A DNA stretch of 52,447 nt from Gammaproteobacteria bacterium (GTDB taxonomy: Bacteria > Pseudomonadota > Gammaproteobacteria > HK1): positions 1 through 52,447 of the forward strand of contig JAJFJV010000036.1 of assembly GCA_021773635.1 (NCBI GenBank), in the 5' to 3' direction. Both the position numbers and the translations under genes were made by a program. Under the pieces are notes generated by a model. The model made no database searches. It worked only from the letters and a program-made list of their open reading frames with translations, and was not told where the DNA came from. Positions 1 to 52,447 of this stretch are shown here, piece after piece; the first letter of the stretch is position 1; every line of letters starts with the position of its first letter.

Positions 1-53
1 TTGCCCTTGCCCTTGCCCTTGCCCTTGCCCTTGCCCTTGCCCTTGCCCTTGCC
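1..53 (-). repeat. (GGGCAA) hexamer tandem repeat, eight units
   Basis: On the minus strand the window edge is a perfect run of eight GGGCAA hexamers (TTGCCC on the plus strand) plus a partial unit. It lies in frame in the gene at 1..323 and encodes alternating Gly-Lys. The minus strand carries evenly spaced GGG runs with 3-nt CAA spacers, which fits a G-quadruplex motif. Hexamer slippage would change length without changing frame. The array may continue outside the window. Confidence 0.95.
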
Positions 54-323
54 GGTCTTTTTGGATTTTTTCTCCTTGTCTTTCTTTTTCTTCTTTGCGG
101 CCGGTTTCTTCACAGCCTTTGGCTTGCTCTTGCTGGCGCCCTGCTCGAGAGCAAGTTGCGCATCCCTGACCAGACGGGAAGCACGAAGTTTTCCAATACC
201 AGGGATTGCCAAAAGCCTTCCAATGGGGGCGTTGGCCAAAGCTTCGGCCGTGGTAATTCCTTGTTCGGCCAGCTGTTTGGCGGTGAATTCCAGGACGCCA
301 CGGACATCGGTAATCTGGGTCAT
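1..323 (-). CDS. Helix-hairpin-helix protein with Lys-rich tail (3' truncated by window edge)
   Basis: The open frame starts at ATG 323, with AGAGAG about 8 nt upstream as ribosome binding site, and runs off the window. Residues 1-65 form a small helical domain containing LLAIPGIGKLRASRLV, a helix-hairpin-helix DNA-binding motif. From about residue 66 the chain becomes Lys/Ala-rich (KKPAAKKKKKDKEKK) and then pure Gly-Lys repeats. The architecture suggests a nucleic-acid-binding protein with a histone-H1-like or nucleoid-protein-like basic tail; this is inferred from composition. No exact family is recognised, and total length cannot be judged. Confidence 0.75.
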   Translation of the reverse strand, partial: MTQITDVRGVLEFTAKQLAEQGITTAEALANAPIGRLLAIPGIGKLRASRLVRDAQLALEQGASKSKPKAVKKPAAKKKKKDKEKKSKKTGKGKGKGKGKGKGKGKG

Positions 324-549
324 TATCGCTACTCTCTATTGTTGTGCAGGGCCAGTGAATTCCAGGTGATATCCCCTGGGCCGCGCGCACCCCCTGCGAA
401 GGACGCACTCCATCCTGTTCGGACAGCGTTGCGGTCGAACAGGCTCCTGATAAAGAGTATAGACAGCGGTTCTTAAGGATGCCGGGGATTTTGGGGCAAC
501 AAGACAGTTTGTATTCCGACACCCGGGAAGTGGGCTTGTTGAGGGATGT

Positions 550-618
550 CTACAGGCCCTTAGAATGCACTACCACAAGCTTTTCGACCTGCATGTCGTG
601 CAGGGTGTGGGCAATGCC
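550..618 (-). pseudogene. Remnant of the aldehyde dehydrogenase 3' end
   Basis: Read on the minus strand, 618 to 550 encodes 22 residues ending SKGL and a TAG stop. They match the C-terminus of the dehydrogenase at 1960..3399 (LHDMQVEKLVVVHSKGL) with one amino-acid difference (H for Y) and several silent changes. Upstream of 618 similarity fades quickly and no dehydrogenase frame is left. The short trailer also matches: GATAA...GTATAG.CAG.GGTTCTT occurs at 449-474 and at 1850-1875. This is a decayed partial duplication in the otherwise gene-free stretch 324-690. Confidence 0.85.
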
Positions 619-690
619 GCTGCTTCGACTACGCCACCTGCCCTAGGACAACCCGGAACCCCATTTTCAAAATCTCTACAGGACCAACAT

Positions 691-855
691 TCAATGGATG
701 TCTAGCTGTTCCTCTTTTTCAGAGCTGTTCTCTACAGCCGGCTGTTTCTTCTCGGGAATTAACGGCAGATTGGCAGCGATTTTCCGCTTGATTTCCACAA
801 TAGTTTTCTCAATACCGATGAAACGTTCCGGAGTGGTGGGATGAGAGCTCCTCTA
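691..855 (-). pseudogene. Out-of-frame C-terminal tail of the M48 protease
   Basis: In the frame one base away from the protease ORF, the minus strand continues as SHPTTPERFIGIEK, then about 40 charged residues ending EKEEQLDIH and TGA at 691. SHP-TPER is the usual end of the M48 catalytic domain in this group (family knowledge), so this segment is the natural continuation of the protease gene. A one-base excess in the GAGGAGCTC stretch near 854-862 separates the two frames. It is either a real frameshift mutation or an assembly error. Confidence 0.8.
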
Positions 856-1810
856 GATCGATCGCGTTTGGATTCTGGATTGCCATACGGCGCCAGAAGG
901 TGGCGACATTACTGATGTCATAGTCAGATAGCGCCATCAGATAAAGACCCACGTAGTCTGCCTCCCGTTCGAACTGTACTGAGTATTTCATTGCCCCTGC
1001 ACGAGCGCCCAGATCGGAAAACTGGCCCTGAGTGTTGACACCCGCAGCTGCAGCTGCAATATCTACCAGCAGGCCGAGTAAGCCACCAGCCAAGGCATTC
1101 TGCTTTTTCGCCGCAACATGCTTGCCGGCGTTGTGGGCAAGTTCATGGGCGATTACCAGTGCCGCTTCCTCGTCGCTTTTGAAAAAATCCATCATTCCGC
1201 TATGGACGACGATACGTTTGCCATCTGCGTAGGCGTTGCGGCTCTCATCGCGTGCAAGTGCTAGTTCAAAGTCGCAGGCAGGGGTTGGCGTCACGTGGAT
1301 GGTAATGTCCTGCTCACCACGTCGAAGCAGCAGTTCGATCGGTGTCCCGGGTTTTTCCAGCTCCTCCTGTTTTTTTTCAAACGCGGCGACCGATTCCTTG
1401 CCCACCGGTACGGACCAGCCACCCATGGCGACGGGAATGTCGCCCACCCTGACGCCGGCAACGGCGGCGGGGGAGTCGGGCACCACGTAGGCTACCTGTA
1501 CCAGATCCGACAGCTGGTAACTGGACTGAAGCACTTCATGCCACTCGGTTTTGAACTCGTGTCTGCTCCAGACGAAGAGACCGAGAGCGGGTGCGGTTTT
1601 TTCTCCGCAGAGCGAGACTCCCCGGTACAACAGGGGATAGCCCACCCGGTAGAGTCGCTTGACCTGATCTACCCACGCCTCGATGGCCAGCGCGCGTTGC
1701 TTCTTGGCCTCCATCTCGGCCGCCACCGAGTTGACCTCGGGCGTTTGCATTTGTGGTGCGGCACACGCCGTGAGCAATAGCATCAGATAGATACCCAGAC
1801 GGTATCGCAT
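809..1810 (-). CDS. M48 family zinc metalloprotease, PDZ-containing lipoprotein (frameshifted near its end)
   Basis: A predicted periplasmic, lipid-anchored protease. The chosen ATG at 1810 has a strong AGGGAGGGGG site just upstream; an in-frame GTG at 1840 lacks one. Residues 1-16 are a signal peptide with lipobox LLTAC (Cys16). About residues 105-175 resemble a PDZ domain (PDSPAAVAGVRVGD). The zinc motif is HELAH at 222-226, with the third-ligand segment FEREAD near 280-285. The family cleaves misfolded or damaged envelope proteins (BepA/YcaL-like; inferred). The frame ends early at 809 as HHSGTFHRY, whereas the conserved end lies in the next frame down to 691. The truncated product keeps the catalytic core. 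The gene is flanked on both sides by copies of the dehydrogenase 3' end. Confidence 0.85.
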   Translation of the reverse strand: MRYRLGIYLMLLLTACAAPQMQTPEVNSVAAEMEAKKQRALAIEAWVDQVKRLYRVGYPLLYRGVSLCGEKTAPALGLFVWSRHEFKTEWHEVLQSSYQLSDLVQVAYVVPDSPAAVAGVRVGDIPVAMGGWSVPVGKESVAAFEKKQEELEKPGTPIELLLRRGEQDITIHVTPTPACDFELALARDESRNAYADGKRIVVHSGMMDFFKSDEEAALVIAHELAHNAGKHVAAKKQNALAGGLLGLLVDIAAAAAGVNTQGQFSDLGARAGAMKYSVQFEREADYVGLYLMALSDYDISNVATFWRRMAIQNPNAIDLEELSSHHSGTFHRY

Positions 1811-1849
1811 AGCCCCCCTCCCTAAGCCCTGACCAACCAAGAATTTTCA

Positions 1850-2028
1850 GATAAGAAGTATAGGCAGTGGTTCTTCACACTTCCAGAAACTCGGGCTGCC
1901 AGAATATGTTTTTCTCGGTGGGACAGGATGGGACTTTTTGAGACTTGGAGAAGGTATGCCTACAAGCCCTTTGAATGCACCACCACAAGCTTTTCAACCT
2001 GCATGTCGTGCAGGGTGTAGGCGATGCC
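1850..2028. repeat. Partner copy of the duplicated dehydrogenase 3' end and trailer
   Basis: This segment, the last codons of the aldehyde dehydrogenase plus its trailer, is the intact counterpart of the degraded copy at about 449-618. The strongest blocks are 1957-2028 against 549-619 and 1850-1875 against 449-474; the middle has diverged. The two copies are direct repeats flanking the M48 gene. That is the footprint expected from a partial duplication or from recombination at the dehydrogenase 3' end. Confidence 0.75.
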
Positions 2029-3399
2029 TCCAACTCCGAGGCCGGAGTGTTTGAGGCCGGCAAAGGGCATCCAGTCTACCCGGAAGGCGGTATGATCATT
2101 GACCATCACCGTGGCCGCATTGAGCTGCCCGCTGAGCTCCATGGCGGTGTCGATGTCGCGGGTGAAGACCGCCGCCTGGAAGGCAAATTCCAGGCCATTG
2201 GCGCGATGGATGGCGTCAGATCGATCGCCGTAGGGATAGACATTGACTACCGGTCCGAAGATCTCCTGGCGGCTCAATTTGCTGTCCGCCGGCGGGTCAT
2301 AAACCACGGTGCAGGCATAGCAGGAATCCGATAGCGTTCGTCCCCCGGATAGTATCTCAGCCCCGGCATTCGCGGCTTCTGTTACCCACTGGTCCACGCG
2401 CTCTACTTCGGTATTTCGAATCAGCGGGCCGACTTCGGTTTTGGCATCAGTGGGGTCACCTACCTGCATATTGTTTGCCTGCGCAGCCAGCCGTTCGGCA
2501 ACCTCCCGGGCAATGCTTTCATGGGCGTAGATGCGTTGTACGGAAACGCAGACCTGGCCGGCGTGGTAGAAGCCCCCTTTGGCCAACAGCGGAATGGCGG
2601 CATCGAGATCGGCGTCGGCCTCGATGATGACCGGTGCGACACCGCCATGCTCCAGGGCGCAGCGGACCCCGGGCGCCAGCTTCGAACGCAGCATCCAGCC
2701 GACCCGCGCGGAGCCGATGAAGGCAAAGAAGCCGAGGCGGGGGTCGCTGGCCAGTTGTCCGGCCACTTCCACATCGTTGACCACCGCCACCTGGCACCAG
2801 GTCTCGGGCAGGCCGGCCGCGTGTAGCAGTTGCACAAAGCGGATGCAGCTAAGCGGCGTTCCTTCCGCGGGCTTGACGATCACCGGACAGCCGGCGGCGA
2901 TGGCGGGGGCGACCTGATGGACGATGAGATTTAACGGATGGTTGAAGGCACTGAAGGCCATGACTACGCCGATGGGTTCGTGGCGGGTATAGGCGAGACG
3001 ATGGCTGGAGGCGGCATTGAGATTCATTGGAATCATATTGCCGCGCTGGCTGCGTATGGCCTCATTGCAGAGTCGCACACCATCGATGGCACGGGCGACT
3101 TCTATGCGGGCATCCAGCAGTGGCTTGCCGCCCTCACGGGCGATCATCAAGGCCAGTGCCTCGGCTTCCAACTCCATCAGTTTGGCGGTCTTTTCCAGTA
3201 CCTCGACACGTTGTGCGATGGGGAGCCATTGCATGCGGTCGCTGTACAGGGCGTAGGCGGTTTTCAGGGCCTGTTCTGCCGCCGCTGCATCGGTAGTTTC
3301 CACGCTGGCGATGAGTGCGCCATCGTAGGGCTGATGGACCTCCAGTGTTGCTTTCCCCGCTTTGGCGCCGGGGATCATCAGGGGATATAGAGTGCTCAT
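1960..3399 (-). CDS. NAD(P)-dependent aldehyde dehydrogenase
   Basis: 479 residues, full length for the aldehyde dehydrogenase superfamily; oxidises an aldehyde to the acid in the cytoplasm. Visible motifs are the substrate/cofactor segment FSAFNHPLN near 155, the general-base segment LEHGGVAPVI near 255, the nucleophile in GQVCVSVQR near 290, and EIFGPVV near 390. Overall it resembles lactaldehyde, phosphonoacetaldehyde and succinate-semialdehyde type enzymes, and the substrate cannot be fixed. It lies 28 bp downstream of a TPP-dependent enzyme on the same strand, so the pair is probably an operon. A decarboxylase or carboligase product that is an aldehyde would be a natural substrate (inference). 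Its last 22 codons are duplicated at 550..618. Confidence 0.9.
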   Translation of the reverse strand: MSTLYPLMIPGAKAGKATLEVHQPYDGALIASVETTDAAAAEQALKTAYALYSDRMQWLPIAQRVEVLEKTAKLMELEAEALALMIAREGGKPLLDARIEVARAIDGVRLCNEAIRSQRGNMIPMNLNAASSHRLAYTRHEPIGVVMAFSAFNHPLNLIVHQVAPAIAAGCPVIVKPAEGTPLSCIRFVQLLHAAGLPETWCQVAVVNDVEVAGQLASDPRLGFFAFIGSARVGWMLRSKLAPGVRCALEHGGVAPVIIEADADLDAAIPLLAKGGFYHAGQVCVSVQRIYAHESIAREVAERLAAQANNMQVGDPTDAKTEVGPLIRNTEVERVDQWVTEAANAGAEILSGGRTLSDSCYACTVVYDPPADSKLSRQEIFGPVVNVYPYGDRSDAIHRANGLEFAFQAAVFTRDIDTAMELSGQLNAATVMVNDHTAFRVDWMPFAGLKHSGLGVGGIAYTLHDMQVEKLVVVHSKGL

Positions 3400-3427
3400 G
3401 TTGCTCTCCTGGCGGCCTGCTAATGCA

Positions 3428-5065
3428 CTAGATTGGGCTAACCAGCTCGCCCAGTTTCTTCGTCAGCTTCATGTTCTCACCATAGTCCACCGGGCAGTCG
3501 ATGACGACGACGGTATCATCGGCAATGGCCTGTTTGAGCGTGGGGGCCAATTCCTCAGCACTGGAAATACGATAGCCCTTGGCGCCGAAACTCTCGGCAT
3601 ATTTGACGAAGTCCGGATTGGTGAAATCAATGTTGCTGGTGCGACCAAACTGGCTGCGCTGTTTCCATTCGATAAGGCCGTAGGCGTCGTCGTGCCAGAT
3701 CAGGATCACGATGGACGTGCCTACACGCAGTGCCGTCTCGATCTCCTGTGAGTTCATCAGAAAGCCGGCATCGCCGGTCACTGCAACAACGGTCCGGTCC
3801 GGGTACACCAGCTTGCCGGCAATCGCACCGGGCACGGCGATACCCATGGCGGCATAGCCGTTGGAGATGATGCAGGTGTTGGGGCATTCCTCCTGATACA
3901 TACGCGCCAGCCACATTTTGTGTGCGCCAACATCACAGATCACTACGTCTTCCGGTTCAAGTACGGCGCGCAGATCCGACAGGATCTTCTGTGGCTTCAC
4001 CGGGAAGCCGGTGTCCGTGGCATAGGAGGCCACCTCTTCGAGAATGACATCGCGGAGTTTGGTGGCCGGGTTTTCCTCTTTGGGAGCAAGGCCTGCAGAG
4101 ATTCGTTTCAGACTGTGGTTGATGTCGCCGACGATGCCGGCCTCAAGGATGTAGCATTCGTCCACCTCGGCGGGGGAGGCGTCGATATGGACGATATGTT
4201 TGTCTTTATCGGCGTTCCAAAGGTGCGGGTGATATTCCACCATGTCGTAACCAACGCAGAGGATGAGATCCGCGCGTTCAATGCCGCAGGACACATGGTC
4301 CCGGGCCTGCAGGCCGACAGCTCCCACGAACAGCGGGTGCGCTGCGGGGAGCAACCCCTTGGCCATGAAGGTGGTGGCCACCGGGATATTCAGTTTTTCG
4401 GCGAAGCGCACCAGTTCCTCGCAGGCGTGACTGCGGATGACCCCGTTGCCGGCGATGATGACAGGAAAGCGGGCAGCGGCAATCAGTTCGGCCACCTGTG
4501 CCACTTTTTCGGCTGGCGGCTCGGAAGGGGTGGCCTGTTGTGCAAGCAGCGGGGTCCTGCCGGAGTCCACCTCCATTTCGGCAATATTTTCGGGGAAGTC
4601 GATGAAGCTGCAGCCCGGTTTTTCCGCTTCGGCTACTTTGAAGGCCTTGCGCACGATTTCGGGAATATTTTCCGGCTCGAGAATCTGGGTGCTGTATTTG
4701 CTGATGGGGCGGAACATGCTCACCAGATCTACCACCTGGTGACTTTCCTTATGTAGTCGCGTGGTGGCGGCCTGGCCGGCGATAGCAACTATGGGTGCGC
4801 GGTCCATATTGGCGTCGGCGACCCCGGTGATGAGATTGGTGGCGCCCGGCCCGAGGGTGGCGAGACAGACACCGGATTTGCCGGTAAGTCGGCCGTAGAC
4901 ATCGGCCATGAAGGCCGCACCCAGTTCCAGGCGGGTGAGAATAAAACGGATATCGGAGTCGAGTAGTGCATCCATGACATCGAGGTTTTCCTCTCCCGGA
5001 ATTCCGAAGATGTAATCGACGCCTTCGTTCTCCAGACATTTCACAAACAGTTCGGCACCTTTCAT
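3428..5065 (-). CDS. TPP-dependent acetolactate synthase-like enzyme
   Basis: 545 residues with the three-domain layout of the acetohydroxyacid synthase/POX superfamily. The N-terminal PYR domain carries FGIPGEENLD and the catalytic Glu region (RLELGAAFMADVYGRLTG). A central domain spans about 190-330. The C-terminal PP domain has GDAGFLMNSQEIETA...WHDDAYG, a variant of the usual TPP/Mg GDG-N motif (GDA in place of GDG). ATG 5065 is preferred because GGGAGAAG lies 6-8 nt before it; an upstream ATG at 5083 lacks such a site. No small regulatory subunit is adjacent, so a catabolic carboligase or 2-oxo acid decarboxylase role paired with the downstream aldehyde dehydrogenase is as likely as branched-chain amino-acid synthesis. 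Confidence 0.85.
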   Translation of the reverse strand: MKGAELFVKCLENEGVDYIFGIPGEENLDVMDALLDSDIRFILTRLELGAAFMADVYGRLTGKSGVCLATLGPGATNLITGVADANMDRAPIVAIAGQAATTRLHKESHQVVDLVSMFRPISKYSTQILEPENIPEIVRKAFKVAEAEKPGCSFIDFPENIAEMEVDSGRTPLLAQQATPSEPPAEKVAQVAELIAAARFPVIIAGNGVIRSHACEELVRFAEKLNIPVATTFMAKGLLPAAHPLFVGAVGLQARDHVSCGIERADLILCVGYDMVEYHPHLWNADKDKHIVHIDASPAEVDECYILEAGIVGDINHSLKRISAGLAPKEENPATKLRDVILEEVASYATDTGFPVKPQKILSDLRAVLEPEDVVICDVGAHKMWLARMYQEECPNTCIISNGYAAMGIAVPGAIAGKLVYPDRTVVAVTGDAGFLMNSQEIETALRVGTSIVILIWHDDAYGLIEWKQRSQFGRTSNIDFTNPDFVKYAESFGAKGYRISSAEELAPTLKQAIADDTVVVIDCPVDYGENMKLTKKLGELVSPI

Positions 5066-5380
5066 CACGACTTCTCCCGGCAATTCGGATCACGCTGCCA
5101 TGTGGCAGCTCCGTTAAAACCTATCGGCCGCGCATGTAAATAATGAAGGTGGCGACTTATTATGCTGGGGGCCTGTCTGATTTAGGCGCTCGTTGCGAGG
5201 GGAAGCCATTTTGAGACAGATTTATTGGTCGTTTGAGGCCAATAGTGAGCCTATTAAAAGCTTCCGCATCCTGCTTACGCCCCTTACCCTACATCCCTGT
5301 AGGTAACGAAAAGGACCGAGAATTATGGCCAAAATGGCTTTTCCGCAGCAGAGCAGTCCTAAGTTAGACAGGCTCCCTAA
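5066..5380. promoter_or_regulatory. Divergent intergenic region between TPP enzyme and PfkB kinase
   Basis: About 315 bp separate the leftward TPP-enzyme gene and the rightward kinase gene, so both promoters must lie here. AT-rich stretches occur at 5135-5165 and 5215-5262 (including GAGCCTATTAAAAGCTT). No operator dyad is convincing. A short open frame with a good ribosome binding site begins at 5325. Confidence 0.4.
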
Positions 5381-5393
5381 ATGGAAACTATAG
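5325..5393 (+). CDS. Possible 22-codon leader ORF overlapping the kinase start
   Basis: ATG 5325 follows AAAAGGACCGAG with good spacing. The frame encodes 22 residues (begins MAKMAFPQQSSP, ends LPKWKL) and stops with TAG at 5391, 13 bases inside the kinase gene. The kinase's own ATG has only a weak upstream site, so translational coupling from the small frame is plausible. No homologue is recognised, and it may be a chance ORF. Confidence 0.3.
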   Translation: MAKMAFPQQSSPKLDRLPKWKL

Positions 5394-6265
5394 ACGTGCT
5401 TTGCGTGGGCCATGCTTCCTATGACATCAGCCTGCGCGCAGACCACCATCCGGCGGCGGATGAAAAGATGTCGGCCGAAGCCATGGCCTGTTGTGGTGGC
5501 GGGCCGGCGGCCAATGCCGCGGTAGCGGTGGCCAGACTCGGTGGTCATAGTGCACTGGCGGCCTATCTGGACAACGAAGCCTTCGGTGAACTGCATCTGC
5601 AGGAGCTGCAACGGGAAGGGGTGGATTCCAGCCTCATCGTTCGCGGTACGCAGGCCTCTCCGGTTTCAGTCAGTGTTGCCAAACCGGATGGCACCCGCTT
5701 TCTCATTAACCACAAGGCTCAGACGGGTGCCCTGCCGGGGGACGCGGTGGATTTTTCCGCTGTGCAGCCACGGGTCATTCTGGCCGACGGCCATGAGCCG
5801 GCACTTGCCAAGGCGGCGCTTGAAGCCCATCCCGAGGTGCCGACGGTGCTGGATGCGGGTTCCGTGCATCCGGGTACTGAATTGCTTTGTGCTCAGGTGG
5901 ATTGCCTGGTTGCATCGCTACGCTTTGCCCGCGACTACAGCAACCGGGCAGATCCCGTGGCGGCGCTTGATGCGCTGGCCACCCTCGCACCGACGGTGGT
6001 AGTGACTCTGGGTGAGCAGGGTTTGTTGTGGGCGCGAAACGGCGAGCACGGCAGTCTGCCGGCTTTCGTGGTGCAGGCTATGGACAGCACCGGTGCGGGG
6101 GACGCCTTTCATGGTGGCTTTGCTCACGGTCTGGCCGGGGGAATGGAGTGGCCGATGCTGCTGCGCCATGCCTCGGCGGTGGCAGCACTTTCATGTACGC
6201 GACTGGGGGCCCGGCCCGGGTTGCCCACGGCCGCTGAGGTGGTCACTTTCATGGACGCCTGCTAA
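5381..6265 (+). CDS. PfkB-family carbohydrate kinase
   Basis: 294 residues, typical ribokinase/PfkB length. Residues 37-52 (CCGGGPAANAAVAVAR) are PfkB signature 1. Residues 235-246 (DSTGAGDAFHGG) are signature 2, with the anion hole and catalytic Asp241. It phosphorylates a sugar or nucleoside using ATP in the cytoplasm. The sequence sits near the ketohexokinase/sulfofructose-kinase branch by general appearance, but substrate cannot be assigned. The stop codon abuts the ATG of the methyltransferase (TAA then ATG), so the two are co-translated. Confidence 0.85.
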   Translation: METIDVLCVGHASYDISLRADHHPAADEKMSAEAMACCGGGPAANAAVAVARLGGHSALAAYLDNEAFGELHLQELQREGVDSSLIVRGTQASPVSVSVAKPDGTRFLINHKAQTGALPGDAVDFSAVQPRVILADGHEPALAKAALEAHPEVPTVLDAGSVHPGTELLCAQVDCLVASLRFARDYSNRADPVAALDALATLAPTVVVTLGEQGLLWARNGEHGSLPAFVVQAMDSTGAGDAFHGGFAHGLAGGMEWPMLLRHASAVAALSCTRLGARPGLPTAAEVVTFMDAC

Positions 6266-6943
6266 ATGTCGAACCGCACGCTGTCGCTGGATGAGCGGCT
6301 CTACACCTACCTGTTGGACAGCTCCCTGCGGGAGCCGGAGATCCTCCGCAAATTGCGCGAGGAAACTGATTGCGACGATATGTCGATGATGCGCATCGCA
6401 CCGGAGCAGGGCCAGTTCATGGCGCTGCTGGTACGCTTGCTGGGAGCAAAACGGGTGCTTGAGATTGGTACTTACACCGGTTACAGCGCCCTGTGGATGG
6501 CGCTAGCGCTCCCGCAGAACGGCGAACTGATTGCCTGCGATGTCAGTGAGGAATGGACTGGCGTGGCGCAGCGCTACTGGGCGAAGGCCGGGGTGGGTGA
6601 ACGGGTACATCTTAAACTGGGGCCGGCCATCGATACCCTGGATGCCTTGCTGGCAGCTGGTGAACAGGAGGAGTTTGACCTGGTCTTTATTGATGCCGAC
6701 AAGCCAAATTATGAGGCTTATTTTGAACGCTGCCTGGAGCTGGTGCGCACTGGGGGCCTGATTCTGGTGGACAACGTGTTCTGGGACGGTACGGTGGCGG
6801 ATCCAGATGAAGCAGATGAGAGTACGGTAGCGATTCGGGCCTTCAACAAGGCGCGTGCCCGTGACTCACGGATCTGGCTTTCCATGCTACCCGTGGGTGA
6901 TGGTCTGACGCTGGCGATGAAAAAAGGCCCGGGCGGCTTCTGA
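6266..6943 (+). CDS. SAM-dependent O-methyltransferase (caffeoyl-CoA OMT-like)
   Basis: 225 residues, matching the bacterial class I O-methyltransferase family (Methyltransf_3). The SAM-binding motif [17 protein letters not shown] lies at 64-80. The metal-binding acidic loop FIDADKPNY is near 149-157 and LVDNVFWDG near 170. These enzymes methylate catechol-like hydroxyls with Mg2+. The natural substrate is unknown. The start ATG follows directly on the kinase stop codon, and ttcA starts 13 bp after the stop, suggesting one transcript. Confidence 0.88.
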
Positions 6944-6956
6944 GGGACTGCAGGAT

Positions 6957-7769
6957 ATGATGGCGGAAGCGCTTTCGCGCAAGGTACAGTACGGTGCCAA
7001 CAAGCTGCACAAGCGGCTGCGGCGGCTGGCGGGCGAGGCCATCGAGGACTACCGGATGATTCGCCCGGGAGAGCGGGTGATGGTCTGTCTCTCCGGTGGC
7101 AAGGACAGCTATGTGCTGTTGGATATTCTGCGCCACCTGCAGCGTCATGCGCCGGTGGATTTCGAGATCATCGCGGTGCATCTGGACCAGAAGCAACCGG
7201 GCTATCCGGCTCAGGTACTCCCGGAATACCTGGACCGTATCGGTGTTGAGTACCGTATCGCCGAGCAGGATACCTACAGCGTGGTCCAGCGCGTGATCCC
7301 TGAGGGCAAGACCACCTGCTCGTTGTGTTCGCGGCTACGACGTGGTGCTCTCTATCGGGTGGCCACGGAGGTTGGCGCCACCCGCATCGCCCTCGGGCAT
7401 CATCGCGAGGATATTCTGGAGACCTTTTTTCTCAATATGTTCTATGGCGGTACGCTCAAGGCAATGCCGGCCAAACTACTAAGTGATAGCGGTGAGCACG
7501 TGGTGATCCGGCCTCTGGCCTATTGTCGCGAGCGGGACATAGCGGCCTGGGCGGAAATTCAGGATTTCCCCATCATTGATTGCAATTTGTGTGGCTCCCA
7601 GCCACGGCTGCAGCGGCAGGTGATCAAGGAAATGCTGCAGGGCTGGGAAAGGGAGCAGCCCGGCCGGAGCGAGACCATGTTCCGGGCACTGCAGAATATC
7701 CGTCCGTCCCAGTTGCTCGACCGCGAGCAGTTTTCTTTTAGGGAACTGGAGAACACGGATTCCAAATAG
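6957..7769 (+). CDS. ttcA: tRNA 2-thiocytidine biosynthesis protein TtcA
   Basis: 270 residues. Thiolates C32 of certain tRNAs using ATP and an iron-sulfur cluster. The PP-loop is SGGKDS at 46-51. CSLC supplies Cys121 and Cys124, and CNLC supplies Cys209 and Cys212. Cys121, Cys124 and Cys212 correspond to the cluster ligands of E. coli Ttc[15 protein letters not shown] near 147-160 is also conserved in the family. Two Met codons open the frame (6957 and 6960), and a GGACTGCAGGA stretch precedes them. Last gene of the kinase-methyltransferase-ttcA run. Confidence 0.95.
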
Positions 7770-7886
7770 GCCGCAAACAGTCGGTGAGTTAGCGTTCTGT
7801 TTGAACTACAGTGTCTGTGGTGTACGCGTTGGGACTTTAAATAGCCTCATCGTTGTGCGATGGGGTGTATTCAGAGAGAAGGGCGG

Positions 7887-7943
7887 ATGAGCATTCAGTG
7901 GAATGACGCCATGAGCGTCGGAAATGCGGATATAGATGAATGA
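7887..7943 (+). pseudogene. Detached N-terminus of the first hemerythrin (frameshift)
   Basis: ATG 7887 follows GAGAGAAGGGCGG, an excellent ribosome binding site, and encodes MSIQWNDAMSVGNADIDE before TGA at 7941. It matches residues 1-18 of the neighbouring copy (MAIQWNDAMSVGYAAIDD). One extra A in GATGAATGAGCAC, compared with GATGATGAGCAC in the second copy, throws the frame. The following frame can restart at ATG 7936, which overlaps this stop. Confidence 0.85.
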
Positions 7944-8406
7944 GCACAAACATCTCATCAAGCTGGTGAATGATGTCGGACAGGCTCTGGGTAACCGGGA
8001 AAACCGGGGAGCCCTGCTGCATGTGCTGGATGAGCTTGCGCAATATACCCTGGACCATTTTGCCCGTGAGGAAATCATCCAGCTGAAGATCAAGTATCCC
8101 GATTACGTCGAGCATAAGCTGGAGCATCAGGAACTGGCGCAAAAACTGATGGATTTCACCGAGCACTTCAAGGCATCACCCGCAGAGGCTGAGATAGAGC
8201 TGGAGGCTGAAGATGAGGCCGGAACTGAAGCCAACGAAGCGCCAGTCGCCGATGCGGACGCAGTATCAGAGGCCGACGGGCAGGAAGAAACCAGCCTGGC
8301 GGAAAATGATACTGATGAACTGGTAGGTTTGCTGCGTCACTGGGTTATCGATCACGTATTGCAAACCGACATGAAAATGAAACCCTATCTCAAGGCGGCT
8401 CGATAA
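7936..8406 (+). CDS. Bacteriohemerythrin-like protein, copy 1 (5' frameshifted)
   Basis: 156 residues from ATG 7936. The original start at 7887 is separated by a one-base insertion, so this protein depends on reinitiation or is a recent pseudogene. Di-iron ligand candidates are retained: the first His in NEHKHL, H-x3-E in DHFAREE, the His pair in EHKLEHQEL, and His plus Asp in IDHVLQTD. Hemerythrins bind O2 or sense it in the cytoplasm. As in copy 2, the segment between helices C and D carries an insert of about 45 residues rich in Asp, Glu and Ala (roughly residues 80-122). The full gene would run 7887..8406. High nucleotide identity to copy 2 marks a tandem duplication. Confidence 0.75.
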   Translation: MNEHKHLIKLVNDVGQALGNRENRGALLHVLDELAQYTLDHFAREEIIQLKIKYPDYVEHKLEHQELAQKLMDFTEHFKASPAEAEIELEAEDEAGTEANEAPVADADAVSEADGQEETSLAENDTDELVGLLRHWVIDHVLQTDMKMKPYLKAAR

Positions 8407-8434
8407 GTTTAGAAAATCGGAGGGAGTCGAAACG

Positions 8435-8959
8435 GTGGCTATTCAGTGGAACGACGCCATGAGCGTCGGATATGCGGCAATAGATGATGAGCACAAACAG
8501 CTCATCAAGCTGATCAATGATGCCGGGCAAGCGCTTGAGCAGCGGGAAAACCGGGAGGCCCTGTTGCATGTGCTGGATGAGCTTGTGCAATACACCCGGG
8601 ACCATTTTGCCCGTGAGGAAATCATCCAGCTGAAGATTAAGTATCCCGATTACGTTGAGCATAAGCTGGAACATCAGGAGCTGGTGCAAAAGCTGATGAG
8701 TTTCACCGAGCACTTCAAGGCACCACCCGCTGAGGCTGAGGTAGAGATCGAAGCTGAAGATGAAGTGGAAACTAAAGCCGATGAAGCGCCAGCCACCGAT
8801 GCGGATGCGGACGCAGTATCAGAGGCCGACGGGCAGGAAGAAACCAGCCTGGTGGAAAATGACACCGATGAACTGGTGGAGTTGCTCCGCCACTGGATCA
8901 TTGACCATGTGTTGCAGACTGACCGGAAAATGAAACCCTATCTGAAGGCACGCGGATAG
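8435..8959 (+). CDS. Bacteriohemerythrin with acidic insert, copy 2
   Basis: 174 residues, longer than the usual 125-150 of single-domain bacteriohemerythrins. GTG start at 8435 with GGAGGGAG 8 nt upstream. All seven di-iron ligands are present: His20, His57, Glu61, His76, His80, His158 and Asp163. Between the third helix (ends about residue 95) and the fourth (begins about 143) lies an insert of about 45 residues with many Glu and Asp, such as AEVEIEAEDE and DADADAVSEADGQEE. The fold should tolerate it because it sits in the inter-helix loop. O2 binding or delivery is the family role; a partner-binding or cation-binding role for the acidic loop is inference. Lies 28 bp after copy 1. Confidence 0.88.
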   Translation: MAIQWNDAMSVGYAAIDDEHKQLIKLINDAGQALEQRENREALLHVLDELVQYTRDHFAREEIIQLKIKYPDYVEHKLEHQELVQKLMSFTEHFKAPPAEAEVEIEAEDEVETKADEAPATDADADAVSEADGQEETSLVENDTDELVELLRHWIIDHVLQTDRKMKPYLKARG

Positions 8960-8985
8960 CGTCTGGCCGGCCCCGGAGACTACCG

Positions 8986-9273
8986 CTGTATTACCTGCTC
9001 TTTTACACAACGGTCGCTGATTACGTTGAGCGGCGGGCAGCTTGGCGCGTAGAACATCGTGCCCATGGCAAGGCCGCTCATGAGCGGGGAGAGTTGGTAA
9101 TGGCCGGGGCACTGGCTGACCCGGTGGATCGGGTGGTCCTGGTCTTTCAGGGAGAGGATGCCAGTGCGGCGGAGTCCTTCGCACAAAACGATCCCTATGT
9201 GCAGCATGGTTTGATCACGCATTGGGAGGTCCGCCCGTGGACGGTGGTATTGGGTGAACAGAAAGGTCACTAG
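8986..9273 (+). CDS. YciI-like dimeric alpha/beta-barrel protein, apparent CTG start
   Basis: An in-frame stretch of 95 codons beginning CTG-TAT-TAC encodes LYYLLFYTTVADYVERR and runs to TAG 9271. It matches the YciI family over its full usual length: the N-terminal YYLLFY strand, H-x-A-H in EHRAHGKAAHERGEL, and the conserved D-P-Y segment FAQNDPYVQHG. The family usually starts at Met just where the CTG lies. No ATG, GTG or TTG fits in that frame near the CTG, and GGAG sits 7 nt before it. The start is therefore probably a CTG, or a mutated initiation codon. Family members are small enzymes or binding proteins of uncertain role. Confidence 0.7.
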   Translation: MYYLLFYTTVADYVERRAAWRVEHRAHGKAAHERGELVMAGALADPVDRVVLVFQGEDASAAESFAQNDPYVQHGLITHWEVRPWTVVLGEQKGH

Positions 9274-9308
9274 CAAAGCATGGTTTTTTGTGCCGGGTTA
9301 ATCGGACT

Positions 9309-9935
9309 ATGAATATCACGCGCTCGGAACCTGCGCAGCTACTCGTAATTGTTTTCGTGGCCGTGTTGATATCCGGTCTGGCACCCTATGATCGGATCAT
9401 CTGGCTGCTGGAGGTGGCACCGGTTCTCATTGCTATCCCGATACTGTTTGCCACGTACGGTCGTTGTCCCCTGACCCCGTTGGCCTACCGCCTGTTGCTC
9501 TGCCACGCCCTGATTCTCATCATAGGTGCCCACTATACCTATGCCCGGGTACCGCCAGGCCTGTGGTTACAGGAGGCGTTGGAGCTCTCTCGCAATCATT
9601 ATGATCGCCTTGGTCACCTGGCCCAGGGTTTCGTGCCAGCCATCGTTGCACGCGAGGTACTGATACGCTGGTCGCCGCTCAAGCCGGGGAAGTGGCTGTT
9701 TTTTCTGGTGCTCACGGTGTGTCTCGCTATCAGCGCGAGCTACGAAATGATCGAGTGGTGGGTGGCCTTGCTCGGGGACGACTCGGCGGCCGCCTTTCTC
9801 GGCACCCAGGGAGATATCTGGGATACGCAGTGGGACATGTTCCTGGCACTCATCGGGGCCTTTTCCGCACAGTTAGTGCTGGCCCGCCTGCATGATCGAC
9901 AACTGCGGGCAATGGCTATCCCTGGCCCGTTATAA
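9309..9935 (+). CDS. DUF2238 (YjdF-like) inner-membrane protein
   Basis: About 208 residues with five or six hydrophobic segments: residues 10-30, 32-50, 60-78, 107-122, 132-152 and 175-195. Conserved polar features of the family are YDRLGHLAQGF near 96-106, a membrane-embedded SYEMIEWW near 147-154, and the GTQGDIWDTQWDM block near 165-180. ATG 9309 is preferred to an upstream GTG at 9288 because homologues begin close to the first membrane helix (family knowledge). Function is unknown. It is followed after 30 bp by a histidine phosphatase. Confidence 0.85.
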   Translation: MNITRSEPAQLLVIVFVAVLISGLAPYDRIIWLLEVAPVLIAIPILFATYGRCPLTPLAYRLLLCHALILIIGAHYTYARVPPGLWLQEALELSRNHYDRLGHLAQGFVPAIVAREVLIRWSPLKPGKWLFFLVLTVCLAISASYEMIEWWVALLGDDSAAAFLGTQGDIWDTQWDMFLALIGAFSAQLVLARLHDRQLRAMAIPGPL

Positions 9936-9965
9936 TCGCAGGCTGATTTTCCGGATACATTTCTG

Positions 9966-10571
9966 ATGGCCCTTTATCTCGTTCGCCACGGCGAAACCGA
10001 CTGGAACCGGCAGCAACGTCTGCAGACCGTGAGTGATATCCCGCTCAATGCACGTGGCCGTGCCCAGGCCGAATCTATACGTGCCGAACTGGCAGAGCGC
10101 GACATCCATTTTGTGCTTGCCCGCAGCAGCCCGTTGTCACGGGCCGTGGAGACGACAAAAATCATTCTGGCGGGAAAGCCGGTGCCGGTGTGTGGGGACA
10201 GCGCTTTTCTGGAGCTGTCGGTGGGTGATTATGAGGGGCAATACGAAGCCGATCTGAGGGCTTCCATGGGGGCTGACTACGACGACTGGCGTGCCCTGGA
10301 ACATACGGTTGCGGCCCCCGGTGGTGAAAATATCTTTATGGCGGCTCCGCGGGTGCGGCATGCCTTGCTCGATCTGAAGTCTCTGGCGATAGGAGGAAAT
10401 GTGTTGATCGTCGGGCATCAGGCAGTGAACATGACGATGATGGCTGTGATATCGGGATGTTTTGACGTGGCGAGCCTGGCCCCCTGGCGCCAGCGCAATG
10501 ATGAGATCTATGTCTGGGATATGGCCCGGGGCCAATTGCTCGATCGCCTGCGCCTGGGTGTTGCCGGGTAG
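9966..10571 (+). CDS. Histidine phosphatase family protein
   Basis: 201 residues with the phosphoglycerate-mutase-like core. RHGET is at 7-11 with phospho-accepting His8. RSSPLSRAVETTKII near 53-67 carries the phosphate-binding Arg. VGHQAVN supplies the second His near residue 145. Such proteins dephosphorylate small phosphoesters (alpha-ribazole phosphate, 3-phosphoglycerate, sugar phosphates), and the exact substrate is not decidable. It ends 4 bp before the HAD phosphatase start, so the two are coupled. Confidence 0.87.
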   Translation: MALYLVRHGETDWNRQQRLQTVSDIPLNARGRAQAESIRAELAERDIHFVLARSSPLSRAVETTKIILAGKPVPVCGDSAFLELSVGDYEGQYEADLRASMGADYDDWRALEHTVAAPGGENIFMAAPRVRHALLDLKSLAIGGNVLIVGHQAVNMTMMAVISGCFDVASLAPWRQRNDEIYVWDMARGQLLDRLRLGVAG

Positions 10572-10575
10572 CCTC

Positions 10576-11259
10576 ATGCCGTTACGCTGCGTCACCTTCG
10601 ATCTGGACGACACCCTGTGGGACTGTGCCCCGGTAATGGAGCGCGCCGAGGCGGGTTTCTACACATGGCTCAGTGAGCATCTGCCACGAGTGGTGGCCGC
10701 GCGCAGGCCAGAATCCTTAATCGCAGAGCGCCGTGATTTTTGCGCGCGCCATCCAGAGTTAAGTCACGACTTTACCCTCCTGCGCAAGGGCTGGCTGGCA
10801 GAGGTGGCCGCCGCACATGGCTATGCGCCGGAGTTGGTGGAGGAGGGTTTTCGTGCCTTCTGGGAGATGCGCAACGAGGTGCAGCCCTTGGCGGGAGCCG
10901 CTGAATTACTCGCTGATCTGCAAGCTGATTTCAGGCTTGGGGTGATCAGTAATGGGAATGCCGATGTGCATTACATTGGTCTTGGCCATCATTTTGATTT
11001 CGTGGTTAACGCTGCTATCGCCGGAGCCCTCAAACCCGATCCCCGGATCTTTCAGCATGCCGTCGAGGTTGCCGAGTTGCCCGCAGAGGAAATTGTCCAT
11101 GTGGGGGACGACCCGGTGCGGGATGTGGCGGGTGCAGCCGCGGCAGGAATGCATACGGTATGGGTTAATCACAAGCGTGTGGACTGGCCCGGTGGCCCGG
11201 AAGCAGACGCCGAGATTCAGCAGCTTTCACACTTGAAGGCGGTGCTACAGGCATGGTGA
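10576..11259 (+). CDS. HAD-superfamily hydrolase (YigB-like)
   Basis: 227 residues from ATG 10576; the frame is open further upstream but overlaps the previous gene. Motif I is DLDDTLW with Asp9 nucleophile and Asp11. Motif II is ISNGN near 128, motif III the Lys in ALKPDPRIF, and motif IV GDDPVRDV. A helical cap lies between motifs I and II, as in YigB/haloacid-dehalogenase-type phosphatases acting on FMN or sugar phosphates (family knowledge). The stop overlaps the start of the next gene (ATGGTGATG across 11253-11261). Confidence 0.87.
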   Translation: MPLRCVTFDLDDTLWDCAPVMERAEAGFYTWLSEHLPRVVAARRPESLIAERRDFCARHPELSHDFTLLRKGWLAEVAAAHGYAPELVEEGFRAFWEMRNEVQPLAGAAELLADLQADFRLGVISNGNADVHYIGLGHHFDFVVNAAIAGALKPDPRIFQHAVEVAELPAEEIVHVGDDPVRDVAGAAAAGMHTVWVNHKRVDWPGGPEADAEIQQLSHLKAVLQAW

Positions 11260-12257
11260 TGAATGCGGTACTGGTTCGTAAAGCCGGCGGCCCCGAGCAG
11301 CTGTACGTGGGTGAAGTGCCGCGGCCAGTACCCGGCAAGGGCCAGGTATTGATTCGGGTGGTTGCCACCTCGGTGAATGGCGCCGACCTAGTACAGCGGG
11401 CGGGCCGCTATCCTGCACCGCGCGGGGAGTCAGAAATCCTCGGACTGGAGGCGGCCGGAGAAATCGCCGCGCTGGGAGCCGGAGTTTCCGATTGGAAGGT
11501 CGGGGATGAGGTGATGTCGCTGGTGGCGGGGGGCGGCTACGCGGAGTATGCCTTGGCCTGGGCTGACCATCTGCTGCCCAAACCTGAAAATATCAGCTTC
11601 ACTGAGGCGGCATGCATTGCCGAGGTATATCTCACCGCGTATCTGAATTTATTTCTGGTGGGTGAGTTGGAGGATGGCGAGACGGTACTGGTGCATGGCG
11701 GCGGTGGCGGGGTAAACACCGCCGCGATCCAGTTATGCCAGGAGCTGGTGCCGGGTGTTCGGATGATGGTGACTGCCTCGCCAAAGAAGGTGGAGCGGGT
11801 TCAGGATCTCGGGGTGCACCGGGTGGTGAATTACCGGGCTGAGGATTTTGCCGAAGTGGCAAAGGAATTTACTTCGGCGAGAGGGCTGGATCTCGTCCTT
11901 GACCATATTGGCGCCGATTATCTTGATGCAAATATGCGGGCTTTGGGGGTTGGCGGTCGGCTGGTGGTAATTGGTATAAGCAGCGGCCCGCGGACGGAAC
12001 TGAATCTGGGGCGGATGATGGTCAAGCGGCAACGGATTATCGGTTCGGTATTGCGCTCCCGCACAGTGGAGGAAAAGGCGGCGCTTATCGCCAGCTTCCG
12101 TGCCGCGGTGATGCCGGCGCTGGAGGCGCGGCGGATTGTGCCCGTGATTCATGCGGTGTTTCCGCTGGAACTCGTGGGAGAGGCGCACCGTGCGATGGCG
12201 GCGGGGGCGCACTTCGGAAAACTGGCTCTGAAGGTCGCGCCGGTTGGTATAGAATAG
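11253..12257 (+). CDS. NAD(P)H:quinone oxidoreductase-like MDR protein (PIG3-like)
   Basis: 334 residues of the medium-chain dehydrogenase/reductase superfamily without the structural-zinc cysteine lobe. Features in order: substrate domain with SVNGADLVQRAGRYPAP near 41-57, GLEAAGEIAALG near 64-75, the cofactor loop VLVHGGGGGVNTAAIQL near 145-161, and HIGADYLDAN near 215. The pattern points to the quinone-oxidoreductase/TP53I3-like branch that reduces quinones or enones with NADPH. Translation overlaps the HAD gene by 7 bp, so the pair is coupled. It is the last gene of the 9.3-12.3 kb run. Confidence 0.85.
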   Translation: MVMNAVLVRKAGGPEQLYVGEVPRPVPGKGQVLIRVVATSVNGADLVQRAGRYPAPRGESEILGLEAAGEIAALGAGVSDWKVGDEVMSLVAGGGYAEYALAWADHLLPKPENISFTEAACIAEVYLTAYLNLFLVGELEDGETVLVHGGGGGVNTAAIQLCQELVPGVRMMVTASPKKVERVQDLGVHRVVNYRAEDFAEVAKEFTSARGLDLVLDHIGADYLDANMRALGVGGRLVVIGISSGPRTELNLGRMMVKRQRIIGSVLRSRTVEEKAALIASFRAAVMPALEARRIVPVIHAVFPLELVGEAHRAMAAGAHFGKLALKVAPVGIE

Positions 12258-12383
12258 TCGGCAGTTGAAAGCGCTTCGTGCAGGGCAGTCCGATCCAGAA
12301 AAATCGTGAGTTAGGCAAGCAGCGGGTCTGGTGGCCACCGTATATGGAAAACCCGGGGGCTCGGCAATCAGTGGAGGATTCAG

Positions 12384-14042
12384 ATGGATTATCGCAAAGC
12401 GCTTGAAAAGAAGCTCGGGCTCAATAATGTGTCTTATCAGTACAACTTGCCCAAGGACGTGCTTTTCGAGGAGGCGATAAAACATGACCGCGGCCGGGTC
12501 AAAAAAGATGGCCCTGATGACGCTCAGAAGGCCTTTGCCACCAGGTTGGGTGTAGATGGGCCGCTGATCTATTACGGCGACCCAAGCTGCACCGGTCGTC
12601 CGGTACACGATACCTTTATGGTTGCCTGGCCCGAGGTAGAGGGTGATATCTGGTGGAAGGACAACCTGAAAAAATTTGATGCCGGCAAATATGAGGGACT
12701 GCTGGAGCGTGTCGTAAAGCATGTGAATGCGCGTGAAACCCGTCTCTATGTACAGGATGTTTTTGCCGGCGCTGACCCCGAGTACGCGGTGCCTTATCGC
12801 TTTGTCGGTGAGTTCGCGACCCATGCCATGTTCGCCCACAATATGTTTCCCAAGGACGTGGAAGGCATTGAGAACGCGGAAGACAAACGCTGGACCATGC
12901 TTAACGTGCCTTCCTTCCACTGTGACCCGGAACGCGATGGCAGCTTCTCCAGGCGTGCCGTGATCATTGATGTCCGTAACCAGATTTGTCTGGTGGTGGG
13001 GCGCGCCGATTACTGTGGCGTGGTCAAGAAAAGCATGTTCACAGTGCTGAATTATCTGCTGCCTGAGCAAAACTTCCTGTCCATGCATTGCTCCGGAAAT
13101 GTTGGCAAGGGCGGGGATGCAGCCATCATGTTCGGGCTCTCTGGCACCGGCAAGACCACCCTGTCCGCCGATCCGGATCGTTATCTGGTGGGCGACGACG
13201 AGCTGGGCTGGACCGAGGTGGGTATCTCCAACTTTGAGGACGGCTGCTACGCCAAGCTCATCGATTTGGACAAGGAGGCGGAGTCAGTTATCGCGGCGGC
13301 ACTGTCCATGCCCGGAACCATCATCGAAAATGTGCCACCCCTGCCTGGCAAGGACTTGGCCGATACCGACCCGCAGGAATTCGATTTGACGGATAAGTCG
13401 ATCACCGAGAACACCCGCTTTTCCTACCCTTTGTCCTGCAATCCCAACGTCGCGGAAGGTTCCCGGGGTGGTCATCCCGAGACCATCGTGCTGCTTACGG
13501 CCGATGCCTTTGGCACGCTGCCACCGGTCTCCGTGCTCGATAGCAAAGACGTCATGTATCACTTCGCCCAGGGCTTCACCTCCCGCCTGGCGGGTACCGA
13601 GGTGGGCGTGACCTCTCCGCAGGCCGCCTTCAGCTCCTGTTTCGGTGCTCCCTTCATGGCGCGCCGACCGGCGGTCTACGCCAAGTTGCTGCAGGAGAAA
13701 ATGGATAAGCACAATGCCCGCTGCATTTTACTGAATACTGGCTGGAACGGGGGTGCGGCGGGTGACGTGCCGCGTATCTCCCTGAAAAATACCCGAGCTA
13801 TGCTTGATGCGGCGCTATCCGGTGATTTACATGCGGATGACATGGAGTACAGCCTGCATCCGATCTTCAAACTGCGTATCCCCAAGTCCTGCCCGGGAGT
13901 GGACCCGGCCATGCTCGATCCAGAGGCGGCCTGGCCGGATGCTGATGCTTATCGGGAATCTGCGGAGAAGCTGCGTGATATGTTTCGTGCGAATTTCAAG
14001 AAAAATAACTTTACGGACTTCGGCATTGACGAGGTGATGTAA
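12384..14042 (+). CDS. pckA: Phosphoenolpyruvate carboxykinase (ATP)
   Basis: 552 residues, full length. Converts oxaloacetate plus ATP to PEP, CO2 and ADP. The kinase P-loop GLSGTGKTT is at 251-259 and DDELGW at 271-276. The substrate and metal sites include residues near [15 protein letters not shown] (233-247), the oxaloacetate region [17 protein letters not shown] (139-155), and the adenine-binding C-terminal part. ATG 12384 follows GTGGAGGATTCAG. Neighbours sucC and sucD begin 46 bp later on the same strand, so this looks like a C4 metabolism operon. Confidence 0.95.
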
Positions 14043-14088
14043 GGAGTTACATCCTTCACTTTTCGGAGCAAACAGGGAAACTCTCCAT

Positions 14089-15288
14089 ATGAACATCCAT
14101 GAATACCAGGCCAAGCAGTTACTGAAGAAATTCGGCGTTGCGGTGCCCGGCGGGGGAGTGGCCGAGTCGGCCGACGAGGCAGTAGCTCGGGCACAGGAAT
14201 TGCCGGGTACTATATGGGTGGTCAAAACTCAGATCCACGCGGGCGGACGCGGTGCCGGACACTTTGTCGGTGACGCTGATGATGCGCCAGGTGGAGTACG
14301 CCTTGCGCATTCCATGAACGAAGTACGTAGCCATGCCGAGGCCATGCTTGGTCGCACTCTGGTGACTCGCCAGACCGGCCCGGCGGGCCGAGAGGTACGC
14401 CGGATCTACGTGGAAGAGGGTTGCGACATCGCCCGCGAGCTGTATCTGGGCATGTTGCTGGATCGCGCTACCTCGCGCATCGTCATGATGGCCTCTACCG
14501 AAGGCGGCATGGAGATCGAGGAGGTGGCGGCCAAGACTCCGGAGAAGATTCTCAAGGTCTACATCGACCCGGCGACGGGTATGGAAGCCTTCCACGCCCG
14601 CAAGCTGGCCTTCGGTCTGGGGCTCCAGGGCAAGCAGGTTTCCTCGGCGGTGAAATTCATGCTTGGCATGTATCGCGCCTTCACCGGCCTCGATGCCAGT
14701 ATTGTGGAGATCAACCCGCTGGTGGTAACCGCAGGAGACGAGTTACTGGCGCTGGACGCAAAGATGAATTTTGATGACAACGCGCTCTATCGTCACCCGG
14801 ATGTGCTCAATCTGCGGGACGAGCACGAAGAGGACCCCTCGGAACTCGAGGCGGCACGCTTTGGCCTCAATTACATCAAGCTCGACGGTTCCATCGGTTG
14901 CATGGTCAACGGTGCGGGGCTGGCCATGGCGACCATGGATATCATCAAGCTCTATGGCGCATCACCTGCCAATTTTCTCGATGTGGGCGGCGGTGCCGAT
15001 ACCAAGCAGGTGACCGAGGCCTTCAAGCTCATCACCTCGGACCCTAATGTCAAAGGCATACTGGTCAACATCTTCGGTGGCATCATGCGCTGTGACGTGA
15101 TCGCCGAGGGCGTGGTGGCGGCGGCCAAAGAAGTGGGTATTCACGTGCCGCTGGTGGTGCGTCTCGAAGGCACCAACGTGAAAAAAGGCAAGCAGATTCT
15201 GGCCGAATCCGGTCTGGATATCGTGCCCGCCGAGGACCTGGGAGATGCCGCGGAAAAGGTCGTGGCTGCAATTGGAGGGCAAGGCTGA
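14089..15288 (+). CDS. sucC: Succinyl-CoA ligase beta subunit
   Basis: 399 residues. The N-terminal ATP-grasp domain opens with [17 protein letters not shown] and contains [16 protein letters not shown]. The C-terminal CoA-ligase domain has [14 protein letters not shown] and the phosphate-shuttle-helix region [15 protein letters not shown]. Works with SucD to interconvert succinyl-CoA and succinate with ATP formation. A malate-CoA ligase role cannot be excluded for the beta subunit alone, but the partner is of the SucD type. Its TGA overlaps the sucD ATG. Confidence 0.93.
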
Positions 15289-16163
15289 TGGCGGTACTCG
15301 TCGACGAAAACACGAAGGTCATCTGCCAGGGCTTTACCGGCAATCAGGGCAGTTTTCATTCCACCCAGGCTATTGAATATGGCACTCGCATGGTGGGTGG
15401 AGTCACTCCCGGTAAGGGCGGTGGTACCCATCTTGATCTGCCGCTCTTTAATACCGTGGCCGAGGCGGTGGCCACTACCGGTGCCGATGCCTCGGTGATC
15501 TATGTCCCGCCCCCCTTTGCGGCCGATGCCATTCTTGAGGCTATCGACGCGGAAGTGCCACTGGTGGTGTGTATTACCGAGGGGATTCCGGTACTGGACA
15601 TGGTGCGGGTCAAGCGTGCCTTACTGGGTTCCGGTACCCGGCTTATCGGCCCCAACTGTCCGGGCATCATCACCCCGAATGCGTGCAAGATTGGTATCAT
15701 GCCGGGCCACATTCACAGGCGTGGTTCCGTGGGTGTGGTCTCACGCTCCGGCACCCTGACCTATGAGGCGGTGGAGCAGACTTCCGCGGTGGGTCTCGGA
15801 CAGAGTACCTGCATCGGCATCGGTGGCGACCCGGTTAATGGCACCAATTTTGTCGATTGCCTCGATCTCTTCCTCGGCGATCCCGAGACCGAGGCGATCA
15901 TCATGATTGGCGAGATCGGCGGTTCGGCGGAGGAAGAGGCCGCGGAATTTCTCAAGCAGTCGAAGGTCAAGAAGCCGGTGGTGGGTTTCATCGCCGGACT
16001 CACTGCACCACCGGGACGGCGTATGGGCCATGCCGGGGCAATCATTTCCGGCGGCAAGGGCGGCGCCGGTGACAAGATCGAGGCGATGAAGAGTGCGGGG
16101 ATTCACGTCTCGGCCTCGCCCGCCACGCTTGGTACTACCCTTAAGGAAGTGCTTGGCGGATAG
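15288..16163 (+). CDS. sucD: Succinyl-CoA ligase alpha subunit
   Basis: 291 residues. CoA-binding N-domain [18 protein letters not shown] near 16-33. The phospho-histidine segment [18 protein letters not shown] places the active His near residue 246. [13 protein letters not shown] near 208 and the [10 protein letters not shown] segment near 123 are near-identical to E. coli SucD and unlike MtkB, which supports succinate over malate as substrate. Starts within the sucC stop codon (TGATG). No 2-oxoglutarate dehydrogenase genes are nearby. Confidence 0.93.
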
Positions 16164-16444
16164 CGATAGCCATGGAGTGATCAAGGGGCTGACTAGAACC
16201 TGAATTCAAAGGTTCACTGGATACCGGCTTCCGCCGGTATGACGATGAGGGGGCACCAGCACCGTCAACCCGGGCAACGACTGTCAGGGGCCGATACAGA
16301 GTCCCGTCATCCCGGGCAACGACCCGGGATCCAGGGAACGGAGGCACGGAAAATCACCGGGCGCCGGTCATGGCATCCAATACGGGATCGGTCGTGTCCG
16401 TATGACATGGCGGTATTTCGTTTCAGTCAGCCGCGGGGACGAGT
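16164..16444. repeat. Intergenic region with dispersed palindromic repeats
   Basis: 281 bp between sucD and the formate dehydrogenase genes. It holds two hairpins. ATACCGGC-TTCC-GCCGGTAT at 16221-16240 has a perfect 8-bp stem. The element CATCCCGGGCAACGACCCGG begins at 16309 and continues ATCCAGGG. The second is of the same kind as the element at 20866-20905. Such GTCAT-CCCGG...ATCCAGG sequences are dispersed repeats in many proteobacterial genomes (recalled). The fds promoter must also lie here, but none is clear. Confidence 0.7.
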
Positions 16445-18100
16445 ATGGCAAGGGCTAAAGGCAAGCGACGTAGATTGCATACTCGCGGGCGCAGCGTAGA
16501 TCCCGCTGCCCGCGATTCCCTGAACGAACTGCTGGGTGATGCACCGCTTCGCCATGATCTGCTGATCGAATATCTCCACTGCATCCAGAAGCGTTACCGC
16601 CATCTCTCCCGCACCCACCTTGCGGCCCTTGCCGAAAAACTTCGTATTCCCATGGCCGAGGTCTACGAGGTTGCGAGTTTCTACGCCCACTTTCATATTG
16701 ACAGCAAGGACCCCTCGCTGCCGGTGGTGCGCGTATGCACCAGTCTGCCGTGCATGCTCGCCGGTGCCGACAGCCTGCTCGGCCGGATGCGCGGGCAATT
16801 GGGCGGACAGGCCAGGGTACTGTCCGGATCCTGTATGGGGCGTTGCGATTGCGCCCCCGTGGTTGCCGTCGATGACCATTACCTTGGTAATACAAGCGCG
16901 CAAACCGTGGGTGCCGCGCTGGCGGAAGGCGAGGAGGAATCGCTCCCGGATGCCATTCGCTACCCTGCCTATGTCGCCGATGGGGGATACGGACTTTTAC
17001 AGCGTTGTCTAAAAGGCGAGCACTCACTGAGCACTGTCCTGAGTGACCTTGAGGTCTCCGGTCTGCGCGGCCTGGGTGGTGCCGGATTTCCCACCGCACG
17101 CAAATGGCAGGCGGTGAGTGGGGCGCCATCGCCCCGCTACGTGGCGGTCAATGCCGATGAGGGCGAGCCCGGTACCTTCAAGGACCGGCTTTATCTTGCC
17201 GAGGACCCTCACCGGGTGTTGGAGGGTGCGCTCATCGCCGCCTGGGCGGTAGGGGCAGAAAAGGTCTTCATTTATCTTCGGGACGAATATCCAGAACTCC
17301 ATCGCCTGCTGGCGGAAGAATTGCCATCACTTTTGGATGCCGGGCTGGCACCCTCGGGAGGTATTGAGCTGCGCCGCGGCGCCGGGGCCTACATCTGTGG
17401 TGAGGAGTCGGCGATGCTGGAGAGCATCGAGGGCAAGCGCGGTCTGCCGCGCCACCGCCCGCCCTTCGTCGCCGAGCGCGGGCTGTTTGGCCGGCCGACG
17501 CTGGTACACAACGTGGAAACCCTCTACTGGCTGCGGGAGATTCTGGAAGGCGGGGCAGAGCACTTTGCGACCCGTGGATTGAATGGTGCCAGCGGACTAC
17601 GCGCCTGGTCGGTTTCCGGACGAGTGCGCGAACCGGGGGTTAAACAGGCCCCGGCGGGCATCAGCGCCCGCCAACTCATCGACGACTATGCCGGTGGCAT
17701 GGCGGAGGGTCATAGGCTTCGTGCCTTCCTTCCGGGCGGCGCCTCGGGTGGCATCCTCCCGGCCCGGCTGGCCGACCTGCCGCTCGATTTTGGCAGCCTG
17801 AATGAGTACGGCTGTTTCGTTGGTTCAGGTGCGCTCATTGTGCTCAGTGATCAGGACGATCTGGCGGCGGTGGTACGCAACCTGATGGACTTTTTCACCC
17901 ATGAAAGTTGTGGTCAATGCACGCCTTGCCGCGTAGGTACCGAGAAGGCATCGGAACTGTTGGCGGCACCGCTGAAAAATGAGGCACTGCTCACCGAGTT
18001 GGCCGGGGTGATGACCGACGCTTCCATCTGTGGTTTGGGACAGGCGGCGCCCAACCCGGTGCGTTCGCTGTATCGCTTCTTCCGGGATGAGCTGAAATGA
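16445..18100 (+). CDS. Formate dehydrogenase diaphorase subunit, fused FdsG-FdsB (NuoE-NuoF-like)
   Basis: 551 residues joining two normally separate subunits. Residues 20-165 are a NuoE/FdsG-like thioredoxin fold with [2Fe-2S] ligands Cys98, Cys103, Cys130 and Cys134. Residues 180-551 are NuoF/FdsB-like: the NADH/FMN region GLRGLGGAGFPTARKW at 207-222, NADEGEPGTFKDR at 236-248, GAGAYICGEESA near 316, and the [4Fe-4S] motif ESCGQCTPCR near residue 490. Transfers electrons from FdsA to NAD+ via FMN. The N-terminus is basic (KGKRRRLHTRGR). The final codon overlaps the start of fdsA by 4 bp (ATGA). Complex I is unlikely because only these two genes are present and the next is a molybdopterin subunit. 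Confidence 0.9.
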   Translation: MARAKGKRRRLHTRGRSVDPAARDSLNELLGDAPLRHDLLIEYLHCIQKRYRHLSRTHLAALAEKLRIPMAEVYEVASFYAHFHIDSKDPSLPVVRVCTSLPCMLAGADSLLGRMRGQLGGQARVLSGSCMGRCDCAPVVAVDDHYLGNTSAQTVGAALAEGEEESLPDAIRYPAYVADGGYGLLQRCLKGEHSLSTVLSDLEVSGLRGLGGAGFPTARKWQAVSGAPSPRYVAVNADEGEPGTFKDRLYLAEDPHRVLEGALIAAWAVGAEKVFIYLRDEYPELHRLLAEELPSLLDAGLAPSGGIELRRGAGAYICGEESAMLESIEGKRGLPRHRPPFVAERGLFGRPTLVHNVETLYWLREILEGGAEHFATRGLNGASGLRAWSVSGRVREPGVKQAPAGISARQLIDDYAGGMAEGHRLRAFLPGGASGGILPARLADLPLDFGSLNEYGCFVGSGALIVLSDQDDLAAVVRNLMDFFTHESCGQCTPCRVGTEKASELLAAPLKNEALLTELAGVMTDASICGLGQAAPNPVRSLYRFFRDELK

Positions 18101-20847
18101 CCCAACCGGTTTCCTTCTTTCTCGATGATCGCGAAGTAGAGGCTGGCCCGGACGAGAGCTTATGGGATGTGGCCCGGCGTGAGGGCACTGAAATACCACA
18201 TCTTTGCCACGCGCCGAAACCCGGCTACCGACCTGATGGTAACTGTCGCGCCTGCATGGTGGAGGTGGAGGGCGAGCGTGTACTGGCCGCTTCCTGCGTG
18301 CGCAAACCCCAGACTGGCATGCGGGTACAGACCTCTACACCGCGGGTTGAGCGGGCACGCAGAACTGTCTTCCAGTTGTTAGTTGCCGATCTGCCAGCGG
18401 CGGATAAAAGTCATTGTCTCGACACGCCCCTGGCTCGCTGGTGTGAAGAACTCGGTGTGTCCGGTAGCCCCTTCCCGGCGCGCGAACGAGCCGAGACCGA
18501 CCGTAGTCATCCGGCGGTGGCCTGGTTTCCCGATGCCTGCATCCAGTGTCAGCTGTGCCTGCGCGCCTGCCGCGAGGTGCAGCACAACGATGTCATCGGC
18601 ATGGCCCATCGTGGCGCCGAGACACGGGTGATTTTCGATCTGGACGATACTTTGGCCGAGAGTACCTGTGTTGCTTGCGGCGAGTGCGTGCAGGCCTGTC
18701 CGACCGGGGCATTGATGGAGTCGGCACGGGTTAACCGTATGGGAGAAGCCTTGCCGACCGTGGCAAAGCGGGTGCCCAGCATCTGCCCTTACTGCGGAGT
18801 GGGCTGCCAGCTCGATTTTCTCGTGGAGGACGAGCGTATTGTCGCGGTGGAGGGACGGGATGGGCCTTCCAATAACAATCGCCTGTGTGTGAAGGGGCGC
18901 TTTGGCTTCGATTATATCCATCACCCGCAGCGGCTCACGCGGCCGCTGATACGCCGAGACGACGCCCCCAAGGCGGGCACCTGCACCATCGACCCGGCGG
19001 ACCCGTCGACTCACTTCCGCGAGGCGAGCTGGGAGGAAGCGCTGAAAGTGGCGGCCAACGGCTTCAGGAAGATTCGTGAGCGTGACGGTGGCGAGGCCTT
19101 GGCGGGTTTTGGCTCCGCCAAGGGCAGCAACGAAGAGGCTTATCTGGTGCAGAAACTGGTGCGCACCGGCTTTGGCGCCCACAACGTGGATCACTGCACG
19201 CGGCTGTGTCACGCATCGTCAGTAGCGGCGTTGCTGGAGGGTATCGGCTCCGGGGCGGTCACCGCGCCCTTTACCACCTGTGCGGAGTCGGACGTCATCA
19301 TCGTTACCGGTTCCAACACCAGCGCCAACCACCCGGTAGCGGCCACTTTTCTCAAGCAGGCGGCAGCGCGGGGAGCGACGCTCATCGTCATCGATCCCCG
19401 TGGCGTGGATCTCACGGCCTACGCGGAGCACCGGCTACTGTTCCGGCCGGGGAGCGATGTGGCCCTGCTCAATGCGATGCTGCACGTGATCATCACCGAG
19501 GAGCTCTACGACCACGATTTTGTCGAGAACCGCACCGAGGGCTTTGAGGAATTGTGTGCGCATATCAGTCCCTATCGACCAGAGGCCATGGCGCCGGTCT
19601 GTGGCATAGAGGCGGAAGCTATCCGTCGCGTCGCGCGCATTTATGCCCGGGCGAAAGCGGCGGTGATCTTCTGGGGTATGGGGATCTCCCAGCATGTACA
19701 CGGCACCGACAACGTGCGTTGCCTTATAGCCCTGGCGACCCTCTGCGGTCAGGTGGGCCGGCCCGGTACCGGTCTGCATCCACTACGTGGCCAGAACAAT
19801 GTGCAGGGCGCCTCCGATGCCGGCCTGATTCCCATGTTCCTGCCGGATTATCAATCTGTGAAGGACGCGGAAAAGCGTGCCCGTTATGAACAGGCCTGGG
19901 GTGTGACCCTGCCGGAGGAACCCGGACTTACGGTGGTGGAGATCATCGATGCGGCCTTCGACAGGCGCGTCAAGGGCCTCTACGTGATGGGCGAAAATCC
20001 CGCCATGTCCGACCCGAATCTCGGGCATGCGCGTGAGGGGCTGGCGCGCCTGGAACATCTGGTGGTGCAGGATCTGTTTTTAACCGAGACCGCCTTCCAC
20101 GCCGATGTGGTGTTACCGGCAGCTGCATGGCCCGAAAAAGAGGGCACGGTGACCAACACCAACCGGCAGGTGCAGATGGGCCACCCGGCGGTGGCGCCTC
20201 CGGGAGATGCCCGTCAGGACTGGTGGATTGTGCAGGAACTGGCGCGGCGTCTCGGGCTCGACTGGAATTATCAGGGACCCGCCGAGGTGTACCGGGAGAT
20301 GAGCGGCTTGATGGCCTCCCTCAACAACATTTCCTGGGAGCGTCTGCAGGCGGAGGACTCGGTGACTTACCCCTGTCCCGGCCCGAAAGAACCGGGACAG
20401 GAAATTGTCTTCGGGGATCGTTTTCCCACCGCCAGCGGCCGCGCCCGGCTGGTACCAGCGGACATCATTCCGCCGGACGAGTTGCCGGACGAGAAATACC
20501 CCATGATTCTGATTACCGGGCGCTTGCTGGAACACTGGCATACCGGCGCCATGACCCGGCGCAGCCGAGCGCTGGATGCCATCGAACCCCAGGCGGCGGT
20601 GAGTCTGTCACCGGCGGACATTGAGCGGATGGACGTGCGGCCCGGTGATTCTGTACGCGTTCTTACTCGCCGCGGACAAATTGGGCTGGAGGTGCGTTCC
20701 GATCCGCGGGTACCCGAGGGCACGCTGTTCATTCCCTTCTGTTACTTTGAGGCCGCCGCCAACCTGCTCACCAACCCGGTACTCGATCCCTACGGAAAAA
20801 TCCCGGAGTTCAAGTTCTGTGCAGCACGTGTGGAGCGTGGTACCTAG
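18097..20847 (+). CDS. fdsA: NAD-dependent formate dehydrogenase catalytic subunit FdsA
   Basis: 916 residues. N-terminal [2Fe-2S] domain with Cys37, Cys50, Cys53 and Cys67. Two ferredoxin-type [4Fe-4S] motifs follow, CIQCQLCLRAC near 148 and CVACGECVQAC near 190. The bis-MGD catalytic domain opens with CPYCGVGC near 230. The catalytic metal ligand is probably the Cys in CTRLCH near 369, so this is a cysteine rather than a selenocysteine enzyme. The C-terminal dinucleotide-binding domain includes GRLLEHWHTGAMTRRS. Oxidises formate to CO2, passing electrons to the fused FdsGB. Accessory fdsC (sulfuration) and fdsD genes are not adjacent. Confidence 0.93.
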   Translation: MTQPVSFFLDDREVEAGPDESLWDVARREGTEIPHLCHAPKPGYRPDGNCRACMVEVEGERVLAASCVRKPQTGMRVQTSTPRVERARRTVFQLLVADLPAADKSHCLDTPLARWCEELGVSGSPFPARERAETDRSHPAVAWFPDACIQCQLCLRACREVQHNDVIGMAHRGAETRVIFDLDDTLAESTCVACGECVQACPTGALMESARVNRMGEALPTVAKRVPSICPYCGVGCQLDFLVEDERIVAVEGRDGPSNNNRLCVKGRFGFDYIHHPQRLTRPLIRRDDAPKAGTCTIDPADPSTHFREASWEEALKVAANGFRKIRERDGGEALAGFGSAKGSNEEAYLVQKLVRTGFGAHNVDHCTRLCHASSVAALLEGIGSGAVTAPFTTCAESDVIIVTGSNTSANHPVAATFLKQAAARGATLIVIDPRGVDLTAYAEHRLLFRPGSDVALLNAMLHVIITEELYDHDFVENRTEGFEELCAHISPYRPEAMAPVCGIEAEAIRRVARIYARAKAAVIFWGMGISQHVHGTDNVRCLIALATLCGQVGRPGTGLHPLRGQNNVQGASDAGLIPMFLPDYQSVKDAEKRARYEQAWGVTLPEEPGLTVVEIIDAAFDRRVKGLYVMGENPAMSDPNLGHAREGLARLEHLVVQDLFLTETAFHADVVLPAAAWPEKEGTVTNTNRQVQMGHPAVAPPGDARQDWWIVQELARRLGLDWNYQGPAEVYREMSGLMASLNNISWERLQAEDSVTYPCPGPKEPGQEIVFGDRFPTASGRARLVPADIIPPDELPDEKYPMILITGRLLEHWHTGAMTRRSRALDAIEPQAAVSLSPADIERMDVRPGDSVRVLTRRGQIGLEVRSDPRVPEGTLFIPFCYFEAAANLLTNPVLDPYGKIPEFKFCAARVERGT

Positions 20848-20865
20848 GAAACTACCAATCCACCT

Positions 20866-20905
20866 CGTCATTCCGGGCGTAGTGAAACGGAGACCCGGAA
20901 TCCAG
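20866..20905. repeat. Dispersed palindromic repeat
   Basis: CGTCATTCCGGGCGTAGTGA begins an element that ends ACCCGGAATCCAG. The inner arms TTCCGGG and CCCGGAA can pair. It is the same kind of element as 16306-16338 and sits between fdsA and the next gene. Possibly a transcript-end hairpin or a miniature dispersed repeat. Confidence 0.6.
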
Positions 20906-20954
20906 ATTGTAAAATTAACAACGCTGCAAACGTAACTCATTGAGGGGCATCAAA

Positions 20955-21950
20955 ATGCTAAACGTAGTTCAGCTTGGTTTGGGTCCTCTGGGGCAAAACA
21001 TCGTCCGCTTTATCTCCGAACGGCGCGGCATCCAGCTCGTGGCCGCGGTGGACCCCGATCCGGCGAAGCAGGGCGCAGATTTAGGAACACTTTGCGGGCT
21101 GAAATCCATGGGCATCCCCGTGTCCAACAATTTGGCCACTGCGCTTCAGGATAAACATGCTGACGTGGCTATATTGGCGACCGTATCCGATATCGAAATC
21201 CTCGAATTACAGATCGAGGAAGCCGCCAGCCTGGGCCTCCATATCATCTCTACCTGCGAGGAGCTCTCCTACCCGTGGGAGTCCTTTCCACGTATTGCCA
21301 AACGTATCGACAGGACCTGTCGGATATACGAAGTGGCCTGTGTAGGGACGGGAATAAACCCCGGCTTTTTGATGGATTATCTGCCCTGCGTGCTCACTTC
21401 TGTCTGTCAGCAGGTGGAACACATCCGCGTAAGCCGTATTCAGGATGCCTCCACGCGGCGGGTGCCCTTCCAGCAGAAGATCGGTGCGGGACTAAGCTTG
21501 GCCGAGTTCAAGGCTAAAGAAGCCGAGGGTACCTTACGCCATGTGGGCCTCACCGAGTCCATTCACATGATCGCGCGGAGCCTGCACTGGACCTTGGACC
21601 GCGTTACCGAGAGCCTGGAGCCAGTGGTTGCCACAAAGAAACTCAAATCTGGCCACATGCCCATCGCCAAGGGACATGCCGCGGGGGTCGAGCAAATAGC
21701 CCGCGCCTACGTGGGCAAGAAAGAGGTCATCCGGCTGCATTTCCGCGCCGCCGTGGGTGAGCCGGAATCTATCGACAGTATCGAAATTACCGGCAATCCC
21801 TCAATGAAGTCGGTCATCTCTGGCGGGGTTAACGGCGACATCGCCACCTGCGCCATTGCGGTCAATGCAATCCCGGCAATCTGTTCCGCTGGCAGCGGTC
21901 TTAAGACTATGCTGGATTTACGGGTTCCGGGGTGTTTTGATGGTTCTTAA
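20955..21950 (+). CDS. Dihydrodipicolinate-reductase-like NAD(P) oxidoreductase (2,4-diaminopentanoate dehydrogenase-like)
   Basis: 331 residues from ATG 20955, which follows TGAGGGG; an upstream in-frame TTG at 20940 is less likely. An N-terminal Rossmann fold carries the nucleotide motif GLGPLGQNI near 8-16 and a D-P-D segment near 35-38 (VDPDPAK). The C-terminal half resembles the DapB-N/Ord group of amine dehydrogenases (VGTGINPGFLMDYLPCVL near 133-150). The family includes 2,4-diaminopentanoate dehydrogenase of amino-acid fermenters, but in aerobic proteobacteria the substrate is unknown. Convergent with the restriction cassette. Confidence 0.75.
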   Translation: MLNVVQLGLGPLGQNIVRFISERRGIQLVAAVDPDPAKQGADLGTLCGLKSMGIPVSNNLATALQDKHADVAILATVSDIEILELQIEEAASLGLHIISTCEELSYPWESFPRIAKRIDRTCRIYEVACVGTGINPGFLMDYLPCVLTSVCQQVEHIRVSRIQDASTRRVPFQQKIGAGLSLAEFKAKEAEGTLRHVGLTESIHMIARSLHWTLDRVTESLEPVVATKKLKSGHMPIAKGHAAGVEQIARAYVGKKEVIRLHFRAAVGEPESIDSIEITGNPSMKSVISGGVNGDIATCAIAVNAIPAICSAGSGLKTMLDLRVPGCFDGS

Positions 21951-22004
21951 CTTCCGTGTTGTGCCATTCCTCTGATACTGGAGGGTATTAACCTTAGATG
22001 ATCA

Positions 22005-23384
22005 CTATACGTGAACAATCTCAAATCTTTCATAAAGTGACCCTAGATTTCCCGACTTTATTCTAAATTGGCTTCTACGCTTAGTTTTTGGGTGATTTCC
22101 TGATTCATTCTCAAGCTTAATGCCGGGGTCGTAGTACACCTCCCCAATAGAAATTGCAGTCAATAGATTTCTAAAATCCGCACCACTTCCAAGTTTTACC
22201 CACTTACCATACTGATACTTACGTACTTTATTTTTATGTGATAGCGACGGAATATACACTGCTTGACCGTGTTTTCTTTTCCAATGATTAATTAATTTTT
22301 CGTAATGCCAAATTGCTGCAGGAGAACCATCCTCTGCAACCAAGGTTATTCCACCGTATCCATCTGAAATCTTCTTTGAGGACGGATCGAAGCCATCGAG
22401 AACAAGTTTTAAATTAGTTAATTTATGCGTTAGTCCAACCTTATGAATTCCACCAAAATTAAGTCGGTCTGGCCTACCTCTTCTGTCGGGATAGCCATAT
22501 TTTCTGATAAACGCCTCAACTCCCTCCTCCTTGTAAAATCCCCCTGTAGGTTCTGGTGTCATTAATGTAATGACCTTGGTATCTGTTTTTTCAAAGGACG
22601 CAACACCAAACTGTTTCACTTCCCAGCCCAGAAAGTCCGGCTCTGCCTTGCTATTTGGAGTTATTCCCAGCTCAGCCTCCAGGGTATAACCTCCACAATT
22701 TGGATTATTGCAAGGTGCTATTGTCCTGTCCGCCCTAAGCTTTTTTCCGGTTATCCAGCCTTTCTCACTAATTCTTTTTAGTTCCGAAAGCAATGCCGAT
22801 CTAGAAGTACGTCCAAAGCCCGCGTCCTGAATTAGGATTTCAATAAATACTCCGCATGGCGCATGGCTATCAAGACCTCTTGCTTGTTCCGCGGCGATGG
22901 ATTCAGGGCTTGCTAGATAGCTCACGACAGCTCCGCCATCTCTTATGCCTATAAATAATACGCGACCTTCATCTCGCCCCCGTTTTGTTGGATTCATCAA
23001 CGTGCTTGGGGCCATATCACAACCCTGCAGAAAACCAGAAAATCGCACCTCTGGGTATTGTGGATAGAGTATTAATTGAGCATATGGAGCTAAACACAAA
23101 TTACCATCGTGACTCATCCAGTAAAGCGTCATGGGGGCATGTAATTTAACAGAATCGTGACGAACAGATTGTTTGAGAGATGTGGTTGGCGTGACTTTAA
23201 AATCCCCTGTCGGAATCATGCTGATGGAGGTAACATCCGGTCCAACATAAACCTGATTCTTACTATTGTCATTCGGAGATAGCAGCTTGAAATAGATCTT
23301 TGTAACCTCATTTCCAGCCATCATCAATATTAATTTATCAAGGTCAATCTGATTGTCATTTGTCTGATCCATTGAATTATCCAT
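22005..23384 (-). CDS. MvaI/BcnI-family type II restriction endonuclease with N-terminal extension
   Basis: 459 residues. The C-terminal part (about 230-459) is an MvaI-like nuclease: TLEAELG at 234-240 (Glu236), then AEPDFLGWEVKQ with Asp250, Glu255 and Lys257 forming the PD-(D/E)xK site. Recalled MvaI numbering (Asp50, Glu55, Lys57) differs by exactly 200, so about 200 residues have been added at the N-terminus. That extension (IYFKLLSPNDNSKNQVYVG, YPQYPEVRFSGFL) looks faintly like the EcoRII effector domain. MvaI cuts CCWGG, and the linked Dcm and Vsr fit that site. The start overlaps the vsr stop (TAATG). Lower GC than flanking genes suggests transfer. Confidence 0.87.
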   Translation of the reverse strand: MDNSMDQTNDNQIDLDKLILMMAGNEVTKIYFKLLSPNDNSKNQVYVGPDVTSISMIPTGDFKVTPTTSLKQSVRHDSVKLHAPMTLYWMSHDGNLCLAPYAQLILYPQYPEVRFSGFLQGCDMAPSTLMNPTKRGRDEGRVLFIGIRDGGAVVSYLASPESIAAEQARGLDSHAPCGVFIEILIQDAGFGRTSRSALLSELKRISEKGWITGKKLRADRTIAPCNNPNCGGYTLEAELGITPNSKAEPDFLGWEVKQFGVASFEKTDTKVITLMTPEPTGGFYKEEGVEAFIRKYGYPDRRGRPDRLNFGGIHKVGLTHKLTNLKLVLDGFDPSSKKISDGYGGITLVAEDGSPAAIWHYEKLINHWKRKHGQAVYIPSLSHKNKVRKYQYGKWVKLGSGADFRNLLTAISIGEVYYDPGIKLENESGNHPKTKRRSQFRIKSGNLGSLYERFEIVHV

Positions 23385-23851
23385 TATTTCCTTAAAGTCT
23401 TAAGTCCCTTGATTTCGTCTCTCGGAAGAATTCCATTTAGCCATCTATCAGCCTTGTCTAAAACACTGTCTATGGGTCGTCGTTCAGGACCTTTTATTGC
23501 ACACTCCCATACCGTAAGTACACGCCATTCGTTCGATAGTAACTGGGTGATATTTATTTCATCACGAGCCTTGTTGTTATTGATCTTTTCTTTCCAGAAC
23601 TCATGATGAGTTGTTGGCCACTTAAATAAACCGCAATCATGTCCATGCCAGAAGCAGCCATGAACAAATATTACGGCGTTATGTTGCGGGAATATAAGGT
23701 CCGGGCTTCCGGGTAGTCGTTTGTCGTGCAGGCGGTAACGGAAACCTCTGGCAAAGAGTCCCTTTCTTATTAATAGCTCAGGCTTCGTATTCTTACTCCG
23801 GATGCCTGCCATCATCCGGCTGCGCGTCTTTTTGTCTACAACATCCGTCAT
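23384..23851 (-). CDS. vsr: Very short patch repair endonuclease Vsr
   Basis: 155 residues. Nicks 5' of the T in T:G mismatches formed when 5-methylcytosine deaminates at Dcm sites. Key residues match E. coli Vsr numbering: Asp51 (GSPDLIF), His64 (VHGCF) and His69 (CFWHGHDC), with zinc ligands including Cys66 and Cys73. The start codon overlaps the dcm stop by 4 bp and its own stop overlaps the endonuclease start, so the three genes are translated as a unit. A Vsr beside the methylase implies that it methylates C5 of cytosine. Confidence 0.95.
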   Translation of the reverse strand: MTDVVDKKTRSRMMAGIRSKNTKPELLIRKGLFARGFRYRLHDKRLPGSPDLIFPQHNAVIFVHGCFWHGHDCGLFKWPTTHHEFWKEKINNNKARDEINITQLLSNEWRVLTVWECAIKGPERRPIDSVLDKADRWLNGILPRDEIKGLKTLRK

Positions 23852-25116
23852 TGCATAAACAGTGCTTGCTGACGTCCATTAGTGGTGTCTGTATCTTCGA
23901 CTTTTAGCGCCATGATAAACGGCTTCATGATACGGGCTACTTCGGTAACAACCGGGACAACGACACCATTACCAAACTGTTTGTAGGCGCGAGTGTCAGA
24001 TACGGGAATAGTGAAATGTTCTCCAGCATTCTCGTAGCCCATTAATCGAGCGCATTCTCTGGGGGTCAGGCGTCTCGGATTTCCACGCCCCCTTGATACC
24101 AGAATTTCAGAGCCATCCTTGTAGTATCTGGCTGACAGTGTTCTGGAAACAGATTTCTTAGTTACAAGTCCAAAGCCAAATCCATTACCTGCCTTTCGAT
24201 GCTTTTCAGCATAGCCTTGCAAATAACTCCATAGCTTATCGCTGAGTATGTATTTTCCATTAACCTTTGCTAGGGCTCCGACAGTGTAAGGGCCCTCGGT
24301 TTGTTCAGAGCCATCTTGGGGGTGAAGCACATCTGCCATGATCTTTTCATCCTTATTCGGCAACTGCAGAGCTCCCCAGCTAAACTCAGTGTCTTCACGG
24401 AAACCGGCTATAAAAATACGCTCGCGATGCTGAGGTACAAAGCCCTTAGCATCAATGACGTTTGAGAATACTTGGTAGCCCAGCTCTTCCTTCAGCGTTC
24501 TGAGAATTACCTTGAGGGTATTGCCCTTATCATGACTCCTGAGGTTCTTAACATTTTCAAGCAGAAAGGCCTTTGGCCTTTTTTCTTTGATAATCCTGGC
24601 GACATCGAAAAACAGGGTTCCCTGTGTCTCGCATTCAAATCCGTGTTTGCGACCCAGTGAGTTTTTCTTGGATACGCCAGCAATAGAAAACGGTTGGCAG
24701 GGAAAGCCGGCCAGCAATACATCATGGTCTGGGATGTGTTTTGCGTTAACCTGTGTAATATCGCCCGCAATTTCATGATCCACTGTAAAATTATCGAGGT
24801 AGGTTTTCCGGGCATACTTATCCCACTCACTGGTAAATACACAGTGACCGCCATGTTCTTCAAAGCCCATGCGCATACCGCCAATCCCGGCAAATAGATC
24901 GATAAAGCTGAAGTCGTTTCCGGTTGGAGCACGCTGACCTTCGGTAAACAGCATTTGTTGAAGGCCTAGAACTGCATACTTTGGTGGCCCGTCTTCCCGT
25001 ACTTCCCAGCGTTTGATAGTTCTGACATCCCGATCGATATAATCGGCTATTTCCTGCTGTGTATGGTGATCCCTGAGGCGAGCTAGTATTTCTTGCGGAT
25101 TAACCAGAATATCCAT
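23848..25116 (-). CDS. dcm: DNA (cytosine-5) methyltransferase, Dcm-type, with N-terminal HTH
   Basis: 422 residues. Residues 8-40 (QQEIADYIDRDVRTIKRWE) form a helix-turn-helix of the kind that lets M.EcoRII/M.SsoII/M.Dcm-type enzymes bind their own promoter. Catalytic motifs: I FIDLFAGIGGMR (71-82), IV GFPCQPFS with Cys140, VI ENVKNL (187-192), VIII PQHRERIFIAGF near 230, and X YKQFGNGVVVPV near 383. CCWGG is the likely target, inferred from the MvaI-type nuclease and Vsr. First gene of the cassette, with an inverted-repeat operator candidate 37-62 bp upstream of its ATG. Confidence 0.95.
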   Translation of the reverse strand: MDILVNPQEILARLRDHHTQQEIADYIDRDVRTIKRWEVREDGPPKYAVLGLQQMLFTEGQRAPTGNDFSFIDLFAGIGGMRMGFEEHGGHCVFTSEWDKYARKTYLDNFTVDHEIAGDITQVNAKHIPDHDVLLAGFPCQPFSIAGVSKKNSLGRKHGFECETQGTLFFDVARIIKEKRPKAFLLENVKNLRSHDKGNTLKVILRTLKEELGYQVFSNVIDAKGFVPQHRERIFIAGFREDTEFSWGALQLPNKDEKIMADVLHPQDGSEQTEGPYTVGALAKVNGKYILSDKLWSYLQGYAEKHRKAGNGFGFGLVTKKSVSRTLSARYYKDGSEILVSRGRGNPRRLTPRECARLMGYENAGEHFTIPVSDTRAYKQFGNGVVVPVVTEVARIMKPFIMALKVEDTDTTNGRQQALFMQ

Positions 25117-25152
25117 GGATTAGCCATCCTTCACGATGGTCTGGGAATAAAA

Positions 25153-25178
25153 GGGGACATTATGTCCCTATTGTCCCC
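25153..25178 (-). promoter_or_regulatory. Inverted-repeat operator candidate upstream of dcm
   Basis: GGGACA-TTA-TGTCCC (25154-25168) is a perfect dyad nested in a wider GGGGACA-N12-TGTCCCC (25153-25178), 37-62 bp before the dcm ATG. It resembles the GGACA/TGTCC inverted repeat bound by the N-terminal region of M.SsoII to repress its own gene (recalled). The methyltransferase here has an N-terminal HTH, so autoregulation is plausible. Confidence 0.6.
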
Positions 25179-25260
25179 CAAGTCAATGGCTGTTGGGGTG
25201 GGCTCTTTTTTTGAGGAAAAAAGTAGAGCTTGTATATCCAGCTTTGCCGGGAAGGAAATT

Positions 25261-27444
25261 CTAGTGGCTGGTACGCGGTGGCAAGCCTGTATGTTGGGTT
25301 AGTATCTTCTTTCCACGCGTGCGGCGGTGGTGGGCGGGGGTGGAGTTTTTTCGTCGGGGGGCCTGGTAGACGCTGGTTTCCGCAGGCTGCTCTTTGGGGA
25401 TGAGCTGGTGTTCGCCATCGCCAATGAGATTTGAACGGCCCATCTTTATAAGTGCTGCACGCAGCAGGGGCCAGTTGTTGGAATCGTGATAGCGCAGGAA
25501 GGCCTTGTGGAGTTTGCGTTGCGCAGGGTCTTTGACGGACTCAACGGCATCGCTTTTGTAGCTGACTTTTTTGAGCGGGTTCTTCGCGGTGTGGTACATG
25601 GCCGTGGCGGTGGCCATGGGTGAAGGATAGAAGGCCTGGACCTGGTCGGCACGGAAGCCATTCTTTTTCAGCCACAGCGCGAGGTTGAGCATGTCTTCGT
25701 CGGTGGTGCCGGGATGGGCGGCGATGAAGTAGGGAATCAGGAACTGTTTTTTACCGGCTTCTTCGGTGAATTTTTCAAATAATTTCTTGAACTGGTTATA
25801 GCTGCTGATACCCGGCTTCATCATCTTTGACAGCGGGCCATTCTCGGTATGTTCCGGGGCGATCTTCAGATAGCCGCCGACGTGATGGGTGACCAGTTCC
25901 TTCACGTATTCCGGGTCCTTGACGGCGAGGTCGTAGCGCAGGCCGGAGGCAACCAGTACCTTTTTTATTCCCGGTAAGGCTCTGGTCTCACGATAGAGTT
26001 GGGTCAGTGCCGAGTGGTCGGTATTAAGGTTTGGGCAGATGCCGGGATAGACGCAACTGGGTTTGCGGCAGGCGGCCTCGATCTCACGACTCTTGCAGGC
26101 GATGCGGTACATATTGGCGGTGGGGCCGCCGAGGTCCGAGATGACGCCGGTGAAGCCCGGCACCTTGTCGCGAATATCCTTGACCTCGTTGAGGATCGAT
26201 TCCTGCGAACGATTCTGGATGATACGGCCTTCGTGCTCGGTGATGGAGCAGAAGGTACAGCCGCCAAAGCAGCCACGCATGATATTCACCGAGAAGCGGA
26301 TCATTTCCCAGGCTGGAATCTTTCTATTTTTGTAGGCGGGATGCGCCACCCGCTGGAAGGGCATGGCAAACACGTAGTCCATTTCTTCGGTGCTGAGCGG
26401 GATTGGCGGCGGATTCAGCCAGACGTCCCGACCCTCGTGTTGCTGCACCAGCGCCCGTGCATTGCCGGGGTTGGTTTCCAGATGCAGCACCCGGCTGGCA
26501 TGGGCATACAGGGCCTTGTCGTTGCGTACCTTGTCGAAGGAAGGCAGGCGGATGACGGTCTTTTCCCGCTGCAGTTTTGACCGTTTCAAATCGACGATAG
26601 CTACACCGTTTTCATCCAGGCCAAATTGCTGCGCGTTACGGCGTTGTTGCTCACAATCGCTAATCTCAGGCGTGTTGATATAAGGGTTGACGATGCCGTC
26701 AATCTTGCCCGGGCGATCGATGCGGGTGGAGTCGATCTCCTGAAAGTCCGCCGGGGTATCACGGCGGATAAGGGCGGTACCACGCACGTCACTGATGCTT
26801 GCTATGGCTTCACCCTGTGACAGCCGGTGGGCAATTTCCGCGATGGCGCGCTCGGCGTTGCCGTATAAAAGCAGGTCGGCCTGGGCATCCAGCAAGATGG
26901 AGCGGCGTACGCTGTCCTGCCAATAGTCGTAGTGGGCGATGCGTCTTAGCGAGGCCTCAATGCCACCCAAAAGGATCGGCACATCGGCATAGGCCTCCCG
27001 GCAGCGCTGGCTGAAGACCAGCGAGCTGCGATCCGGGCGTGCACCGCCTTGCCCACCCGGGGTGTAGGCATCATCCGAGCGTGGTTTGCGATCGGCGGTG
27101 TAGCGGTTAATCATGGAATCCATGTTGCCGGCGGTGATCCCGAAGAACAGATTCGGCTCGCCCAACGCCATGAATGGCTCTTTGGAGTGCCAATCGGGTT
27201 GCGCGATGATGCCAACACGAAAGCCCTGGGCCTCCAGCAGCCGGCCGATGATCGCCATGCCAAAAGAGGGCTGGTCCACGTAAGCATCCCCGGTGACGAT
27301 GATGACATCGCAGCTATCCCAGCCGAGCGTATCCATCTCCGCCCGCGACATGGGCAGGAAGTCGGCGGTGCCATAACACTCGGCCCAGTACTTTGGATAG
27401 TCGTAGAGGGCGGTTTTGGCTTTGGGGACGGTGATAGTTGGCAT
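25261..27444 (-). CDS. YgiQ family radical SAM protein
   Basis: 727 residues, full length for YgiQ. N-terminal domain (about 1-340) opens [21 protein letters not shown], with the B12-binding-like fold typical of the family. The radical SAM cluster motif is CFGGCTFCS near residue 385, followed by the TIM-barrel segments [15 protein letters not shown] and [18 protein letters not shown]. The C-terminal about 70 residues are basic and Pro-rich ([19 protein letters not shown]). Reaction unknown. Gene stands alone between the restriction cassette and the copper island. Confidence 0.9.
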
Positions 27445-27578
27445 GGGTATTCTTTCCGGAATCCGGCCATGTTAACGGAAATGGCTGGATGGAGTTCTTT
27501 CCCATGCCGGTCATCGGGATTGAATGCTGTCCGAGCTGCCTGGAGGTAGGGCAGTGCGGTCAAACCGGGGGTTTATTT

Positions 27579-30014
27579 TCAGAGCCGTAACCGCCGTAGC
27601 CGCAGGGCGTTAGTGATCACGGATACCGAGCTGAAGCTCATGGCGGCGGCGGCGATGATGGGGCTAAGCAGCAGACCAAAGGCCGGGTAGAGGACGCCTG
27701 CGGCTACGGGGACTCCGAGCCCGTTGTAGAGGAAGGCAAAGACGAGGTTCTGGCGAATGTTGGCCATGGTGGCGCGGGAGAGTTTGCGGGCCCGCAGAAT
27801 GCCGCGCAGGTCGCCTTTGACCAGGGTCACACCAGCGCTTTCCATGGCCACATCGGTGCCGGTGCCCATGGCGATGCCGACATGAGCCTGGGCCAGAGCG
27901 GGGGCATCGTTGATGCCGTCACCGGCCATGGCGACGGTACGACCCTCGGATTGCAGCTTTTTCACTACTGCGGCCTTCTGGTCGGGCAGTACCCCGGCAA
28001 TGACCTCATCAAGCCCGAGCTGCGCGGCCACCGCGCGGGCAGTGGTTTCGCTGTCTCCAGTAAGCATAACGATGTGCATGCCCTCGGTGCGCAGTGCTTT
28101 GATGGCTACCAGGGCTGTTTTCTTGACCGGATCGGCAACGCCCACCAGGCCCGCTATGGCGCCGTCAACGGTGAAAAACATCACCGTATGTCCTTCGGTA
28201 CGCAAGGCTTCAGCCTGTGCGGCCAATTCCCCTGGTTCGATGCCGAGGTGAGCAAGCAGTGCCACATTTCCCAGCGCCAATTGATGCCCATCTACCTGTC
28301 CGGTGATTCCCTGTCCGGTAATGGACTCGAAGGCGGTTACATCAGTCAGTGCAAGGTTGCGCCCACGGGCACCTTCGACGATGGCTTCTGCCAGCGGGTG
28401 TTCGCTGCCGCGCTCCAGCGAGGCAGCGAGTCGTAACAACCCGTTTTCATCCATCGTGCCCGTGGGGATGATATCCACCAGTTTTGGCCTTCCTTCGGTC
28501 AAGGTGCCGGTTTTGTCCACTACCAGGGTGTCGATGTCGCGCATGACCTCGATGGCTTCGGCATCCTTGAACAGCACGCCCATGGTCGCGCCCTTGCCGG
28601 CGGCGATCATGATAGACATGGGGGTAGCCAGGCCGAGGGCACAGGGACAGGCGATGATCAGTACTGCCACGCCATTGATGATGGCGTAGGCCATGGCGGG
28701 TTCCGGGCCCATCAGCGCCCATACGGTGAAGGTGATGGCCGCCACGAGCAAGACGATGGGTACGAAGTATCCGGCCACTACGTCCGCGAGCTTTTGAATG
28801 GGGGCGCGGCTGCGTTGCGCAGTGGCCACCATCTGCACGATTTGGGAAAGTACGGTATCCGTACCCACATGGCGGGCCTTGATAACGAGACTGCCAATGC
28901 TGTTCACGGTGGCGCCAATGACTTGGTCACCAGCCGCCTTGGCTACGGGAATGGGTTCGCCGGTGATCATGGATTCATCCACGGCGCTGCTGCCTTCGAG
29001 CACCTCGCCGTCCACCGGTATTTTTTCGCCCGGGCGCACCCGCAGCCGGTCGCCAACCACTACCTCCTCCAGCGGCACATCGTTTTCACTGCCGTCGGCG
29101 CCAATGCGGCGTGCTGTTTTCGGCGCAAGGCCTAGCAGCGCCCGGATAGCCGCACCGGTACGTTTGCGCGCCCTCAGTTCCAACACCTGGCCGAGCAGTA
29201 CCAGGGTAACGATGACCGCGGCTGCCTCGAAATACACTGCTACCTTGCCGTGAGTGTCGCGAAAGGATGCCGGGAAAATGTCGGGCAGCAGGGTGGCCAC
29301 CAGGCTGTAGCCATAGGCCACTCCGGTGCCCAGGCCTATCAGGGTGAACATGTTGAGGTTGCGGCTGAGCAGCGATTGCCAGCCACGCACGAAGAAGGGC
29401 CAGCCGCCCCATAGCACCACCGGCGTCGCCAGTATCAGCTCCAGCCAGCCGAGTGTGCGGGCGCTCCCCAGCCACTCAAAGGAAAGTCCCACAACACCAC
29501 CCATGGCAATGATGATCAGGGGAATCGCCAGTACCGCACTGACCTTGAAGCGCCGGCTCATATCGATGAGCTCCGGGTCCTCTTCCTCTTCCAGAGTGAC
29601 GATCATCGATTCCAGCGCCATGCCGCATTTGGGGCAATCGCCGGGCTCGTCCTGTACTACCTCCGGGTGCATCGGGCAGGTGTATTGCGTTTTTGTGGCC
29701 AGTACCGGAATGCCCTCGGGCTCCAGCGCCATACCGCAATCCGGGCAGATTCCGGGGCCTTCCTGGCGCACCTCAAGATGCATCGGACAGGTATAGATGG
29801 CACCAGCAATCACCGGGGCGGGTTCGGGTTTGCGTCCATCCAGATATTGCATGGGCGCGGCGGAGAACTTGTTCAGGCAGCCGTCGCAGCAGAAAAAGTA
29901 ATCTTTGTCTGCGTGGTGAAAGCGGGGAGCTGTTTCGGGGTCTACGGTCATGCCGCACACCGGGTCTTTGGTAGTGGCGTGGTGCTGACAGCAGCTAGTG
30001 CTTTGTTTTTTCAT
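27579..30014 (-). CDS. copA: Copper-translocating P1B-type ATPase
   Basis: 811 residues. Exports Cu(I) across the inner membrane using ATP. Unusual N-terminal metal region: Cys/His-rich start (SCCQHHAT), a YHS/TRASH-like segment ([17 protein letters not shown]) at 17-55, then two CPMH-type repeats at 74-100 and 112-140 instead of classic CxxC HMA domains. CPC lies at 456-458 in membrane helix 6 and DKTGT at 500-504. ATG 30014 is chosen because the CueR-type -10 box ends at 30057; the upstream ATG at 30047 would leave almost no leader. The CueR operator controls it. Confidence 0.92.
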
Positions 30015-30056
30015 GGCAGTAAACACGATAGCGCGCCTTGAGCGCATCCTGTTTAC

Positions 30057-30087
30057 TTTATAAACCTTCCCTTGAGGGGAAGGTCAA
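30057..30087 (-). promoter_or_regulatory. CueR-type promoter/operator of copA
   Basis: On the minus strand -35 TTGACC (30087-30082) and -10 TATAAA (30062-30057) are separated by 19 bp, the over-long spacer typical of MerR-family promoters. The spacer lies within a perfect dyad ACCTTCCC-N5-GGGAAGGT (30064-30084). The same arrangement is found before cueR. Confidence 0.88.
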
Positions 30088-30092
30088 GTTTG

Positions 30093-30632
30093 CTATTTAG
30101 CCAGCAGTTCCCGAATCATGGTTTTGGCTTTTTCGTTGGCCCAGTCGCGGGCACCGATAACGCGCCCGTGAAAGCGGCCGTCGCGGCCGATGAGGTAGGT
30201 AGTGGGCAGGCCGATGATTTCGTAGTTGTTGCGAACTTTGCCGTCGGGGTCCAGCACTACTGGAAAATTGAGTGCAGTTTCGTGTACGAAGCGTTTAACC
30301 TCTTTGGCATTGCCGCGATCGGTAGCGATGGCAATGACGGTGAAGCCTTGATCTTTGAAGCCTTGCCACAGGGCCTCCAGTTGTGGCATTTCGTCCCGAC
30401 AGGGCACGCAGAAGGTGGCCCAGAAGTTGAGCAGTATCAGTTGACCCCGGTAGTCCTGGAGGCGCAATTTTTTACCATCCAGTCCGGATAACTCGAAGTC
30501 GGGTGCCTGGAGACGCTGTTGGGGGGTAACGAGGCCCGGTTCAGGGTGTGCATTTGCCAGTGGGCTATGGACAGTCACCACAAGCACGGCCATCAGCGGC
30601 AAGATATTGAGCCATTTGAAGGCTCTGTTCAT
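30093..30632 (-). CDS. TlpA-like periplasmic thioredoxin
   Basis: 179 residues. Residues 1-28 are a signal peptide ending ANA. The thioredoxin-like fold has active site WATFCVPC with Cys75 and Cys78, a conserved cis-Pro segment GLPTTYLI near 145, and a typical TlpA/ResA insert. Acts as a thiol-disulfide reductase in the periplasm, possibly keeping cytochrome or copper-site cysteines reduced (inferred from context). Its start overlaps the end of the upstream cytochrome gene by 4 bp, so the two are translated together. Confidence 0.9.
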   Translation of the reverse strand: MNRAFKWLNILPLMAVLVVTVHSPLANAHPEPGLVTPQQRLQAPDFELSGLDGKKLRLQDYRGQLILLNFWATFCVPCRDEMPQLEALWQGFKDQGFTVIAIATDRGNAKEVKRFVHETALNFPVVLDPDGKVRNNYEIIGLPTTYLIGRDGRFHGRVIGARDWANEKAKTMIRELLAK

Positions 30633-30925
30633 TGGGCGTGTTGCTTGAGATAGGCGAGGACCAGCGTCTGCTCTTCCACACTCATCTTCCCCATATTACG
30701 ATCCGCAATATGTTTTTCCATCAGCGGCATCATCCTTAGCCAGACATTGTAGGAATACCGTTTGGGATGGGGGATAGCATGGCAACTTCCACAGCGGGCT
30801 GCATAGGCCACGGCAGCTTCCGAAGTGGTTTCTGGCAAGTGAGCCGTGGACGGACCGCTACCCGTGGTGCTGCACGCGGAGAGAGCCATGCCCAAGAGGG
30901 GCAGTAAGCAGAGATGTTTTTTCAT
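30629..30925 (-). CDS. Small c-type cytochrome lipoprotein
   Basis: 98 residues from ATG 30925, with GAGGAG 7 nt upstream. Lipobox LSAC at 15-18 (Cys18). A single haem-binding motif CGSCH is at 45-49, followed by a Met-containing helix (LRMMPLMEKH, RNMGKMS) that can supply the axial Met. A membrane-tethered periplasmic monohaem electron carrier. Neighbours are an outer-membrane barrel upstream and a TlpA-like thioredoxin downstream. The exact redox partner is unknown. Confidence 0.87.
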   Translation of the reverse strand: MKKHLCLLPLLGMALSACSTTGSGPSTAHLPETTSEAAVAYAARCGSCHAIPHPKRYSYNVWLRMMPLMEKHIADRNMGKMSVEEQTLVLAYLKQHAQ

Positions 30926-30936
30926 GCCATTGCTCC

Positions 30937-32106
30937 TCAAAAACCCAGTTTTCCGGAGCCACGCTTTGGCCCCCGCAGGCGTGAACGAACACTTTTAGCG
31001 GTAGGAAGTTCCATATACCAGGTGAGCATCACGCGATAATCGGTTTCCAGTTGCGGACCGTTGAGGTTGCGATACAGCGGCACCCCGACATTGAAGTCGA
31101 GGATATGTAGTGGTGCCGGCTGCCATTGCAGTCCCAGGGTGGCAAAGATGTTGGTGCCGCCATAATTGTTGGTATTCCACAGCGGGGTCATGGCCGGGGA
31201 TGCCGCAGTTCCCTGTACTGCATGGCCCGAAGCGCCACTGGTGAATTCATCCATCTGGCCGCGTATGCGTCCCTGATAATGGCCATTCAACTGCGCCTGG
31301 ACAAGCAAGTTGTGGCGGAACTGGTGCATGGCGTAGGCATCGATGCGGAACTCGTTACCGAGGCGATAATCGCGTTTGTTGTCATGCAGGCGCGCAGTTA
31401 TAGAAGTATTGACTCCCCACCACCACGGCGAGTTAGAGCGCTGATAAAGCAGGCCGATGGTAGGGTCGTAGGTACCAGAACCCAGTTGCATGCCGTAGGG
31501 AAGCTGCTCTCCACGGCGCATGGCAAGTGGATGCTGATCGTTTTTCTCATCAATGGAGCCGGTGGGCAGGCTCAGCCCAAAAAATAGTGATGCCTGGCGG
31601 GAGGGAATAAGCGGGTCGTCGGCGAATAAACGATACTTGCCCATTAACATGGTGTCGCCAATGCCTTTGGACTTCATGGTGAAACCGTTGACTCCGGTCA
31701 TGGCTTTCATGGGGGCGTTGAAACGCATGTCCATGCGCTTGTCCTGATACATCAGCATGATGCCGCCGAAGAGCTTGTCGCTGAAGCTGTAGCCGCCGGT
31801 GAGATTGAGCATGGACATGTCCATCTCGGTCTGTACGGCCATGTACTTACCCGCCGCTGGCATGCCTAACAGGCTGTTGGCGTCCACATCATTGGTACCA
31901 TCCCGCAGGCCGTCCATGCGCATGAACATGGGGCTGACCTTGAAGCGGAATTCGTGGGTCTCAGGGATGCCACCGCCCGGAATATTCATGGGCATATTGC
32001 CGCCGCACTTGCCGCAGCAAAGGCCCACATAGGCCTGGGAATGGGGGGTGTATAGCAATAGGCAGAGTCCCGCAAGCCTCGCTAATGTTCGCCAACTCAA
32101 ATGCAT
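30937..32106 (-). CDS. Met-rich outer-membrane barrel protein of copper island
   Basis: 389 residues from ATG 32106, which has AGGAG 9 nt upstream; the open frame extends to 32193 but without such a site. Signal peptide 1-25 (ends SQA). The mature N-terminus carries Cys30, Cys31 and Cys34 (GLCCGKCGGNMPM), then Met-dense segments such as SPMFMRMDGLRDG, TEMDMSMLNLTGG and MLMYQDKRMDMRF. The rest alternates polar and aromatic residues like a beta-barrel of the phenol-degradation/MetA-like transporter superfamily. The Met-rich and Cys-rich front fits Cu(I) binding. Role as a copper channel or sensor is inference. First gene of the barrel-cytochrome-thioredoxin unit. Confidence 0.78.
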   Translation of the reverse strand: MHLSWRTLARLAGLCLLLYTPHSQAYVGLCCGKCGGNMPMNIPGGGIPETHEFRFKVSPMFMRMDGLRDGTNDVDANSLLGMPAAGKYMAVQTEMDMSMLNLTGGYSFSDKLFGGIMLMYQDKRMDMRFNAPMKAMTGVNGFTMKSKGIGDTMLMGKYRLFADDPLIPSRQASLFFGLSLPTGSIDEKNDQHPLAMRRGEQLPYGMQLGSGTYDPTIGLLYQRSNSPWWWGVNTSITARLHDNKRDYRLGNEFRIDAYAMHQFRHNLLVQAQLNGHYQGRIRGQMDEFTSGASGHAVQGTAASPAMTPLWNTNNYGGTNIFATLGLQWQPAPLHILDFNVGVPLYRNLNGPQLETDYRVMLTWYMELPTAKSVRSRLRGPKRGSGKLGF

Positions 32107-32259
32107 TTTCAAATACTCCTGTACAGCCCACGCGCGGCACCGCGCCGCGGAAGAAGGAGTATATGAGGTGGTGGTAAAGATGGGATGTGACATAGTGCCG
32201 CACCCTGTTAAAATATACTAGTTATATGTATCTTTACGATTTCCCACAAGGTTAACTTT
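32107..32259. promoter_or_regulatory. Divergent promoter region between barrel gene and regB
   Basis: 153 bp between divergent starts. It includes an AT-rich block with a near-palindrome ATATACTAGTTATAT at 32214-32228 that could hold -10 elements for both directions, and a GCGGCACCGCGCCGC segment at 32134-32148 capable of a GC stem. No CueR-type 19-bp spacer promoter is present here, so the barrel operon is probably driven by another regulator, possibly RegA itself. Confidence 0.45.
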
Positions 32260-33549
32260 ATGGATTTGGGCCGACAGTTCCCCCGCAAATCTTGCGGAGA
32301 TGCCAATCTGCGGCAGTTGTTTGTGCTGCGCAATGTCACTGTTGGCGGTGAATTGCTGGTGGTGCTGGGAGCCATTTGGGGGCTGAATCTGGTTTTACCT
32401 GTGTTGCCTATTTCGATGCTTTTGCTGGCGATGCTGGGGCTTAATATTAGTACCTGGATATGCCTGCGCGGGGGACGGGTGGTGGCAGATTGGGAGCTTT
32501 TTGCACAGTTAATTCTGGATGTGTTTGCCTTTTCCATGCTGATGTATCTCACCGGTGGGGCCACCAATCCCTTTGCCTGGTTTTATCTGCTGCCGCTGGT
32601 GATATCTGCCACTTTATTGTCGCCGGGTTATACCCGCATCATGGCCATTTTGACCGTGGCTTGTTACACGGTATTAACCCGTTTTTACCTGCCTCTGCCG
32701 TTGCCAAACGGGGGCGCTATGGAAGCTATGCAGGGAGGTGGTTTTCCTCTGCACGTTTTCGGGATGTGGTTTGGCTTTGTATTGAGCGCGGGACTGATCG
32801 CCCATTTTGTGGTGGGCATGTCGCAATCACTAAAAATACGTGAAGCCCGCCTGGCCGAGGCGCGGGAGCAGGCCTTGCGCGATGAGGGCTTGGTGGAACT
32901 GGGCATGTTGGCCGCGGGTGCGGCCCATGAGCTGGGTACGCCGCTGGGGACTATGGCGATAATCAGTGGTGAATTGCAGCATACCCATGGCGTTGGGGAA
33001 GCACCGGAGGTCCATCGGGCGGCAAGTCTGTTGTTGACCCAAATTGAGCGTTGCAAGGATGCCCTCTCAAGTATCAGTGCATCTGCAGGGGTGGCCCGTG
33101 CCGATGCTGGAGCATCGGCGCAGACGGTGGCTTATCTGGATCAGCTAATGGAAAAATGGCGTGGCAGTCGCTTGGGGGTGAAGGTGAAATACCACCACCA
33201 GCAGGAGAACTCTCCCGGCTATATCCTCTCCGACCGTCTATTAAGTCAGGCACTGGAAAATATTTTGAATAATGCCGCTGATGCCTCACCGGAAGCGGTC
33301 AAGGTGGATGCGCGCCAGCAATCAGGGCAATGGCTGTTAGAGATCAGTGATCGTGGTTGTGGCTTAGGACAGTCGGCGGGAGAGGCGGTGATATCGGGGA
33401 AGGAGCACGGGCTGGGTATTGGTCTGCTGCTTGCTTACGGCAGTATCCGGCGTTTGGGAGGGGAGGTTTCCCATCATCTACGGGTCGGGGGAGGCACCTG
33501 TACGCGAATTAGCTTGCCCCTGATTGAAAGCCCGGCGGTGTGTTCATGA
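32260..33549 (+). CDS. regB: Redox-sensing histidine kinase, RegB/PrrB-like
   Basis: 429 residues. Six hydrophobic helices fill about 30-190, with the quinone-site heptad GGATNPF at 99-105 between helices, the hallmark of RegB. H-box AAHELGTPLG places the phospho-His at His223. A Cys in the segment QIERCKDAL (Cys265) lies where RegB has its redox-active cysteine. ATPase motifs: N-box LENILNNAADAS (332-343), G1 DRGCGLG, G2 GLGIGLLLAYG. Senses quinone or thiol redox state and phosphorylates the adjacent regulator, whose ATG overlaps this stop codon. Confidence 0.9.
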   Translation: MDLGRQFPRKSCGDANLRQLFVLRNVTVGGELLVVLGAIWGLNLVLPVLPISMLLLAMLGLNISTWICLRGGRVVADWELFAQLILDVFAFSMLMYLTGGATNPFAWFYLLPLVISATLLSPGYTRIMAILTVACYTVLTRFYLPLPLPNGGAMEAMQGGGFPLHVFGMWFGFVLSAGLIAHFVVGMSQSLKIREARLAEAREQALRDEGLVELGMLAAGAAHELGTPLGTMAIISGELQHTHGVGEAPEVHRAASLLLTQIERCKDALSSISASAGVARADAGASAQTVAYLDQLMEKWRGSRLGVKVKYHHQQENSPGYILSDRLLSQALENILNNAADASPEAVKVDARQQSGQWLLEISDRGCGLGQSAGEAVISGKEHGLGIGLLLAYGSIRRLGGEVSHHLRVGGGTCTRISLPLIESPAVCS

Positions 33550-34082
33550 ACAGTGGTGCCCACCTGTTGGTGGTAGACGATGACGAGGTCTTTGGGCAGG
33601 TGCTCGGTGGTGCTCTCGAGGCTCGTGGCTTTCAGGTCAAGGTGGCGCAAGACACAGAAACTGCCATCGAACACGTGGATACCGAACGCCCAGGTTATGC
33701 GGTGATCGATCTGTGTATCGGTGAGGACTCCGGCCTGTTGCTATCGGAACGTTTGTTGGCCATTCATCAGGACCTGCGTATTCTGATTCTGACTGGTTAT
33801 GCCAGCGTGGCCACTGCGGTGGCTGCCATCAAGCTCGGGGCCATCCATTATCTGAGCAAACCCGCCGGGGTCGACGAAATCCTGGCCGTTTTGAGTCAGG
33901 GACCAGGGGAGCCCGAATTACACCCCGAACGCCGTCCGGCGTCATATAAACGGCTGGAGTGGGAGCATCTGCAAAAGGTGTTGCAGGCCCACGATGGCAA
34001 TATCTCTGCCGCCGCCCGGGCGATGAATATGCACCGACGTACGCTACAGCGGAAGCTGAGAAAGCGCCCAGTAACTCACTGA
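33546..34082 (+). CDS. regA: Response regulator RegA/PrrA-like
   Basis: 178 residues. Receiver domain with the acidic pocket DDDE at 11-14, phospho-acceptor Asp55 (VIDL), Thr83 and Lys105. The C-terminal FIS-type helix-turn-helix (about 138-175) has the RegA-like recognition stretch AMNMHRRTLQRKL. Starts at ATG 33546 inside the regB stop (ATGA), with an alternative GTG at 33540. In Rhodobacter RegA controls respiration, carbon fixation and other redox genes (known). Its targets here may include the divergent barrel-cytochrome operon (inferred). Confidence 0.9.
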   Translation: MNSGAHLLVVDDDEVFGQVLGGALEARGFQVKVAQDTETAIEHVDTERPGYAVIDLCIGEDSGLLLSERLLAIHQDLRILILTGYASVATAVAAIKLGAIHYLSKPAGVDEILAVLSQGPGEPELHPERRPASYKRLEWEHLQKVLQAHDGNISAAARAMNMHRRTLQRKLRKRPVTH

Positions 34083-34088
34083 TATTAT

Positions 34089-34676
34089 TCAGCCGTCCAG
34101 ATGAGAGCGGATGAGTTTCAGTGCCGCCGGGCTATCCCACTCGGCGGGGCCCAGCAGGCGGCCGATCTCACGGCCTTCACGATCAATCAGCAAGGTGGCG
34201 GGGACGCCGAGCACCTTTAAGTCTTGGGGGGCGCGGAAGGATACATCCAGATAAGGGTTGAGCGCTTTCAAATTTAGCTCTCTGAAGAAATCCTGAACCT
34301 CCTCAATCTGCTGGTCCAGCGAGAGGGTAAGCACTTCAAAATCCTTGCCTCCCAGGGTTTCCTGCAGATGATTCAGGGTCGGCATTTCCTCCCGGCAGGG
34401 CCCGCACCAGGTGGCCCAGAGATTGAGCAGCACCAGTTTGCCGCGGAAGTCATCCAGGCTCAGCGGTTTTTTATCACCGTCGATGAATTTCAGGGTCGGG
34501 AGCGGTGCGCGCTGGGTGCGCGCGACAAAGCCAAAGCCATCGGGCGCGGGGGGTGCCTTGGTAGCCGGCGCCGGTATGTGCATTGGCGGCGCCGTTTGCA
34601 GGGCGAACTGGCTCCACAGCACACCGACGACGAAGCCAGCGACTGCGAGGATGCTGATGGCATATCGGGTTTTCAC
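34089..34676 (-). CDS. TlpA-like thioredoxin, membrane-anchored
   Basis: 195 residues from GTG 34676, which overlaps the preceding stop by 4 bp (GTGA); a longer frame begins at 34727 but lies within ccmG. An N-terminal membrane anchor (about 7-25) is followed by a Pro/Ala-rich linker to about 58, then the thioredoxin domain with WATWCGPC (Cys91, Cys94) and GVPATLLI near 162. Periplasmic thiol reductase. Co-translation with ccmG suggests work in cytochrome c assembly or in reduction of copper sites. Convergent with regA, 6 bp away. Confidence 0.88.
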   Translation of the reverse strand: MKTRYAISILAVAGFVVGVLWSQFALQTAPPMHIPAPATKAPPAPDGFGFVARTQRAPLPTLKFIDGDKKPLSLDDFRGKLVLLNLWATWCGPCREEMPTLNHLQETLGGKDFEVLTLSLDQQIEEVQDFFRELNLKALNPYLDVSFRAPQDLKVLGVPATLLIDREGREIGRLLGPAEWDSPAALKLIRSHLDG

Positions 34677-35239
34677 TGGGGCCTTGGCTCCTTTTTCTGT
34701 GCACGTAGTTTTTGAACCAGTGGCCACAGCTTTTGTTCCCAGGCCTCGATGGTTAATTCACCAATTTGCTTATAGGCAATGCGACCTTGCTGATCGATGA
34801 GGAAGGTCTCCGGCACCCCGTATACACCCCAATCAATAGAGATCCGGCCATCGCGGTCCGCACCGATACGGGTATAAGGATCACCCAGTTCGGCCAGCCA
34901 GGCCGAGGCGTCCCCGGGTTTGTCCTTGTAGTTGATGCCGTGTACCGGGATGGTGCCGTTACGCTTGAGGCGCATCAGGAGCGGGTGCTCATAGCGGCAG
35001 GCGGTGCACCAGGAGGCGAAGACATTTACCAGACTGACCTCACCTTTGAGATCAAGGTGGGCTAGTCCGGGGTTCTCGCGACCCGCTATGGGCGGCAGCT
35101 CAAAATCCGGCACCGGTTTGCCGATGAGTGGCGAGGGAACCTCGCGGGGATTGAGGGTCAGTCCAATGGCAAGAAAGGCAACCACCGCGATGACAAGCAG
35201 TAGTGGCAGGGCGGTGAGCAGGGGGGAGCGCTTGGACAT
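34673..35239 (-). CDS. CcmG/DsbE-like thiol:disulfide interchange protein
   Basis: 188 residues from ATG 35239 (MSKRSPLL...). Anchor helix 7-28. GKPVPDFELPP (40-50) is typical of CcmG. Active site ASWCTACRYEHP with Cys78 and Cys81, and the CcmG block INYKDKPGDASAWLAELGDPY plus GVYGVPETFLID follow. Normally reduces apocytochrome c cysteines for haem attachment. No other ccm genes are here, so it is either a stray or an accessory copy serving the two local cytochromes (inference). Ends in a 4-bp overlap with the next thioredoxin. Confidence 0.9.
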   Translation of the reverse strand: MSKRSPLLTALPLLLVIAVVAFLAIGLTLNPREVPSPLIGKPVPDFELPPIAGRENPGLAHLDLKGEVSLVNVFASWCTACRYEHPLLMRLKRNGTIPVHGINYKDKPGDASAWLAELGDPYTRIGADRDGRISIDWGVYGVPETFLIDQQGRIAYKQIGELTIEAWEQKLWPLVQKLRAQKKEPRPQ

Positions 35240-35290
35240 TGAATGGGGTGCTTTGGTCAACGATTCGGCAAGTATAACCCGCCCTGCCAA

Positions 35291-35815
35291 CTAACCTTTA
35301 TGATGCATGCCGCGTTTCCAGGATTGGTAGATTTCCCGGGACCAGAAGTTCTGGAACCAGGCGATCATGGCTTCGATCTGGGCGTCACTCAACTGGGCGC
35401 CAAAGCCGGGCATGCTGCCACCTGGTGGAGAGCCGTCACGGATCTGGCGTTTGATCATGGGCAGCGGGTGGTGCCAGGCATGGGCGCTGCCATTGAGTGG
35501 AGGGGCGGGATAGCGGCCATCGGCGCCGCGTTGGCGCCAGCGGAAATCGCCCTGTGCCTCTTTGCCGTGACAGGCAGCGCAATAGGTGGCAAACAGGGGT
35601 GCGCCCTGCTCGACCTGTGCCGCGGTGTACCAGCGCCCCGTCTTTGCTGTACCCCCTGTACTTTCCTGATCTGTTGCCGGACTGGCGTGCATACCCATTC
35701 CGTCACCCGTACCCATTCGACCCATGTGGTCATCGTCACTACAGGCGCCCAGGCTCGTGAACACGATAAAAAGCGGTACGGTCCACAGCATCTTTTTTAA
35801 CCCAGGATTCATCAT
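35291..35815 (-). CDS. c-type cytochrome lipoprotein
   Basis: 174 residues from ATG 35815 (an ATG three bases later is also possible). Lipobox SLGAC gives Cys25. The next about 30 residues are rich in Met, Asp and Gly (MGRMGTGDGMGMH), which may bind copper. The haem motif CAACH is at 79-83 in a class I cytochrome c domain with PAPPLNGSAHAWHH and a Met in GSMPGFG as probable axial ligand. The start overlaps the cueR stop by 4 bp, so expression should follow CueR. Similar domains serve as electron donors or acceptors in the periplasm. Confidence 0.88.
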   Translation of the reverse strand: MMNPGLKKMLWTVPLFIVFTSLGACSDDDHMGRMGTGDGMGMHASPATDQESTGGTAKTGRWYTAAQVEQGAPLFATYCAACHGKEAQGDFRWRQRGADGRYPAPPLNGSAHAWHHPLPMIKRQIRDGSPPGGSMPGFGAQLSDAQIEAMIAWFQNFWSREIYQSWKRGMHHKG

Positions 35816-36210
35816 TCTTCTCCGGTACTCGCGAGTTGGTCGAGGATGGGGCATTCCGGGTGTTCATCACCATGGCAGCGTTCGGCCAGATCCCGCAGCA
35901 CCTCACGCATCGCTTCGAGGTCCCGTATGCGTGCTTCTACCTCTTCGATATGGCGGCGAGCGAGACTTTTTACCTCACTGCTTGCACGCCCCTGATCACG
36001 CCACAGGGAGAGCAGATGAAGGACGTCCGACACACTGAAACCGAGGCCTCGCGCCTGCTGAATGAAGCGCAGGGTCCGAAGGTCATTTTCCTCGAAAACC
36101 CGGTAACCATTGGCGGCACGGCTGGCAGGCGGCAGCAGGCCAATGCTCTCGTAATAGCGAATGGTTTTGGCAGAGACCCCTGAGCGTTTCGCCAGCTTGC
36201 CAATATTCAT
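35812..36210 (-). CDS. cueR: Cu(I)-responsive MerR-family regulator CueR
   Basis: 132 residues from ATG 36210. N-terminal winged HTH (MNIGKLAKRSGVSAKTIRYY), then a long dimerisation helix. The metal loop is CHGDEHPEC with Cys112 and Cys120, the same spacing and numbering as E. coli CueR, which supports this start over ATG 36219. The absence of the extra cysteines of ZntR or MerR argues for Cu(I)/Ag(I). Heads an operon with the cytochrome lipoprotein, ccmG-like and tlpA-like genes. The promoter at 36244-36274 carries its own operator, so it is autoregulated. Confidence 0.93.
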   Translation of the reverse strand: MNIGKLAKRSGVSAKTIRYYESIGLLPPASRAANGYRVFEENDLRTLRFIQQARGLGFSVSDVLHLLSLWRDQGRASSEVKSLARRHIEEVEARIRDLEAMREVLRDLAERCHGDEHPECPILDQLASTGEE

Positions 36211-36243
36211 GGTGCGCATACCCCATACAGTTTCTCTGTACAG

Positions 36244-36274
36244 AAAATAAACCTTACCGTTACGGGAAGGTCAA
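36244..36274 (-). promoter_or_regulatory. CueR-type promoter/operator of cueR
   Basis: Minus strand: -35 TTGACC (36274-36269), 19-bp spacer, -10 TATTTT (36249-36244). The dyad ACCTTACC-N5-GGGAAGGT (36251-36271) differs from the copA dyad by one arm base and the spacer core. The shared architecture ties copA and the cueR operon into one regulon. Confidence 0.88.
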
Positions 36275-36294
36275 GTTTTTCGGGGTAGGGAAGG

Positions 36295-36370
36295 TGGTGC
36301 CGGCGCACGGGATCGAACCGCGGACCTGAGGTTTACAAAACCCCTGCTCTACCAACTGAGCTACGCCGGC
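36295..36370 (-). tRNA. tRNA-Thr (UGU)
   Basis: Minus strand: acceptor stem GCCGGCG pairs with CGCCGGC. D-arm GCTCAGTTGGTAGAGC. Anticodon loop TTTGTAA gives UGU, reading ACA. T-arm GCGGTTCGATCCCGTGC. CCA is encoded at 36297-36295. It sits between the cueR promoter and the SPOR-protein gene. In many Gammaproteobacteria a Thr tRNA follows birA-coaX before tuf (recalled), so synteny beyond it is broken here. Confidence 0.97.
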
Positions 36371-36437
36371 CCTGATTGCCGGAAGATTCTGAATCGCCGG
36401 CGGCCGGGATTGTAGGTAAATCCCCCTGGCTAGGCAA

Positions 36438-37130
36438 TTATGAGACAGCCGGGCAGCTTGCGGGTGCGGCCTCGATTTCAGGGAACAGGGAGGCGAAGGC
36501 AGCTACGGGGAAGTCAAAGCCGGCAGCGAAACTGACATCCATCCAGGCGGCCTTTACGGTGCGATAGCGCGGCGTGACTTGTGGTTCATAACCCCGACGT
36601 TGCAATTGTTTAATACGCCGGTCGACTGATGCCCGGCGGTTGTAGACACCCAGGGAGATGGCATTGGTCATATCCCCGCGGGGCACTACCAACAGGTCCC
36701 GCAGGCCTTTGCCGCGGAGCCTGGTTACCAGGGCTATAGCATCGGTACGGCTGTTTCGGGGCGGAAGAAAGACCCAGTAACGGGTGAGTTCGCGGCGTTC
36801 GTCGGTGTGCAGGCGGACCTTCATTCCGCGCTCTTCCAGCCAGTTTTTTAGTCGAATGGTCTGTCCATCAGCACCGATGGGCCCGAGACGATAGCAATTG
36901 AGTTTAGTCTGTGCCGGGGCAGTTCCGGTGTCTGGTGGCTGTTCGGTGGGAATGGCTCGTACTCGCAGCTCGGCCGGATTGACCTCACTGAGGAGTTGCA
37001 GCCGGCTGGTGTGGTCGGCCAGGGAAAGCTCCACCGGTATTGGTGCGGGAGGCGGGGGCTCCAGATCGCGTATGCGGGTGGAGAAAAAGAGCACATTGGC
37101 AAGCAGAATGAAGTAGATAACCCACTTCAC
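36438..37130 (-). CDS. SPOR-domain-like membrane protein
   Basis: 230 residues. One N-terminal membrane helix (MKWVIYFILLANVLFFS), a Pro-rich linker (EPPPPAPIPVE), then a C-terminal domain of about 140-205 that resembles the SPOR peptidoglycan-binding repeat (LVVPRGDMTNAISLGVYNRRASVDRRIKQLQRRGYEPQ is the core, abbreviated here: DMTNAISLGVY, then RRIKQLQRRGYEP). Such proteins bind denuded glycan at the division septum. The start overlaps the coaX stop by 4 bp, so it is in the birA-coaX operon. Confidence 0.82.
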   Translation of the reverse strand: MKWVIYFILLANVLFFSTRIRDLEPPPPAPIPVELSLADHTSRLQLLSEVNPAELRVRAIPTEQPPDTGTAPAQTKLNCYRLGPIGADGQTIRLKNWLEERGMKVRLHTDERRELTRYWVFLPPRNSRTDAIALVTRLRGKGLRDLLVVPRGDMTNAISLGVYNRRASVDRRIKQLQRRGYEPQVTPRYRTVKAAWMDVSFAAGFDFPVAAFASLFPEIEAAPASCPAVS

Positions 37131-37870
37131 AGGTTTTTCCCACTATAGAGCGCAAGTCCGCGTAATACGAGGTCCGGCACATGGATGCAGGGGCGTGAAA
37201 GGTGGGAACGGATGGCCTCGGCACTCCCGCCGCTGATGACGCAGGTGGGCATGCCCGGGCGTTTGCCTTTGATTGTTCCGCGTACGCCTTCGATGGCACA
37301 TAGTGTGGCGCGGAGGATGCCCCCCTGGACACAATCATCAGTGGAGCGGCCCGGGGCCACTTGGGTGCCGATGGGGTGGACGTCGATAGCGGCGGTCTCC
37401 CTGGCCAGACTTTCACTCATGAGTGTAGGGCCAGGAATAATGTGCCCCCCCTGATGGACACCGTCCGCGTCGAGCAGATCGATGGTGAGGGCCGTTCCAC
37501 AATCCACGATACAGACGGGGCCCTCGGCGATGTCTCTCGCCGCAACCATCGCGGCCCAGCGATCCGCTCCCAGGGTTGCCGGCTTGGTGTAGCCATTGAC
37601 GACGCCAAGCCCCCGGGCGGGGGCGCTGATGAACTGTGCCTGCTGTTTCCAGTGGAAGTGGATCCAGGATGCCACGTTGGTGGTGGCTACCGCCGATGCG
37701 ACGCTTGCGCCCAGCACTTCTTCGGGTGGCAGCATGCCACTCCAGCGGTTTTCCAAGATGGAGGCGAGATCCTCTTCTTCATAGCTGACGGTGCCGTGAC
37801 CGAACAGCTCTCCCCGGGACTGGCAGGCCCATTTCAGGCGGCTGTTGCCAAGGTCAACAAGCAGGCGCAT
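37127..37870 (-). CDS. coaX: Type III pantothenate kinase
   Basis: 247 residues. First step of coenzyme A synthesis: phosphorylates pantothenate. ASKHA-fold motifs: phosphate-1 LLVDLGNSRLKWA (residues 3-15), the pantothenate segment GADRWAAMVAAR (about 101-112), phosphate-2 VDCGTALTIDLL near 123, and adenosine-loop VISGGSAEAIRSHL near 212. Overlaps birA at its start (17 bp) and the SPOR gene at its end, typical of this gammaproteobacterial operon. Confidence 0.93.
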   Translation of the reverse strand: MRLLVDLGNSRLKWACQSRGELFGHGTVSYEEEDLASILENRWSGMLPPEEVLGASVASAVATTNVASWIHFHWKQQAQFISAPARGLGVVNGYTKPATLGADRWAAMVAARDIAEGPVCIVDCGTALTIDLLDADGVHQGGHIIPGPTLMSESLARETAAIDVHPIGTQVAPGRSTDDCVQGGILRATLCAIEGVRGTIKGKRPGMPTCVISGGSAEAIRSHLSRPCIHVPDLVLRGLALYSGKNL

Positions 37871-38822
37871 GAGCCATCCTCAGGCTGACTTCACCGCTGA
37901 CGAAGTTGCGTATACCGGCAGATGTTCGCAGGCGAAGGGCACCCTGCCTGTCGACACCGGTAGCTATACCATGCTCGGTCCCGCGCGGGGTTTCGAGCCT
38001 GACCGGGCAGTCCCGGAGGATGTCATGTCTTTTCCAGGCGGGACGAAAAGGCGCAAAGCCTTCGGTGGAGAATTTCTCTACCGAAGGTAGCAGGTGGTTG
38101 AGCAGCGTTGCGGCCACGCGGTTGCGCTCGGGCTGGTTGCCGCTGGCGCGGGTCAGGTCAGTCCAAGGCTGATCGATGGTGTGGCCGGCATCGGCAGGCA
38201 GGTTGACGTTAAGGCCAAAGCCTATTATCGCCAGGTGTCGTTCCCCCGGCAGGGATGCGGTTTCAATCAGGATGCCGGCGAGTTTGGCGTCGTTCCATAG
38301 CAGATCGTTGGGCCATTTGAGGCCGGCATCGGCAATCCCCAGGGCTCGCACGGCTTCGGCCAGTGCAATACCTGTTACCAGGCTGAGTGCCGCGGGATCT
38401 TCGAGTTGCCAGGCCACGGAACAACAGATTTGTGTCGCAAAGGGTGAAACCCACGAACGTCCACGACGCCCCCGGCCCGCCGTTTGGAGCTCGGCCAGAC
38501 AGACGTGGCCAGAGGCAGGTGCCAGCTTCAGCAGGTGACGGTTAGTGGAAGGGACACTCGCGTGGATCTCCAGTTTTTTTAGCAGTCCACTGACGTTGCT
38601 ATCCAGATGCATCCGGATTTTTTCATGGCTTAGCAGATTTGCGGGCGCGTCCAGACGATAGCCTTGTTCTGGGTGGCTGAACAGGGGAACGCCGGCGGCC
38701 TGTAGTGAGTGGGCAAGCCTTGAAAGCGCCGCCGCCGATAGCTCCATTTTGGCGCCCAGCTCTTGCGCTGAATGAAAGCCGCCGTCAGCCAGCGTAGAAA
38801 GAAAGCGCTGCTGCCTAGACAT
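37854..38822 (-). CDS. birA: Biotin-protein ligase / biotin operon repressor BirA
   Basis: 322 residues from ATG 38822, which overlaps the xthA stop; the longer open frame upstream lies inside xthA. Residues 1-62 are a winged HTH (FHSAQELGAKMELSAAALSR), so it can act as a repressor. The ligase domain has the biotinoyl-AMP loop AGRGRRGRSWVSPF near 118-131, LKWPNDLLWNDAKLAGILIE near 177-196 and the C-terminal SH3-like domain. Attaches biotin to the acetyl-CoA carboxylase carrier protein. The biotin genes it might control are not in view. Confidence 0.93.
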   Translation of the reverse strand: MSRQQRFLSTLADGGFHSAQELGAKMELSAAALSRLAHSLQAAGVPLFSHPEQGYRLDAPANLLSHEKIRMHLDSNVSGLLKKLEIHASVPSTNRHLLKLAPASGHVCLAELQTAGRGRRGRSWVSPFATQICCSVAWQLEDPAALSLVTGIALAEAVRALGIADAGLKWPNDLLWNDAKLAGILIETASLPGERHLAIIGFGLNVNLPADAGHTIDQPWTDLTRASGNQPERNRVAATLLNHLLPSVEKFSTEGFAPFRPAWKRHDILRDCPVRLETPRGTEHGIATGVDRQGALRLRTSAGIRNFVSGEVSLRMAHAPAC

Positions 38823-39582
38823 TGAACTCCGCAATAACCGGGGTGTGGTCCGAGGGTCGCTCGAGGCGTCGCGGGGCGCGGTCGATGCTCGACGCGGTGC
38901 AAAGCTCTGCCAATGCCTTGCTGGCCAGGATAAGGTCGATACGCATGCCGAGATTGCGCCGAAAACCGGCGGCCCGGTAATCCCACCAACTGTACGAAGG
39001 ATCTTCCTGGGGAAAGCGGCGAAAGCAGTCTTCCAGTCCCAATTCCAGCAGCTTCTGCAGTGCCTCGCGTTCCGGCGTGCTGCACAGGATGCGCTCGTGC
39101 CAGACCTCCGGGTCGTAGACATCCTCATCCTTGGGGGCGATGTTGAAGTCGCCAAGGGTGACGAAGAGGCGATGTTCCTCTAACTGTTCACGGATATGGG
39201 CGGTCACTTTGTCCAGCCAGTGCAGCTTGTAGGCGTATTTGTCCGAACCCACCTCGGAACCGTTGACCACGTAGAGATCGAGTACCCGCACGCCAGCGAT
39301 GGTGGCGCCGAGAATGCGTCGCTGGGGGTCATCCAGATCGGGGATGTCGGTAACGATATCCGTAGCCGGCTCGCGGCTGAGGATGGCCACCCCGTTGTAG
39401 GTTTTCTGACCGGCATAGACGGCGTGATAACCGGCGGCTTCAATATCCAGCAGCGGGAAGTTCTCGTCAGTGAGTTTGAGTTCCTGCAGAGCGAGGACAT
39501 CCGGTTGCTCGCTATGCAGCCAGTCCAGCACATGCGGGAGGCGCACTTTCAGGGAGTTGACGTTCCAGGTGGCGATCTTCAT
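38815..39582 (-). CDS. xthA: Exodeoxyribonuclease III
   Basis: 255 residues from ATG 39582, which overlaps the previous stop (ATGA). DNA repair AP endonuclease and 3'-5' exonuclease. Motifs of the DNase-I-like fold: MKIATWNVNSLKVRL (1-15), LALQELKLTDE with the metal-binding Glu near 34, GDFNIAPKDEDVYDP near 149, GMRIDLILAS near 220, and SDHTPVIAEF with the catalytic Asp-His at the end. Overlaps birA by 8 bp. Confidence 0.95.
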   Translation of the reverse strand: MKIATWNVNSLKVRLPHVLDWLHSEQPDVLALQELKLTDENFPLLDIEAAGYHAVYAGQKTYNGVAILSREPATDIVTDIPDLDDPQRRILGATIAGVRVLDLYVVNGSEVGSDKYAYKLHWLDKVTAHIREQLEEHRLFVTLGDFNIAPKDEDVYDPEVWHERILCSTPEREALQKLLELGLEDCFRRFPQEDPSYSWWDYRAAGFRRNLGMRIDLILASKALAELCTASSIDRAPRRLERPSDHTPVIAEFNV

Positions 39583-40292
39583 AGCCGATAGCCACCATGG
39601 CGCTGGCGCGTCCGATAGTCCATCAGGGCTGCTCCGGCGACGAGGGACAGGGTGAGGCACAGGCCCAGTAGTCCCCACGTCCAGTTTCCAAGCAGCTGAA
39701 AGAGGCGGGCCAGTAGTGCATCGCCGACGCTCGCCGAAGGTGCAGTATCCGTACTGGCAAGCCGGGCTTTCAGTTGCTGATTGTCCTCGTTGAGGCGTGC
39801 TATCTCACGCAGGCTTTCCTCTGCCGTACCACTGTTTTTGGCCGCGGGCGCCGTCTCCTCCAGCTCCGCGATGCGGGCCTGAAGTTTTTCCAGTTCAGCG
39901 AGGGAGGCCTTCCCGTTTTTGGTTTTTGACAGCCGTGTGTCGAGGGTTTTTATTTTCTTTTTTGCTGCTTTGATAACCTGCCCCGCTTCGCTGAGGCGGG
40001 CTTCCAGATCGAGCACCATGAGCTGGGCGGGCTTTTTGAGCATGATGTAGCTGCTGTCTACCCAGCCATTGAGCCCTTCGGTGGTACGTACCTGGGCAAA
40101 ATCCCCCTCACGCTTGAGCACTTCCAGCGGCGTGCCTGTGGGTACCACCTTGACGATGGCACTGTTCAGCTCTTTTTCCTTGTGAATGCCGACCAGCAGC
40201 TTGTCGATGATGTAGGCGGTTTCGGCCGCAGCCATCATAGGCAGGCTCAGCAATACGGCGGCTGTGATTCCGAGCGTATGGATTCTGCTCAC
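39579..40292 (-). CDS. SH3-domain, coiled-coil, tail-anchored membrane protein (TIGR04211-like)
   Basis: 237 residues. Signal peptide 1-23 (ends AAA). A bacterial SH3 domain spans about 24-85 (AYIIDKLLVGIHKEKE, GWVDSSYIML). A long coiled coil runs about 92-180, with a Lys-rich run (AAKKKKIKTL-like). One membrane helix at about 207-225 ends in a short basic tail (YRTRQRHGGYRL). Topology places SH3 and coiled coil in the periplasm. Matches the TIGR04211 SH3/coiled-coil protein found beside xthA in gammaproteobacteria; role unknown, probably envelope-related. Confidence 0.85.
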   Translation of the reverse strand: MSRIHTLGITAAVLLSLPMMAAAETAYIIDKLLVGIHKEKELNSAIVKVVPTGTPLEVLKREGDFAQVRTTEGLNGWVDSSYIMLKKPAQLMVLDLEARLSEAGQVIKAAKKKIKTLDTRLSKTKNGKASLAELEKLQARIAELEETAPAAKNSGTAEESLREIARLNEDNQQLKARLASTDTAPSASVGDALLARLFQLLGNWTWGLLGLCLTLSLVAGAALMDYRTRQRHGGYRL

Positions 40293-40386
40293 TTTGTCCT
40301 CTCCCCAACTTTATATTCGCGCGCAAAGGATAGGCGAGAAAATGCTGTCATGTCACCCGGGGGGTGCTGGCAGCCCTGAATTTTCC

Positions 40387-42456
40387 CTATGCCGCTATGC
40401 CGGAGTGGCGTAACAGGGCGTCGATTTTCGGCTTGCGTCCGCGAAATTCCACAAACAGTTCCATTGCGTCCCGGGTGCCGCCCTGCTCCAGGACCGCCTG
40501 CAGGAAGCGTTGCCCGGTCACGGGATCAAATACTCCCTGTTCCTCAAAGCGCGAAAAGGCATCGCTGGACAGCACCTCTGCCCATTTGTAGCTGTAGTAC
40601 CCGGCACCATATCCGCCGGCAAAGATATGGCCGAAGCTCTGGGCAAAGCGATTCCATGACGGTGGCTGGATAACCGCGACCTCTGCCCGCACCGTGTCGA
40701 GCATGGCCTGTACCTGATTGGTATCGCTGTCGGCTTTATATTCGAGATGGAGACGGAAGTCGAAGAGCGAAAATTCCAGCTGGCGCACCATCTGCAAGGC
40801 ACTGTGGAAATTTCGTGCGCCGAGCAGTTTTTCATAGAGACCATCGGGCAGGGATTCCCCGCTGTCGACATGGGCGCTGATGAGGTTTAGCGGCTCCCGT
40901 TCCCAGCACCAGTTTTCCAGCAGTTGGCTGGGCAATTCCACGGCATCCCATTCGACCCCGTTGATGCCGGAAACGCTGGCGTAGTCCACCCGGGTCAGGA
41001 GGTGGTGCAGGGCGTGGCCGAATTCGTGAAACAGGGTGAGCACGTCATCGTGGGTGAGCAACGCGGGTTTTCCTCCCGCCGGCGGCGCGAAGTTGCAGTT
41101 CACGAAGGCCACGGGATTTTGTACGCTGGCGCCCGTACGCCGGCGCTGGCGGCATTCGTCCATCCAGGCGCCATTACGCTTGCCCCCGCGGGCGTAGAGA
41201 TCGATGTAGCAACTGCCACGCTGTTCACCATTGGCATCGAGGATCCGGTAGCAGGTGACATCCGGGTGCCAGTATTCCACCCCGGCACGCACCTCCAGAT
41301 GAATTCCGAAGAGGCGCTGCAGGATGCCAAACAGGCCGTCGAGCACCCGGGGCAGGGGGAACCAGGGGCGCAGATCCTCCTGTGAAAAGTCATGGCGATG
41401 CTGGCGTAATTTTTCCGCGTAATAGGCGATATCCCAGGGAGCCAGTTGCTCGCAGCCAAATTCCGCGTGGGCAAAGGCCTCCAGTTCCGCCAGTTCTTGC
41501 CTGGCGATGGGCTTGGCACGGGTCGCCAGATCGTGGAGAAATCCGAGCACCTCTTCCGGGGAGTCGGCCATCTTGGTGGCCAGTGAATATTCCCCGTAGT
41601 TGGCAAAGTCCAGCAATCCGGCAAGCTCGTGCCGCAGTGAGAGGATTTCCTCCAGTACCGGGCCATTATCCCACTGGCCGGCATGAGGACCCTGATCCGA
41701 GGCGCGGGTGCTGTAGGCGGTGTAGAGTTCGCGGCGTAGTTCTGCATCCCCGGCATAGGTGACTACGGCGATATAGCAGGGGGCGTCGAGGCCCAGCAGC
41801 CAGCCATCGAGGTCTTTTGCGCGCGCCTTTTCCCGTGCCTGGGTCAGGGCGCTGTCGGGGAGCCCGCGCAGGTGCTCACTATCGGTGATGTGCTTGCTCC
41901 AGGCCTCGGTAGCGTCAAGAACCTGCTCTTCAAAACGGGTGCTGAGTTCGCTGAGGCGGCGGACGATGGTCTTGAACCGGATCTTGCGTTCCGGCGAGAG
42001 GGCCACGCCCCCGAGGCGAAAGTCGCGCAGGCTGTTATCTATGACACGCTGCTGCGCGGCCTCCAGCAGTGGATAGTCCACACCTTCCGCGAGCGTCTGG
42101 AAGGCTTGGTACAGGGTCTCGTTCTGGGTCAGTTCAGTATTGAATTCGCTGAGCAGCGGCAGGCTGGTTTTATAGGCATCACGCAAGGCCTCGCTGTCCG
42201 CTACTCCGTGGAGATGAGATACCGGTGACCATACCCGGTGAATGCGGTCGTCCAGCACCTCCAGAGGCGCTACCAGATTGTCCCAGGTGGGGGGCGTACA
42301 TGAACCCAGCACCGAATCGAGAGCCTCCTTACCCTCTTTGAGCACCTGCTTTACCGCCGGGATCACGTGTTCCGTAGAGATTTGCGCAAAAGGAGGTAAT
42401 TCTTCCGGGCGAAGGAGTGGATTGTTCTGGTATTCGAGATCGCTGTTTCTGGTCAT
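40387..42456 (-). CDS. prlC: Oligopeptidase A (M3 zinc metallopeptidase)
   Basis: 689 residues, full length. Cleaves oligopeptides, including signal peptide remnants, in the cytoplasm. Opens NPLLRPEELPPFAQI. The zinc site is HEFGHALHHLL near 480, followed by the third-ligand region ENWCWE near 510, and a C-terminal Tyr-rich segment GYGAGYYSYKWAEVLSSDAF near 630 conserved in M3A enzymes. Stands alone; the 207-bp region upstream also carries the Fur box of the oppositely oriented iron transporter. Confidence 0.95.
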   Translation of the reverse strand: MTRNSDLEYQNNPLLRPEELPPFAQISTEHVIPAVKQVLKEGKEALDSVLGSCTPPTWDNLVAPLEVLDDRIHRVWSPVSHLHGVADSEALRDAYKTSLPLLSEFNTELTQNETLYQAFQTLAEGVDYPLLEAAQQRVIDNSLRDFRLGGVALSPERKIRFKTIVRRLSELSTRFEEQVLDATEAWSKHITDSEHLRGLPDSALTQAREKARAKDLDGWLLGLDAPCYIAVVTYAGDAELRRELYTAYSTRASDQGPHAGQWDNGPVLEEILSLRHELAGLLDFANYGEYSLATKMADSPEEVLGFLHDLATRAKPIARQELAELEAFAHAEFGCEQLAPWDIAYYAEKLRQHRHDFSQEDLRPWFPLPRVLDGLFGILQRLFGIHLEVRAGVEYWHPDVTCYRILDANGEQRGSCYIDLYARGGKRNGAWMDECRQRRRTGASVQNPVAFVNCNFAPPAGGKPALLTHDDVLTLFHEFGHALHHLLTRVDYASVSGINGVEWDAVELPSQLLENWCWEREPLNLISAHVDSGESLPDGLYEKLLGARNFHSALQMVRQLEFSLFDFRLHLEYKADSDTNQVQAMLDTVRAEVAVIQPPSWNRFAQSFGHIFAGGYGAGYYSYKWAEVLSSDAFSRFEEQGVFDPVTGQRFLQAVLEQGGTRDAMELFVEFRGRKPKIDALLRHSGIAA

Positions 42457-42607
42457 GGTTCCGGGCGTGGTGAGGGTGGAATAACAGGGTCAGCCAAGGC
42501 TGGGGAGGGTGATTATGGTTGGCGTTTACATCCTTGTCATCCCGCTGGTCGGAAACTGTTATCTAAAGAATAATAACCACACTAATTACAGTTGTATTCT
42601 TAAATAA

Positions 42608-42622
42608 GAATGATTATCATTC
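42608..42622 (+). promoter_or_regulatory. Fur box upstream of iron transporter
   Basis: GAATGAT-T-ATCATTC is a perfect 7-1-7 inverted repeat matching the Fur consensus, 43 bp before the GTG start of the iron-binding protein gene. It sits in an AT-rich stretch (42565-42640) that should hold the promoter. Ferric uptake regulator repression in iron-replete cells is the expected effect. Confidence 0.9.
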
Positions 42623-42664
42623 GCGTCTTATTTTTAATCCAACTCAAACTAGGGGGAAGAGAAA

Positions 42665-43681
42665 GTGATACGCAAGTTGGTGTTATGTCTGATTGGTGCG
42701 GGAGTACTGATAACGACGGTGCATGCCGAAGAGGTGAATCTCTATTCGGCGCGCAAGGAAAAGCTGATCAAACCATTGCTAAAACAGTTTTCTGCCGAGA
42801 CTGGCATCAAGGTGAATCTGGTAACCGGAAAAGCCGATGCGCTGCTCAAGCGCCTGGAGGCCGAAGGCCGCAACAGCCCGGCGGATCTCTTTATTACTGT
42901 GGATGCGGGCCGGTTGCACCGGGCCAAAGCCGCCGGCGTGTTGCAGCCGGTGGACGCCCGTGGACTCAAGGCGGCGGTAGCGGAAAAATACCGTGACCCC
43001 GAGGGATACTGGTATGGCCTCTCGCTCCGGGCGCGGCCGATTTTCTATGTGAAGGGCAAGGTCGATCCCGCGGAACTTTCCTCCTATGAAGACCTGGCCA
43101 GAGATAAATGGCGCGGGCGTATCTGCATTCGCGGCTCCGGCAATATTTACAATCAGTCGTTGATGGCCTCCATGCTGATTGCCAATGGTGAGGCGAAGAC
43201 CGAGGCTTGGGCAAAGGCCTTTGTGGCTAACTTCGGTCGGCCTCCGCAGGGCGGGGATCGCGATCAGATCAAGGCGGCGGCGGCTGGCCAGTGCGATATT
43301 GCCATCGCCAACACCTATTATTTCGGCCGTATGCTGAAGGCAAAGAAGGATGATCCACAGCGTATCGCTGCGGAAAAGATGGCCATCTTCTGGCCCAATC
43401 AGGGCGACCGCGGGGTCCATGTAAACGTCAGCGGGGTTGGCCTGACGCGCGCGGCAAAACATCGCGATGCGGCTATTCGGTTGATGGAATACCTGGTCAG
43501 GGCCGAATCACAGAAATGGTATGCTGAGGCCAATAACGAGTATCCGGTGGTTGCGGGCATTGCCGCCGGCCCAGTGGTCGACGCGTGGGGTGATTTCAAG
43601 GCGGACAGCATTAACCTTTCCCGTCTGGGCGAGGAAAATGCCGCGGCGGTGCGGATCATGGATCGTGCCGGCTGGAAATAG
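42665..43681 (+). CDS. Periplasmic ferric iron-binding protein (FbpA/FutA-like)
   Basis: 338 residues from GTG 42665, preceded by GGGGGAAGAG. Signal peptide 1-21 (ends VHA). Type 2 solute-binding fold typical of Fe(III)-transferrin-like carriers: EVNLYSARKEKLIKPLLKQF, YWYGLSLRARPIFY, WRGRICIRGSGN and IANTYYFGRM, where the adjacent tyrosines (YY) are the usual iron ligands. Delivers ferric iron to the permease encoded 121 bp downstream. Fur-controlled. No cognate ATPase gene follows. Confidence 0.92.
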   Translation: MIRKLVLCLIGAGVLITTVHAEEVNLYSARKEKLIKPLLKQFSAETGIKVNLVTGKADALLKRLEAEGRNSPADLFITVDAGRLHRAKAAGVLQPVDARGLKAAVAEKYRDPEGYWYGLSLRARPIFYVKGKVDPAELSSYEDLARDKWRGRICIRGSGNIYNQSLMASMLIANGEAKTEAWAKAFVANFGRPPQGGDRDQIKAAAAGQCDIAIANTYYFGRMLKAKKDDPQRIAAEKMAIFWPNQGDRGVHVNVSGVGLTRAAKHRDAAIRLMEYLVRAESQKWYAEANNEYPVVAGIAAGPVVDAWGDFKADSINLSRLGEENAAAVRIMDRAGWK

Positions 43682-43802
43682 AGGCGGACTCCCGATGCCA
43701 GGGTTTCCATTGGGGGAGGCCAGGGGAGCGGGGGATTTCTACCATATATATTATTTTTGAAACTGCCGTTAGCTTGGGTGTGGGTTGTGTGAGTGTTTCC
43801 GG

Positions 43803-45530
43803 GTGAACGTAGCGCGTGCAATCGGGCGGGTGGTGCCGGCCCGTGTAACCGGGCGAGTCGGCGACCCATGGACCCTTGGCGTTGTCATGCTGGCAGCGCT
43901 GCTGGCCATCCCGGTGCTGACGGTGGCCAGTTTTGTCTTCGTTCCGGCCGGCGAGGTCTGGCGGCATCTGGTCGATACGGTACTCGCCGACTATGTGCTC
44001 AATTCGCTGGCGCTCATGGCGGGGGTGACCGTGGGTACCCTCGCATTGGGAGTCGGTAGCGCCTGGCTCACCACCATGTGCCGTTTTAGCGGGTCGCGGG
44101 CATTCGAGTGGGCCTTGTTGTTACCGTTGGCCATGCCCGCCTACATCATCGCTTACACCTATACCGGTATGTTTGATTACGCCGGGCCGGTGCAAAGCGC
44201 CTTGCGGAGCTGGTTTGGTTGGCAAGGTGCGGCGGATTACTGGTTTCCCGAAGTTCGTTCACTCCCCGGCGCCATCCTGATGCTCTCCCTGGTGCTCTAT
44301 CCTTATGTCTACCTGTTGGTTCGTGCCGCCTTTCTGGAGCAGGCGGGGCACATCCTTGATGTCAGTCGCACCCTGGGCTGTGGGCCGTATCGCAGTTTCT
44401 TCCGGGTTTCCCTGCCGGCCGCGCGCCCGGCGTTGATTGCCGGCCTGTCGCTCGCCCTCATGGAGACCCTGGCAGATTACGGCACGGTGCAGTACTTCGG
44501 GGTAGCCACTTTTACTACCGGCATTTTCCGCACCTGGTTCGGATTGGGCGATAGCGCTGCCGCGGTACAGTTGGCGGCGTTACTGATGTTGTTCGTGTTT
44601 GCCCTGATCTTTCTGGAGCAACATTCCCGCAAGCGCGCCCGTTACCATAACCAGGAGAGCCGCTCGCGCCCGCTGATTCACTATGAGCTGAAGGGGTGGC
44701 GTGGCGTGGTTGCTATCCTCGCCTGCACCATTCCTTTTTTCCTGGGATTTTTATTGCCCTGTGCCCAACTGGGGCTATGGGCCGTGGCCACGGCCCCGGA
44801 GATGGTGGATGAGGAGTTTATAAGACTCACGCTGCATACCTTCGGCTTGGCCGGGGGCACCGCCATGCTGGCAGTGGGGTTGGCGCTGTTCATGGGCTAT
44901 GGTCGTCGCCTGCGGCCTGGCAAGAGTGTTGGCGGCGCGGTACGCCTCGCGGGGCTCGGTTATGCGGTGCCTGGTACGGTTATCGCCATTGGCGTATTGC
45001 TGCCCTTTTCCTGGCTGGACAATCAGCTGGACAGCTGGGCGCGGGACTATCTGGACATTTCCACCGGCTTGATCTTGAGTGGCACCCTGGTGGCCTTGGT
45101 TTTTGCCTATCTGGTTCGTTTCCTCGCGGTTTCGCTACAGACGGTGGAGGCGGGGTTGGCGAAGATCACGGCCTCCATGGATGAGGCGGCCCGCTCGCTG
45201 GGTTATCGTGCGCTGGAGATCGGTTTCAAGGTACACATTCCCATCATGCGTGGCAGTCTGCTTACCGCCGGTTTGCTGGTATTTGTTGATGTGATGAAGG
45301 AGCTGCCCGCAACCCTGATCTTGCGGCCCTTCAATTTTAATACTCTGGCGGTGCGGGCCTACGAGTTGGCCGCCGACGAACGCCTGGCCGACGCCTCTTC
45401 GGCCGCCATCGCTATCGTCCTCGCGGGCATCATTCCGGTGATCCTGCTCAGCCGCCTGATTGCCCATTCCCGGGGGCGGGAGATCCAGTCAAGGGCGGTT
45501 GCCGATCCCGAGAGCTCCGGCGTGCTGTGA
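43803..45530 (+). CDS. Ferric iron ABC transporter permease (FbpB-like, duplicated)
   Basis: About 575 residues with roughly 12 membrane helices in two homologous halves, each with an EAA-type loop (EQAGHILDVSRTLGCGP near 190; DEAARSLGYRALEIGF near 455). Start is uncertain: GTG 43803 is used, while TTG 43785 would add MCECFR. The transporter would need an ATPase (FbpC-like); none lies here, because gcvT starts 21 bp after the stop. It must be encoded elsewhere or the system shares an ATPase. Confidence 0.88.
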   Translation: MNVARAIGRVVPARVTGRVGDPWTLGVVMLAALLAIPVLTVASFVFVPAGEVWRHLVDTVLADYVLNSLALMAGVTVGTLALGVGSAWLTTMCRFSGSRAFEWALLLPLAMPAYIIAYTYTGMFDYAGPVQSALRSWFGWQGAADYWFPEVRSLPGAILMLSLVLYPYVYLLVRAAFLEQAGHILDVSRTLGCGPYRSFFRVSLPAARPALIAGLSLALMETLADYGTVQYFGVATFTTGIFRTWFGLGDSAAAVQLAALLMLFVFALIFLEQHSRKRARYHNQESRSRPLIHYELKGWRGVVAILACTIPFFLGFLLPCAQLGLWAVATAPEMVDEEFIRLTLHTFGLAGGTAMLAVGLALFMGYGRRLRPGKSVGGAVRLAGLGYAVPGTVIAIGVLLPFSWLDNQLDSWARDYLDISTGLILSGTLVALVFAYLVRFLAVSLQTVEAGLAKITASMDEAARSLGYRALEIGFKVHIPIMRGSLLTAGLLVFVDVMKELPATLILRPFNFNTLAVRAYELAADERLADASSAAIAIVLAGIIPVILLSRLIAHSRGREIQSRAVADPESSGVL

Positions 45531-45551
45531 AGATAATCGAGGGCCCTGCTG

Positions 45552-46661
45552 ATGAATCATAGAACCGCGTTGTATGACCTCCATCTGGAGTGGGGGGCAA
45601 AGATGGTGCCTTTTGCCGGCTGGGACATGCCGCTCCACTATGGCTCCCAGATCGCCGAGCATCACGCCGTGCGCCGGGGTACCGGGCTATTCGATGTTTC
45701 GCACATGGCGGTGGTGGATATTGCTGGTCCTGATGCTCGTCTGTTCCTGCGCCGATTATTTGCCAATGATGTCGCCAAACTGGAACGTCCCGGGCAGGCG
45801 CTATACAGCTGCATGCTGAACGAGGCGGCAGGAATCATTGATGATCTGATCGCCTATTTGCGCCCCGGCGGGCGTTATCGTCTGGTGATGAATGCTGGCA
45901 ACCGGGAGCGGGATTTGGCCTGGTTACGCGCCCGGGCCGGGAATGATCGAGTGCACATTCGGGAGCGCCACAATCTGGCCATCCTGGCCCTGCAAGGGCC
46001 GGGTGCCGAGGCCATCCTGCGCCAGGTGCTGGATAAGTCATTGGGCGAGGCGGCTGCCGAACTCGATCCCTTCTGTGGTGTCTGGAAAGGGGAATGGCTG
46101 GTGGCGCGTACCGGCTACACCGGCGAGGACGGGTATGAGTTGATTTTGCCCAATACTGCAGCCCTTGAGTTGGCGACAGAATTTTGTGCCGCCGGGGCCG
46201 TCCCGGTGGGCCTGGGGGCGCGGGATACCCTGCGTCTGGAGGCTGCACTCAATCTGCACGGTTCAGATATGGATGAGAGCGTTAACCCATTGGAGACCGG
46301 GCTTGGATGGACCGTAGCCTGGGAGCCTGAAGAACGGGAGTTTGTGGGTCGGCGGGCCCTCGCTGCCTGTCGCGAGCGCGGTGCAGCTTGGCGGCGTGCC
46401 GGGTTGATACTGGACGGGCCAGGTATCCCACGGGGAGGGCAGGCGGTCCTTTTTCCGAATGCAGCAAAGGGGGTCGTGACCAGTGGGGGATTTTCACCAA
46501 CCCTGGCCAAGGGAATCGCTTTGGCCCGTATACCGACTGATTGTGTGGGAGCAGATACGGCGGAAATAGAAATCCGTGGACGCAAGGTGCTTGCGCACCG
46601 CATACGTCCGCCTTTTGTGACGCGCGGCGCTGGTTTGCAGGGCGAAGAAGTTGTGGCCTAA
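45552..46661 (+). CDS. gcvT: Aminomethyltransferase (glycine cleavage T protein)
   Basis: 369 residues. Transfers the methylene unit from the lipoyl arm of GcvH to tetrahydrofolate, releasing ammonia. Opens NHRTALYDLHLEWGAKMVPFAGWDMPLHY. GLFDVSHMAVVDI near 47-59, the folate region TGYTGEDGYEL near 191-201 and LGARDTLRLEAALNLHGSDMDE near 222-243 are family hallmarks. GAGGG lies before the ATG. First gene of the glycine cleavage run. Confidence 0.95.
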   Translation: MNHRTALYDLHLEWGAKMVPFAGWDMPLHYGSQIAEHHAVRRGTGLFDVSHMAVVDIAGPDARLFLRRLFANDVAKLERPGQALYSCMLNEAAGIIDDLIAYLRPGGRYRLVMNAGNRERDLAWLRARAGNDRVHIRERHNLAILALQGPGAEAILRQVLDKSLGEAAAELDPFCGVWKGEWLVARTGYTGEDGYELILPNTAALELATEFCAAGAVPVGLGARDTLRLEAALNLHGSDMDESVNPLETGLGWTVAWEPEEREFVGRRALAACRERGAAWRRAGLILDGPGIPRGGQAVLFPNAAKGVVTSGGFSPTLAKGIALARIPTDCVGADTAEIEIRGRKVLAHRIRPPFVTRGAGLQGEEVVA

Positions 46662-46718
46662 TAGGCCGCCTGAAGCAGGCTTAAAGCAGCATGCACGGTT
46701 GTTATAGAGGGGGTTGTG

Positions 46719-47114
46719 ATGAGTGAAATACCCGGGGATCTCAAGTACGCAAAGAGCCATGAATGGGCTCGGCTAGAGGACGATGGACGGGTAACCATCG
46801 GCATTACTGATCATGCCCAGGAGGAGTTGGGAGATCTGGTTTATGTAGAGTTGCCGGAGCTTGATCGGGAACTGGCCGCCGCTGAGGATCTGGCGGTGGT
46901 GGAGTCGGTCAAGGCCGCCTCGGATCTCTATTGCCCGGTGGCGGGTCGCGTGGTCGAGGTTAATGAAGCGCTGGCGGATACTCCGGAGTTGATCAACTCT
47001 GATCCCTACGGCGAAGGCTGGATTCTGCGCCTGCAACCCGCGGCGGATGCTGACTTTGATGCCCTGCTCGATAGCGAAGGCTATGCCGCGGTGGCCGCCG
47101 CCGGGGACGACTAG
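46719..47114 (+). CDS. gcvH: Glycine cleavage H protein
   Basis: 131 residues from ATG 46719 (a GTG directly before is also in frame). The lipoyl-attachment Lys65 lies in [10 protein letters not shown], the standard site. [11 protein letters not shown] and [26 protein letters not shown] follow the family pattern. Carries the aminomethyl group between the P and T proteins. gcvPA begins 21 bp later. Confidence 0.96.
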
Positions 47115-47135
47115 GCACCGCGCTTTTCTCCGTCC

Positions 47136-48485
47136 ATGCCCTATATCCCCCACACCGAGACGGAAGTCTCCGAGATGCTGGCTGCTATCGGCATCTCCTC
47201 CATCGAGGAACTATTTGACGAAATACCTGCAGCCCTGCGGGTTGGCAGGCTGGATGAGTTGCCGGCAGGGCTCAACGAGATGGAGATTAGTCATCTCATG
47301 CAGGGGCGTGCGGCGCTGGATGCTGCCGATAGCTGTTTCCTCGGTGCCGGTGCCTATGACCATCACATTCCCGCCGCGGTGTGGGAGATCGTCGGACGCG
47401 GCGAGTTTTATTCCGCCTACACACCCTATCAGGCCGAGGCGAGTCAGGGCACGCTTCAGCTGATCTACGAATATCAGAGCATGATGACTGCACTGACGGC
47501 CATGGATGCCGCCAATGCCTCGCTCTATGACGGCGCCAGTGCCCTGGCCGAAGCGGTGCTGATGGCGGTTCGCCTGAACCGAAAATCCGCCTCCCGGCGG
47601 GTGCTGTTCCCGACTACCGTACATCCGCGGTATCGCCAGGTGGTACAAAGCCTGGTGGGCAATCAGGGAATCAAACTGGTGGACCTGCCCTACGATGAAA
47701 GCGGGCGTACCGATCCCGCATCTCTGGCCTATGGTGATTCCGATTGCGCCGCCCTGGTAATTTCCCAGCCCAATTTTTTTGGTGCCCTGGAAGAGGTTGA
47801 TGAATTAACCGACCGGGCCCACGCCAGTGGTCTGCTGGTCATCGCAGTGGTTAATCCGGTATCACTCGCCTTGCTGAAACCACCGGGAGAATGGGGTGAG
47901 CGGGGGGCGGATATCGTTTGTGGCGAGGGGCAGTCGCTGGGCGTGCCGCTTTCCTCTGGGGGGCCCTATTTTGGCTTCATGGCCTGTCGTCAGGCCCATG
48001 TGCGGCAGATGCCCGGGCGGATTGTCGGCCGCACCGAGGATCTCGATGGTAAGCGGGGTTTTACCCTGACGCTGCAGGCTCGTGAGCAGCACATCCGCCG
48101 CTCCAAGGCGACCTCCAATATCTGCACTAATCAGGGCCTGATGGTCACCGCTGCCACCATTAGCATGGCGATACTCGGCGCCGAGGGTTTAGCCGCCAAG
48201 GCCACGGCTTGTCATGCCAACGCCACCGCACTGAAGACTGCCCTGACCGCGCTGGATGGGGTGGAGACGGTTTTTGAGACACCCTTTTTTCACGAGTTCG
48301 TCATCCGCCTGGCCGCGCCGGTGGCGGAGATATTGCCGGCCCTGGCGGGACAAAATATTATCGCCGGGCTGAATCTCGGCAACTACTATCCCGAATTAAA
48401 TGACTGTCTGCTCGTTTGTGCTACGGAAAAACGTACTGCGGACGAGATCGACGCATATGCCCGTAGCCTCAAGCAATTGCTTTAG
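47136..48485 (+). CDS. gcvPA: Glycine decarboxylase subunit 1 (P protein N-half)
   Basis: 449 residues, the split form of the PLP-dependent P protein. Opens [19 protein letters not shown], with [13 protein letters not shown] near 69, [20 protein letters not shown] near 96 and the conserved [17 protein letters not shown] near 308. It lacks the PLP lysine, which is in GcvPB. The start has little upstream complementarity, so translation probably depends on coupling with gcvH. Confidence 0.95.
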
Positions 48486-48527
48486 CGTTGAACGGGCAGG
48501 TTTTAATATAAAAGTGAGGGTAAAAAA

Positions 48528-49025
48528 ATGGCAACAATTACACTGAAAGGTAACCCGGTAAACACCAATGGCGACCTGCCGGCGGTCGGAAGCAGTGCGC
48601 CGGATTTCGTACTGGTCGACAAGGATCTGAATGACGTCAGTCTGGAGAATTTCGCGGGCAAGAAAAAGCTGCTCAACATCGTTCCCAGTCTGGATACACC
48701 CACCTGCCAAATCTCCACGCACAAATTTAACGAGCATGCCGAGGCCCATGCCGATACCGTGATTCTCGTTATTTCCTGCGATCTGCCCTTCGCCCAGGGG
48801 CGTTTCTGTGGCGATGAAGGGATCGAAAATGTAGTGACTCTTTCGCTGATGCGGAGCCGTAATTTTGCCAAGGACTATGGCGTGCTGCTGCAAGACGGTC
48901 CTATTGCCGGTATTGCTACCCGTGCTGTGGTGGTGCTGGACGAGAACGATCAGGTGAAATACACCGAACTGGTTGCGGAAATTGCGGATGAGCCGGACTA
49001 TGAGGCGGCCCTGGCTGCGCTGTAG
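48528..49025 (+). CDS. tpx: Thiol peroxidase Tpx
   Basis: 165 residues. Reduces peroxides with thioredoxin. Atypical 2-Cys peroxiredoxin: peroxidatic Cys60 ([11 protein letters not shown]) and resolving Cys94 ([10 protein letters not shown]), matching Cys61/Cys95 of E. coli. GAGGG lies 7 nt before the ATG. It is inserted between gcvPA and gcvPB, which encode two halves of one enzyme and are usually adjacent. The reason is unknown. Confidence 0.95.
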
Positions 49026-49069
49026 CCTGCAACTATTTCTATCTGTCAGTACCTGAAGCCAAGGAATTC

Positions 49070-50533
49070 ATGGTGTTGATTTTCGAGCGCTCCTCCGCGG
49101 GACGGCACAATCGTTCCCAGTTGGCCCACGGCGATGGCGTGGCTGCGCCCTTGCCGGAGCGTTTTTTGCGCAAGGCGCCCCCCGCGCTGCCTGAAGTGTC
49201 AGAGCTGCAGGCAGTGCGTCATTACACCCGCCTTTCGCAAAAGAATTTTTCCGTGGATACCCACTTCTATCCGCTGGGTTCCTGCACCATGAAGTACAAC
49301 CCGCGGATCTGTAACACCCTGGCTAGCCTGCCGGGGTTTGCCGGGCGCCATCCCCTGGCGCCGGCTTCCCACAGCCAAGGCGTGCTCGCCTGTCTTTACG
49401 AACTGCAGGAATACCTCAAGGAAATCACGGGTATGGCGGCCGTCACGCTCGCGCCTATGGCGGGCGCACAGGGGGAATTCGCCGGGGTGGCGATGATTCG
49501 TGCCTATCACGAAGAGCGTGGTGACTTCGGGCGGCGCGAGATTCTCATTCCCGATGCAGCTCACGGCACCAACCCGGCGTCGGCGGTGATGTGTGGCTAT
49601 AAGGTCACGGAGATTCCCACGGCTGCGGACGGGGATCTTGATCTCGATGCTCTGGCTGCGGTTGTGGGGCCCCAGACCGCGGGCATTATGCTCACCAATC
49701 CATCCACCCTCGGCGTCTTCGAGCGCCAGATCGTGAAGATCGCAAAACTGATTCACGATGCCGGCGGCTTGCTCTATTACGATGGTGCCAATTTGAATGC
49801 CCTGTTGGGCAAGGTACGTCCCGGCGATATGGGTTTTGATGTGGTCCACATCAACGTTCATAAAACCTTTGCCTCCCCTCACGGTGGTGGCGGCCCGGGT
49901 GCGGGACCCGTGGGTGTCAGTGAGCGCCTGCAGCCATTCTTGCCGGTGCCACTCGCCAGCTATGACGGTGTTAGCTACGAGTGGGAGAACGAAGACCAGC
50001 ATCCGCAGAGCATCGGTCGGCTTTCAGCCTTTGGCGGCAATATCGGGGTGCTCTTGCGTACCTATATCTACGCGCGGGTGCTGGGGCGTGAAGGGCTTTC
50101 CCGGGTGGCGGAGTATGCCGCACTAAATGCCGGATATCTGGCGACCCGTTTGCGTGAGGCGGGATTTACCCTGGCCTATCCCGAGCGACGGGCGAGCCAT
50201 GAATTTATTCTGACGATGAAAAAGGAGGCCCGGGAGCACGGGGCCACCGCGATGGATTTCGCCAAACGTCTGTTGGACTACGGCTACCACGCGCCCACCA
50301 CCTACTTTCCCATGCTGGTGCCCGAATGCCTGCTCATTGAGCCAACGGAGACCGAGAGCAAGGCAGAACTGGATGGTTTTGTGGATGCCATGGTGAAGAT
50401 AGCTGGCGAGGCACGAGATCGTATCCAGTATCTCAAGGGCGCACCCTATGAGCAGCCGGTGCGCCGACTTGACGATGTGCGGGCGGCGAGGAAGCTGGAT
50501 CTGGCCTGGAAGCCGGATAGCGAGGCAGGCTGA
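49070..50533 (+). CDS. gcvPB: Glycine decarboxylase subunit 2 (P protein C-half)
   Basis: 487 residues. Carries the PLP lysine in [20 protein letters not shown] near residue 265. The opening [19 protein letters not shown] and [29 protein letters not shown] match GcvPB. Forms the active P protein with GcvPA. AAGGA lies 5 nt before the ATG, and it starts 44 bp after tpx. The stop is one base from the end of the convergent MoeB-like gene. Confidence 0.95.
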
Positions 50534-50534
50534 G

Positions 50535-51305
50535 TCAGGTCCCTGTCGCTTTTGCCCCGGATTTTCCACTGCAAGTCGGGCAGGACGGATCTTTGACAAG
50601 CTTCACGCTGCGCCAGTGCATGGTGCTGGCATCCAGTAGTAGCAGTCTTCCTGCCAGGGTGCCGTCGTGACCCAGTAGCACCTTGAGTGTTTCCGCTGCC
50701 TGGATGCTGCCGATAATCCCGAGTAGTGGCGCGAAGGCACCCGCCCGGCTACAGGCCTCACCCGCCTCACCGTCGTCTTCATAAAGACAGCGATAGCAGG
50801 GGCTGCTTTCTTCCGCCGGCAGAAACACGCTGACCTGTCCCTCCATGCGCACTGCGGCACCCGAGACTAATGGCGTTCCGGTTTCTACGCAGGCCGCGTT
50901 AAGGATGAAACGAGTCTCGAAATTATCACTGGCATCCACCACCACATCGGCCCGGGATATCTCCGCGATCAGCTCATCTCCCTCCAATTCCCAGCCGACA
51001 CGGGAAACGTGCACATCGGGGTTGAGGGCGGCCACCATGTCGGCAGCAGAGTCGACCTTGTTGCGGCCGATGTCGGTGGTCTTGTGAATGATCTGGCGCT
51101 GCAGATTAGAGAGCTCAACGTGGTCGTAGTCCGCCAGCACCAATTCGCCCACCCCGGCCGAGGCGAGGTACATTACTGCCGGAGCGCCTAGCCCGCCAAG
51201 GCCTATTACCAGCACACGTGAATCAAGCAATCGCTGCTGACCCTCGACCCCGATCTCCGGCAGCATGATGTGCCGGCTGTAGCGTTCCAGTTGAGTTTTT
51301 TCCAT
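50535..51305 (-). CDS. MoeB/ThiF-type adenylyltransferase
   Basis: 256 residues from ATG 51305 (MEKTQLERYSRH); a longer frame begins at 51341 but lacks the conserved start. E1-like superfamily: nucleotide loop VIGLGGLGAPAVMYLASAG near 35-53, LADYDHVELSNLQRQIIH near 58-75, the Arg/Asp residues of DIGRNKV, VDASDNFETR near 125, and two Cys pairs (YRCLYED, CPTC) for zinc. Adenylates the C-terminal Gly of MoaD or ThiS for sulfur transfer. Family-level calls as MoeB or ThiF are equally open. No partner carrier gene is beside it. Confidence 0.9.
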   Translation of the reverse strand: MEKTQLERYSRHIMLPEIGVEGQQRLLDSRVLVIGLGGLGAPAVMYLASAGVGELVLADYDHVELSNLQRQIIHKTTDIGRNKVDSAADMVAALNPDVHVSRVGWELEGDELIAEISRADVVVDASDNFETRFILNAACVETGTPLVSGAAVRMEGQVSVFLPAEESSPCYRCLYEDDGEAGEACSRAGAFAPLLGIIGSIQAAETLKVLLGHDGTLAGRLLLLDASTMHWRSVKLVKDPSCPTCSGKSGAKATGT

Positions 51306-51418
51306 GGTGATTAGTGTCCGGCAGGGGGAATCGTTAGGCAAGCAACCCCGTCCGGGGAAATACCTTTTTTAGTGCAGTTCTACCTGCTCCAGTGCGGGGT
51401 GGTCCGGGTTACGGTACA

Positions 51419-51961
51419 TCAGCACGCCACCGTGATTACTCGCCAAGCATCCAGTTTTTCGTTGAAGCTCAGCGTCGCATGAGCGGGGCTGGTAGAGGGC
51501 AATCGATGGAGTTCCGGCACGGTGTCCGGCTGTAGCGTGGGCAGCACTTGGCGGCGGAACAGATTTTCCGCCGTGGCGCCATTGAAGTACACCCTGGTTA
51601 TTTGCCGATGCCGGGAAAAAAAGCTCGCAAAATCATTGATGACCACCGACGCCGCTTCGATATCGGCATCCAGACTGCTGCTGCGGATGCAGGAATGGGC
51701 TGCATCCCAAAGTGCGATATGGTGCGAAGTCAGCAGTTGGGTGCGCGAGGCATAGTCCAGCGCGGAGTCGGCATCAAACAGCACGGTCATGATTTTCCAG
51801 AAGCTGTTTCGGGTGTGCGCATAATATTGCCCGGCCTGCAGCGAGGCTTTCCCCGGCATACTCCCGAGAATCAGGGTACGCGCATTTACATCAGCAATGG
51901 GTGCGAAGCTCTGGATGCGCTTTACAGGAGGTTTTTCGGCTGACGGCAAGGAGTTAGCCAT
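51419..51961 (-). CDS. DNA glycosylase, uracil-DNA glycosylase superfamily (family 6/hypoxanthine-like)
   Basis: 180 residues. Motif 1 LGSMPGKASLQAGQYYAHTRNSFW (residues about 32-55, listed as LGSMPGKAS and YYAHTRNSFW) and motif 2 LPSTSPAHA near 154 are those of Mug-like and family 6 HDG glycosylases, which remove hypoxanthine or uracil from DNA. The conserved Asn follows Arg in motif 1. The C-terminus ends VITVAC shortly after the last helix. The gene stands alone on the minus strand between moeB and the tRNA-Met repeats. Confidence 0.85.
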   Translation of the reverse strand: MANSLPSAEKPPVKRIQSFAPIADVNARTLILGSMPGKASLQAGQYYAHTRNSFWKIMTVLFDADSALDYASRTQLLTSHHIALWDAAHSCIRSSSLDADIEAASVVINDFASFFSRHRQITRVYFNGATAENLFRRQVLPTLQPDTVPELHRLPSTSPAHATLSFNEKLDAWRVITVAC

Positions 51962-52040
51962 ATGTCTCGAAATAGAGTTGTTATTTGTCTCCGGGGGCGG
52001 CAGGAGGTTAACCGTGGAGGTGTGGACAGTCTACAGGGTG

Positions 52041-52201
52041 ACAGTGACTAACAGAACTCGACCGTTTCGTCTGGAATGAAATGGGACGCGCAGCGCCCGC
52101 AGGGTGAAAACCAGGGAAGGTTTTCATCCACCCCGGCCGGAGGTCGATGGAAACAATGAGTAACCTGGGAGATTTAAAACGGGTGTAAAGCGGGGAGTAT
52201 C
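52041..52201 (-). repeat. Distal repeat unit of the tRNA-Met trailer array
   Basis: About 161 bp. From 52056 (ACTCGACCGTTTC) to about 52187 it matches the proximal unit with scattered substitutions. The tRNA-like left end has decayed to ACTCGA. Within it GAAAACC-AGGGAA-GGTTTTC repeats as a hairpin. The second hairpin (CCGTTTCAT...ATGAAACGG in the proximal unit) has two stem changes here. Confidence 0.85.
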
Positions 52202-52362
52202 TGGTGGCTACGGGTGGACTCGACCGTTTCATCTGGAATGAAACGGGACGCGCAGCGCCCGCAGGGTGAAAACCAGGGAAGGTTTTCATCCACCCCGGCC
52301 GAAGGTCGGTGGAAATAATGAGTAACCTGAGAGATTTAAAATAGGTGAGAAGTGACCGTATA
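52202..52362 (-). repeat. Proximal repeat unit of the tRNA-Met trailer array, with tRNA 3' fragment
   Basis: Period 161 bp. Its end at 52202..52223 is identical to the last 22 nt of the tRNA-Met gene including CCA (52363..52384). The rest of the unit is the tRNA trailer, with hairpins GAAAACC-AGGGAA-GGTTTTC (52268-52287) and a perfect 9-bp stem CCGTTTCAT-CTGGA-ATGAAACGG (52224-52246). Arrangement resembles the E. coli tyrT/rtT distal repeats, each of which carries the 3' end of its tRNA (recalled). Confidence 0.92.
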
Positions 52363-52439
52363 TGGTGGCTACGGGTGGACTCGAACCACCGACCTCAGCA
52401 TTATGAGTGCCGCGCTCTAACCAGCTGAGCTACGTAGCC
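52363..52439 (-). tRNA. tRNA-Met (CAU, elongator type)
   Basis: Minus strand: acceptor GGCTACG pairs with CGTAGCC; D-arm GCTCAGCTGGTTAGAGC; anticodon loop CTCATAA (CAU); T-arm GGTGGTTCGAGTCCACC; CCA encoded at 52365-52363. The paired first acceptor base and the stem sequence match elongator tRNA-Met rather than the initiator. Its 3' portion is duplicated 161 bp downstream in the trailer repeats. Confidence 0.96.
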
Positions 52440-52447
52440 TGAACCGC

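Follow-up and report, generated by a model that had tools for sequence, protein, structure and literature searches.

A methionine-rich outer-membrane barrel module beside RegB/RegA, with an adjoining CueR unit: a candidate redox-linked copper locus in a gammaproteobacterium

The window, a stretch of 52,447 nucleotides of gammaproteobacterial DNA, carries at positions 27579-36274 a ten-gene locus. We read it, with somewhat more confidence than doubt, as two interlocked units: a CueR unit, seen here only in the genus, and a widespread unit built on an outer-membrane barrel. By the account that we favor by a modest degree, the latter would form a Cu(I) channel under RegA control that works with a relay of cytochrome and thiol proteins, and in this genus it would be coupled to CueR/CopA export and to cytochrome c maturation. 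This account is built on gene content, conservation, a co-occurring dyad, the conservation of methionines and cysteines, the predicted fold, the neighboring genes, and the sole CcmG. From these we infer the metal, the direction of transport, the electron flow, the lining of the lumen, and the binding of RegA and CueR.

The CueR unit and the layout of the locus

All ten genes were identified by eye and by profile searches (Table 1). A sequence-only reading of this DNA had placed a barrel, a second cytochrome, a second TlpA, and RegB/RegA between two promoters, and the profile searches found these genes there. Both c-type cytochromes have lipoboxes, as read by eye, and the two TlpA/ResA-like proteins score under the cut-offs of the named subfamilies. 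Gene order, on which that reading had staked its account, is kept in relatives. Among the relatives compared, the complete island is found only in the source genome and its two genus mates. A tRNA-linked island was considered and rejected: a tRNA-Thr ends beside the cueR side, no tRNA was found in the corresponding DNA of the genus mates (for G015 this ends near cueR), and the repeats listed for 25000-36500 include none of the tRNA.

Table 1. Genes and candidate regulatory sites of the locus (positions in the window)
Feature	Position	Strand	Description
copA	27579..30047	-	Cu(I)-type P1B ATPase; one YHS domain plus two HMBD; start more likely at ATG 30014 (by eye)
CueR-type promoter of copA	30061..30087	-	TTGACC, 19-bp dyad spacer, TATAAA; also in genus mates
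tlpA2	30093..30632	-	periplasmic TlpA/ResA-like thioredoxin, CVPC; conserved third module gene
cyt2	30629..30940	-	mono-haem c-type lipoprotein, CGSCH..PHP; conserved second module gene; lipobox LSAC and likelier start 30925 (both by eye)
barrel	30937..32106	-	methionine-rich, outer-membrane, COG4313/PF13557 class; YVGLCCGKCGGNMPMN after signal peptide
GC-rich exact GCGRC-N5-GYCGC match	32134..32148	-	position differs from conserved element; may be chance
RegA-type dyad GCGGCACTATGTCAC	32187..32201	-	candidate site, one mismatch; counterpart of the relatives' conserved element
regB-like sensor kinase	32260..33549	+	GGATNPF quinone motif, HELGTP box, ERCKD cysteine
regA-like response regulator	33540..34082	+	His at PrrA Cys place, just before HTH
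tlpA1	34089..34727	-	TlpA-like thioredoxin, CGPC
ccmG/dsbE	34673..35290	-	profile match; likelier start 35239 (by eye)
cyt1	35291..35854	-	CBB3-type mono-haem lipoprotein, Met/His-rich N-terminus; likelier start ~35815 (by eye)
cueR	35812..36219	-	Cu(I)-responsive MerR-family regulator, C-x7-C; TIGR02044 above cut-off
CueR-type promoter of cueR-cyt1-ccmG-tlpA1 operon	36248..36274	-	promoter-pattern search

CueR (TIGR02044, 160.3 bits against a cut-off of 147.4) and CopA (TIGR01511, 602.3 bits against 397) are well assigned. CopA has the ACPC motif (CPC) by reading, and no HMA domain was among its profile-search matches. The earlier claim of two near-identical MerR-type promoters with 19-bp spacers was borne out by a pattern search, which returned two dyads in the window, and the boxes read TTGACC-19 bp-TATAAA before copA and TTGACC-19 bp-TATTTT before cueR. 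The 21-bp dyad occurs in two copies with zero mismatch, where shuffling expects 0.16 at up to two mismatches. The 27-base promoter core has exactly two matches in the 2.55-Mb genome at up to three mismatches, a reversed control has one, and no third CueR-type promoter was found in the genome at this threshold. Boxes are also present in both genus mates (G015 fits the pattern, G016 is slightly altered). With boxes before both transcription units, it is very likely that a single CueR controls copA and its own operon, as had been proposed, presumably by binding at these sequences.

This unit shares CueR, the 19-bp spacer promoters, and CopA with the known CueR/CopA copper regulon, but its CueR operon adds a cytochrome, a CcmG, and a TlpA. 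The CcmG (TIGR00385, 165.2 against 123.15) is the genome's only full-length one and, in a genome profile search, the sole match over the CcmG/DsbE cut-off; in line with this, a ccmF-type gene directly abuts a ccmH-type gene.

Could the whole locus be one CueR-ruled copper/thiol/cytochrome island, with RegB/RegA as an embedded extra, as the sequence-only reading had it? Near-identical boxes flank the block on both sides, the block is common to both genus mates, each with its own boxes, and, among 27 CueR loci retrieved from outside the genus, three (L176, L191, L193) have CueR next to a Cyt1-like cytochrome. However, neither the dyad search of the window nor the genome-wide search for the promoter core placed a CueR box before the barrel operon. 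Moreover, barrel-Cyt2-TlpA2 recurs without CueR in related loci, often together with RegBA, and has its own conserved dyad. RegBA and barrel-Cyt2-TlpA2 make a separate divergent unit, and we regard the single island as highly improbable. Among 75 related loci, CueR occurs in at least two, which are the genus mates; at least four have a strong CopA (these two, L092, and L102); these are lower bounds, since many of the loci end early.

The barrel module and its candidate RegA site

The barrel-Cyt2-TlpA module occurs in Gamma- and Zeta-lineages and in further MAG lineages, Scalindua among them; its members are nearly all MAGs. When the 12 of 75 loci with less than 1400 bp downstream are left out, a c-type cytochrome follows the barrel in 59 of 63 loci, and both a cytochrome and a TlpA in 54; the nine exceptions include two Scalindua loci in which a single protein fuses cytochrome and TlpA. 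The regular cytochrome could suggest a small porin-cytochrome electron conduit, serving extracellular electron transfer or iron oxidation, in which the methionines would provide haem docking or stability. Several carriers bear the names of chemolithotrophs (Mariprofundus, Thiogranum, Scalindua), and RegBA is a respiratory redox system, both of which suit a conduit. Yet the window Cyt2, like the other non-Scalindua Cyt2 proteins read, contains only one CxxCH (those of Scalindua contain two), which sets it apart from multihaem porin-cytochrome conduits, and the conserved methionines and cysteines, together with PCuAC and Csp1 neighbors (see below), point to copper. We consider such a conduit very unlikely.

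In Gammaproteobacteria, the module that we regard as a copper candidate is often divergent from RegB/RegA. Of 16 class genomes with a close barrel, 15 have RegB, against 119 of all 369 class genomes, and in 11 of the 16 it lies within 5 kb of the barrel. Outside Gammaproteobacteria, most tested members carry the module without a RegB match. The close module was not found on plasmids, where the barrels (5 records, 28-30% identity) are all distant. Among the open-access papers listed in literature searches, no title or abstract start described a barrel-cytochrome-TlpA module or RegBA beside one.

The RegB-like and RegA-like proteins have NF033792 (206 bits) and NF033791 (172.5 bits) as best families, under the curated equivalog cut-offs of 350 and 250. 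They share the quinone motif, redox cysteine, HELGTP box, and Fis-type HTH with known RegB/RegA pairs (PrrBA, ActSR, RoxSR), as well as a GCG inverted repeat as candidate site, but differ from them in scoring under the NCBIfam cut-offs and in having a dedicated candidate target alongside. The GGATNPF of the window RegB fits the GGXXNPF quinone motif, which is present in 22/22 related RegB proteins, and the redox cysteine, here in ERCKD, in 19/22; both features are described in extracts of PMC8191878. In RegA, a His aligns with the Cys of PrrA (1umq), which corresponds to RegA Cys156 because of its place before the HTH helices. His occupies this place in 14 of 18 readable relatives. The Rhodobacter RegA copper switch relies on Cys156, and copper sensing by this residue was therefore rejected for the window RegA.

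A RegA-type dyad, at up to one mismatch, precedes the barrel in 27 of the 30 RegB-carrying genomes and in 3 of the 20 that lack RegB (p 1e-7, uncorrected for kinship), and the three dyad-bearing genomes without a RegB call have RegB or RegA matches beside the barrel. This test covers 50 loci, excluding L072/L073 (genus mates), L146, and the 22 of 75 loci that lack the [VL]GLCC on which the upstream windows were anchored. Exact GCGACN5GTCGC sites are concentrated in these windows, with 13 of the 15 sites in 460 kb falling in 8.3 kb. Where the barrel next to RegBA is of the more distant class B, the dyad is found in 9/10 (8/8, then L066 with and L057 without). It is absent at up to one mismatch in the RegB genomes L118, L119, and L124, and at L100, which is beside a RegA.

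Of the 22 left-out loci, 21 were tested later, and the dyad was found at up to one mismatch in L077, L082, L123, and L139 (in L139 a different-looking GC match) and not in the other 17; the remaining locus, L142, lacks the N-terminus. Class B loci were also left out at first (L053, L057, L063, L066, L071), and later only L066 had the dyad, with none at L057, L063, and L071 and L053 without sequence. These results should be read with two qualifications: the window dyad has one mismatch, and it is the GC-rich second match that the shuffle support (1 of 40) concerns. We rejected a genome-wide RegA regulon, since the relaxed dyad shows no enrichment: it has 21 sites, whereas the reversed control has 71. 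PrrA ChIP-seq gave no strong consensus, according to part of PMC4263372. Judged by its conservation, the dyad before the barrel is probably a site at which RegA acts.

The barrel and its metal

The barrel probably starts at 32106 rather than 32193: the upstream ATG falls within the conserved dyad, and relatives align from 32106. It matches PF13557 (32.6 against a gathering score of 22), the sole Pfam family reported at E 0.01, and no PDB sequence relative was found at E 1. The predicted model resembles the COG4313/PF13557 channels Pput2725 (4rl8; Z 25.5, 253 residues, 2.3 A) and FapF (5o65; Z 24.2), its best matches being 12-strand barrels. It shares with these channels the fold and an N-terminal segment before strand 1, which in the solved relative folds into the lumen, but differs in its methionine-rich strands, its conserved CC-x2-C N-terminus, and its operon with a cytochrome and a TlpA.

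An alignment of 44 sequences, drawn from 51 full-length barrels with [VL]GLCC, has 22 columns with at least 70% Met, 14 of them invariant, and conserved Cys at only three N-terminal places (in the window barrel, within the N-terminal peptide CCGKCGGNMPMN), the invariant GLC being partly due to selection. Checks of the N-terminus on unselected material comprised 14 sequences and 74 loci, and CC-x-[KH]-CGGNMP is kept in all 74 barrel loci having that end. The conserved Met of strands 1-5 lie on one face, which is the more conserved and stays so if the Met columns are omitted. The two faces differ little in polarity in strands 2 and 3, and in strand 4 the difference runs the other way. The orientation, taken from strand parity and not from coordinates, suggests that the methionines line the lumen.

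Which metal could such a channel handle? PCuAC occurs in 8 of 75 related loci (in 5 close by on the same strand) and a Csp1-like protein in 4 (all 4 close by on the same strand); one neighbor of each kind was confirmed. The module of barrel, cytochrome, and thiol protein probably handles copper, for which its CueR/CopA neighbors in this genus also speak. Overall, CopA and CueR are rare beside it, which counts against copper, as does the solved COG4313 channel, judged in extracts of PMC4493636 unlikely to pass hydrophilic molecules. The same extracts tie described members to hydrophobic uptake, others being linked to amyloid secretion (PMC5557850). Iron is a possible metal, because Methylomonas RegA directly activates iron uptake (in extracts of PMC13274454) and one distant plasmid barrel adjoins feoB.

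If the metal is copper, its direction has to be considered. The module could be a device for outer-membrane copper export or periplasmic detoxification, similar to PcoB/CopB, instead of an uptake channel: it adjoins CopA export in the genus, its fold matches include PcoB (7pge, Z 12.3, rank 46), and CusB-like genes (near 3 loci) and the RND pump family (near 5), both named by eye, are neighbors. The resemblance to PcoB/CopB barrels is nevertheless one of fold, with no match of their Pfam family on the window barrel. RegBA normally governs respiration, and in two genomes (L073, L093) a TonB receptor, a TonB-type gene, and a TlpA-like gene are inserted between regB and the barrel, which suits uptake. 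PCuAC, which carries copper to oxidases in extracts of PMC7558416, suits supply. Hence, export is unlikely in our view. The TonB receptor of L073 scores far under the copper-receptor model TIGR01778 (31.5 against 472 bits).

Our preferred Cu(I) channel has partial counterparts. The TonB-dependent copper transporters OprC/NosA and CrtA share the outer-membrane copper passage suggested here, and OprC has Cys/Met ligands and is CueR-regulated (extracts of PMC7558416). However, the window barrel (364 residues) has no match to the TonB-dependent receptor plug family in Pfam and is not a TonB receptor, such receptors being extras found only in L073 and L093. In contrast to TonB-dependent copper receptors, with a plug and a 22-strand barrel, its predicted model best fits 12-strand barrels. 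Delivery to cytochrome oxidase by TlpA/Sco/PCuAC also involves a TlpA and, in some of our loci, PCuAC, and the cysteines are putatively copper binding in both cases, but here the target cysteines would belong to a channel in the outer membrane, and none of the ten island proteins matched Sco above cut-off.

Possible mechanism and implications

Barrel-Cyt2-TlpA2, which diverges from RegB/RegA, would be under the control of RegA acting at the GCGAC-N5-GTCGC dyad, and RegB would adjust the module to how reduced the quinone pool is. The methionine-lined channel, with its N-terminal CC-x-x-C-G-G-N-M-P segment, would probably bind and pass Cu(I). Its three cysteines could be kept reduced by TlpA2, and the haem lipoprotein Cyt2 could donate or accept an electron, serving either the Cu(II)/Cu(I) couple or the thiols. 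Reduction of copper-binding cysteines by TlpA has a precedent in extracts of PMC7558416. In the CueR unit, cytoplasmic Cu(I) would be sensed by CueR, turning on CopA export and the operon of Met-rich cytochrome, sole full-length CcmG, and TlpA, so that cytochrome c maturation may rise with copper. It is plausible that copper and redox inputs meet here as two adjacent regulons. More tentatively, and with doubt prevailing, the barrels may represent an undescribed class of electron-coupled outer-membrane metal channels, with a Cys3 gate, a haem lipoprotein, and a TlpA, reducing and passing copper without TonB, switched by RegBA, and tied in this genus through CueR to the only CcmG, which would put copper and cytochrome c assembly under joint regulation.

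A ccmG inside the CueR operon would link cytochrome c assembly directly to copper. Copper toxicity to cytochrome assembly is reportedly the subject of a 2015 paper by Durand. Outer-membrane copper acquisition is poorly characterized, as stated in part of PMC12914433. The small and highly conserved three-gene module, with its RegA-type site, offers a testable copper candidate in several phyla and would tie copper in a concrete way to thiol chemistry and to the sensing of quinone redox state.

Two units, one with the copper regulator

Reading and profile searches found all ten genes named by the sequence-only reading, with the right identities. From the copA side, the order is copA, tlpA2, cyt2 and the barrel gene (reverse strand), regB and regA (forward), then tlpA1, ccmG, cyt1 and cueR (reverse). 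In the profile searches, CueR, CopA and CcmG exceed NCBIfam cut-offs; RegB and RegA have their namesake families as nearest matches, yet score under the curated cut-offs. The two predicted CueR promoters were also confirmed, one upstream of copA and one upstream of cueR, each with a 19-bp spacer; a pattern search of the genome allowing up to 3 mismatches found no third.

The proposed single CueR island, which the genus mates G015 and G016 keep in full, is better read as two units: the Met-rich barrel with Cyt2 and TlpA2, often divergent from RegB/RegA, and copA plus the cueR-cyt1-ccmG-tlpA1 operon under probable CueR control. The island complete with both CueR and CopA was found in the own genome and these two genus mates only. 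When the window proteins were compared with 35 stretches taken from other genomes, CueR and CopA both matched at high identity in just these two; L063 has a MerR-type match (35%), L047 and L051 have CopA-like matches at 26 to 31%, and those of L056 and L066 are short (30 to 35 residues). The barrel was matched in 87 of 369 genomes of the class, 16 of them close (identity of at least 60% and E <1e-150) and the rest distant. The suggested comparison of neighbourhoods bore out a conserved order in the close genomes, in which Cyt2 and TlpA2 come after the barrel and the barrel gene mostly diverges from RegB/RegA.

Of 195 relatives confirmed in a search of the collection, the best 80 gave 78 named loci, 75 of which (L072-L146) carry a window-type barrel. 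Their labels are Gammaproteobacteria, Zetaproteobacteria, Nitrospirota, Nitrospinota, Deltaproteobacteria, Spirochaetes and Candidatus Scalindua/Brocadiaceae; 74 of the 75 titles state a MAG, and such labels may be wrong in places. CueR was found in two of these loci, each from a genus mate, and four have a strong CopA. Where at least 1400 bp lie downstream, the barrel is followed by a cytochrome in 59 of 63 loci, by a TlpA-like protein in 57 and by both in 54; Scalindua/Brocadiaceae account for eight of the nine loci without the pair. Two of them (Candidatus Scalindua L134 and L135) encode a dihaem cytochrome and a TlpA domain in a single protein, which suggests that cytochrome and TlpA work together.

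Features located in the window and in related sequences
Feature	Sequence	Coordinates
Candidate RegA dyad, one mismatch	Window	32187-32201
Barrel start (most likely)	Window	32106
Genes resembling a restriction endonuclease, Vsr-type nicking enzyme and cytosine methyltransferase, beside the island (by eye)	Window	22005-25116
Adjacent near-duplicate genes resembling bacteriohaemerythrins (by eye)	Window	7936-8959
ccmF-type gene directly overlapping CcmH/NrfF-type gene, then ccmI-like gene (by eye)	Contig C9 of own genome (L212)	4757-8456
Dihaem cytochrome-TlpA domain fusion adjoining barrel	L134	11070-12029
Dihaem cytochrome-TlpA domain fusion adjoining barrel	L135	11030-12010
Small secreted protein upstream of barrel, without Pfam match	L137	9156-9581
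Small secreted protein upstream of barrel, without Pfam match	L110	9454-9891
Insert between regB and barrel	L037	10333-14927
Insert between regB and barrel	L093	5393-9138

RegB/RegA and a candidate site before the barrel

A search at E ≤1e-30 found RegB in 119 of the 369 genomes; among the 16 whose barrel is close, 15 have it and G250 does not. In 11 of the 16, regB is no more than 5 kb from the barrel (own, G015, G016, G051, G242, G193, G091, G368, G310, G162 and G273, the last counted through a barrel piece sharing one contig with RegB); the two are on separate contigs in G092, G087 and G026, and G314 has RegB but no assigned distance.

Between regB and the barrel, relatives have GCGACAAATTGTCGC in common, often directly followed by a second element, GCGACAnnnTGTCAC. 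Scored against GCGRC-N5-GYCGC with up to one mismatch, this RegA-type candidate dyad was found in 22 of 23 close loci that have RegBA hits in the vicinity versus 11 of 31 without, and in 8 of 8 class B loci (more distant barrels) with RegBA versus 4 of 10 without. These counts omitted some loci, which were tested separately. Among class B, L066 (with RegBA) has an exact dyad, and L057 (with RegBA), L063 and L071 have none; among 21 further close loci, it is present in L077, L082, L123 and L139 and absent from 17. A weaker GTGAC..GTCAC form occurs in L100, where RegA is present, and in L092. Across 50 genomes, the dyad accompanies RegB in 27 of 30 cases versus 3 of 20 without RegB genome-wide; in those three (L086, L095, L107) and in L080, however, RegB or RegA hits adjoin the barrel, and if the four are taken as RegBA-bearing the figures become 30 of 34 versus 0 of 16. 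The split tracks phylogeny, so kinship enters into the p-values. The exact form GCGACN5GTCGC occurs 15 times in 460 kb, and 13 of these sites fall inside the 8.3 kb of upstream windows; a control palindrome gave one site, outside them. The window's counterpart of the element is GGGTGCGGCACTATGTCACATCCC. Because the ATG of the 418-residue barrel reading falls within it, the start listed in the table is the most likely one.

The GGXXNPF motif is kept in 22 of 22 related RegB proteins and the redox cysteine in 19; hence, quinone and thiol sensing can hold. Rhodobacter RegA has a copper switch through Cys156, according to PMC9147068. The same form of switch is ruled out here: at the position of PrrA's Cys, the 18 readable of 22 RegA proteins have mostly His (14; Asn in 3, Cys in 1).

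The barrel and its candidate metal

The N-terminal motif G-[LIM]-CC-x-[KH]-C-GGNMP is present in 74 of the 75 barrels, the remaining one being cut before it (GLCCxKC in 67, an Ile or Met form in 5, GLCCLHC in 2 Spirochaete loci). In an alignment of 44 mature sequences selected from 51, cysteines are conserved at positions 5, 6 and 9 only, and Met makes up 70% or more of 22 columns, in 14 cases all of the column. The AlphaFold2 model, with a mean pLDDT of 88.6 and low values over its first 20 residues, matches the COG4313 channel 4rl8 (Z 25.5, 253 residues, 2.3 A) and FapF (Z 24.2); likeness to PcoB is far weaker (Z 12.3, rank 46). Methionines occupy a single face of strands 1 to 5 (35/37/39, 70/72/74, 92/94/100/102, 119 and 128/130). 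This face is the more conserved in all five, with Met columns included or left out (without them, Met versus other face, 0.88/0.57, 0.78/0.63, 0.82/0.46, 0.93/0.56 and 0.85/0.80). It is clearly more polar in strands 1 and 5 only, with a small difference in 2 and 3 and a reversal in 4. We infer that methionines line the lumen. PMC4493636 describes the N-terminal segment of 4rl8 as folded into the lumen; by analogy, the cysteine motif would sit there.

Within 10 kb of the barrel, PCuAC occurs at 8 of the 75 loci (at 5 of them it directly follows tlpA2 on the same strand; one confirmed, PF04314 100.9 bits) and a Csp1-like storage protein at 4, close by on the same strand (one confirmed, TIGR04401 117.8 bits, cut-off 100). 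A small secreted protein lies just upstream of the barrel in 11 Zetaproteobacteria loci, 8 Zetaproteobacteria loci have a divergent DsbC (one confirmed), and 7 Scalindua/Brocadiaceae loci have an upstream small Cys-rich protein; the Zetaproteobacteria and Scalindua/Brocadiaceae kinds of upstream protein differ. Distant class B barrels on Ruegeria plasmids are divergent from ccmF-dsbE-ccmH-ccmI in all three viewed of four hit (L214, L216, L217); genes for DsbD-domain proteins, cytochromes or multicopper oxidases lie close to some of them. In two genomes from different families (L037/L073 and L044/L093), a TonB receptor, a BNR-repeat protein and TlpA-like and TonB-type genes are inserted between regB and the barrel. 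Iron is a possible metal of the barrel, since a distant barrel on a Methylosinus plasmid adjoins feoB and, according to PMC13274454, Methylomonas RegA directly activates feo.

CcmG apparently under CueR and a proposed copper route

In a whole-genome search, the sole CcmG over the cut-off is that of the cueR operon; apart from it, the search matched the locus's two TlpAs and gave one weak partial hit. Genes identified by eye as ccmA-ccmE occupy the end of contig C19 (L213). On C9, the CcmF/NrfE-type gene scores 767 bits with TIGR00353 (cut-off 569) and the CcmH/NrfF-type gene best matches TIGR03147 (116 versus a cut-off of 159); no ccmG was found between them. Hence, ccmG appears to be under CueR instead. 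Two genes of the genome match PF00115, being of haem-copper oxidase or NO reductase type, so the cell probably needs copper. A Cyt1-like cytochrome stands beside CueR in 3 of 27 CueR loci retrieved from outside the genus (L176, L191, L193).

We found no publication on the barrel-Cyt2-TlpA2 module in the open-access literature searched. By its sequence, the locus would combine known kinds, namely a COG4313 subfamily, a RegBA target and a CueR regulon. TlpA reduces copper-binding cysteines ahead of metallation, according to PMC7558416. We lean slightly towards a system in which Cu(I) would pass at the outer membrane under RegA control, with TlpA2 holding the cysteine gate of the barrel reduced and Cyt2 handling the electron; in the genus, CueR/CopA with CcmG, TlpA1 and Cyt1 would form the copper-excess arm.
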